Position numbers and translations under genes: made by a program. The notes beneath the pieces are model-generated. The model saw nothing but the letters and a program-made list of their open reading frames with translations, ran no database searches and had not been told where the DNA came from. This document shows positions 1 through 64,000 of a DNA stretch of 64,000 nt, in pieces; within the stretch, counting starts at the first letter, position 1, and each line of letters opens with the position of its first letter. Source of the stretch: Sipunculus nudus (lineage: Eukaryota > Annelida > Sipuncula > Golfingiida > Sipunculidae); the NCBI GenBank assembly GCA_026874595.1, contig CM049322.1:44392840-44456839 (forward strand), read 5' to 3'.

Positions 1-832
1 TGCGGAGGGGTTGACAATATGTAGAGTTAAAACGGAACGCTTTTGCTCATTTTTTGACAATAATAGAAAATAAAGTAAAATACTAACGGTTAGTCTGGTC
101 TGTGTCAACTGACAGTGAACCTGTAGGCCATGGGGCATTGTAAAATACCGCAAATATATTTGCATTCGCATGGAGCCTTATAATTCGTACCTCGGACCTA
201 GATGTAAGGGCACTTCGACAGCCAGTAATCTGGTGGTAATGTTAGAGGGCCGATACTACCCAACAGTGACTGACCCAACAGACCGCTAAGCCGCATACGT
301 GTGCTCAAATTCATTGCTTTACCCCTACATGTCAATCTTTCGTTTTATTTTGATCTGATCAGCATATTTTTCATTTAAATTCCGATTACGTTTACGATTC
401 TGTTAATGAGTATGTCGCCATAACCACTTCCAAGCAGATTTTGAGCTTTCTTTTCTTGTTTTTGTGTGCCTGAAAATTACACAATAACAGTGCGGCGAAC
501 TTTGTACGACTCACTCATACTGGAATAATTAAGGATGAAAAATAAATGTCTCAATATTTTGTTACAGGTGTCTCTTTTATTGTATGCAGCAGTCTTTCAT
601 GTGTCTGTGTACTGCTAGCATTGTCCGTTGCCATGGGAGACGCGCCAGCCGGGCCGGCCAACGTGTGGTGCCTGACGTGTGAAACCGGCGCTCATGCTAA
701 TATGGAACTTTCTGGGCTGGTCGCGCTCTATGAGCGCGTGTCTTGTAATGTTCTTTGGGCGTGTCTCATGTATTGTTGGGTTCTCTTGATTGTTTGTGAA
801 ATAAAAGTTTCTAGAATTTTCAGATGAAAAGT

Positions 833-1145
833 TATAAATAGGGGCTGTGTTTTAGAGCCGAGAGGGAGGAGAGAAAAAAAATTTCAGCGTACACGGAAGA
901 GTGTGAGTCAGTTTGAGGACCTTTCCGATAATTGCAGCAGTTATAGATCTTCTTCGATATTTGTAACGGATTCTATATAGTCTTCAGTTTGCATTTGGGA
1001 TCACTACCCTAACCTCACTTTTCGATTACTACAAATTGATAATGTGATTGAATTGGACTGTTATTCTCTGAGAAGGTTTATGTGTGTTCATCTGGATTAT
1101 TCGTTTTAAAAGACTTGTTGTCGCTGTGACAGTGGTCGTATCCAG
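833..1145 (+). promoter_or_regulatory. Candidate TATA promoter and first exon
   Basis: TATAAATAGGGG at 833-844 is a near-ideal TATA box. About 300 bases downstream lies a good donor, CCAG|GTAATG at 1146. The upstream 630-760 stretch is unusually GC-rich. This could be a promoter with a non-coding first exon, or the regulatory part of a solo LTR, since TGTTACA-like strings occur near 557 and 1321. No linked coding exon was found. Confidence 0.35.
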
Positions 1146-2758
1146 GTAATGTACACTTTATTTATTATAATGTGTAATTGTATTGATTTGCCGTTGTACT
1201 GTTGTTATACTGTGTAATTGTATTGATTTAGTGTATTGAAATGTTAGGATTGTTTTAATAATTTGTAAACAAAAAACATTAACTTCTTTATTCAGTCCGC
1301 TAGACAGTTCACGCTGCCTGGTGTTACAGAATCTGATTTTATTTTATCTCCATAACAAAATTTATGCTCGTCACGACTACGTGATCTGTTGTTATTAGGT
1401 TCCGTAACAATGTATAGCATTTTTGCAAACACTGTTCCGGTCGTTTTAACTTCTATGTTGACCTAGAAAAAAACAACGTGTTTTCAAAGTAAAGGTAGAA
1501 TTGCCCATGAAAGGCGACGGGAAAGCAGCCGATAGATATAAGAAATCTATGATGGGCAACACTTGGGTTCAAAGCATATTCTAGAGGAAGCGGCTTTTAT
1601 TGAATACTGTGGATTCAGAATTCCTCGTTATTTTTCGTGGAACTCGTGGGTAGCCTTTATACACGAAATTAAAACCCAACAATCATTAGGTTTTTTATAG
1701 AATTTTCGAAAATCTCTCGAACCCCTGCATTGAGTCAGACCTATGACATCGTGCTGGCTCGCTGTCACCGCAAATGGCACTGATTAATAAAACACAAAGA
1801 AAACGATATGTAGCCCATAAATTAAAAAAAAAATACTTATATCGTGAGGAAAGATATTCAGTACCTTCTTGGAGTGAGCCAACAAATCAGGATTTCATCA
1901 TATCAGACGAACAATTGACTGTTGAAAGTGCGTCTGCACTTACACTGGTATTATGACTTGTTCTTTCTCATATTAGCTCGTTAAAAGTCTTAGGTAAATG
2001 TCATTTTTTTCCTCCTAATCTAATATGATGTTCCTTTGAGATAACGTCATCTTTAAATAAAATAAGCAATCGTGCGGCAAATTAAATCTAGTTAATCCCT
2101 GGCCGGGTGATGAGTCAGGGTCAGCTGAGCACAATTAGATTATGGAGCCAAGTCTAACTGAGGCCTCGTTCCTTTTGAACGAACGACATGTCAACGCCTA
2201 ATGCCGTTACTTGATCTAATTAATTGTTATATATTCAGAGAGTCGTGTTTTCATTTGATAGAAACAGGTAGAATTGTCTTTGAGAAATCCATCGAGATGA
2301 ACCCAAACATGTTAGATGAGTCAGCCGATATTTTTTTTTTGTCATTTGTGTCATTGAGCCTGTCGCTTGTACCGGGACTTTGTGAAGTTCACATTTGATT
2401 CAAAGAGTTAGAGATTTGTAAACAATCAATGGAATTTGAACAAAGAGAAAACATTGATCTTTGGCTTATTTTCAGGTCTGTTCGCATATAATTTTTGATA
2501 CAAGGTATGACTAGGAACGATTAATCAACAACGGTTTAAGCCCAACGAATAGTGTTTCAGGTAAATACCACGAAAAATAAACACACGATATTTTCTGAAG
2601 CAACAGTAGTATGACGAAATCTCAGATATACTAATTCAAGTCTACATTTGCACTCATTGTTGGTATTAGTGCTAAACATAATTATACACACACACACACA
2701 TATATATACATATATTGGTAAGCATAACAATATATGCTGTTGATTGAAATGTATATAC

Positions 2759-2826
<68 letters not shown>

Positions 2827-2961
2827 CTCTGAAGAAAAACAACACTGTTAATCCACTGGCCGGGTGATGAACCAGGGTTCCTTCAGAGTTTTTTCAGAGT
2901 TATACCGCTCTGGCCTTGTCTGTAGGCCATAGAGCACTATACATCGGAGGGTAACACTACC

Positions 2962-2998
<37 letters not shown>

Positions 2999-5900
2999 CC
3001 GCTATCGTAGCTGCTGTGTAAACACGAAGTTTCTAATTAGGTAATGCTTTGCACCTTTGCACTCATGGGACCCGGCTTTCCTGTACTTAACCCATCTTGG
3101 CACTCAGCCAAAACTGTAAGCTCTGCCTATACTGTAGCAAAAGCCAAACGTGGTGTTTGATAGGTCGTTCTTGTGACAGAACTAAATTCCACTCGTTTTA
3201 AATCGTTTATAAAACAAAATGGTCTATTTATTCATGATATTATGTCATGTTTTTTTATAAGATCAACCGTCTTCTCCAAGTTCATATGTCTGTTTACATG
3301 TAATTTATGCTTAGTTAAGTCAGTTAACCAAATGAATTTAGTTTATGCCATTTTCTCTACCTATACACATTTTAGAGCGTTCTTCATCAGTTGATGTTTC
3401 AAGCAGCTGGGTAGGAAAACTTGTCTTCTAACAACATGCTGATTATTCGAGCATCTTGAGACGACTGCTATAACATGGTAACATGACAAAAATTTGAACG
3501 TCTTGAAGTCGATAATGAGACATAGTTAAATACTGATTAACAACTGGAGACCTTATACTTTATAAGAAATACAAAGCATGCGCTTACCCGAACAGCTGGG
3601 GATGTAAGCAAACTGCTGTCCAAGTGAAGATTCTCATCTTTTCATATAGCTAGGGGCAAAAAAAAAACAAACTTGAATATGGGTTGACCGGCAAAAAAAT
3701 CACTAAACAGCAACGAATGGAAATAATATTACATGCAGATAAATTTTCAAAAGACAATGAAAATAAGAATGATCTTATGAGAATACAATTATTGAGGTGT
3801 CGATGTTGATAAACCATGAATTACACCGTAACGGGTATAAAATATGGTGACCTAAAGAGATTATATATATAAATATGTATATATATATAAATGTGTGTGT
3901 GTATATATATATATATATAATATCACAGATCACAGGGCATATTCCATTCCTGTTATGTCTTTTTTTTTTACCAGCAGAACATGCCATTCTGCCTACATTT
4001 TATGACAACATTGACTAATTTACTGTGTTAAGCATTTGGTCCCTCTTAACAAAAAAAGCCCCAAACAGTAAATGTGACAATGTTTATTCTGCTGCGGCCG
4101 CAAATAACTTTTGGAACGTACTATTGTTGGCAAAGCTGAAGTAGTCCTGTAGGCAAAGGGAATAATATTTGCTTGTCCATTATTATGATGAAATTAGAAC
4201 AATTGCTCTCATTCCTGTTTAAATATTTTTAATTGCAATAATTGATTTAATAACTGTTGTACCAATATTAATAAATGTGGTACATTTTTAGTCCCCGTGT
4301 CCTTTATTTAATGTTAATGACACGTCTAGATAAGGTCGTGATTAATTCTTATTGCTAAATTGGATAAAGTGCGGTGAAATTGTAAAGTAATTCTTTTGAT
4401 TGTACTAAGGATTTTGTTTCGTGTTCTATCAAGCAATTAATTTCAAGCTACTAAATAGAACATATCTAAGGAGTAGAGACAAAAAGGAAGGCAGTGCATG
4501 CAGTAGCCCTCTAGCTAACATATAGGCCAAATTACCTAGCAGTGAATTATGAAGATTCAGAACCACTTGTTGGACCAATAACTGGCATTTGTGTGAATTA
4601 ACAAAAAGAAGGCTTGGTTTGTCATGACTGTTATCTTAATTCCATAATCAAGGGATCATGACACGAAACAACATTCGTATTACTAACATAGGAATTACTT
4701 TTTAGGAATTGCAATTTGACAACACTTTATCCAATGTATTAAGATAACATATTCGACTTACAGTTCATGGTGTTAACGGTGTAAAAAATATGGCAGAGGC
4801 ACAAACCAATAAGCTTAACTTGGAGTTAACTTTTTACTGCGCTGCTCCGTTTATCCGCTTAAACGCAGTGCAGGAATTTGATCGTGACCCATGCACCTGA
4901 CTGAACTAATGTCACTTGGTTGTCATCATGATGATATCTGTCGGTCCTCTTCAGTTATTCATGGCAGACTTTTTTTTATTTTCTTTCAGTGCCAGTCTTC
5001 CTGATAAAGTTCAATCACATTGCTGGGTATGGTGGTACAAAAAAGCAATATCAATACCTAGTGTTGCACCTGTTAGTTATAAACATGTTGATATGAGTTT
5101 TTTTTTAATTAAAATTGGTCTGTGAATCCCCCTTACCAGGTGCGTGTCCTGGCATTCTAATTGATAAACTGATATCAATACACCTCTTTTATACAAATGA
5201 AAATATAGAAAAAAAATGTAATCATCCATAGACTCCTAGCGATTAAAAGGCACAGGCCACTAAAGTGCATGCCATCTATTGTCAAAATAATAGATAAATA
5301 TGCCCGTTTTGTTGTCTGTTTTTATCAGTAGAAAGGGTCCCTGTGCGAACACTTCTGAACACATTAATAACGTACCAATGTAGCTGCAGTCATTGTGAAC
5401 TTTATTAACAAGATGACCGCGTTCAGCCATTCAGTGTACCTATATCTGTGCAAGGGCATCGTCCACTCGGCTGAAGGTTATTTAGAGTAAAAATGGAAAC
5501 TACTCGTCTCTCTTGATTCTAAGAAAGGAATCCTTTTTCGATAGCGTTAATATTACTAATATTATGACTATTACCATTTCAATTATTTTTTTAATCATTA
5601 CTTTAATATATATATTTATTAGACGTTAGAATGAATACTTTTCGTAAAAAAGAGTGTAGCGCCCCCTGGTGGTATATGATAAGGTTATTCCTAAAATAGC
5701 AATCATGTTATATACGTTTTAGGGATTCAGAAACCCTTCCATAATTATGATAAAGTAAAAATGACACCGATATTCTTATATCCTAAAGAACAAACCATGT
5801 GCACACTTTACTGCATGTACATAAATATATAAGAATACCATTCTTACTTGTTTATAGTGCATCTTTCCAGGATGAATTATTTTAAATCCTGAAACCTTGA

Positions 5901-6656
5901 GCTCGCATAAAAATGGAGTTTGTTTTTATAAAATATGAACATAGGAATGTGATGTAAAAATAAGCAGGGGATATTGACTAGATCTTTCAAACTTAACTTT
6001 GTTGGAAAATCCGTAGTACCGATCAGCCATCTGTACTTCACCTATTTTATTTATCGTTAACGTCTAGCCTCCCTGTCAAATTTCCATACAAATGAAGAAA
6101 TCCGGACCACTAAACCTACCACTGGTATAGAGCTTTTTTTTCACAATGACTATATGTTACATATATACACAAGGTGATGTTGTTTCCTGACAGGTAATTA
6201 TGCAGATTTAATTTGGTTTAGTTATTATGGACTAACCGAACAGTCACATACACATGACACAAACAGTAATAAAATATTGCTAAAACAGATATTAATAAAT
6301 AAGTTTAAAAATATATAACAACATGACATATTACACTTATGTGTAGTATAATAATATTAATAATAAGTATATAAATAGTTGTGATAATCTGTTGGGGAAA
6401 ACAAAAACAACACCAATAATAAGTATAATATTAACAAGATCAGCAGCAACAGCAATAGTAATAATAACAATGAATATTAATAATAAAAATAACCACAACA
6501 ATTCTAACCATGACATAATAATAATAAAAGTACAGATAATATAAATAATTGTTATAATAAAATAAGTGATAACAAAAACATTATTACTATTGCTATTTCT
6601 TCTACTACTAACATATAGTTTCATCATAATTATTATCATTGTTATTATTCAAAAAC

Positions 6657-6744
<88 letters not shown>

Positions 6745-7141
6745 TTCGGGGAGATGGAGAGAGAGAGAGATGAATGAAGAGCCATGCAGGTTTGTTGTAC
6801 GAAGAAATGAAACATGAATACACAGAAAAGTCGGTAAAGCGAATTTTCTGTGTACAAGATCAGGGACCAAGCAGCACCAGAATGAAAAGTGAACATAATT
6901 ACGTACAGCCAATGTATTCGAAATTATGCATCTGAATTATTTATCATTTTATCCTGTAAACATGTGTTCACTGCTATAATATTTGTTTATACACATTAGA
7001 TACTGATATACTGACATGTCAGCTAACATACACCATGGAGTTACCACTTATGATATTAACATTATTTGCTGGTGAAATGTAATGACATGGTTCTCCTACA
7101 TTTTTGGCCAATTTTGGATAGGGCATTTCTTCTCAAGTGGC
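1146..7141. other. Gene-free repeat-bearing sequence
   Basis: No coding exon is recognised on either strand. It holds (TA)n at about 2762-2824 and 2966-2995, a (TA)n/(GA)n compound at 6660-6770, and a short dispersed motif (GGCCGGGTGATGA) at about 2100 and 2859 that suggests two fragments of one repeat family. Confidence 0.55.
5657..5673 (-). promoter_or_regulatory. CTCF-like core motif
   Basis: Read on the minus strand the sequence is ACCACCAGGGGGCGCTA, which matches the conserved bilaterian CTCF core (CCACCAGGGGGCGC). It stands out in very AT-rich surroundings. Binding is not shown by sequence alone. Confidence 0.45.
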
Positions 7142-7442
7142 TTTCAGGGATTCCTCGTTGGTATGACCCAACAATGAGGACGATAACGCATCCAGGGCCC
7201 GCAGGTGCAGTAGTCACTGGGTCTGGTTTGAGAGCAGGACATAAACTGACTGAGCGACCCGATCCTTGCACAAAGCTTGACAAAAAATGTCATTGATGAG
7301 CATGCGAGCATCTCACTCACAAACGAATGCGCATTTCAGGTCTTCCTCTTTGGTATGACCCAACAATGGGGACGATTACGCATCCAGGGCCCGCAGGAGC
7401 AGTAGTCACTGGGCCTCGTTTGAGACCACGATATAAAATGAC
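7142..7442. repeat. Two 109-bp direct repeats
   Basis: 7142-7250 and 7334-7442 are closely similar (shared GGTATGACCCAACAATG and CATCCAGGGCCCGCAGG), 192 bases apart. They are GC-richer than their surroundings and read open on both strands, but resemble no protein I know. This is a relic of a local duplication or of a dispersed repeat. Confidence 0.7.
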
Positions 7443-8392
7443 AGGGAATAAGTGATACTGCCCTTTCACATAAACCGAAACCAGAATGGAATACGGGAAA
7501 TCACTAATGCAGCTTTCGTGTGGATGGAGGAGATAAACGACTGGCCGATGCAGTCGGAAGCCCGTTGGTGCAGGCAAGCGTGATAAGACGGGACATTCAT
7601 TAACACGGATGAATCTGACTTTTCCCTCTTTGTTAAAGTATATACGCTATGGACTCAAATAAATTCATATGATCATCGAATTAAAACGAGGTAACAATAG
7701 TTTCGTACCAGAAGGTACGACACATTTGCAAAACTTAACGTTTTTTAATGACTGAAAGACCTTGTATACGTCTCCCTTGTATCATCCTACAAGCAGTTGA
7801 TTGAAGATAAAATTCTAATGCAGTCTGCGTCGAATGCACCTATTTCTGATGTATGTTCTCCAAACTGGCCCATAATAAACAACCTAGCTTAACTGCCAGC
7901 CAGCCACATAATCATCAAAGATAACTTAATGATAGCATCTCTTTATCTTTGATCACTGTCAAAATAAGAGGTGTTACATGTATTCTGTCATGGCCAACAA
8001 TAACTTAAGTCTTCCAAATGAATAAACCTTCAGTTAAACCTTTGAAACTAGAGACACCTGCTGGTTTTCTGCAAAAGATCATATTTATTTTTTTAAGAGA
8101 TGACGCTTGTTAATATAAGATAAAAGGAAAGAAAATTATAAAGTAGTTAGCATCTCAGAACATTTGTCTTCTCTATAGCGTATACAACTTTAATATATGT
8201 TAATTATTCAATAAAAAAAATATTCTTGATTTATAAAGTAAATAGCCTGCATAAAATAACTTGCGTAAAAACACTAAACGGTACAATCTAATCCCCCCAA
8301 AAAACTACCAAAGAGTAAAGAATATTTAATAATTAATTTTCCTCTCTTAAACACAGCTAATTTAACAGTGCCACATAATTTTTATTTATATG

Positions 8393-9666
8393 CAGTCAAG
8401 CCTGTTTAATGCGCCCACCCAGGGTCTGTTCACAAGTGGTCATAATTGACAGGTGGTCGTAATTAACAGGTTCTGAACATTAAGGAATTGCACAAATCTA
8501 GATGCCATGTATGGCGGAAATATACATATTTGAACATCTATGACTATAAATAAAAACACATTTGCAGAAGGGAACGATCTTGGTGTTACATGTCATTTTT
8601 AATTGCACACAAATGTACATGTACTTATAATTTGTCCCGCATGCGGGGAATTTTCCTTTGTTCTAACTGTACGTTCAAATCTGCTTGCATCACAGGCACA
8701 TGAAAAGTGACCATGCAAGTGAAGTTGCATAGCGACATTCCAAATATTGCAAAGAACTGGTGCGCTGCCAAACAAATGACACGCGTGACCTCTGACCAAG
8801 GAGGCGGAGCATGTGGGACAAATCAGTTATAGCCCAATAAAATCTAATGCAAGCCATGAGGTTTGCGAGGCTTGTGTCAACCATGGCAGGCTCGCCTAAA
8901 CGGCTCGCCTGCCATGTGACACAAGCCTCGCAAACCTAACGGCTTGCATAACATTTTATTGGGCTATAATCAATACATGTAATTTGATGTGTTAATAAAT
9001 AAAAGGAATTTGCACACAGTTGATTAGAAGGTACTCTACGTTCTTATATTATTGGAGGTTCTTTTGACACGATGAATGTACTCAAATGAACGACTCACAT
9101 TTGTTTGCTGACGTCACTGATTACTATTATCACTTGCTTGTTACAAACATCATAGATTATCCACTCTGCTATAAAGCTTTTCATAAGATGCACTGAATAG
9201 ATCAAAGACAGTTCACAGGGGCAAAGATAAAAAAATAACTATAAGGAGACCTCCATTCCTGTGGATTAATAGCTCGTGTGAGCCAGTCACGTTGCCCGTC
9301 TTCGGCTCAAGGCAAAGGGTAGGCCAAGGGTCCCAATAATCACCAGTTTGTGCTCCGTACACATGCACACCAGTAAATCAAACAGAGAGCGGTGCAACTT
9401 CAACTTCACGCATGGTCAATCAACTGACCGGTCAGCGCTGGACAGTGATTAGCACAAAGAGTGCACGCATTAGGCAATTAAATTAATAAGTAATATGCCA
9501 TTTTGGTCAGGATAAAACTGCCCTTAATCCGTAACAGCCAGGTGGTCGTATTTCACGGGTTTTATCTGTAGATAATATAACGGAAATTCAAAAGAGACAG
9601 ATATCTAGTGCTCGTAATAGCCAGGTGCCCACATTTCGCAGGTGGTCGTTCAAACAGGTTAGAGTG
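8393..9666. mobile_element. Non-autonomous TIR element, mariner/pogo-like ends
   Basis: The left end CAGTCAAGCCTGTTT pairs with the right end, whose complement reads CACTCTAACCTGTTT. A TA follows the right end; the left flank is TG, perhaps a mutated TA duplication. Sub-terminal GGTGGTCGTA-type motifs recur inside both ends. No transposase ORF is present. CA-starting TIRs with TA target sites are typical of Tc1/mariner/pogo elements. Confidence 0.55.
8827..8969. mobile_element. 143-bp hairpin (foldback MITE-like)
   Basis: Near-perfect inverted repeat: TTATAGCCCAATAAAAT at the left is mirrored at the right end, and the arms of about 68 bases (through GAGGCTTGTGTCA and CATGGCAGGC) meet at a short TAAAC-containing loop. 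It lies inside the larger TIR element, so it inserted or formed there later. Confidence 0.75.
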
Positions 9667-11574
9667 TACTTAAATCAGAATATTCCAATACTGAACAAAA
9701 AATGTATACGAGTGTCAGTAGTGCTGCAACAAGTGCATGATTTTTCATATTGCCATTAAATCCGGAAATTAAGTCTAACGTGACTCCTGCTGACTGAGTG
9801 AATAAATCTGTCTATGCATGTCACATGAATGGAACTGCTCTAGTGGTTGAAACTGTTGGAGTTTGTCTTTGAGGTTGTAAGGATATGATAACCTATTACA
9901 TATAGGCAAAATAAAGCTTGAGAACCTAAAACTAAATACCTCTCACGCCACTTTATTAGCCATGACAAAATGCTAGGTTGCTAAGCACCAGATGGGATTG
10001 TCGGCTGTAATTTAAATGTTGTGAGGAATGCCTGCTTGAGGTCAAATGGCAGTTTATTTGCAAGGACACTATAATAGCATATTTATTGTGTTTGGTATGC
10101 AAAATGACGCTAAACAGTGAGAAAAATAAACCATAACTCCGACTGGTATTGTAGTGTAAATAGCTTTTCCGGTGCCTGCCGCAGCCCAGGTTTTTTCCTG
10201 ACATAGCACCATGTGTTCACTCACAGTTTCTATGACGTCATGATCGGATGTGTCTATATGTAGTTAAGGTAGCATTGAAAAAAAATTAAAAACAAGCTTT
10301 CCCATGCAGATCTTGGTAACCTCAAACTGCCTAGCTTCATTTTATATGTAAAATCTACGATCGATTAACCTTAGCTCCAATGGCACATACATATCTGGAG
10401 TCCTCAGAGGATTCTCTAGCACATCTTTGATATAAGAATTGTTAGAATACGCGTTATTCCCTACGACTTGCATATACAATATGCGTATTCCGTACACGCA
10501 AATATATGTACACATTTTTACTCTTTATGTATGTATAGCCAATTACATAGAAAAACTGATTTTTGACCTTGAAAGAACAAATCAGTGTTAGACCAAAAAA
10601 AACAATAAGAGGTATGGTTCTCAGGCACCGCCCGCGTCAATGTTATCCCATTGCATCAACAATTATTTTTTTTTTATTCTCATCTTTCAAGAAGATAAAA
10701 TAATACAATTGTGATCAAATTTCATATGTTACGTAGTGCTTTTACCATGTACCAAAACAATATATGTTATTGTCATGTTTTCCCTAATCAGATGGTTCAA
10801 TTTTTAGCTAAGTATTGAATTTTAAATTTCTACTTAACTAGTTAAGAACACTTGAAACATAATAACTTATTTGAAAAAAATTTATACAGTTCTTAAGTGT
10901 GATTACTTTAAACTTACACGCAATTAATTTTCAGCAGTGGTACTGTTACTAACCACAGTCAACGCTAAGCTATTTGGCGAACCGATAGTACGTAAGCTAG
11001 CTCGAGTTATATTCCATAACTGAAATATTCACCTAAAAGACACTCTATGTGGCATGACTGTTATTAACACATAATTTTTTTTTAGAAAAGTACAATGTTC
11101 GAGGGATCAAGAGGTCAGGAGGGCAATTCTGAATGAGAAAGGGTGGGTAGGAATTAAAAAAAAAATATTGTCACACTCTACTTTTATTTTCAATATTTCA
11201 CGAATAAAAAAAAATAAAATTATCAAAATTTCCCTGGTCAAAAAGCTGAAATTATCGTTATGTCTGGGAAAAGCTTCTTCATTTCAGGTGAATATGTTAG
11301 AACTAAATGAGCGTAGAGTGTCAAGTGAATAAGAAATGTCTTCTCAAAGGTGGATTAAGCAGAGCCTACTAATTATTAATTCTGAAGATTATATATATAT
11401 GCCAGTAACTTAAATGTGATAGTTCGTATGCATACATATGTATAAAAAAAATAAATAAACAGACATCCATTTGCAATTAAACACTTTTTTTTAACAAAAC
11501 ACAATACTTTTACATATTACATGCAAACGTTATACATAAACACTGTTACGTAAACATTTTGATTATTGGAAAAT

Positions 11575-11660
11575 ATTGGGCAGATCTGGGATTTGAACTC
11601 ATGTCATCCCGTGTTCCAACCGCTTCACCAGAAAAGCAAGCTTTACTAGCGAGACAGATC
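11575..11660 (-). repeat. tRNA-derived SINE-like fragment
   Basis: On the minus strand an A-box-like TGGTGAAGCGGTTGG is followed by a B-box-like GAGTTCAAATCCC at tRNA-like spacing. A (TA)n tract abuts it. A full tRNA cloverleaf is not evident, so a SINE head is the better reading. Confidence 0.5.
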
Positions 11661-11684
11661 AGTTTCACTTTTCTATGTACCCTG

Positions 11685-11749
<65 letters not shown>

Positions 11750-12157
11750 CAAGGATAGTATATATGAAGTTTCCTTAATATATATTATAATATGTTCCTC
11801 TTTTAAACCTTCATTATATTGAAAATTTGAAAACCTGACTTTGTAATACTCTCTGCTAATCACCAGGTATTGATGTTAATACGGATCTCCATTCGAGATA
11901 AAATTATATATTAATATATAGGTAGTGTTTAATATATCCATTCCATTTCGTATTTTTTTCCTTTCGTTGACACCACTTTTTTTCAAATTGTATTCAACAA
12001 GTATCCGTTGTTTTTAAGTACACTGAAAACCTATTGACCTTAATCCACCTATAATTCCAGAGAGGTTGTGGTTTTACATTGTTCTCTGCGTTTGAATCTT
12101 TTGAGGCAAACTGACACAAATCTTTCACACACACCCTCACACACACACATATATATT

Positions 12158-12323
12158 ACCTCTGAATTAAGGACACTGATACGACCGATCATTTTACCCG
12201 CAAGAAAAGGTGCCCTTAGTAGAGAGGTTATAGACCTCGTGACCTAATTTCAAGGGACTGACCGTAAGTGGCCGTACAAAAGAGGTGTCTATAGTATGGA
12301 CATGCACGTAAGGAGAGGTTCCA

Positions 12324-12329
<6 letters not shown>
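12158..12329. mobile_element. Short MITE-like element ending in TTCCACTG
   Basis: The right end is GAGAGGTTCCACTG followed by TA, the complement of the CAGTGGAACC start of the next element. The left end (ACCTCTGAATTAAGG) looks like the same terminus with the first bases lost. No coding capacity. Confidence 0.5.
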
Positions 12330-12366
<37 letters not shown>

Positions 12367-12788
12367 CATACATACATACGTTTTGTTATTTACTTGCGAA
12401 ACGTTTTGGTAAGTATGCATTTCAAATCAACAACGTTTCATCAGCATGTTTTGGTGTAAATCACTCTATAAATATAAAAAAACAAGTCTCTGCAGTGGTT
12501 GAATGTAATTTCGTCATTAAAGTTTGACAATAAAGTATCAACTTCAAAGTATAGGTATATAGAGAACAAACCATCTGTCAGTACAATTTTTTGTAGAAAT
12601 TCTCAGCCATTATGTTTGAACATTGATACCATTCTGTCTGTGTGCCTGTTTATTTGTTATAGTTTAAAGAATTATCGGTGTACCAGACATGTTCAATTGG
12701 ACTCAGGGACCCATGCAGGGAATATTAATACACTTCGCTTTTATTTTTTTAAAGCCACCAAACCACAGTACAAATGGATAGATTTATC

Positions 12789-12850
<62 letters not shown>

Positions 12851-12853
<3 letters not shown>

Positions 12854-13965
12854 TGGAACCCCACAATAACGACCAGACTTGGGACTGAGTAAAGTGGTCA
12901 TAATTTTGGGGGTGGTCGTATTCGTGAAACTCTTACCTTGGTCGCAAGCTGTTACGAAAACAAAATTGTATATTTATTCATGATAAAAAATAATTTTCAT
13001 ATAAACATACTGTAACTGTTGATTAAAACATAATTACAATACAAACAATACGAAGACTACCTACTGAAAACATATTGAACATAATACGTGACTGTCATAT
13101 ATTTAGCCTTCCGCTTGTGTATATATTGCGTGAACCTAAGTTTTACCGACGCTACAATCCTTAGCCAGTTGGCGCTGACTGAATCCTGGTGTTGTCGCCT
13201 TGATTAACGCCATTTTCTCCTTCAAGAAGAGTTCTTTCCGAGGCATTGCCGCACGACAGCAATCAATTTAAACGCAAACTGAACCAGCAGAGAAATAAAC
13301 TGACAACGGATCTATCTGATAAGGCAGGACAAGGGATTTGCCCCCATGCGAGCTTAATATGTATACATTTTACTTTCTGCTTAATACTCAGTGTAAGGTG
13401 TGGGCACATTTAGGAATAACTAGGTCTTTAATTTGACCAATGAGACTCGAACAATATGTGATGAGTAAAAATTTTAAGCTCTCACCCCGCACTTAGGGAA
13501 GCTCTAATACAGGTGATCCCTGTGGGGCAATTAGCATCGCTAGCTCCAGATCCACGGCAGTTAGCCAGGCACACCGACTATTTAAGTAATCAGGCAGATG
13601 GTAAGCCTCTTTGATCTATTACTTACGCTTCAACGTGTCTCAGCGCAGACACCGAGTCAGAAAGTTATGCGAGACCAGATTTACACTAGGGATGGGTACA
13701 AGTGTTACCCTGTTTGATCTTTCGTTAAGGCGCCCGTGAAAAGGCGCAGCCATTGACATTGACAAATGTTGTTTCATAACTTCTCGACGGTGATCACATT
13801 TGCGGGGTCGCAATAGCGCTGGAGCCAAGATATCTGGTCGAAATTCTGAATTCAGTCGTGGTCGTAAAAAGCATAAATAAACATAAAAAATTCTGGACCA
13901 AGCAAAGTGGGCGTAATTGTGGAGTGGTCACAATTGTTGGGTGGTCGCAAGGCGGGGTTCAACTG
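12851..13965. mobile_element. 1,115-bp TIR element, mariner/pogo-like
   Basis: It starts CAGTGGAACCCC and ends GGGGTTCAACTG, and is flanked by TA on both sides inside (TA)n tracts. Sub-terminal GTGGTCATAATT and GGTGGTCG motifs lie at both ends, a family feature shared with the element at 8.4 kb. No transposase is seen, so it is non-autonomous. Confidence 0.7.
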
Positions 13966-14032
13966 TATATATATATATATTTATATATATAAAGAGAGAG
14001 AGAGAGAGAGAAGGAGAGAGATGCATCGCTTG

Positions 14033-14710
14033 AAAGCTGCTGTGTATTGGTTCGAAGGATACCCCACCTTTAAGTCAGTGCGCATGCGCATAGGCTGGTT
14101 ACCGCGAGCACCCGGTAAAAGTAAAACGATGCGTGTTGCCTGACGTACCTTTCATTGTGGACGTTGAATACAGGCTTCTCTCTGACAACATAACAACAAC
14201 AAGGCAAAATAGTTTTTATTAAGGGAATAAGAACCATTTTCTGTTATTTGCGTGTACAAGTCATTTTATGGATTCACATCTAGCAAGAAGCGGCATCCTG
14301 GTTTTGACTTACAGCAGTGATCAGGGAAGCTGTCACCTCGGCTCAGGATCGTCTGGTCAGCGTCTGCACCCTGTAGCTACCGTGAAATTGAGTAATGTAG
14401 CAATAAAATGCTAGGATTAAAACTACTAGCACGGTATAAATCACGTTATCTAAGCTGATATAACTAACGTTAGAAATATGAAATCTAGCGGACTTTATAG
14501 AAGCGGCAGCTTGGCGATAATACGTGAACTTTTGATTGTTTATTATTATATTTTTCATATGCAGGGTTTGCAAAGTACAGTCAGGTTTATTGCAGATACC
14601 AAATATCTGCAAATGTGTCGAATAATAGAATACATATTAATTACTCTAAATTTGCACGTACTGTTGACCATTTTATCCCAATTGTTGCCAGTTTTCAAAT
14701 ATAATTAAAC
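14033..14710. repeat. Left arm of a large inverted repeat
   Basis: This segment reappears reverse-complemented at about 21.3-22.6 kb. Shared landmarks are the NRF1-type palindrome, a GGTAACCAG/CTGGTTACC block, a region reading CAGCGTCTGCA, and a TTTGCAAAGT block near 14,570. The left arm is continuous, whereas the right arm carries about 600 extra bases. Confidence 0.8.
14079..14090. promoter_or_regulatory. NRF1-type palindrome TGCGCATGCGCA, left arm
   Basis: A perfect match to the palindromic NRF1 consensus, conserved in the other arm. Such sites usually sit in promoters of housekeeping genes, so the repeated segment may derive from a promoter or first exon. Confidence 0.45.
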
Positions 14711-17700
14711 CCATCAGTAAGCATAACTTTATAATATTTAGCCAAATCATGGATAAATGATGTGCCATTTAGAATTGTGAATTCTAAATCAAGTGTTTTT
14801 TTTTCAGGTATTATTGTTTTGTAGATTAAAGGTATATTTTATAAAAAAAAAGTAATGCATCTATGTGCATAATGTGACATTTCCTGACCAAATTAGCTAT
14901 AAATGTTGGGGCAATTTAGAATTATGAATCAACTTGAATATTTAGATATATATGTTATACTGTAAATGGTATTGTAAAAATTTACAAACATGAAAAAAAA
15001 AATGATAAAATAAAAAAATGAGAATCTAATGCAAACATTTGTTTATTATTTTCCTGCCTCAGTAAAATAGGAATGAAAGTAATTTGCTTTGTTTTTTTAT
15101 CTCTCTGCCTTCTTTTAAATATTTAATTATTATGAATAAACTTTTTCCTGTATGCACTGTTAAATTTCATATCCTGTATGTATGTGCAAGGGTGTTCCCA
15201 ATCCCCCTACCCCTGGGATTTTGTCCTTGCACCTGAGCTCTAGGGACAGTAGTTTTATTGCAACTGTATAAAATTTATTAAATAAAGAAAATATATACAG
15301 AATCCAGAGGCGGGTAACATGATTTAACCCTCCATCATGTCCTACCACCTGTGGAGTGGGAACTTTATGGCATCTGTATACATTTTATAAAATAGAAATC
15401 AAATTTGGTTTAATAAAAAAATGTGTAAACTGCTGAACTGTCAACAGCTTATCAAAAAGTCAACAGATGATCATAAGAATATTATAGATTTTATATTAAA
15501 AAACTACTTACATGCTTCAGTTTCAACAAGAGGAAACATGGTCAGGTCACAAAATATTATTTGCAACAATTTCTTGCTCATCAATATAAACCAATCATAT
15601 AAAACAAACAGTGGCTTATATTACCTCTTCCTCTTACACTTTATCTCCATTTGATTTTATTTTAGATTTTTACCTTCAAGGTCAACTTCAGCTGAGCACA
15701 TTCACCCATATGTCCCTTGTTTTTCATGTGTATGTTGTCAAATAGAACATGTGAATTACATACCTGCCAATTATATCTTATGGCTGCCAGTCAGAGATTT
15801 TCTTTTATGAACATTGACACTCATGTACATCTGTGCTCTCAAATTCAGAATCCTGTTAAATTCAATACAGCAGCCAGGTAAAAAGAGTTGTAATAAGGTC
15901 TCCAATTGTTTTCTTTAGTGAATTATATGATAAAAGCTTCACAAGAATTACATAAACTATATACATTGTTGAAGGTGATATAACCTTTGTTGGAAGATTG
16001 TTTCAAATGTTTCAAATGTTTTGCCACACAAATTTGATAATCAAATTAAGTTTTAATTTAACAATTTATTATATGAGGTACAGTACTGTTTTTCATTATT
16101 ACTGTTTGAATTCCATCCAAATTCTTTTACAGGAACCCCACAGCTATGGTCATTGGAAAGTGAAGTTGATTACCGGTACTACAGAATAATGATTCACAAG
16201 ATGACCATCATTCATCAAACCTATAGGATAGGTGTGATCAAATTTAATTATCATCTAGAAGCCTGTAAACTCTGAGAACTGCACGATAGTCACCGTCTAG
16301 GACTGCATGGGAAGCAATCTTGGATGCATCAGACCAGATAACTGCATTTCCCGCCGTGACACCACTGTGGAGGGCAGCCACTGGCTCAGCTGCCTCCTGA
16401 AGACTTCACTAACCACCACCTTGACAAGTATCACTACCGCATTTAGATATGCAGCAAGAGCCCATTTAGTGAACCTCTGCAGGCAGCAAGAAGAGCCCAG
16501 GCTGGGTAAAATAGGTTTTACCCATATCAAATGTGAACCCTGAGTGTCATGCAGCCTCATGATCAGTAGGTTAATGATCTGAAGGGTATTTTTTATAAAC
16601 AAGAAATGATGCCTCCCTGGTCTCATGACTGCCAAAGACAAATGGCCAAAATAAGATTAAGTTCTCTGGAAAAGAAGAGTGGTCATCTTAGAAATAAAAT
16701 AGAGTGAAAAGAATAACATTAGTAACAATTGCAGAATTTATTAATCAAAGATGTGCTTCATTTACTACAATTTCATTTCAATATGTATCTTCAAAAGTCA
16801 GTGACAATAAAATTACAATGAGACGGCACATGATAATAAATTGTACATGGAAACCCTGGTTAGAGAGTGGTTTGAAGTCTCTGTCTGAAATTTTGCATGT
16901 CCATTCAACTTCGATAGCCTGTTATACATGTGACTGGTGGTGCCACCGACAATAATTTTTGTGTTGTATACATCCAAGCCAGGAGTAATGTTTGTGCAGT
17001 TGGTGCTTGTACTTGGGTTCAAAATGTTTAGTATGTGTTCTTGCTCTGTACATATTACTTAACCAAGTATATATACTTTTAAAATAATGGTCAAGCATTT
17101 CATCATAGAAACATTACACCTGATGTATATCCAATTTTACAGGTTCGCATTAGACATGTAAGCATTGTCTTGAAATTTTGACATTCTGTACACATGTATT
17201 TAAAACAACTCATGATAATTTTAAAGACTCAAGTCAATTAAACCACTAAATGAGCAGAGGGTTGTGGGAATTTTGTGCCGGAAGTTTTGTTGTCGAAAAC
17301 AAGTAAATACATGACAGTAAGCCAAATTACGATTCACTAATTCATAGATCAGTCAGAATATTCCCCTAAACAATTTTTCATTTGCAAATGCTTGCTATTG
17401 CAAATATTCTATACTTAGAGCTTTTCTGCTTCTGGAACATTTTAATATTAATATTGATTGGCTTGTAGTCAAATTTAAAAATACAATTTATCTGTTCCAA
17501 GAGTGTTAGGGCAGAAATGTAAGTCTTCATGCCCTGGCTGGTAGGGCAAAAAGTACCCCCCCCCCAACCCCACCCCACCCCAACCCCCCAAAATAATAAG
17601 CAGTCTTCTCACAGTTCCATGAATATAAGCCATTATGACTCACTTGTAAATTTGCAAGATACCACCTGAATCATTCAGGATGTTGCGCAAGAACTACCTC

Positions 17701-20700
17701 AGTGAACAGAGGCAATGTGTTCCCTGCTAATAGCCTCCAGGAGTTAGTGTTGGACAATGGCAGATTGTTATAGCTGCTGAGCTCAATATCAAATTAATAT
17801 TTACCATAAAATTATTATTTCTATTCCAGATGAAATTAACTGTACATTGCCCTGAACTTAACTTGAACATGTTCTCTTGTAAGTTAAAGGAAACTTTAAA
17901 CTAGTGGCCCTTGAGCCATAGCATTCAGCTGAATTCTACAAAAAAATAGATGTTTGTGTTTTTTGTTAAAAGCCTGCCATACTGTCAGAAGACTGGGAAC
18001 ACTCAGCTTGTCAGTGATGACAGCCACTGGCCCACAGGATTACTCCATGACTAGAAAGCTTAAAACTTAGCAATTCCTATACTTTGTTGACCTAGTTGTT
18101 GGAAAAGAATAAATATTATGTTTATTGCTAGACTTCATTAATTTCTCAATACTGGCCAAGACATTACACATACATCAGCCAATCACATCAGTGCGCAGTC
18201 TCTGTTCTGGATGCAATAATGATGCCAAATCCATGAAGTAAACATGGTAAAATTCAGTCACCGATGGAGACAAATAAGCAATACAAACACAGTGATGATG
18301 ATGAAATTGACAATGTACAAGACAACACTGGTTTAAAGTACCATGTAAAATAACACATCACAATAACCTTGGGGGAAAATGTTGTTGAATGCAGGTGACT
18401 GTCTTTACAAAACTGAATGCCATAAGAATTTGATTACCATGAAGTTTTTAAATAATAACATATTAACTTAAATACTTTGATGTAATCATCACAGAAATAT
18501 TGACCATATTCTCTGTGAAGCAAGAATCATATGCAAGTTTTAAATTAATTTATTCAGGTCTCTAGCTCTGAATAATTGAATGTTCAGACATTTCTCTGCT
18601 GCTATATAAGCACTTTTGATTCAATATTACCTTCCATTTAGAAAACAGTTGCCTGTTGCTAGCTTACTGTGACATCATTTATGTCACAGATTCAAGCTGT
18701 TCAACAGTCAGAGTCTCAATTTATGATAATATCTTGTAGGTGTTTATGAGGACCATCTACACCGTCCCTTTTAAAATTTATAAACCATCTGCAGATACAG
18801 TATGGCTTATACAGTAATTATTAATTAAATATGTAATTATCCATTTTCTTCTGTCATCATTTGACATGGCTGATTTGGCTTGTATATTCTTCACTCTACT
18901 GACTTTTGTGGTCATCTATATCAGTAAGTTTCTGGTGGCCAAAAGAAAATTCTGACATCTGTTGTCCAAATTAAATCGTGAATTGTATCTGTTCTGTTAA
19001 TTGTTGTCTGTGGCAGGATGGTTGCTCAAAGGCACATTAGATAAAGCCTGAAACGAAAATTTGATTTTATCAGAACATGCTTACTAATACATTCAAACAT
19101 TAAAAAGAAGGCATTTTTTAATCAAGCATATCTTTGACAACATTTTTTATTTGATCTCTGAGAAGATATTACCCTAAAGATGATCAAAGTAATAGATCAG
19201 ATGTTATTTGTGTAATAAACTTATTTCTTATGGTAGAACATGCTGACTGATTTTAAAAATATCTTAAATAACTCATAGCCCATTGTGTTCATTGTGCCTC
19301 CCCTGGATGTATATACCCGTAGCCCTAGTCGCACATTTTGTAAAAAGAATATTTTCATAATGAGATTTTTTATAATCTCATATTTGGTTCATGTCATACC
19401 CCTTACCCCCCCCCCCCCCAACACACATGGGCACAAATGCCTGTTAATATATATTCTACAAAACAGCTGTGTCTGACATTTTAGAGAGACAGTTAATAAA
19501 CATTTCAACATATTAGTGTTTTACAAAACTTGACAGGTGATAACTATTTATCATGAGTGGCAGATCAGAACGCAAAAAAGACATAAGGGTTTACTGCATC
19601 AAGTATTATTTTGATCTAGTTTATGAAAAATATTAATTATTTTATATTAATATAGCAATAAGGTGCCCTCATTTCCTCCCTTGGATTGCATATTCTGACA
19701 AATTTGTGCAGATATCTATATGGGGATACCATATGTAGTCATCCATACACTTTACTGTATGGGTCTTATAAGAAAAGCCTCATATTTATATTGCCTAATG
19801 ATTTTAAAATAAAAAGACAGTTATTTTAATTGTATAAGTTACCAAGAGAATTGAAATTATGTTAAAATATTTACATATAGGAAGACAGAAAACAAATGTG
19901 GTGGCATCAAGCAAGACACGGGGAGAGATCACAGTTTTAGGAAAAGGAGGGGTCCAACCCAGGAGGACTAATGATAATCCATAAAAAAAGTCCAAGGGCC
20001 TGGAAAGGGAGAGTGGGGGAATGGGGGTCCTGGGTGCAAAAATTGGGCTATAACTCTGAAAAAAAAATATTGTGACAGTTTGAAAGGGGGACATATGGTC
20101 CGGAATCCCTGGACCCCACAACTGGATCCACTTCCAAACTTAGATATTTGAAAATTGTAAAGAGTTACTGCATGACTTCAAAAGAAGGTATTCCTTGCAT
20201 ATTTGGCAAAATATGCGTCAAATTTCTGCCATCAGAGTGATCAGACAGCAGATATTAAATACTAACGACAATTTTGGAGAGGGAATTCAAGGAACAGTCT
20301 CAGCTTATTACGACTAACTTTCATTTACAGGACTAACAGTACATTGCCAATGCATATGAATATTCAGATTATGTATGTAAATTTCATATATAATATAAAG
20401 AAAAAAAAACTAATATTTTGATCCCAACGTGCAAGTGTGGTTGCTTCCTCTGCCTATGCCAGGAGTTCTTACCTGTCAGGGTATACATGTCAGTTCACAC
20501 CGCCACTGTTGTTGTAACAAGCTGCTCTCAAGACAACAGGTATAGGTGACAAAATTAGTCCACCTTTATTGCTTCTTTACTGTCATCCTTTGGGTCCGCA
20601 TGAAATACACAATTGAACACACATATATACAAACATTACAAACTTACTATATATGTAAGGAAAAAACATATTTCTCTTGGTAAACAATTCAGTTGGATAT

Positions 20701-21289
20701 TCCTTTCATAGTCTGCACCTATTAACAGGAATGGAGACAGAAACATGAAAAATATTTAGTGCAACACACTGTGAAAAAAATTACAATGGTTTGATACTTT
20801 CTATTTTGGTTGGCGCTATATAAAATATATTAATTTTATGTATGACAGACCCTACTGTATAAACAACCCATATAAGTCGAAATATAATATATATACTAGT
20901 ATACAATACAAATTATTATAATATATTTTCTTTCAAATATAAATAATATTTATAAACTGAAACAAACACAAAAATATGTATAATTTTTAGATATTTTCTC
21001 ACCACAACTTTACCAAGTGGTTCATGGTAAGCACACATACATGCAGACACACATTTATATTAGTAGAATAAGCGATTCATAATGAACATGAAATACCATT
21101 TGTATGTTATAAACATGATGTAGTCAATAAACAGTTTACTGTATTTAATTAAAATCTATTTTTTTTTCTAAAAATGTATACAATTAAGTTAAACTATACA
21201 ATAATATTAGAAAAATTTGGTTTCATACAAATGAAATATTATTTATAGGAATAGTCTATTAGTATCACTTAATACTTTTAGTATTAGGC
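14711..21289. other. Spacer between the inverted-repeat arms; no gene seen
   Basis: About 6.6 kb of AT-rich sequence, notably free of the (TA)n arrays common elsewhere in the window. It contains C-runs at about 17551-17585 and 19406-19420 (G-rich on the minus strand). No ORF resembles a transposase, polymerase or capsid. Confidence 0.55.
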
Positions 21290-22261
21290 ACGTCCTGTTC
21301 TAAAAACTTGATCCATCAGTTGGGATGAAATGATCAACAGTGCAAAAAATTTTTGAGTAATTAATATATTACTGTATTGTTGGACACATTTGCAGTTGTT
21401 TGGTATCTACATTAAACCTGAAGGAACTTTGCAAACCACCCATATAAAAAATATAATAATAAACAATAATAAATCCACGTATTATTGCCCAACTGCCGCT
21501 TCTACAGTCCGCTAGATTTCATAATTCTAACGTTAATTTAAAATAAATCAGATAACGTGATTTTCATATGAATACCGTGCTGGAAGTTTTACTTGCTATA
21601 CTACTCACCTTCACGATAGCCACATGATTGCAGACGCTGACCAGGCGATCCTGAGCCGGGGTGACAGCTTCCCTGACCATAGCCCTAGCACCCGTCCTCT
21701 CTTACTACGCTACGCTGTGCGAGAGCCCTAGAAGATGATTTGACAAAACTGGAGACATTCCACATGACAATTAAATTCTTATATTTCGTCTGAAAATGTC
21801 GTATTCGTTAAGAACAGATATTCTTATCAAATATGCATATAACATACCAATTAGACAGTGTTTGTCCACTTTAAATGTTGATTAGAAGAATATGTATTAT
21901 CCTAATAAACAGTGACACATGGGGAACGATGTCTGGTCTGGGTTTTCCCCAGCCACGGCTGGCCGGCAGCCGCCTGTGTAACCAGTGGTAACGGGCCGTG
22001 TTGGCTTAGCGAGCAAAGGTCACGCAGTTCATTGTTTCAGATTCTGAGACAGTTTCAAGCGCAAGGGTTGCAAAGTTTTAAAAGTGAGTCTTGTTTACAT
22101 ACTAAAACATAATATTTAGCTGAATATTTTGGTCATTCAATTAAAGAACTATATCTCCCTTAGATTACTTAAAGTTTCCTTGTCATAAACGCACTATTTG
22201 ATTTTACACGATCTTTTTTCGACAAGAGTTTGAAGTTCGCCAGTTTACTCTGAACCTTTTT

Positions 22262-22297
22262 ATGCGGCGGTATCCAGGGTCCTGGATACCGCCGCAT
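22262..22297. repeat. 36-bp near-perfect palindrome
   Basis: Two 17-base arms (ATGCGGCGGTATCCAGG and its complement) around a GT centre. It lies next to the point where homology with the left arm resumes, and its core resembles the adjacent CCAGGATACCGC of the arm. It may mark a rearrangement junction. Confidence 0.8.
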
Positions 22298-22546
22298 TTA
22301 ATGCAGTTACCCTAACCACAGCTGTGAGTCAAAACCAGGATACCGCTTCTCGCCAGATGTGAATCCACAAAATGACTAGTACACGCAAATAACAGAGAAT
22401 GGGTTCTTCTTACCTTAATAAAAATTATTTTGCCTTGTTGTTGTTATGTTGTCAGATAAAAGCCTGTATTAAACGTCCGTAATGAAGGGTACGTCAGGCA
22501 ACACGCATCGTTTTACTTTTACCGGGTGCTCGCGGTAACCAGCTTA

Positions 22547-22558
22547 TGCGCATGCGCA
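22547..22558. promoter_or_regulatory. NRF1-type palindrome TGCGCATGCGCA, right arm
   Basis: The counterpart of the site in the left arm, unchanged although the surrounding arms have diverged. Confidence 0.45.
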
Positions 22559-22604
22559 CTTACTTACAGGTGGGGTATCTTTCGAAGCAATACACAGCGG
22601 CTTT

Positions 22605-28960
<6,356 letters not shown>

Positions 28961-29009
28961 TTAGGACACAGAAAAAAATATTTATCTCGAGAACTCGAGA
29001 CAACATAGA

Positions 29010-29225
29010 ATTTCGAAAAAAATTAGGAAGCCAAAAAAAAAAAATTAGGAAGCAAAAAAAAATTGTTTTAGGAAGCAAACAACAAAATTTAGGAAAACAA
29101 AATTAGGAAGCAAAAAGAGAAATTTTAAGAAGCAAAAAAAAAGATTAGGAAGCAACCAAAAAATTTGAGGAACCAAAAAAAAAAAAAATTTAAAAGAAAA
29201 AAAAAATTTAGGAAGCAAAAAAAAA
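29010..29225 (+). repeat. A-rich minisatellite, unit like AATTTAGGAAGCAAAAAA
   Basis: About ten irregular copies of an 18-22-base unit, TTAGGAAGCAAAAA, with variable A-runs. The last unit also appears at the junction of the downstream 1,077-bp duplication, which suggests it was the recombination substrate. Confidence 0.75.
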
Positions 29226-31361
29226 GGTGACCCTAGCTGGGAATGGGTCTTATGACGCCCCTTTAACGTATAAACATTTTATCTACAGGCTACTTGTATA
29301 CAAGGCACTTGAGCAAGTGTTAACATAAAGATAAAAACATTTATTGATTTATTGAAAGATCACTAGTTGATATTCGTTAGAGCATGTGAAGCAATGCCGT
29401 ATTTGTCATTTACAGAACCCTGTAATCTCTGAAGATGTTTCTGCCGGACGTCTTTCTATTACGATCGGTGGCAATTTTTGCACCCGCCCCCCTCCCGACC
29501 CATGTTATAAAAACACATGGATTTAGACAAAGACACCTCCGTTACCCATGGCATTGGCTCATTTTTATGAAAAGTTTAACAGATTATGTTTATCTAGGTT
29601 ATATTTATGATTGCCTTCACTTCTTTAATATGTATATGCAGAGTTAGCCTGTATTACAAAGATTCTATGAATAAGGCAGGTGAATAGCGACTTTAAGACA
29701 AAAGCAGAGGGGTCGTATATGAGAGCCAGTAATGGTTATTGACTGCTACAGGGTAGTAAAGTCGGAAGTTCGCGCGTCCTTTGGACACCTTAACCCTCAT
29801 GACCGAGTGTCCGTAAGAGATTTCTAGCGTCAGAGAAGCCTACCCCAGCTTTCCTGAAAGCCCTAATTTATATATATGTGCGTGTGTGTGTGCCTGTGTG
29901 TTTATGTTCTTATGTTTATACAAGTATATGTGGTAGTTACTGATTTAACAAGAGTAATGGGTCTAAATCATATGTAACGCGGTGCTGATGAGGCAGTACC
30001 CTACTATCATTTCAACGTCAAATCAGTAATGTATAAGCAGAGATTTTGAAACCATGTCTATGATAGCCCACTAAGTAAACATTCAAACCACAATCAATTT
30101 ATGGGTTATACAAAATATTAAATGTACATAGCCACTGTAATATATCACAATATTTTGAAGAAAAAGAATTTTAAATATGAATTGGAAAAAAGGATGTTTT
30201 GTAAATGTTCGGGGTCTGGTAAGTTTTCAGCATTGCCTTACTATACTGTAGGATGGAAAATAATGTCAGTTAGGAAAAAAAAATTTAGGAAGCAAAAAAA
30301 AAGGTGACCCTAGCTGGGAATGGGTCTTATGACGCCCCTTTAACGTATAAACATTTTATCTACAGGCTACTTGTATACAAGGCACTTGAGCAAGTGTTAA
30401 CATAAAGATAAAATCATTTATTGATTTATTGAAAGATCACTAGTTGATATTCGTTAGAGCATGTGAAGCAATGCCGTATTTGTCATTTACAGAACCCTGT
30501 AATCTCTGAAGATGTTTCTGCCGGACGTCTTTCTATTACGATCGGTGGCAATTTTTGCACCCGCCCCCCTCCCGACCCATGTTATAAAAACACATGGATT
30601 TAGACAAAGACACCTCCGTTACCCATGGCATTGGCTCATTTTTATGAAAAGTTTAACAGATTATGTTTATCTAGGTTATATTTATGATTGCCTTCACTTC
30701 TTTAATATGTATATGCAGAGTTAGCCTGTATTACAAAGATTCTATGAATAAGGCAGGTGAATAGCGACTTTAAGACAAAAGCAGAGGGGTCGTATATGAG
30801 AGCCAGTAATGGTTATTGACTGCTACAGGGTAGTAAAGTCGGAAGTTCGCGCGTCCTTTGGACACCTTAACCCTCATGACCGAGTGTCCGTAAGAGATTT
30901 CTAGCGTCAGAGGAGCCTACCCCAGCTTTCCTGAAAGCCCTAATTTATATATATGTGCGTGTGTGTGTGCCTGTGTGTTTATGTTCTTATGTTTATACAA
31001 GTATATGTGGTAGTTACTGATTTAACAAGAGTAATGGGTCTAAATCATATGTAACGCGGTGCTGATGAGGCAGTACCCTACTATCATTTCAACGTCAAAT
31101 CAGTAATGTATAAGCAGAGTTTTTGAAACCATGTCTATGATAGCCCACTAAGTAAACATTCAAACCACAATCAATTTATGGGTTATACAAAATATTAAAT
31201 GTACATAGCCACTGTAATATATCACAATATTTTGAAGAAAAAGAATTTTAAATATGAATTGGAAAAAAGGATGTTTTGTAAATGTTCGGGGTCTGGTACG
31301 TTTTCAGCATTGCCTTACTATACTGTAGGATGGAAAATAATGTCAATTCGCGCTCTGGCAG
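29208..31361. repeat. Recent 1,077-bp tandem duplication
   Basis: Copy 1 is about 29208-30284 and copy 2 about 30285-31361. Long stretches are identical at a constant 1,077-base offset, with only a few substitutions (for example AAGAAG versus GAGGAG near 29837/30914). A 70-codon open frame (29435 and 30512) is carried in both copies but looks like chance. Copy 1 ends in an extra minisatellite unit. Confidence 0.9.
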
Positions 31362-31654
31362 ATGCACCCCATACCCATGTACAATATACAGTTAAAGGCA
31401 TCTGGCAAATATAATGGTATTATGATAAAACATCATGAAACATCATGGTGACTACAACTCGGTTGCGCTTGATATTATGTATATTTTGATACGAATATTA
31501 CGACAAAACATAGAAAATCAGTGTAATATAAAGTATACTAAGTAATAGGGACTGAAACATGCATTCTTTTCGCTGAAAAGATTTCAATATTTTGCCAAGC
31601 TGCATTTCTATAATTTAAGCTTCCCTATTTTGTTGGCATTTCGTATTGAGCAAA

Positions 31655-33830
31655 GCTGGATATAGGTTTGATTAAATTTTCATGTCCCATGCCCATCCAA
31701 CTTTCTTACAAAATAGGATGGCTATTTATAATATCTAACCCAGTAAGTTAATTAACGTGGCATGCTACACTTTGGTGATATTTTTAACTACAACACTCAA
31801 AAAGTCTCAAATCATATGTTTATTTTAACTATGCTATCTTGTCCTGTACATCTCCGTATGATTTTTATTTATAAACGCAGGGGTGGACAGACAGACAGCT
31901 CAAAAGTAGTCTCATCTAAGCTAATCCTGAATTAAGAATTGGACAACTAAGATTGTTCAAGGCTAGTATTATTATAACTGTAAAAATTTGGACAAATATT
32001 CGTTCGCCTGAGATTGGCAAGATAGACTGTACTGAAAAATTATTTGTTTATTAATTTATAAGTAAGTATAGGATGTTAAAAGAGAAAATAAAGAGAACAA
32101 TATAACATGAACCTAATAGCATTTTTATACTGACATGAAGAGAGGAACAATTTGATTCTGTACAAGTGATGTATATATTAGATCAAATGCAATTCTACAG
32201 TATGAATGGTGTATCTAGAATGTGCCATGGGATGTATATGACTACCTGTTAAACATCATGCGAAGTCGGCCCAGGGTCGAATGTACGCTGCCGCTCCCCA
32301 GTGGCTACGTGTTCCAAATCACTATATACCTATTAATAAACCTACTTTTTTGCCGACATATGACTCTTTACTCATATTATCTGAAACACGTTTTAGTTTT
32401 TTAAGGCTAATCTAAATCATTTTTAGACAATATGTCATTAATATACGAGAGAATGAGGCCGCACATGTTACTTTTAGTTTTACAGTGGTATGTTGCAACA
32501 TAAACAATCCCTTTCAGTTCATGTCATATTCATAATCCATAAGTGATGTTACGGCTACTGAACGATTTTTTTTCTTGGCTATTCAGTTTTGCAACACATT
32601 ATTTCAAATATTATTTTTAAGTTTTGCATATAAACTGTGTCACTCAAAAAAATTAAACATTTCACGAATTACACCAACGGAAGGAGCTTTTATTAATTAG
32701 ACAAATGAGTAATTATATATAAATTAGTCATTTGCTTCTTATTTGGCTGATTTATCAACGACCGAGAAGTATATTGGTTTGATAGAATTTTCATGCCCCA
32801 GGCCCATTCAGCTTTCTTAGAAAATAGCATGGCTAATTAATATCTAACCTGGTTAGTTAATTAATGTGGCCTGCTACGCTTTGGTGAAATTTTTAATTAC
32901 AACGCTCAAAAACTCAAATTATATGTTTATTTTAACTATGCTATCTTGTTCTGTACATCTCCGTATGATTTTTATTTATAGACGCAGGGGTGGACAGACA
33001 GACAGCTCTAAAGTAGACTCATCTAAGCTAATCCTGAATTTAGAATTGGACAACTAAGAATTGTTCAAGGCTAGTATTATTATGATTGTAAAAATTTGGA
33101 CAAATATTCGTTCGCCCGAGATTGGCAAGATAGACTGTACTGAAAAATTATGTGTATAGTAATTTATAAGTAAGTATAGGATGTTAAAAGAAAAAATAAA
33201 GAGAACAATATAACATGAACCTAATAGCATTTTAATACTGACATGAAGAGAGTGAACAATTTGGTTTTGTACAAGCGATGTATATATTAGATCAAATGCA
33301 TTTCTGCAGTATGAATGGTGTATCTAGAATGTGTCATGGGATGTATATGACTACCTGTTAAACATCATGCGAAGTCGGTCCAAGGTCGAATGTACGCTGT
33401 GTTCCAAATAACTATATACCTATCAATAAACCTACTTTTTTGCCGACATATGACTCTTTACTCATATTATCTGAAACACGTTTTAGTTTTTTAAGGCTTA
33501 TCTAAATGATTTTAGACATTATGTCATTAATATACGAGGGAATGGGGCCGCAGATGTTACTTTTAGTTTTACAGTGGTATGTTGCAACATAAATAATCCC
33601 TTTCAGTTTATGTTATATCCATAATCCATAAGTGATGTTATGGCCACTTAACGAATTTTTCTCTAGGCTATTTAGTTTCGCAACACATTATTTCGAATAT
33701 TATTTTTAGGTTTAGCATATAAACTGGTTCAATCAACTAAACATTTCACGAATTTCATCAACTGAATAAGCTTTTATTAATTTGACAAATGAGTAATTTA
33801 ATGTAAAATAGTCATTTGCTTCTTATCTTA
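31655..33830. repeat. Older imperfect ~1.1-kb tandem duplication
   Basis: About 31655-32745 and 32770-33830 align throughout, with many substitutions and small indels. Landmarks are GGGGTGGACAGACAGACAGC, GTATCTAGAATGTG and a TTTGCCGACATATGACTC block. It is clearly more diverged than the neighbouring 1,077-bp pair. No coding potential is recognised. Confidence 0.85.
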
Positions 33831-34470
33831 TTTTTTTTTATTTATCTCTCTCATATTATATATATTTATATTGAATAGGTTCTTTCGAATCCGGGCTTTT
33901 TGTTTATTTCTTAATTTTCATCCATATTTAAATTTGGGACTATCCACAAAAGTAAACTATACAATCAAAGTTTTATACATGGCGCTTTTCAAGGTACTTT
34001 TATTTGTACCTTGACTACTGTCATGCACAATCTTTTTTTTCAGAACCAAACCGTGAATTGATCAGTATTAACCAATGACATCTTAACGTAACACCGAATA
34101 ATGATGAATGGTTGTTTCATGTCGATCCAGCATATAATATTGGGTCTCAGATTATGAACATTGGTCTGCTTGTTCTTGCTTATACTCGTTCTTGCTTTTA
34201 CTTGTTTAACCATGTAATTTATTTACATTTTATATGCTAAAGACGCATGTGTCTGGAACCTCCGTGTCAACTACATATATATTGAGCGAGGTTATCAAAT
34301 GATACCCTCTGCGTGTGTGTGACATATTCAATGGCTTGTGTGTGCCTTTAAATCAATATTTCCAGTGATAACAATGTCATGCGATACGACAACGGGTTTC
34401 AGCTAAAAAAGGTCCGTTTCACATGTCTTGTATTGTCCGCTAGAACGTATAGAGAACGTAGTCATATATG

Positions 34471-34524
<54 letters not shown>

Positions 34525-35389
34525 TTAATATCATCTGGATCTGATGTAAATCGTATATATGTATCAGGAGTAAATAGTTTGTGATTGTTTTTTTTCTATG
34601 TTCATACACTTTCATGGACCCATCAGTTATTCAAAAGAGAAAACACAGATAAACATAATATATTACGTATTTTATTTCTTGATTGTTCAATATATGGATT
34701 CTCCCCATTTACAGCAAGTGTTAAAGGATCGAATAATATTCAGCCTGTGGTGTCGGTTGTTATATTTAATACAAATAGGAAAAATTAGGGCAGTATCATT
34801 AACTGCCCCCGAACGTAATTTTGTCTGTTTAAGGATATTGCTTCTTCCATCGTAGCCCTGATCAGACAAGTAAATTACTTATAATTAATAATACTCCTAT
34901 AAAACGTTCACATGATGTGGTAGTCGCGTGAAAGTAGAAACATGGACTACTTACACTATCCTCATTTTGATTTGCATACCTTTACATCTTATCATTATTA
35001 GGGTAATATAATTTTACATATCTTCACAATAACTATTATCTCATGACCAACATGCGTGTCTAACGTAAACAACTCAAAACACTTCATCCAGAACAGAACT
35101 ACTGCCGCAAGTTCATTTCGGAGGATGTATAATGTTCATATGGATATGCATTTACATGTTTTGGCATTTAACCCAATATAAAGATATATACATGTTACAT
35201 CATAAAACCGAACTTGTTTTAAAACAAATACAGGCTACAGAGAAATGGCAGTCATAGAATATGGTAATATTTCTGTACATATGTGAGCTACACATTAGTC
35301 TCCTGACTATGAAGGACACATGTATATCACATTACAAAAAACGGACTTGTCATCCACATCGTCTTAAAACACACAAACATGATATATGA
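33831..35389. other. 3' flank of the CARD-NLR; no gene seen
   Basis: AT-rich sequence downstream of the NLR stop codon, with a (TA)n tract at about 34476-34519. Short ORFs here are unconvincing. Confidence 0.55.
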
Positions 35390-38300
35390 TCAATTTATTA
35401 TATTAAATTTCTTTACATGGACGTTAGTTGATTTTATATTATTTAGTATGTCGATTAATCGATCTTTGCCTGCATGACAGTGTCTAACGTCGAGAAACTT
35501 CAGAGATTTCATGTCAGGTACCATTGATTTTAATGTTTCACATCCTTGTTTACTGAGGGTATTGCCCCTAATATTTAGGTAACACAAACCAAGGCAGTAT
35601 TGTTTAATTGTTTGTAAAAATTGCTTCGTTACGAGAGCGTCATCACAGAGCCAGTTTTCTATGTTTAAGTACTCGAGGATAGGCAGACCACCTATGACAG
35701 AGGACATTGCTTTTACACCCTGTGAACGCCCTTGTGTGCCGGACATATCAATATGCCGAAGTTTAACAAGAGTTCTAAAAGAATTCACCAAGGAAACATG
35801 AGCACTTGACTTTTCACACTTCCAGTTTGCGATCGAAATATATTCCAAATAGTGAAGACATGGCAATATTCTAGATAGCTCCATAAAGCCATCATATCCT
35901 ACGTTTATGTTACTCAAGTTTAACCTCTTTAAATAAACTACATTCTTTAAGTTTTGAATCATTATTAAATTGAATTCTTTGTCGCTGTTTTTTTCACTGT
36001 TAAGGTCAAGTTCTCTCAAATTTCCCCAGCGAAGAAGGGCCAAGCTTAAGCTATGCATACCATTACGACCGAGTTTGTTTGACGATAGTAGCAACTTCTC
36101 TAGCAATAAAGCATTTTTGAGCCCATGAATCAGCGAGGAGAGCGCAATGTGGGAATTGCACTTGCACCCTCTCAGTGATAAACATCTCAGTTTAGTCAGG
36201 CTCCCGATCCCACTTCCAAGAATTTTACATTCCCCCTCGGGTAAATAATTATTATCTAGACTCAAAATCTCGAGGTTTAGCAATGTGATTATTCCTTCAG
36301 CCAAGTCATTTGAAATGTTACATTTACAATTACTTATATTGAGAATTTTTATATTGTTACAGGTTGTGACAGCCGTTGTCAACGAAGCTATGCCCGTTCT
36401 ATCGAGAGGTATATGAGCCAAATTAATTTTTTCCAGTTCAGATGAGGAAAGAAGATTTGTTATGAAGCCTTCTGTTTGTAGAGAACTACTATTTGAACAT
36501 CGTCCTAATGCCAATACCTTCATCTTTTGTCTAGTCTTCACTAACTGCGATAATAACTTCATACCATTCTGACTTACGGCATTTTTTGTGAGGTCTATTG
36601 ATTTAATAAATGGTAGTTGCTGCACTGACTTCAATAAGTCTTCAATGGCCTTACTGTCGCTGCAATTATTATTTGACACATTGAGTTCATTCAAACGCAT
36701 AAGCTGTGGCAAAACTCGAGCCAATATAGCTATCCCTTCCTTTTTCAAATTATTGGAACTTATATTCAGGGACTCTAACTGCGTTACCTTTCCTAGTGTG
36801 TGAATAATTATTTGAGGGAATATACGCTCACTCCGGGTGCAATTACTGACGTTTAGTACACGTAGTTTCTGTAATTTAGCTAAAGTCTTGGCTAATGCAG
36901 AGTATCCGTCTCCGTCTATCACATTTCCACTTACCACTAATGTTTCAATATTTCGACACGTGCCAATACTTCGCAAAAACTGTGCCATAGACTCAGGATC
37001 TCTGCAGCGCCACCCTTTTAAATCAATTTCAGTAAGCTTTATGCTTTTACTTATAACTTCTGACAGCAATTTAACTCCGTTTGCTCCAAAGGGAACGCCA
37101 CCCACTTGAAATATCTCCAGCTCTGGTCTATCAGGAACACTTTGTAAATCGTATGTTTGCTTGTGCGAATCTATTACATCCAGCTGGATTTTAAGAACAC
37201 GCAAAAAATGAAAACCTGACAAAATTTTTCTCAGTTCTAAAACTGAATCTGCGCTTGAAACTACATCCGATAAAACTATTGATCTCAACAATGTTTTATC
37301 TTGCAATCGCTGAAATAGCTTCAGGGTTGATTCTAACTTTGAACAAGCACAGTTAGCAAGGCCTATTTCCGTTAAACGATGGAGGTGCTGAAGGATATCG
37401 GATACGGCACTCATTCCTTCTCCACCTGCTCTATTTCCAGAAAGAACTAATATTTCCAGGGCACTCGCATATTCCAGATGCTTAACTAGTTTGCAGAAGG
37501 CCTTTTCGTCTTCACAACCGCAGTTCTCTAGCTTCAAAACTTTAATATTGACACATTCGGGCATTACTGAAGCTAAAGCCAGAAAGCCTTTTGCGCCCAA
37601 TTTACTATTGCTTAAAACCAACTGGTTGATATGGACGGAATATTTCAAATTAGAGATCACGTCCAATAACATTGAAGTAGGAAAAATAAAATTGCTGACA
37701 TCAAGGTGATGAAACATTCTCCATTTTGGAATGAGATTTATTATTGCTTTCATTTCGTCATGGTTGAGACGGTTGACATCGCTCAAATCTAGAGTTAGCA
37801 TATCACGTACACAGAACAATCCGTCTAACAAATATTGTCCAGGTTGATTGCATGAAGGTAGTTTCAGGTGTTTCAGTTTCGAAAGCTTTGTAATGGCCTT
37901 ATTTAATAGTGATAACTCTTTCCTGTCGAATATACTTTCAACGAAATACAATGCCTCCAGATTTGTCAAATTGCTAAGCAGTTCAAGTAAGTCCCCAATG
38001 GACAGTTCAGGAATTCCTTGAATTAAAGTAACCAGTAGCTTTTTTAACTGGATTGTGCGTTGTAGGCACTCTATAAGTGCTACGATAGATTTGTTACCTA
38101 TACTGTTACCAGCGATGTTCAGACATTGTAATTCTTTGCTTACAGCTCTCAGAAAGCTGGCAAATCCCTCTTCACACTCATGCTCACAATATGCTACCTC
38201 CAGGTCTCGGAGATTAACTAAACTTGGAATAACATTTTTTAATGCGCAAAACCCCTTTTTTCCAAGCCTATTTTTGCTCAAGTTAATGCTTTTAAGGCTA

Positions 38301-41300
38301 ACAAGACCCTTCAGTTTATATATTATACTAGAAACTACTTCCGTATCTGCGTAGCCACAGTGTTCAATATTAAAATATTGTAACGCAGTAAATGATTCTG
38401 AAATTTCAATGAAAGTGGATATACTTTCTGACTGGACAGAAATATCTGAGAGATCAATGTCCTCCAAATGAATCATTTTTGATACTGTTTCTTTAAGAAG
38501 TACAGATGGTTTGAAGAACATTATCCATTCACAATTTGAAAATATTTGTTGCAGTTGTTTGCACACATGAGCCGTTATCATGTTTCCCCGTATATCAAGA
38601 TGAGTCAGACGGTAATTATGTGTTAGGCCCTTGAGGAGATTCAACATGGAATCATTATCTGAACACATGCTATATGCAACATCCAACACCCTGAGTTCAT
38701 GTAAACATGGCAATATGTCTCCAAGTTCTTTAAAACCACGATTACCAGATATATTTCCTGCCAGTAAGAGTTTTCTTAAATGCAAACATTCCTTTAAATT
38801 CTGAATCAAAGATACGTAACTGGTCTCCTCATTGCATTTACAATAATTCAATCCAAGTTCTTGTAGAAAATTCAGCTTTTGAACGACAACAGAAAGCTTC
38901 AAAAAGCCTTCGCCACCCAACGGTGTTCCATTTAAATGCAGATATTGCAAATAAATTGAATTTTGCAGATATCCAACAATCACGTGAAATGTACTTTGAT
39001 GAATAAAATGCAGATTTGACATATCAATCCGTCTTACGTTTATCCAATTTGCAGAATCTGCCAATGTTTTTTCGTCATTTCTACTTCCAGTAGATATATT
39101 GCCCATACAGAGAACCCGAATAGAGGATTTATTAGCCAAGGAATGTAACAAAAGTCGAAAATCAATATTTTGATTGCACTGAACGTTATCAAGATGTAAA
39201 TATGCTAGATGTTTAGAGCCTTCGATAATCTTACATAAGGTTATAAACATTATTGGATCTAGTTTATTATGACTTACATCCAGCTTTTCGAGACATTTAA
39301 CAGTTAATAACTGCTCAAATAAATTATTAATTGCCTCATTTTCTATGTATAAGCAGTGTGAAAGAGTTACTGATTTCAAATTTCGTAATGATGGAATAAC
39401 TTTCGCCAGAGCCATCGTCGATTCAATACCCAGATCATTTTGAACCAAGGAGATTGCTTCGAGAGAAGCATGATTTAAATGTTTGACCAAGTTTATGATC
39501 GATGATTGTCCAGTCATTCTGCAGTTTTCAAGTGAGAGCTCTTTTACACGTGATGGCTCAACAAAGCATATTAAAGAATCAACTGTTTTCATATCTTCAA
39601 ATGAACTCTCCTGTAAGATTATGTTAGTAAATTTCGGCAACGAACAGTACTGTGTCAATTTTTCAGGTGGCTCGAATAACTGCCAGTTAGACAGAGCAAG
39701 AAAGTTTAATGTTGTCCAACAACTTAGTGTTTCTGTGAGTGGCATATGCAATTCACGAGAAACGAGTAAACCTCTCATTTGAATACTTTCTATGCTTGAA
39801 AAGATTTGCATGTTTTCAATTAGATTTGCCGGTTCAGCCTCATCGAGGAAAAAACAATTATCAAGATTAAGGTACTTTAATCTTGGTAACGAGGGAATTA
39901 TTTTATCAAAACATCCAGAAAGGGTCTTAACAATTGGATTTTTACTGAGATTGAGACATTCTAAGCAAGGCATTTCTGTCAGATAACGAGCTAAGGTACT
40001 TACTGCATCATTGTATGTTTTCTCATCTTCAGTGCCTTGAAAAAAAGTAGTAGTAGGCGCGTTTTGCAATTTTACTGCAAGCTTCTTAACACGAATTGAG
40101 ATTTCCATCTTTGATTCATATTTCCTCTCAGAGTAACAATACTCCTGATACAATTCGCATTCGTACATATTTCTACATAAGCATGTCTCCAATGAAATAT
40201 GCTTCAGTTTTGCTGACGGTATCATAACTAGAGCATGTATTCCTTTTGGTGAAAGATAGTTACCATCAAGAATTAGTGACTCTAGAAGACTATTCTTCTT
40301 GAGACCATAGAGGAGTGAGGTAATAGGTACAGAGCTGTAACATCCCATAAATGATATGTCTAGAGAATTAAGCACTGAAAATCCTAATATTCTAGCAGAT
40401 AAAATATTGAAACCGCCATCTCCTAGTAAATTTCCTGCCAGGTTTAGGTTACGCAGGCGGCTTGTACTTTCTAAAGAATCGTACAGTATCTCAGAATGAG
40501 CAAGTCCGTGAATTCCGCTCCAGGAAAGCGCGAGTACTTCTAATTGCAATAACGCTTTCAGGGCACATCCAAGCTCCTGAATCCCTTGCTGTTCAATCTG
40601 AGTATGACTTAGATCAAGTACTTTTAAAAAAGGCATGATAGCAAAACATTTGGCTATTTTAGAGAAGCCTTGAACTACACAAAATTTTGTCAATCTTACC
40701 TCAATCAGATGTTTGAAACCAAGAAAGACATCAATAAATTTAGATAATGACCATTGGTCAGGGAGTATTTGGTCATCTATATTTATACATGTAACGTGTT
40801 TTAAGGATGCCATGTGCAAATTCATAATAAGCCTAGGCCAATGAGGATTTCCTGAAATTTCTAATTTGTCACTTTCACTAACGTTTTCCAGAGTCATTAA
40901 ATCTATTATCATCGCCTCGTCTGTGCCGCATGGATCTTTATTCGACATGTTTTTATTTTTCTTTATAGGATTAATTAAAACAATTAAGTCCGTTGATCTT
41001 AGGCGTAAAATGGATTTGAAGATGTTTTTGCTTTGGGCTATCCATCCTAATATGTTTCTAGCAATAATTGGATCAAACGACAAAGAAAGTAATGACATAA
41101 CCTTCGGTAAACAATTGAGGATATCAATAATGTCGTTGGCTGCATCAAAAGGATCATTTTGATTTAACAGCCGATTGAGTTCGTCTCTATTCTCGGGATG
41201 TAAAAGATGGAAAGCTGGAAGATAAATCGAAGTCGATCTCTCCTGTAAACTTTTCAATAGCAAGGACAGTCTAGTCTCTGTTTTAGAATTGTCCCTTATA

Positions 41301-42085
41301 TCCGCTGAATGTTTTTCGTAAACAGATAACCAGTATTTACCAGCTTTATCCATGTGGTCAGAGTATTTTATAATAAGGTCCACCAAGGTTATATTTGATA
41401 GAATACTCCTTTGATTCTCTGAATATTTCAAGCAAATATAGCCTAAATAATAAAGACCACACTCTTCCTTTGGGGTACAGGTAACAGAAAAACGATCAAG
41501 ACATATTAAAGCTAAATACACACAGTATTGTGGGGTAATAAATTGTTCTGAACTTTGGAATATGACTTGTGTTATTTTATCTAATTTATCTTCATGACTA
41601 CCTGGTTGAATGGAACGCATGAGAATGGCAATAAATGAGTAAGCTACTTCAGGACTAAAGCCTTGAACATGCAAGGACTTACTTCTGTCTAAATATGCAT
41701 TGTATTTTGGTGAAAATTGTGTAAAAATAAAATTGCATTTAGTATTGTTATCTACGATATACAACAAATCTGAAACATTGCAATTCTGCAAGCCATCAGA
41801 TCGATTCAGAATCAGCAGAAGGTCATCAGGATCCGTTAAAAGATAATCAGTTATTTTTGTAGCCTCAACCCCGGAAAGGCCACACTGGTGTTTTATAATG
41901 GTTGCAAGATCGTTATAAAAGAAATAATCAATGTTTAAAAAAATAACATATCGAAAGGTTTCTACTAAGCCTTCTTTTTTGGAATCATCAACTGATCTGG
42001 CCCATCGTAATGCGAGAATCTTCACCAGGGTTGACTTCCCACTGCCAGTGCAACCGTAGAGCAAGGTTCTCTTCAAGTCGGCTTT
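35390..42085 (-). other. 6.7-kb NACHT and giant LRR exon
   Basis: One exon of 2,231 codons plus stop. NACHT occupies about the first 200 codons. From about 40,800 down to 35,400 the sequence is nearly all RI-type leucine-rich repeats in a two-repeat rhythm of about 57 residues. One LRR carries the GNxLGxxGF style and the other a cysteine pair (NCKC, NCAC, YCKC). Examples are SSNKLGRNGMHSLSLALL and SGNRAGGEGMSAVSDILQ. No stop or frameshift interrupts it, so selection has kept it open. An AATAAA overlaps the final codons just before the TGA. Confidence 0.93.
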
Positions 42086-42190
42086 CTGTGTGAAAAAATT
42101 TGATAAAATATAAATATGAAAATAGGATATCTATAATTAACTTTATGACATTACATATAAAATTACTTGTATTCACTTTCTCTCTCGTTT

Positions 42191-42257
<67 letters not shown>

Positions 42258-45200
42258 TAACGTGTATGTATGTGTATATTGTCCTTATTATTTGCGTGTT
42301 TTATATTATCATAATCATCCTTTTAAGGAATACTGTTTTTAACATTACTGTTTTTTTAAGCTTGACTGAGGGAAACAAAGAGAACAGTTTTGCATCAATG
42401 TCTATAAATATCTATAAAGGGTATACTAATAGTAATTATAATAGCACCGATAATTGAAAAAGACAAAAAAATAAATCAATATTGATAACTATAAAATTAA
42501 ATAGAATCATACGGAATACGTTTCAGACTTTAATGATTTTGTGCCTTGCATATTTATAACATTTTTTTAAATGGTTAGGCTGTATAGAATAGAAAGCCGT
42601 AAAGTGATTTTGACTTTCATGAACAGTCATATTATATTCCTAAATAAAATGTTTCATGGATAATTAGCATAAACGTCATCATCTCAAATTGATTACGAGG
42701 AAATAAAAAAAGATGAATGGTTCTTACAGTTTCTGAAAAAAATGATTTCTCATGATAAAAGAATTGACCAAAAATACGATTTATTTTTCGTTGAATATCA
42801 TTTAAGATAGATCAGAACCGGGTAAGCAATATAAATCACTCTGACCAATTCATCTGTTGTGTCATGAATCCTGATATAATGATGGTTTGACGAAAAACTG
42901 TCGCTAATCTGACTATGTATTCAACACATAAGGGTTATGTATTGCCTGGTACACAGGCATGGTTTGTTGTGCCATATCTATATAATTAATACGGAGTTGG
43001 GTTTTTTCTAGACCACGGTTAACCAGCTTCCGATCTGATTTGAATCTCCAAATTCTGCAGACGTTTCAGTGGTGTACTCTTCTAGGACAAGTTTGTTTTA
43101 TTTTGCGGGATTATGCCCTATTAAGCTGAATAATTAATAATTTTAATATTTCCCCTTAAGGTGCCCCTATTTCTTTTGTGCTGCAAGTTCCTCCACGACG
43201 CTTTTTCAGGAGGCGCTTCGGGGATTTTCACTGGCTTGTTAAGACCGTTGCCAGAGCGCATGTCCTGTCCAAAAGGCACTCACTTCTAATGGTCCTCATT
43301 CTCTTGGTGACTTTGAAAACCCCGCCAGAATCTGCTGATCAGTCGTTCGTTCATACGTGCACGTTTCATGTAAAAAATTGTCATGGTTCAGAAACACGGG
43401 TTTACTAGGCGAGTGGCAAAACAACTGCATGCAAATGGGCGGCTTCTACTCGGGGACAAAGGAATAGCCCCTTATAATTAATTATTTCTTTGTGTGGTGA
43501 TTCCGATTACCGCCAAAAATGTAATGGATAACGGGTGCAGTTTTACTCTATCCCTCTACAAATTTTCAGCAAAATCTGTATATTACATTTTGCGTTAATT
43601 TGCCGAAAGACAATACAACGAACCAAGGCTCAAGTGGTTTCTTTGTTAAATGCTTTCTTCGAAATATATCAACCTGCTTTCTTTATATGAGGCAGAGTTG
43701 TCAATTTGGAATCAAATCTGCTTATTCTATGACAATTTACAGTACTTAAACGAAAAATTTAATACTGTTGGAATATATTTTCTGGGCCTGTCTTTTTCAC
43801 ATTGGCAGCTATAAGTTTCGCGTACAAGAGACTTCAACGACACATGCATGTGTATACAAATAACGCATGCGTCTGTTAACATGCCTTAGGCTATGCCCTC
43901 AACTTACTACACTGAATAAACATCGTGTTTCACGATATCGCCGGAGCTTTAACTAATACGAAGTATATTTCATATAATTTCATGGTAGAATGCTTCTTTT
44001 TACAATCGTTATATCTACGATATTTCCCAAGAAATGAAGAGCTTCCGCTAGATGGCGCAGAGGTAGGAAGCACTTTGTAGGAGCTCCGAAGTATTTTCCT
44101 AAATATAGGATAAAAGGAGTACATGAATACTCTGAAATGTGCCAAAACATTCATCTAGGAATATAACAATGGTGGACGAGTAAATTTAGCAAAACCAAGT
44201 ATTGCAAGAACTTTGGGTGGATATTTTTGTTTTGTCGAAAGAGCTACTGCCACGTCACAAGGCTGAGACTGGATAAATCCTGAATTACACGGCGGCCAAC
44301 ATGGACAGTCAAGGTAAACCAAATTTTGATATTAATTAACAAGTCGCTCCTTGTGAAGATTCAGCAACAATACCACAAGATTTATCTGATAGACAGCTCT
44401 TGGAATTAATTTGGACAAAAGTATCAAAAATTGACCAAATTGGCAGCCGTGTAGATGAATGCGTTAGAAAAATAAACTACCTCGAAAACAAACTTGATAA
44501 CTTAGAGACCAACTATAAAGAGCTGGAGGAAGGGACCTCTTATATAGAAGGAGAGTTTGAGGAGCAGAAAGCTACAATGGAAATTTTAAAGAAAAATATG
44601 GTGCAAAAGACGGACCTTGAAAAAGTTCAAAATGAAGTATCAGACCTAAGTAATTATACCAGAGGTAAAAATATACTACTTCATAATGTACCAGAAGGTA
44701 TGGAAGGTCAAAATACAACACAGTTTGTGGACCATTTTATTAAAGAAACCATTGCCGTTGATGACAGTCCAATAGAAGTTGCATACCGAATTCCTCAGTC
44801 TGGTGGTAATAAAACTAAGGTCCATGGGGCCAATGATGAAAAGAGATCACGAATAATATTGGTACGTTGCACCACAAAAACAAGCCGTGATCAAGTGTTA
44901 CGCGTGGCACCTAGTTCACTGAGTAAGAAAAAATTCAACGGCCAACAGATTTATGTAACGGATGATATACACAGTGATACACGCCAGATACACAAGAAAT
45001 TAGTACCAGCGATGCGAGAAATGCGAGCGAAGGGGTGGTTTGCTATTATCCCTTGGTCCGTCCCCAGAGTGATTCGTTACAGAGAAGGCCCAAAGGACTC
45101 AGGGTTACCTATGAAAACCTACAGGATTAAGTGACCCGTTTCAGCTTCAAATTTAATGGACTTGCATTAAAACAGCTACACACGTGGGGTATTTTCCTTT

Positions 45201-48200
45201 TTGATGCTTTTAAATTAAATGAATTGCAGACTGAGAGCTCCAGGTGCATGGTATTCCGTGTCTACCGGTGTTACTTGTGCATCCGACCGTGACGCCGGTG
45301 GTACATTCAAACGTTGCATGTGTTGTGTGCAGGGACTATCTTTGTGTGTATCCTTCATTTGCTATGTGTAACTTGGGTTTGTTGTGTTGGAGGTAAGGTA
45401 TTGTTTTTGTAATATATTTCTATTCTGAATGGAAAACTTGGTTAACTTTTCAGTTATTTCTCTTAATGTTAGAGGATAACGAAATTACGAAAAATGGCGG
45501 AAGTTGTTTAACTGGCTGGTGAAACACAGGGGGCGTAAGTCTGTCTGTTTCTTACAGGAAACACATTGTACACCTGAAATACAACAATCGTGGCGAAATC
45601 AATGGAGAGGCGAATCGTTTTTCTCTTTTGGTACAAGGGACAGCTGTGGTACAGTAACATTAATTGGAAGCGATTTAGAGTTTACAAAATTAGAAGAATT
45701 CAAAAGTGATGATGGACGTCTTATTATTTTTTACTGCCTGTTGCAAGGTTCTTATTTTCTCTTTATTAATTCATATTTTCCAAATATTGAAAAAAATCAA
45801 GTCCCCTTTTAATGCCAACTGCATAACCATTTACAGGATATTGATATTAATGATAATACAAATATCATTTGGGGCGGAGACTTTAATTGTGCCTTGTCAT
45901 TAAGGGATCAGGATTCGGATACTTCTCCTCTAAAAGTTCGCACAATAATGACGCTTGAAAATATTATTGAATCTCTTGACTTATGTGATTTCTGGAGACT
46001 GCGAAACCCGACTGTTCGTCAATTTACATGGAGGTCATTAACACCTCTACGACAAAGGAGACTTGATTACTATCTTGTGTCAAATAGTTTGCAACAATGT
46101 GTGACATCCACTGATATAATTCCAGCTGTGTCCACAGACCATTCGGCTGTTACCATTAGTCTTAATAATGAACATAGCCAAGGCCATGGTCCTGCACACT
46201 GGAAGTTCAACAATTCATTAACTCGGGATAATGATTATTGCCAACATTTATCAGAGAATGTTCCTTTATGGAAGCAAGAATTTTTTCAAAGTTACGAAAC
46301 GGTTGACCACAGAAAGTTGTGGGAATTCCTTAAATTTAAAATTCGCGAGTTTACTATTCGTTTCTCAAAGAAAAAAGCTAAAGTCAAGAGAGAAAAAATA
46401 CTTTGCCTTGAAAAAGAAATTAAGAAAATAGAGAGAAATATTAATTCTGAACCAGAGGCTATGGACAGATACATAAATCTTCGAAAACAACTTGATGATC
46501 ATTATAATTACATTACCGATGGCATGATTTTAAGGTCAAGAGCGCAATGGTATGAAGAAGGTGAAAGGAACAGTAAGTATTTTACAGGTCTTGAAAAAAG
46601 CAGAAAATCACAAACATTTTTGAGAAAACTTATTAATGAAAAAGGCAAAGAAATTACAGATCCACAGGATATAATCAGAGAATTACACTTGTATTATTAA
46701 AAAAAATATACTAGAATATCCAATTTAATCGACGATGATTGCCATAATTTTCTCAATTCCATTGACATCCCGGTGTTAACGGATACACAAAGATTGCACT
46801 GTGAAGGTGAATTTACAAGCCAGGAAATATATAAAACTTTGAGCGATATGTCTGGAAATAAAACGCCCGGAAATGACGGGTTAACTAAAGAGTTTTACAT
46901 TAAATATTTTTTTTCTGATAGGTCAAGAATTAACCAATTGTTTAAACGAGAACCATATTAAAGGCTAATTAACTAATAGCCAAAAGCAGGCTATTGTATC
47001 TCTTATTCCAAAGCAAGGTCGTGACTGTAGATATATAAAAAACTGGAGGCCTATAAGCCTTTTAAACGTAGATACCAAAATTATAAGTAGAATATTAGTT
47101 AATCGTATAAAGCCTTTATTGTCAACCCTAATTGGACCTGATCAATATGCGTTCGTACCAGGTAAATATATTGGGGAGCCAATAAGATTAATCGCGGATG
47201 CAATGCATTATTGTGATACTGAAAATACACCTGGCATTTTGGTAGGCGCGGATTATACAGCCGCTTTAGATTCGGTCGACCATACCTTTCTTTTCTCTGT
47301 TCTAAGAAGATTTGGCTTTTCTGAATGGTTTATAAAATGGGTCCGCGTGCTGCACACAAACATTGAGAGAAGTGTAGTGAATAACGGGTACGGTACCAAA
47401 TACTTTCCTTTTCAAAGGGGAACACGGCAAGGGGATCCTCTTGCTCCATATTTATTCATAATGGTTATGGAAATACTATGTCTTATGGTTAAGTATAATA
47501 AAAATATAGGGGGAATAAGGGTTGCCAAGTCAGAGATAAAAATGTGTTTATTTGCAGATGATTCGACATTTTTTATTAAAGACGAAAACTCTCTATTTCA
47601 CCTTGAGGAAGTACTTTGTAAATTTTCAAAATTTTCTTCTCTCAAAATTAACTTTGAGAAGTCTGATGCTTCATGGCTAGGCCCGTTAAAAACAGTGATA
47701 AGAAAATAGGCCACTTCAACTGGATAAATTTAACCAGAAATGCAATTAAAATTCTTGGAATTTATTTTACTTACAATAATACTATTAACCAGAAATGCAA
47801 TTTTGAAAAAGTTTTAACTTCCTTCACTACAAGTTTAGAGAGATGGAATCGTAGATCCTTGTCCTTTTTTGGACGAATAACAGTATTGAAAACATTTGCT
47901 ATACCAAAAATCATGTATCCTTGTATGATGCAATCTCCACCATCTTGCTTTCTCAAGGAGGTTCAAGATAAAATAAAGGGTTATTTCTGGAAGAATAAAA
48001 AACCAAAAATAAAACAAACGACACTCATTATGGATTATAAAGATCGGGGTTTAAAGTTACCTGACATTGAACTTGTTTTGAAGTGCCAAAAACTTATATG
48101 GGTCAACAAATTAATTAATTCTTCGGATACACCGTGGAAAATTATACCTAACTTTTATTTGAGAAAGATTGGTGGTATTAAAGGTGTAAATTGTAATTTT

Positions 48201-51200
48201 GATAGAGCACGGATCCCTAAATACTTACCAACATTTTATAAAGACTGTTTAAATGCTTGGGCAACCTCTATTCGCACGATACCCACTAATCGAGTTACAG
48301 TGTTGGCCCAGCCGCTCTGGAATAATTACTTACTAACTAGAGAAAGAGCTTCCTTCTATTTTAATACTATCTCTGGACACGGATATAACTTTTTAAAAGA
48401 CATTGTAGGAAATAATAATGAACTGATAAAATGGCAGGATTCAGGACTAGAGCTGAAGAAGTACATGAATTGGACCGCTGTCTTACATTCTATACCAAGA
48501 GAGTGGCTTAAACTGTTAAATCATGATATCCTAGAACAAAAAGATTCAACCAATGTACTTGACAAACCATGGTATTTAGAAAAGTTAAACGTCAGAACAA
48601 TGTACAGTAATTTAGTGAAAGAAAAAGGAATTCGCCCAACTGCACAAATACAGATACAAAAACTAGTAGGGACGGATATAGATTGGCAGTTAGTTTATGA
48701 GAGGCCCTTTAAAACCACAATTGAAACAAAAACTAGAGAGTTTCAGTATAAAGTTTTGAACGATACTTTACCATTAAACGAAAAATTATACAGATGGAAT
48801 CTTGTTGAAAATGATAGATGTTCATATTGTTCTATGAATGCTGAAACATCAGTTCATATTTTTTCAGAATGTGCTCAGAGTTGCTTAGTGTATAGTGAGA
48901 TTTGTAATTGGCTTATGGAATTCGATATAAAAATGCCAGAAAATACAAAAGAAAATATGTTGCTAGGAGTTATCATTGAGACAACAGAGGATGTATTAAT
49001 AAATCACTTGCTTCTTACATACAAAAATATGGTTTTTAATTGCGGGTTTCACCAAGTGAACTGTCTCTACAAAAATATGCAGCAATAATATTTAATTTGG
49101 AACGTATTGAATATAAAGTAGCAGAACAAAAAAATAAATTAGAAAACCATATTAAAAAGTCGGAGAAATTGAAGTCTTTCCTGTAATAGTACTGTAATAT
49201 TCGTATAAAAATTAATATACGATTATTTTCTTCTTGTACTACCTACAGATGTAGGAACTCTGATTGTTGTTATGTTTTTTTTTTTTTTTTCGTGGTTTGT
49301 AACGCGTATGTATCCTTTGATGTCTGTAAACTTCATGTATCGTCTTGTTAATTGTTTATATGTTATATTGTGTGATGTATTGTTGGTATTATATCAATAA
49401 ACCTATTAAAAAAAAAAAAGAAGCTGAGGAACCTATGTTGTCTATCTGAAAAAAAAATTTCACTTAAAAATTCGTACACCCCGTATATGCCTGACGTCTC
49501 TTTCCAATTTTTTTTTTTTTGGGTGCGATTTCTGGGTTAAAATATTTTTTTCTTTCTATGTAGATATTTTGGGGGAGGGTGTTCCTGGAGAATTCTAGCA
49601 GTAGTTATCTTTATATCATATAAGTGAAACACATGACACGGTTCCTGCAAAAAACCTTAGGATTAAAATATGCGTCGTTTAGTTCCAATCAACTCATTAC
49701 AAAAATATGCATCAGATAGAGCAGTGGATTTTCCACGGGTGCAGCTAGTATCAATAAAATATCTCATTGAATGCTAGATATTAGATACTGCAGGATAAAT
49801 ATATTTATTTTATTAGATTAATGGGATTTAACTTTTTTGCCTTAGATAATATATCAATGTTCTTTAACATAATTTGTTTAGCTATTCATTTTCTTCATAT
49901 ATTATGTATAACAAGGAGAGTGTATCCTTATAAGGCAATCCTCCGTTTTGTATTTGTACCAGATAATATTATGTACTATTAAAGTAATATCAGTTACCAA
50001 TGTAAAGTGTACGCTCGTTTCATTGTCAAATATCATTGAAACGTTTAAATGCACCATCACATGTAAAATCAGCTGTATAAAAGTAGTTTTCAAAATTCAA
50101 TATTAACCTGTCCTTAACAAATGGTATACAGATTAATTTAATACGGCTTTCAGGTACAAAATACTGAAAGGTATCATTATTAGCTCTAGTTTTAATTTTA
50201 CAATCTTAACATTTAATATTTTTATAGGTTTTTGTGCTAGATCGACTCATCCCGAAGCTATATTAGCAATATCAATGCATTTGGCAGGACACACTCGAAT
50301 GAACACTCACCGGGCCCATTTTGCTGCATATGTCAGTATAACTGCGCAGAAAATCTTTGTCTTCAGATATATTATTTTCTTGAAATATTTCCTCCAACGC
50401 CACTTCGTCTTCCTGTTCATTCTCTGATGTGATGATCATCCGTGAGAAGTCCTTGATATACCTCGTAGCCAGCGCTTTTTGCATATCATCATTAGCTCGT
50501 GCGAGTATCTCTACAAGAATGAGTCAGCTTTCACTAATTCGGTTCTCTGTTATAAATGTCAATATAACATAGATAAATTTGAAAGTAAAGAATTCTGAAC
50601 CATCTGGAAATGCTCACCACTTTTGTTGATCCTAAGAGCCAAGTCTTTTTTGTCTATTTTCTTCAAATATGAAAGAAACTTGTCAAACTGATCTTGAGTG
50701 CTAGACGCAAGATAATTGACTACCAATTCTGATTGCAACTCCTTCCTGTGTTTGAACTGAAAAAAAGTATGTAATTAATTATAGGAGTTGGGAGTTTTGC
50801 GGTATGAAAGTATTCCATTACTGATAATAAAGGACGCATCACATAATACACTCGCAAATACATATCATATAAGTACCCGATCTCCCCATTAGTCTTCTTT
50901 GAACGGCACTGTTGTTCACAGTAATTATTTTTTTTTAAATAAAATGTGTATAAAGTAACTAATCTGATTAATTATTTGATACAGATAAGTAGGTGGATAG
51001 ACACGTATGTATTTGTGTGCATCAGTGCAGCCCCTTGGGTAACTATAGCCCTAGAATAGTAATTATTTAACTGCTTTAACTTACCGCAAATCGTGCGGCA
51101 CGTCTGTTGAGTATAGAGCTGCTCAGCAGGTCACTTACAATCCGATCCTTTTCTTCGTTAAACATCCTTATCAATTCTGACTTGTGGCCATATATCGCTG

Positions 51201-52237
51201 CTTCAGTTGAGCATAGATATTCTTCTGTATATCCAGATTGCTCTCCGCTCGGGATGCCTATAATATCACCACATGTACATTGGTTTGATTCAATATTAGA
51301 ATAACGATGTATGACCATTTAAATTTGTCAACGCGTGATGGCTTTTATTCAAATTTCATAGATGAACACATCATTGATCACTTTAAATAGTAGGAGAAAC
51401 CTTGTGTTTACTTTGTCAGAACACAGGCCTTTTTTTATCATGGTGACTTGTTGAGTTTTATTCACTTGGCTGAGGAGGCTCAACACTGCGAATGGTCAGG
51501 CATTTCAATGTTCAGTTACATATGCATATGATATTTTTCCATTGTGTCTTGGTAAAACAACGGCCATGCCGTCGTATTTTATAGCGAATAATGTGTATTT
51601 ACGGTGTCACGCCCCTTGAGCTTCATAAAGGCTGCTTTACACAAAGAATATTGTAAGAGTGGTCAAATAACAGTGCTGGTAGAAGTATTACATCCATGCA
51701 AAACATGTTTAAAACAAGTTTATGAAAAAGCATTTTATAACTCTAGAAAAAGACCATCGGTCAGGGTACACACACGTAGAAGTGTAACTGCAATCTAAAT
51801 AAACGGGATCTTACTAGACAACATATTGCTGATCTTCTCGCTTCTGTTGTGTCTCAAGCATTCTAAAAAAGTATTGTACTGATCTTTTGTTTTCGAAGTT
51901 ATTCTGCAAAGCAGTTCAAAAGCTTGTTCCTTTTCATCAGTTGCCAATTTCTGTAAGAATCATGGAAATTGTATATGGTATTTTATTGTCAGTTTAAAAA
52001 TGATCCAAAATACATACGAAATCAAGAATAGTAAAACTTCAAAGAACAAATATGTACACGAAAAAAGAGAGAACGAAGGGGACAAACCTCTATTTCCTTC
52101 CGTTCCGCTATTGTAAAAACGGATTTTTCGATCAGCGATTTCCACAGTTTGGTGGATATTTTCAGATGAGAACACAAATTTTCAATGTTGCTTCCTATGT
52201 AGACTTCAGGTATTCCATATGATGTTTCTCCAGCCAT
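35390..52237 (-). CDS. CARD-CARD-NACHT-LRR giant NLR (6 exons, intron 5 hosts a LINE)
   Basis: Six exons join in phase: 52237-52088, 51950-51815, 51257-51085, 50756-50618, 50510-50311 and 42085-35390, with intron phases 0, 1, 0, 1, 0. The product is about 2,497 residues. Exons 1-2 and 3-4 each encode a CARD-like six-helix pattern. Exon 5 is an acidic linker. Exon 6 holds NACHT (Walker A GCTGSGKST, residues about 277-285) and roughly 1,800 residues of LRR. The domain order matches vertebrate NOD2, a cytosolic sensor that signals by CARD contacts, but the LRR is far longer. The Walker B region reads LLLILNRSDG and the sensor region FIFTQFSP, so the catalytic residues look degenerate. The long exon opens at an acceptor (CACACAG|AAAGCC); the leucine codon downstream is not the start. 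The true ATG, chosen in exon 1, begins MAGETSYG. Confidence 0.85.
42086..44159. other. Intron 5 of the CARD-NLR, 3' part; no gene seen
   Basis: Intron sequence between the NACHT exon and the LINE. It holds a (TA)n tract at about 42193-42252. Otherwise it is unique AT-rich sequence, with a slightly GC-richer part at 43.18-43.45 kb where no conserved protein is recognisable. Confidence 0.6.
44301..45134 (+). pseudogene. LINE ORF1 (L1 ORF1p-like), premature stop
   Basis: The ATG at 44301 is followed by an in-frame TAA at 44337-44339; the frame then stays open to TGA at 45132. The N-terminal part is a coiled coil (heptads around KINYLENKLDNLETNYKELE). Next comes an RRM-like segment (NILLHNVPEG, RIILVRCTTKTSRDQVLRVA) and a C-terminal domain (FNGQQIYVTDDI). 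This order is that of L1 ORF1p, a nucleic-acid chaperone that trimerises on element RNA. It is inactive here unless the stop is read through. Confidence 0.85.
45429..49088 (+). pseudogene. LINE ORF2 (endonuclease-reverse transcriptase), multiply broken
   Basis: The ATG at 45429 opens an APE endonuclease (SLNVRG), with a TAA at 45477. The frame then resumes with FLQETHC, shifts near 45,800 and continues with WGGDFN and RLDYYLV. Another break lies near 46,690, and a damaged segment at about 46,900-46,990. RT motifs follow: NKTPGNDGLTKEFY, NWRPISLLNVDTKI, RGTRQGDPLAPYLF and the catalytic FADD in CLFADDSTFF. A further shift near 47,690 leads to a long C-terminal part with a CCHC-like CSYCSMNAETSVHIFSEC. 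Motif A reads ADYTAALDSVDH. This would be the enzyme of target-primed reverse transcription; this copy is dead. Confidence 0.9.
49420..50310. other. Intron 5 of the CARD-NLR, 5' part; no gene seen
   Basis: AT-rich intron sequence after the LINE poly-A, with T-runs near 49,510. The donor of the intron is CCG|GTGAGT at 50310 on the minus strand. Confidence 0.6.
50311..52237 (-). other. Tandem CARD exons 1-5
   Basis: The first CARD-like fold is split between exons 1 and 2 (LCSHLKISTKLWKSLIEKSV, then KLATDEKEQAFELLCRITSK). The second is split between exons 3 and 4 (RIVSDLLSSSILNRRAARFA, then a segment starting FKHRKELQSELVVNYLASST). Both have the CARD-type rhythm: an L-x-L helix, a turn before 'Ex/NRR', then a Q/D-QF or QY helix and a closing Leu-rich helix. 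Both are interrupted by a phase-0 intron at the same place after helix 3, consistent with internal duplication. CARD is favoured over Death/DED by pattern only; a profile search would settle it. Confidence 0.75.
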
Positions 52238-52581
52238 AATTATGTAAATAATATAATTACTCTAGAAAAAAGATTACAGCTTCCTGCGTACTGGATATGG
52301 CCACCTTACTTTCTCCTTTTAACAGTTCTCTGGAACGGAGGGTCAGAACGAATCAAGCTTCACTTGATGGCACCATCCGGCAAAGCGACAATTCATAAAT
52401 GTGGTTGAATATGTCTTCTCCTCAGGTGATCGACCCGGTTTTTTTTAGCTTTTTCTTATCACAAAAGCTGCTCTTGATAACATTTGTCCTTTGACATATT
52501 TGTCATAAAATAGGCTTGTTCATTATTGATCATCGTCCTCCTCTAATAAAATGCATTGCGTGTAGTACTGTTAAGATAAAG

Positions 52582-52640
<59 letters not shown>

Positions 52641-54185
52641 GTTTGTCTATTGATCGATTGTGCGATACTCTACCGAAAAATGACAAATAAAACTTACTAT
52701 ATATGTGTATTTAGATTTCCATAAAATTACTCTCTATGTTACGCCTAACATTGGTCATTTAAATAATGTTGACAATGAAAATTGATCGCATTTAACAAAA
52801 CATTTTGTTTTTCAGTACAACGGTAAGCGTCCTTTTTTAAAGATCTGGCAAGAGTAGCGATATTGCGCGAAGTCGTCATGTTAGTCCTTCCAATCAACTG
52901 GGCTTTCACGCTAGCGTGTTGGCAATCTGTCCCGCAATGTTCCGATATTATTGCTGATTATTTATCGGCTGAACCATCTTGTATATACTTTACGAGCACA
53001 ACCTTAAAAGCACGCGTAGATGTATGTTGGCTTTGTGTCGTTCGGCGGTCTTGGTCATCTAGAATACTACTGTGACGATGGAAATCGATGATCCTTTACG
53101 TGCATCTATTCACTTTAATTATTTGCAACTCCTGGCATAGCAAATAGACTGTATGATGTTTAATATGTGTTTTTTTTTGTGCTGAATATTATGTTCTCAT
53201 CATTTCCTGTATGCAATGGTATAACGCGGATTATAAGGAGACTGTTCTCTGAAACTTCCGGTAAATTTTTCAAACAGACAGACACACTCACACACACACA
53301 CACATATATATATATATCACAACCCCGCTCAATTCTTTCTGTTATTATAACACAGAGATGTGAGGAAGTGTATTTGACCAACACAAATCCAAACATGCAA
53401 AATCAACAAGACTCAGGTTTTACTTTTACAGTATAATATCGAAATGTGCTCCATGCTTACATTGAATATGGACTGTCATTACAGATTGGTATTTTAATAA
53501 CAGAAGCGGATAATGGCAGAGGGTCCAAGGGTTTTAACCCCACCCACCCCCCGCTTTTTTTCAGCCGCCGTTCATTTCATAAGAGTTTTAGAGAAAATTC
53601 TGCGGCCTCGAACAACCCCCCCCCCCACCACCTCCTTTGCGGACCTGGGGACTTTTTTCAGGTTTTGTCATTGGTTTCCTTGATTGGACCCCTCCTTTTC
53701 CTAAATCCCGAAACGTCCCTGTATGGGGACCTACCGAGAGAACATAAGCCTCTGTAAGTAGGATGAATATGTTACACAACGAAAGACGCACACATGAAAT
53801 TGACATGAATCGAAATCTAAGTAATATACATGAATCTAGATGTAGATGTTACGAGTTTGGAATATTTTTTTTTTTCGCAGGAACAAAGTTAAAGCTTTCA
53901 TATGTGCATGGCAGTTTTCAGTTGATGGCGTTGTCAACAAAGTAACAAATGGAACAAACAAAACTGATAAAACCCATACATGAATTACATCCAACTCTCT
54001 GACTTTAATACATATTCAGTTCAAATCCTCTCAAGGAAAAGAAATGTCTCACTGGTGTGTGCATGCGTATTCTATTAAATATAACATAAATTATATATAA
54101 ATCTATATATATATATGCAATTATTATTATATGATATATAAAAAAATGCATCATACAAAGCATTTGAAGACATTGAACAGCTAAA

Positions 54186-54255
<70 letters not shown>

Positions 54256-54621
54256 TTGCGTTGTGACCCAGAAAATGCATTATACATAGGCCCCAGTTTA
54301 GGTAACATGCCGAGTGCTAGGATTTCACTGACTGAACAGGAACATGTTAAGGGGCACAGTTTTACAAGACATGGTACAGACGACTTCTTGTACATAAGAT
54401 TAAGTTTCCAAATTTATAGCATAAATCAATGTCCTGTTTCTCTAATCTAAACACAAATAAGAAACCAATGAACGTAAATGGCAAGTTAATATCTATTAAA
54501 TCAATACTTCCCATTTCCTACTTTGATGAAGCTTATCCATTGCCTAATGACCACAGGCGAGAAAGGCGCTAAATGTATCTCTGTGATATAGAATACTGTC
54601 ATGTGTATGACCATTAACTCC
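52238..54621. other. Intergenic region between the two minus-strand NLR genes
   Basis: About 2.4 kb holding the upstream region of the CARD-NLR and the 3' flank of the lectin-NLR. It contains (TA)n at about 52584-52636 and 54188-54251, a short CA/TA tract near 53,290 and a C-run near 53,616. No coding signal is recognised. Confidence 0.6.
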
Positions 54622-57024
54622 TCAATGATCAAAAATTGACTGAATGTTTTCTTCCTTACATAACATTGCCTCAATATCAGGGTCCAAGCCACATTCGGAC
54701 AAATCTAATGTTTCCAATGACTGCGTCTGTTTCCAATACTCTGTTATAGAATCACCTAATGATGCAAAATTGTTGCCTGACAATATCAAATGTTTTATTG
54801 TTTGAGATTTTTGTACTGCGAGAAAAAAGGACTGAAGAGTATGAATGAGTTCAATTTTACAATCGGATAGATTGACATAATGTAAGTTATGTAAGTTTGC
54901 AAACTGTTTGATAAGTGTGCTTGTAACTGGGTCTCCAAATTTGTTTCCGCTGAAGTTGATTTTGAAAAGGTTGGTGCAGGTATGAAGAGACAAAACCAAT
55001 GCAGTCCACGTTTTCTCGTCATTGCAACTACTTTTGATTATTTCAACTGTCTCCAACTTTTTTAGATTACCTATTTGTTTTGTCAAATTTGTTAGACTAT
55101 TAAAACCAACTGTTTGTGACCCAAGTTTCAAAGAAACTATATTTGGGGTATACTGCAAGTTTAAAGTGATGCTTTCTACTAGATCACAGGTTCCTTCTCC
55201 TGCATCTGATAAAAACAAATGGGTTAATTTAGGTGTAAATTTCATTGAAGTTCCAATATATTTGTAACATATATCGGTGATTCTCCTGCCCGAAAAATCT
55301 AATCTCTTCAGGTTGCGGCAATTTTGCAGGGATTTGCAAATACCCTCAACATTCAGGGGTCCGCTTGTAGACATGTCGTTACAAATACAGAATGTTTCAA
55401 GATTTCGAAGATGAAGTAATGATGTAGAAACTAGGCTTATTAATTTATCTGATAAAAATGTGGAAGAAAAATCTAAGACCCGAAGCGAATTTTTTTCCTT
55501 CAAAAACTTCAGAGCTGTTAATAAATTGGTAGTATGATCATCAGGGAAATACTTGAAAGCGAGAATTTCCAAAGGGAACTGAGGTATCACCAGTGCTAGT
55601 CTATTTTGTTTTTCAGTCGTGTCATAATTACTTGCTGCTGATTGGAATCGTAATTCGAGCGAGTGCAATCCTGGGGCTTTCAAGCCTAACAACAGTTCTA
55701 ACTCTCTCACATTTGCCATTTCTAGTATTACAGATCTGACGTTTGATCCATCTAAGCTAAAGTACTTCTCCATAACGCACGATGTGTAGTCATGGTTAAA
55801 TGGAAGGTGTATACATTGTGGGAGTGAGAACTGGGCTTTTTTATTTTGAGAGAGATAATCAAGCTGAACTTTTGTAGCAGGCTCTGCAGTTTTGTCAGGT
55901 GATTTATTTATAATATCAATTATGCTGGAAGTGAAGGTTTCACCGCCAAGTGCACTTAGAAATCTTGTAAACAAGGATAAGTCTGTCAGGGCCCCACTTT
56001 TACTGTACATATTTACCAAAATTGTTTCCCTCTCTGTTTCGCAACAGTCTACCAGATAAAGGGCGGCAAAATATTCCTGTAAGCTTTTATGATAAAATTC
56101 GACACGTTGAAATGTTGTGCTAGAATCTAGAACTGCTTTGAATATTCCTAATTTCCACCCGCCTTCACCAATTTCTTGCAAAACCTCCTCCTTCGGAAAC
56201 CACAAGGTAAACGTTTCTGTCTGAAGTCCTTTAGACGCAAGGCGTCCGATTTTATGTAAACATGTCTTGTACTTTTGTAATATATTACCCTTACTGGAAC
56301 AGACTTGTTTTGGATAATACTTTTGCTCACACCTACCACATATGTGTTTAATTATCTCTTTGTACAAGTCAGCCAAGGTCTCAGCAAGAATACCGTACTC
56401 TCTCCACAGAATACACATCAGTAACAGTAAAGTTGGACAACGGCCGTAGCTTTTAAGATCTTCCGCGGAATTAATTTTTTCTTTCAGTTTTCCGCCTTCC
56501 TCTGTGTGGTTAAAGAAAGAATTTATAAAATTATCTCTGCTAGTATCTGTGAATCCCTTTAATAAATATACAGTATAAAGTTTTTCTGCCGCTGTATCAA
56601 GTGGATACATGGTTGAAGTGTGGAGCGGTCTGGTGGTGAGGAAAAGATTGATATCTGGCAATTCACCTCTGAGAATGCTGGTGACTTCTTCTGAGTTTTC
56701 TTCTTTGTATTCGTCGTATCCATCCAACACTAAAAGTACCTTTGATGGAGAACGCTTTAAAAATTCGTAAAGTTGTTTAGATTCCTCTACATTCAGCAAA
56801 AGCTGTGACTGAAAAATGTCTTCTAACCCCTGCCCAGGAGCAACATACCTGAGAAAAATTGGTATGATTAATTCAAATTGAAGTAACATTTTGGAGTCTA
56901 TGTCTGTTGAAAGTTTCTGTGCATTCTTACTCCAATCGATGGCAAGTCTTTGACACAGTGTAGTTTTTCCAGTACCAGCTTCCCCAATAACCTTAATTCT
57001 TAATCGCCGCTTTATTCCATAGGC
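54622..57024 (-). other. NACHT-LRR exon 10 of the lectin-NLR
   Basis: The exon starts after the acceptor CCAACAG and reads AYGIKRRLRIKVIGEAGTGKTT, 800 codons without interruption. NACHT is canonical: Walker A, VLLVLDGYDEY (Walker B with both acidic positions) and NLFLTTRP (sensor 1). A winged-helix-like region follows (EFYHKSLQEYFAALYLV matches the usual pre-LRR motif). Then come RI-type LRRs, for example LKRLDFSGRRITD, LFKINFSGNKFGD, IKHLILSGNNFAS and LETLDLSECGLD. The stop codon is at 54622-54624. Confidence 0.93.
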
Positions 57025-60000
57025 CTGTTGGAGTAAAATAACATTATACACAAAGACAGAATTGCAAATGGATATAAATCCCCAACCCAACATGTCAAAA
57101 ACAATTTAAACAGTTATCATAAATTATGTTGCCTGGCTCGGTTTAGTGCTTAAGGTAAAAAAACATACCGGAATCGTTTTGTCCACAATAAATAGCTGTA
57201 CCTATAAGACAAAGTGTTTTTTTTTATATAATCTTTGTACATGTGTTCGTCATTATATAATCATTACATGCAGGAACTTTATGAATATCTTGCCCTACCT
57301 TTTCAAACATGACACAATAGTCAGAAATGCTTCCTTGGCGAAGACCACGCGTCGTTTGAGTGAGCTCTACAAGCTCCAGGTCAGTAAAGATGTCGTCCAT
57401 AGCCAATGATGCGTCGTCATCAAGCCAGCTCCAGCTTTCTATTTTTCCAAACATTTTTGTTATATTGTCAACTAGGCTTCGTTTCCCTTGATTCCATTTT
57501 AGTCGTTCTAAATTTGATTTAAACAGACGAAAACACATTTGTAACTATCTGGCATTACCTACTACTTGCGTATATCATTGCGTACCGGCAAATTAAAATC
57601 ACCTTGTTTCAAATTATAAAATGTTTATGTTATTGTACTTTGCCATTAATAAGGCTAAGTCAACAAAATAAATGGAAAAAAAGAAGTTCAGAAATAGACT
57701 AAAAGAATTAAATATACCTGTTTGTTTAGACATGAGCGGTATATCAGTGTCATCATTAATTCTTGTCGGGTGTCGCTTGTAAAATGCAGGTATGATCTAT
57801 AATAATCAAGATAATTTTATTCCGTTTTAATCCGTGACAGTGGCAATTGATTAGAGACCAAACTATTTGACATTAACTGAAATTACAACATAGACAAAGC
57901 ATATATTATTTCTACACCATGAAAATCATCTTTTGTCATTTTGATTTAAACTAAATCAATAACATTTAAAGCATATGACAAACTCTCACTTTTAAAAGAC
58001 TTACCTTCTTCTTAATGACGTAAATGAAAACGACTGATAACGTTAGGGCTAAAGACCCGAGAGTGGCTCCCATAATCAATTTTGTTCTATATCTGTTGCC
58101 GTTTTCAACTGAATATCCTAAATAAAAAAAACCTTATGGGCAAAATTCGGGAAATTAATTATATCATTTTAAAAAGTCAATATTTAAATATTAAGGCCTT
58201 GCTATAAAATGTAGAAAATAGTATTTGTTCACGATAGCAGAATTTTTTTTTCTTAAATTTCCTATCTTTTGTACATTTCATCACAGATAATATTCAAGCG
58301 CATATGTACCACTTTCTTTTGGTAGGTCAAAATAAAACATTCACAAGCGGTAGATTTCTTTTACATATATCCAAACAACAGTTGTTACAGTCAACTCCCG
58401 AACCTGAGGAATTCGTGACAGGCCATTCCAGTCCTTGTGTGGACGTGACTGGCAGGTTTGTGTAACTGCTTTCAGGCTCTTTAAAGTCGGGTACATTTTG
58501 CAGTCCTGCGGAATATTGTATACCATACTATAAATACACATTGGACAACATGGTATCTTTCTTGGGCTGGACTCTTAAGATATGCTATTACTTTGAATAT
58601 AAATATCATCCTGTGGTGATGCGGGTCAAATAGTAAGTTTTGACAGAGACAGAGAAAGAAAGAAAAGTACAGTATAATATGGATCAAAAGCTTTGTTTCA
58701 ATCACGTAACGTTGTGAACATTTAAGAAAAAAATCATTCTACCTGATGCCTGACAGATAAAATGTTTTTTGGCACTGCAGTCAGATGCTTTAAGGTAGGA
58801 TTCTTCTTTGTCGGAGTAAAATACAAGACAATCCCCCACATCAGATGGCTCTCCTTTACCCCAAATCCATATGGGCTCCACGCTTATGTTTGACACTATA
58901 AAAAAGGAAGCTACTGCGAAACGTTTCGGGTTATGTGACATTTCATGTAAGATCCGTTAGTTTCAACAAATTCAACAGCAGTTTTATAAACATTTATTAA
59001 GTAGTTACCCTTTGTGCTCCAATCTTCACTCCTTAAGCCAATCCAAAAATTTTCACATTTTGATTTGAGTTTAGTCAAAGATGTAACAGGTGACTTGTTC
59101 TTAAAAACGGCCAAATCATCTCCGTCTTCTTGACATGCGTAGCGAGCATTGTACCAACTATTCTTCTCACAGAAATACAAGAAACAAGTGTTTCCTATTT
59201 TCATACAAATGTTCGACTTCCATCCGAGAGATGCACATGACAAGCAATCTATAAACATAGAAACAATGTATTGATTAAACATGATGAATGTAAAAGGTAT
59301 ATATGTAACTAAATTATTGAGAATCATACATATCCGTTTTATTCATCGGAAGAAATATGAATTTACTAAGCCATAATGCTATCTACAATGAGTATCTACA
59401 GTGATGTAATACTTCAAATAGGAAATGCAAGCAGATTGTCGAACTATAGAATTATTTTTGAATAGGCATACTTCAATAGTTTGATGTTAATTGAAATTAG
59501 GTGACATGCTAATGTTACCTTGGATGTGGCACATATACCCAAATGTCAAATCAGAACATCGTGATTCATAAAGAGCTGGTTCGCTCCGATTATAGTAGGC
59601 ACATCTGTCTTCTCTGTCTCCATAATTACCTACATACGTTATTTTTAAGTACAAAACTATTTCACAGATGTTCTGATAGAAATCGAATCATGAATCAGAT
59701 ATTAAGGTACACGTTTTAGTGATGTTTCATGTTATATCAAAGCATTGTTTTTATTTATCAAAATGCTTTAGGCAAAACAGGATAGATGAATGAGTTTTTT
59801 TTTAATACTTATTTTAATTAAAAAAATAATTATCTAAAACTGAGGCCAAAAGTTAATGAAATTCTGCTACTGTGTGATATAACATCAGTTGTATGTACCA
59901 TACACAACTTTATATGTATATGATGGGCAATCATTATTCGTTAAGAGTAAAAGTTATCAGCATACCACAATATGTAAAATATGTCAAATTTACCAAACTT

Positions 60001-60390
60001 CTTTTCCTCTTGACCGTTAATCCAAGACCAAACTGATAGATTTTTCCTTTTTGGTGACATCCAGACCTCAGAAAATCTCGCCAGCCGCATCTGTCTTTCA
60101 TACTCGCTAAAATAGCTCCTATTAAACGAGATTGGAAGAGTTCCGTCCATGGTTCTACGACAACAATCGAGGGCGTTGTCCTGGTCTAATGGTTTCTGAG
60201 CACATATATCTTGCGGCATGCCGACAACTATAAATAAATGCAAATTCCAGTTAACTAGCTTTGGCATAAATATATAGTTATTGTGTTTGTTAAATCAATT
60301 CCGGTATAAATTTGATTATTTTACTTGGAGGAGTACACTACCTGCGTTATTAAGTAATAATAAAATTGATGGAAACATCGCATGTGTCAT
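54622..60390 (-). CDS. Membrane-anchored lectin-NLR receptor: signal peptide, two CTLDs, TM helix, NACHT, LRR (10 exons)
   Basis: Ten exons join in one open frame of about 1,230 residues: 60390-60342, 60227-59994, 59629-59519, 59248-59009, 58895-58743, 58505-58404, 58117-58005, 57796-57718, 57507-57299 and 57024-54622. Introns 1-6 are all phase 1; the phases then run 0, 1, 0. Residues 1-16 are a hydrophobic signal peptide, 17-131 a compact C-type lectin-like domain, 132-262 a long-form CTLD, 263-296 an S/T/P-rich stalk, and about 310-331 a transmembrane helix followed by KKK. Residues 335-430 are a linker. NACHT begins near 440 with Walker A GEAGTGKTT, Walker B LLVLDGYDE and sensor LTTRP. LRRs fill the C-terminus. 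The predicted topology is type I, with lectins outside and NLR inside. It has no CARD, Death or Pyrin domain. The weakest junction is the donor CAG|GTTCGG at the end of exon 6. An acceptor-like CAG at 60408 suggests an intron in the 5' UTR. The phases are seen directly; the single-transcript claim is inference. Confidence 0.82.
57299..57507 (-). other. Pre-NACHT linker exon 9
   Basis: This exon enters in phase 1 at AG|AACGAC and leaves in phase 0 at AAG|GTAGGG. It encodes an acidic segment with WSWLDDDASL and DDIFTDLELVE just before the ATPase exon. A segment of the style 'D-x-F-x-D-L-x-L-V-E' commonly precedes NACHT in invertebrate NLR-like proteins, which supports joining it to exon 10 rather than treating it as a separate gene. 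No death-fold domain is visible in exons 8 and 9. Confidence 0.75.
58005..58505 (-). other. Stalk and transmembrane exons 6-7 of the lectin-NLR
   Basis: Exon 6 (58505-58404) continues the phase-1 frame from CTLD2 as an S/T/P-rich stretch (VPDFKEPESSYTNLPVTSTQ and onward) typical of an extracellular stalk. Exon 7 (58117-58005) encodes a polar segment, then a hydrophobic helix (LIMGATLGSLALTLSVVFIY) and the basic stop-transfer KKK. The next exon adds YKRHPTR, so the positive charge lies on the C-terminal side and the NACHT is placed in the cytoplasm. The exon 7 donor AAG|GTAAGT is strong. The exon 6 donor is weaker (CAG|GTTCGG), but it is the in-phase choice found. Confidence 0.78.
58743..60227 (-). 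other. Ectodomain exons 2-5: tandem C-type lectin-like domains
   Basis: Exons 2 and 3 encode CTLD1. It has a DCC cysteine pair in the first-helix position, a VWSWINGQ core and late cysteines in DRC, SRC and YMCHIQ. Exons 4 and 5 encode CTLD2. It has an extra N-terminal cysteine hairpin (DCLSC), NSWYNARYAC, the family WIGL motif in FWIGLRSEDW, then GEPSDVGDC and the closing FICQ. Each CTLD is split by one phase-1 intron and bounded by phase-1 introns. CTLD2 has EPS where sugar-binding family members have EPN or QPD, and no WND before the penultimate cysteine. Classical calcium-dependent sugar binding is therefore doubtful. A protein or lipid ligand is possible. Confidence 0.85.
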
Positions 60391-60490
60391 TTTGGAACTA
60401 GTGGAATCTGAAATAGAAATGGACAAATTGAGAGACAGATGAACAGAGGAACATTTATCTTGTGTAAAAATATCAACATATCTTATCATA

Positions 60491-60539
<49 letters not shown>

Positions 60540-60736
60540 TGAATATGTTTACAAAATTTAAGCTTACTGCATAAATGAAGTCCTCCCAAATCCTGGCTTT
60601 AATAATGTTGTGTAATGCAAACGTGCATGGTCGGCCTGTCTTATCTCCTCACGTCAGACCCAGCTACAGTCAAGGTCCACTTTTTGATATAGATAACGGT
60701 TTCTAAGTGTGTTTGCATAATGGTATCATTCTTCAC

Positions 60737-60790
<54 letters not shown>

Positions 60791-60931
60791 AATATATATA
60801 TATATATTCGCAGTAACACGGCTGAAACATCTTGTTGTTATCATTTAAACATCAGAAAACGTCTTTTTGACCGGAAACTTTGCAATCGTAAGACAAGTTA
60901 CAATTACACAACCAGTCATTTTGTTTATGAT
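60391..60931. promoter_or_regulatory. Divergent intergenic region, candidate bidirectional promoter
   Basis: Only 541 bases separate the start codons of the two oppositely transcribed lectin receptor genes. The interval holds (TA)n tracts at 60493-60536 and about 60740-60806 and an acceptor-like site at 60408 for the minus gene. No clear TATA or initiator pair could be fixed because of the repeats. Shared control of the two genes is inference from geometry. Confidence 0.5.
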
Positions 60932-63836
60932 ATGGATTTTTTTATTTACCTATCTACCCTGTTGATTGCCAGTATTCATCGTGAATGTGCTGGTAAGTAC
61001 TGTTTGCATACCTTCCCGAACATGCTAATAATCATAAAGCTGTTATTTTATTCTGAATGTCTTTACTCTGATTCGAAACAGGTAGCGAGCAGGTACATTT
61101 ATGCCAATCGTGGAACGCAGTCACAAGCCAATGCGAAAATTGCAAAGACCGTTGCAGTCTCCCTGTTATTAAAGACATGGACGACTATAATAGAATAGCT
61201 AACACCATGCAATCGAATAACGTAAAAGCTGTCTGGTTGGGTATAAAAAGAACATCCCTCGACGAATTTTTGTGGCTTGACTGTACCAGGCCATGTGAGT
61301 ATCCCATTCATCAATGGAGACATGTTTAATACCATTTGAGTATATCGACAACTCTTTTGTCCCTTTTTGTAAGTGAATTAAAATTAACTTTCCCCGTTTG
61401 CATGAACGTGAGTAATTAACTCACCCTGAAATTCTATACCCTTACTCAATCATATCAACTATCATTGTTACAGCCAACGTGTTCACAAGACTGAGTACGA
61501 ACCAGTCAAAAAATTGCGCAGTTCTTGACACTAAAAATGCAGCAATTTTACCAGCCGATTGTACCGATGAAGACAAAGGAGTAATTTGTCAGAAAAACAA
61601 TAAGTATTCATTTCTCTTTCTGCATTCGTTTTGTGAGCAAGTATCAAGTTTTATTGTTTGACCTGTTTCATATATATTATGAGAGAAAGAAAGAGAGAGA
61701 AAAAGAGAAAGAGAGAGTGAAAGATAGAGAGAGAGTGAGAGAGAGTTAGAGGGTTATATTTTTAGTTAAGGTTTGCTTATTTGTATTTCATCGGCAATCT
61801 TTGATTATGACAATTACCGGGATATTCATTTCAAGGGACCTACTCTAGAGTAATATTTTGGATAATCTTTTATATTTTCAGTTAAGTTTAGTTTTTACAA
61901 CAGTTTCCCAGAAAAACTCACCACAATCTCACTTCCTTGCATACTGATCTTTAACACCTTGTTATGGTTATGGGTGTAGGTAAGCACGGTCCATGTGTGT
62001 TTTTTTTTTGTTCACCATAACAAGGCCTAATTCTGATTTTGGTCTGATTTTGCCTATGTACACCAGATCTGAAACAAGAACTCATCCATGCATGGACCTT
62101 CGTGCCCTTTGATATATCTTTGTTCGATGGACATTAAGGTCCAAGGGTTTAATGTTAATTCAGTGAAAAACCTATCGGGACAGATCTATACGATCGACCC
62201 AGGAGCATAAGCTTAAATAACACGCGTATGAAAGTGAGAGCCCCAGTTCGCATTGTTTCAACCAGCGGGAACATGTGTATCATTTTGTAGGCTAAGTCAG
62301 TGAGGGCATTACCTGAGTGACAGGTGTTGTGGCCCAGGTGATGCACGCGCTCTGTTTATGTGGACGCCTGTAATCGCGCCCGATCTACTTTTTTAACAAT
62401 TGTGTACAGGTGTAATGTTTTTGGGTTTAATGGTTTTAATGTGGGGAGGAGTTATATTTCGTGTTAATTCAACATACTTTATAGGCCCCTTTAGAAGAGT
62501 ACCTTCCCTCAAAATGTAATCAACTAATCAACTTATTTATAAGATATTAAATGATAGGTTTGTCATTATGGAGTGTTTTGATAACGCCTTAGTTTTTTTT
62601 TTGTCACCTGTAAATTTAAAACTGAAATAAATCAATAATATCATCATGTGCATGAAGAGAGCCCGCATCTTGCCCATGACATCACTCTGTATGTATGAAC
62701 AGGTTGTGTGGATGGTTGCAGCAGCGTTGGTCGTGATAATGAACAGTGTATTCATTTGGATGGAATGGATCGATGTTATATCAGAAGATATAATGACTTT
62801 AACTGGGAAAGAGGAAAGGCTTACTGTTTATTAAAAGGATGGACTATGGCGATAATGAGCGGCTCCAATGAACAAGATATAGTGCATGAATTATCTAGCA
62901 GATTTAAACCAAGTGGAATGGATGGTGATCAAGAAATGTACTGGATTGGCCTCAGAAGAGAGGAATGGCTAAGAATTCCTGCAGAACCCGGTTAGTATAA
63001 CACCTTGAGTCTTTGTAAAATTTCGTGAATGAACATTTTGTTGAACGGGGTATGGTTATATTATACAAGGATGCTAGTTTTTATTTTACTAATCTGATTT
63101 CAAGTGTTACATGTGTTTGTTAACGAATAATAACGGAAGGAAAGGTTATTTTTTTTGTAGTTGTGTACCTTGTGTTCGATTCATTTAATCGCATGCGTGT
63201 TAATACTCAATCTTGGAATAAAAAATGAGTCATAGATGATTTAATTATATTTTAATAAACAGAATTAATAAGCTGCGTATTTGGCAATTCCGCTATCTAT
63301 AATCTACTCACAATATGTACTTCAGGTAGAAAATATGTCTCTTTTTGGGTCAGAGGTGAACCATCTAGTAACGGAAACTGTTCCGTCATGGTTAAGGGTT
63401 CCACGGGATATGGGTGGAAGGCCGTGGCGTGTTCATCAAAGCACCATGCAATATGTAGCACTGCTGGTATGTATTTCTACATTTTTGTAAAACTTAACGG
63501 TTTGCTTCAGATTATGATTATATTACAAAAGCAACTCTTAAAATTTGTTTTAAATGTTGTAGTTTTGATCCTTTGATTTAGCGGTTGAACCCGAAGACCA
63601 TTAGGAATGAAATATTAATCTACAGAAAAATGGAAATCAACCACTGGTAAAACCCAATAATAAAAATTATTAAGTTATTCAATCCTGTAGACATTCGTTT
63701 AAACATTTGTTGAACCGTTTCCCAGAAACAAAAGAAAGTCACACCAAGTCAAAACAATGCCCTACAGTTATAACAGAAAGATCTGATGCTGGTCCTAGAA
63801 CAATAACGGCGGCTAGGACTGAACATCCGAATATAG
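60932..63836 (+). CDS. Tandem C-type lectin receptor, partial; head-to-head paralogue
   Basis: Six visible exons: 60932-60992 (signal peptide MDFFIYLSTLLIASIHRECA), 61082-61294, 61474-61632, 62703-62990, 63326-63466 and 63726-63836, all joined in phase 1. Exons 2-3 form CTLD1 (AVWLGIKRTSLDEFLWLDC, then GVICQ). Exons 4-5 form CTLD2 (YWIGLRREEW, FWVRGEPSSNGNC, AVACSSKHHAIC). Exon 6 is an S/T-rich stalk (TITAARTEHPN) ending in a phase-1 donor. In the neighbouring minus-strand gene the equivalent stalk is followed by a TM helix and NACHT-LRR. That part would lie past position 64,000 and cannot be seen. The exon 3 donor is uncertain: the in-phase site GT at 61633 leaves a 13-residue tail after the lectin fold. 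Confidence 0.75.
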
Positions 63837-64000
63837 GTATGTTCCACATGTAATTGTTACTATGAATTCTTCTTCTCTGATCACAAATAATAAATAATAA
63901 GTAGAGAAACACGCAGTACGTCACGTAAGTTCTTTTTTCTCTAAAGTATTGTTATATTAGTTATGTCTATATACAAACACCTATGCATATATTTCATATC

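Follow-up and report, generated by a model that had tools for sequence, protein, structure and literature searches.

Organization of the locus

Two divergently oriented genes encoding C-type lectin-like domains (CTLDs) lie at one end of the analysed stretch of Sipunculus nudus DNA (64,000 nucleotides, the window). The first, on the minus strand from 60390 to 54622, comprises 10 exons which, joined by script across 9 GT-AG introns, yield an open frame of 1,230 aa (Table 1). Its intron phases (1,1,1,1,1,1,0,1,0) are mutually consistent, and the encoded order is a signal-peptide-like leader, two CTLDs, a stalk, one transmembrane (TM) helix, a juxtamembrane exon, a linker, NACHT, and LRRs. By eye, the exon 6 donor reads CAG/GTTCGG and the remaining eight donors have the GTA form. 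Exons 2-9 were recovered unaided by a home-made exon finder, whose training set was partly the window gene itself and which also called spurious small exons. The second gene, whose start lies 542 bp from that of the first, encodes a double CTLD (joined CTLDs, Lectin_C 3.2e-13) and a single TM segment.

Table 1. Coordinates of the window gene, its divergent partner and the region between them
Feature	Position	Strand	Basis or remark
Exon 1, start codon and signal-peptide-like leader MTHAMFPSILLLLNNA	60342..60390	-	GT donor, phase 1; hydrophobic core by eye
Exon 2, CTLD1 first part	59994..60227	-	Lectin_C 23.0 bits, exons 1-3 joined
Exon 3, CTLD1 second part	59519..59629	-	joined model, Lectin_C
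Exon 4, CTLD2 first part, family marker exon 'c2a'	59009..59248	-	joined model, Pfam
Exon 5, CTLD2 second part, GEPSDVGDC	58743..58895	-	joined model, Pfam
Exon 6, Ser/Thr/Pro-rich stalk	58404..58505	-	joined model
Exon 7, TM helix and KKK stop-transfer, phase 1 in / 0 out	58005..58117	-	joined model, TM filter
Exon 8, basic juxtamembrane, C-end DIPLMSKQT, phase 0 in / 1 out	57718..57796	-	joined model, juxtamembrane pattern
Exon 9, linker, common to NLRs without CTLDs	57299..57507	-	joined model, locus comparison; no Pfam match
Exon 10, NACHT, helical domains and LRRs to stop codon	54622..57024	-	joined model, Pfam, PDB comparison
Inter-start region, 541 bp, TA microsatellites; possible shared divergent promoter	60391..60931	.	
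Partner exon 1, start codon and leader	60932..60992	+	ends approximate
Partner CTLD1 first part	61082..61294	+	
Partner CTLD1 second part	61474..61640	+	3' end uncertain
Partner CTLD2 first part	62704..62990	+	5' end uncertain; exon finder: 62722
Partner CTLD2 second part	63325..63466	+	5' end uncertain; exon finder: 63263
Partner stalk	63726..63836	+	
Partner TM exon	L029:77-213, just outside window		

Domain content and predicted membrane topology

In the joined protein, the Pfam models Lectin_C, NACHT, and LRR_1 all score above their cut-offs. Lectin_C matches residues 160-260 (E 3.5e-13), CTLD1 on its own clearing the 22.6-bit cut-off by a narrow margin at 23.0 bits, and NACHT (PF05729) matches residues 441-603 (E 3.3e-16; 60 bits against 26.7). 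LRR_1 reaches 24.6 bits against 20.6 as a whole-protein score whose individual stretches are each insignificant; the other Pfam LRR models, as well as NLRC4_HD2 at 742-837 (23.2 against 33.1 bits), fall under their cut-offs. No Pfam match to CARD, PYD, or Death was obtained at E <= 1 across the 1,230 aa, and Pfam detected neither CARD, Death, or TIR effector domains nor an Ig domain in this protein, which, lacking a death-fold effector, stands outside the canonical tripartite NLR class. The Walker A and B motifs of exon 10 (GEAGTGKTT and LLVLDGYDEY, respectively) are both intact by eye. Among PDB entries, the NACHT portion is closest to 5irl, which we take to be NOD2, and to NLRC4 chains; NLRC4 and NOD2 are cytosolic and carry a CARD effector. 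AlphaFold returned a mean pLDDT of 38 for exon 10 alone.

The canonical Ca2+/sugar site of CTLDs consists of EPN or QPD plus WND. In CTLD2 of the window protein, EPS replaces EPN and WND is absent (by eye), so that classical sugar binding is not implied. Hydropathy reveals a single clear membrane segment at residues ~310-331 (peak 2.15), with KKK directly after it. Of the other peaks listed, the next distinct one, 1.45, falls at residue 626, a little past the Pfam NACHT match. A cytosolic location is disfavoured by the predicted TM helix and the signal-like leader. The open frame, GT-AG introns, Pfam matches, and hydropathy thus bear out the sequence-only reading in its description of a predicted ten-exon CTLD-CTLD-stalk-TM-NACHT-LRR protein of about 1,230 residues.

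A probable genome-wide family

The same 1.43-Gb genome was surveyed for CTLD exons within 12 kb of 150 scored NACHT places. A family CTLD exon lies upstream on the same strand, at <=12 kb, in 41 of them (0-7 in ten shifted controls), and the other arrangements are rare: two upstream on the opposite strand, and one and two downstream. In 13 of the 41 members the CTLD-NACHT distance is 5.4-10.2 kb, and some of these may be neighbour genes. CTLD exons together with the linker exon are present upstream on the same strand in half of the inspected loci (10/20), and the phases around the TM, juxtamembrane, linker, and NACHT exons recur in the locus models that recovered those exons. A TM-exon filter, fixed before its use on the later loci, found a match in all four of these (control, 5 per 68 kb). 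It found nothing in L011, and the TM candidates in L009, L024, L027, L037, and L038 fall short of two terminal basic residues. The juxtamembrane pattern occurred in 7/12 loci (control, 1 per 68 kb); eight of the 12 had served to build it, and among the four fresh ones it occurred in L039 alone. Neither the multigene family nor the mirror-image partner gene figured in the sequence-only reading.

Recurrence of the same exon order across the genome places the ten-exon layout beyond chance, and a chance alignment of unrelated exons was therefore dropped as an explanation. As judged from sequence, the window gene very probably has the architecture described and belongs to a large family of single-pass membrane NLRs.

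Relationship to CARD-type NLRs

The CTLD-linked NACHTs cluster in the tree (2 label changes against a shuffled mean of 7.2; 0/500 shuffles as low), with L011 as the single stray, and a separate NACHT group includes CARD-type NLRs. Near a NACHT of that other group, L025 has CTLD1 and a CTLD2 trace. L013, L019, and the window's gene B are CARD-NACHT NLRs encoded in this genome that have the same linker exon and NACHT as the CTLD family, with LRRs seen in gene B; they differ in carrying a CARD instead of the CTLD-TM portion and are presumed to be cytosolic. The two CTLDs, stalk, TM, and basic juxtamembrane segment thus occupy, ahead of the linker and NACHT-LRR, the position of the CARD in these relatives. 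Distances for CTLD2a and NACHT correlate over nine loci (r 0.34, p 0.036), and those for CTLD2a and the linker show no clear correlation (p 0.16).

Constraint and decay

Between L020 and L033, dN/dS is 0.20 for CTLD1, 0.37 for CTLD2b, 0.36 for the linker, and 0.41 for NACHT, the last including a frame-shifted L033 stretch. The ratio is 0.73 over the 39 codons of the TM exon and 2.79 over the 14 poorly aligned codons of the juxtamembrane exon, which demonstrates constraint for neither. Some members look dead: L033 carries stops and frame breaks, and an in-frame stop interrupts the NACHT place of L016. A pair at C3:40.72 / 40.82 Mb is 99.7% identical across 10 kb and, being one recent event, is of no use for dN/dS. 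The genome was also searched for matches that run through the TM-linker-NACHT joints, as a spliced, intronless copy would, and none was intact; the juxtamembrane-linker joint is spanned at three places on C17, each with one in-frame stop, and the linker-NACHT joint at one on C11, with a stop. A bacterial-type COX1 on contig C61 has no close relative among the 80 matches retained for it, the best of them reaching 65% identity.

The head-to-head partner

A divergent CTLD lies upstream of at least 14 of the 41 family members (shifted controls 0-2), compared with 5 places on the opposite strand downstream and 4 on the same strand further upstream. Locus inspection showed a divergent partner in L009 as well, though it is missing from that count. 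Receptor and partner CTLDs form the two sides of one branch (1 change, 0/500 shuffles), with branch support of 65/69, presence in 66% of bootstrap trees, and long branches. Their distances correlate over seven loci (r 0.57, p 0.011), and those of partner and NACHT do not (p 0.49).

Comparison with known systems

The usual view of animal NLRs is that they sense in the cytosol, whereas C-type lectin receptors sense at the cell surface and carry small signalling tails. Searches of the open-licence main text in PubMed Central yielded neither the CTLD-TM-NACHT-LRR layout nor the family nor the head-to-head pairing; the accessible text of PMC11797021, PMC10140915, PMC9334734, PMC9646362, PMC8298618, PMC11508797, and PMC12909245 describes no CTLD-TM-NACHT protein. 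The sequence-only remark that no described animal family with this layout is known is nevertheless too broad as it stands, membrane NLRs as such not being wholly new: AjNLRC4 and anthozoan NLRs are in print.

According to the consulted sections, AjNLRC4 of Apostichopus japonicus combines an extracellular Ig pair and a TM segment with a NACHT inside the cell, and it was localized to the membrane of coelomocytes; its ectodomain binds microbes, and it drives actin-dependent uptake (PMC8699970). For the window gene, the joined exons predict a comparable succession of recognition domains, TM, and putatively intracellular NACHT; as described, AjNLRC4 differs in having Ig rather than CTLDs, a second TM after NACHT, and no LRR, and is reported as a single receptor (PMC8699970), whereas dozens of candidates occur here. 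It provides a precedent for a working ectodomain-TM-NACHT receptor. AjNLR-new of the same sea cucumber is likewise a membrane protein in which TM segments are combined with Ig and NACHT, reportedly with NACHT outside, Ig inside, and two TM segments (PMC13133943), so the topology of the window protein is not to be assumed. Some anthozoan NLRs carry 3-5 TM segments at the N terminus and are possibly membrane-bound; one clear TM segment is seen here by hydropathy, and a lectin ectodomain is not mentioned in the text available for them (PMC5094078).

Alternative explanations

Wrong merging of two adjacent genes, a short-tailed double-CTLD membrane receptor and a separate NLR, would agree with the read-through past the window TM exon, which runs into a short tail and a stop, as it does in the partner, making short receptor forms possible. 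The TM and juxtamembrane exons also lack clear constraint in the single pair tested (L020/L033). This account is nevertheless distinctly improbable: against it stand the orientation bias (41 against 2, 1, and 2) and the clustering of CTLD-linked NACHTs, except L011, no CARD is visible by eye in the CTLD-linker interval of the locus models, and the juxtamembrane exon fits the TM-linker gap in phase, although its pattern recurred in only one of the four fresh loci. Decay of the family, with no working product at the window locus, would explain the stops in L033 and L016 but is very hard to credit, given 1,230 open codons with intact splice sites in the window gene and the L020/L033 dN/dS of 0.20-0.41 for CTLD1, CTLD2b, the linker, and NACHT.

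The product might instead be a phagocytic or endocytic receptor, its CTLDs catching microbes and its NACHT-LRR tail serving actin and trafficking rather than a signalling platform. AjNLRC4 offers an analogous case, and Pfam detected no death-fold domain in the window protein; that protein, however, keeps LRRs, which are absent from AjNLRC4 as described, and its Walker motifs, being intact, point to an ATPase switch under regulation. We regard this function as rather unlikely. A linked receptor-ligand pair for cell-cell recognition, with the partner as ligand or co-receptor, seems improbable. It would account for the recurrent divergent CTLD, the two-sided branch, and the correlated distances; however, up to 27 of the 41 members have no partner among the matches listed, block co-inheritance alone would correlate distances, the branch is modestly supported, and the partner's distances are uncorrelated with those of NACHT. 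NKR-P1 receptors and CLEC2 proteins, their ligands, are type II proteins and provide the comparison. These genetically coupled neighbours of the human NKC likewise encode related CTLD membrane proteins, albeit tail-to-tail in two human pairs and with no NACHT (PMC3819593).

Proposed mechanism and implications

With regard to the sequence-only interpretation, in which extracellular ligand binding would be coupled directly to NACHT oligomerisation at the plasma membrane, the best reading of the sequence is an NLR anchored as a type I membrane protein, its ectodomain consisting of a double CTLD, given the same exon order genome-wide, matching phases in the exons that were recovered, and a TM exon in between. 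Membrane anchoring together with CTLD-driven NACHT activation is reasonably likely. The CTLDs would point out of the cell, where they would bind a glycan or protein of microbial or host origin, either by themselves or jointly with the head-to-head CTLD partner. Ectodomain clustering, whose role as the trigger we judge an even matter, would gather NACHT modules beneath the membrane and favour ATP-dependent oligomerisation. Since no CARD, Death, or TIR was detected in the window protein, the assembled NACHTs would probably signal by recruiting cytosolic CARD-NLR relatives, much as NAIP seeds NLRC4, a relay that is itself doubtful, or act in uptake in the manner of AjNLRC4.

More tentatively, the two genes may form a paired system, in which a membrane NLR, with its NACHT ATPase under the control of its CTLD ectodomain, is co-inherited head-to-head with a CTLD co-receptor or self-ligand. 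If true, this would be a plasma-membrane counterpart to paired sensor/executor NLRs, in dozens of copies in one animal. A large family of NLR-CTLD fusions would couple outside recognition directly to a STAND ATPase, make NACHT activation testable by adding defined ligands from outside the cell, and demonstrate that exon shuffling can swap an NLR's CARD for a surface ectodomain. With its diverged paired copies in one genome, the family is also a candidate for invertebrate recognition that is either germline-encoded in its specificity or directed at self.

Domain Architecture of the Receptor Gene

The sequence-only reading proposed a ten-exon receptor gene with consistent exon phases, and script joining of these exons indeed yielded a single open frame of 1,230 codons with nine GT-AG introns (phases 1,1,1,1,1,1,0,1,0). 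Its coding parts are arranged as two C-type lectin-like domains (CTLD1 and CTLD2), stalk, transmembrane (TM) segment, juxtamembrane exon, linker exon, NACHT, and leucine-rich repeats (LRR). As it had anticipated, Lectin_C (residues 160-260, E 3.5e-13), NACHT (residues 441-603, E 3.3e-16), and LRR_1 all exceeded their Pfam cut-offs, while NLRC4_HD2 fell under its own; CTLD1 scored alone reached 23.0 bits (cut-off 22.6). One prominent membrane segment was found at approximately residues 310-331, followed by KKK. In PDB searches, the nearest structures were 5irl (which we take to be NOD2) and NLRC4 for exon 10, and CLEC12A and L-selectin for CTLD2. The canonical CTLD motifs, EPN and WND, were absent from CTLD2 when inspected by eye. 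No death-fold was detected by Pfam in the predicted 1,230-aa protein, and it is therefore not a canonical NLR.

Features of the window and of related loci (window positions unless prefixed)
Feature	Location	Strand	Description
Receptor gene	60390 (start codon) to 54622 (stop)	minus	exons joined by script
Partner gene	start 60932	plus	double-CTLD; 542 bp from receptor start codon
Partner TM exon	L029:77-213, just outside window		ends in phase 0
Gene B	35390-52237	minus	CARD, linker-like exon, NACHT, LRR
Non-LTR retrotransposon	44340-49088	plus	ORF1-like frame, broken endonuclease/reverse-transcriptase frames; named by eye
CTLD + linker loci	L009, L011, L012, L016, L017, L020, L023, L024, L027, L028	same as NACHT	upstream of NACHT
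Bacterial-size COX1 frames	C60, C61, C62, C66, C72, C74, C75, C89		contigs of the assembly

Distribution across the Genome

The genome (1.43 Gb, 153 contigs) was searched with NACHT (150 places scored among 270 candidates) and with a CTLD2-exon query (150 scored among 794). A same-strand CTLD exon lay no more than 12 kb upstream at 41 or more of the 150 scored NACHT places, including one near-identical duplicate on contig C3 counted twice (99.7%). These 41 are held by eight contigs, with a CTLD-NACHT spacing within 4.3 kb in 28 and of 5.4-10.2 kb in 13. Ten shifted-position controls gave 0-7, opposite-strand upstream CTLDs occurred at 2 of the 150 places, and the two downstream arrangements at 1 and 2. 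Some of the 41 may be unfused neighbours, and further linked places are likely. Contig C17 (61 Mb), an immune-gene-rich chromosome, carries 80 of the scored NACHT places and 76 of the scored CTLD places (150 of each). Some family members, such as L033, are broken.

The assembly also contains nine COX1-family frames of bacterial size (577-578 aa), one of them, on the 2.17-Mb contig C61, with 65% identity to the best among 80 relatives listed; a mitochondrial-like COX1 is on C123. Bacterial contigs, perhaps from a symbiont or contaminant, thus seem to be included.

Anatomy of Other Members

Twenty NACHT loci were fetched from ranks 2-24 of the NACHT search (the three skipped were all CTLD-linked); in ten of them, CTLD exons and a linker exon precede the NACHT in the same orientation. 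The gene models, which are noisy (none for L016; TM exon missed in L009, L011, L017, and L020) and come from an exon finder trained partly on the window gene, recurrently gave the order CTLD1, CTLD2, stalk, TM, juxtamembrane, linker, and NACHT. The exit phases of the window gene, 0 for the TM exon and 1 for the juxtamembrane exon, recur in L012, L023, L024, and L028. L025 (C17:47.52-47.53 Mb) has only a CTLD1 exon and a CTLD2 trace upstream of a NACHT that sits with non-CTLD NACHTs in the tree; its CTLD may be a neighbour or an independent fusion.

A TM-exon filter (entry in phase 1, exit in phase 0, hydropathy >=1.9, splice scores), designed after inspection of the window gene and first models, gave candidates in the window and in eight of nine family loci (L016 lying outside the set), with none in L011; at least two basic residues ended the candidate in five of nine. 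The control, window 1-34000 on both strands (68 kb, assumed mostly non-coding), gave five candidates, none with a basic end. With the filter frozen, all four later loci, chosen by CTLD-NACHT closeness, had a match (gaps 0.8-1.5 kb; basic end in two), compared with ~0.3 matches expected from the control rate in the 4.2 kb searched. A juxtamembrane pattern (entry in phase 0 and exit in phase 1, with a basic start, acidic residues, and a PL[LMKR]-like end), derived from eight of the 12 loci, was present in seven of these 12 versus once in the same control; among the four fresh loci, only L039 had it. Between paralogues L020 and L033, the latter a broken copy, dN/dS was 0.20 for CTLD1, 0.37 for the second CTLD2 exon, 0.36 for the linker, 0.41 for NACHT, 0.73 for the TM exon (39 codons), and 2.79 for the poorly aligned juxtamembrane exon (14 codons).

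The Head-to-Head Partner Gene

Past the TM exon of the partner gene, the exon finder gave small uncertain exons only. A divergent CTLD exon series occupies the same place in six of the 20 loci (L009, L011, L012, L017, L027, and L028); none was found in ten others, nor within 5.4 kb in L020, while L016, L023, and L024 end where it would be sought. Among the 41 members, at least 14 have an opposite-strand CTLD within 15 kb upstream (shifted controls, 0-2), compared with five having an opposite-strand downstream CTLD and four a further same-strand upstream one. In a CTLD tree (L016 and L024 excluded here and from the distance tests), receptor (9 rows) and partner (7 rows) sequences are split by one branch (one change, 0/500 shuffles), with support of only 65/69 and long branches. 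Receptor and partner CTLD distances correlate (r 0.57, p 0.011, 7 loci), whereas no correlation appears between partner and NACHT distances (p 0.49). The split and the correlated CTLD distances suggest that the pair predates the divergence of these loci. At L012/L030 (C17:19.80-19.82 Mb), three consecutive double-CTLD units lie on the partner side and may be either a tandem array or parts of a single multi-CTLD gene. One of the predicted tails terminates in QITPLLDEH, which is similar to the PL[LM] ending of the juxtamembrane exons in receptors.

Origin and Proposed Mechanism

In the same genome, the linker exon and NACHT also follow CARDs: those of L013 and L019 exceed the Pfam cut-off, and the N-terminal exons of gene B encode one of 34.0 bits (cut-off 23.9), with an open stretch of 2,246 aa that holds NACHT together with a very long array of LRRs. 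A LINE lies inside the gene B intron preceding the NACHT exon. Mapping the CTLD label onto a 21-NACHT tree took two changes (shuffled mean 7.2; 0/500 as low), the long-branched L011 grouping with non-CTLD NACHTs; 58% of bootstrap trees gave a one-change labelling. Most simply, the CARD before the linker exon would have been replaced by CTLD-TM exons, either once or on a few occasions, with subsequent spread.

Sponge NLRs with TM segments have been published, as, according to passages of the respective papers, have multi-TM NLRs (PMC5094078) and the ectodomain-TM-NACHT receptors AjNLRC4 (PMC8699970) and AjNLR-new (PMC13133943) of the sea cucumber Apostichopus japonicus. Passages of pearl-oyster and Corbicula papers describe NACHT expansions and report no CTLD fusions. 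Searches of open-licence PubMed Central articles found neither the CTLD-TM-NACHT-LRR layout, nor such a large family, nor the head-to-head partner.

The CTLDs would lie outside the cell and NACHT inside, and clustering of the ectodomain would activate the receptor. AjNLR-new, a sister of AjNLRC4, is reported to have its NACHT outside (PMC13133943), which cautions against assuming the topology. Output might pass through CARD-NLR relatives, for which the lack of a detected death-fold means that a partner would be needed, or through uptake. The best functional precedent is AjNLRC4: this Ig-TM-NACHT protein is reported to sit at the membrane of coelomocytes, to bind microbes, and to drive actin-dependent phagocytosis (PMC8699970).
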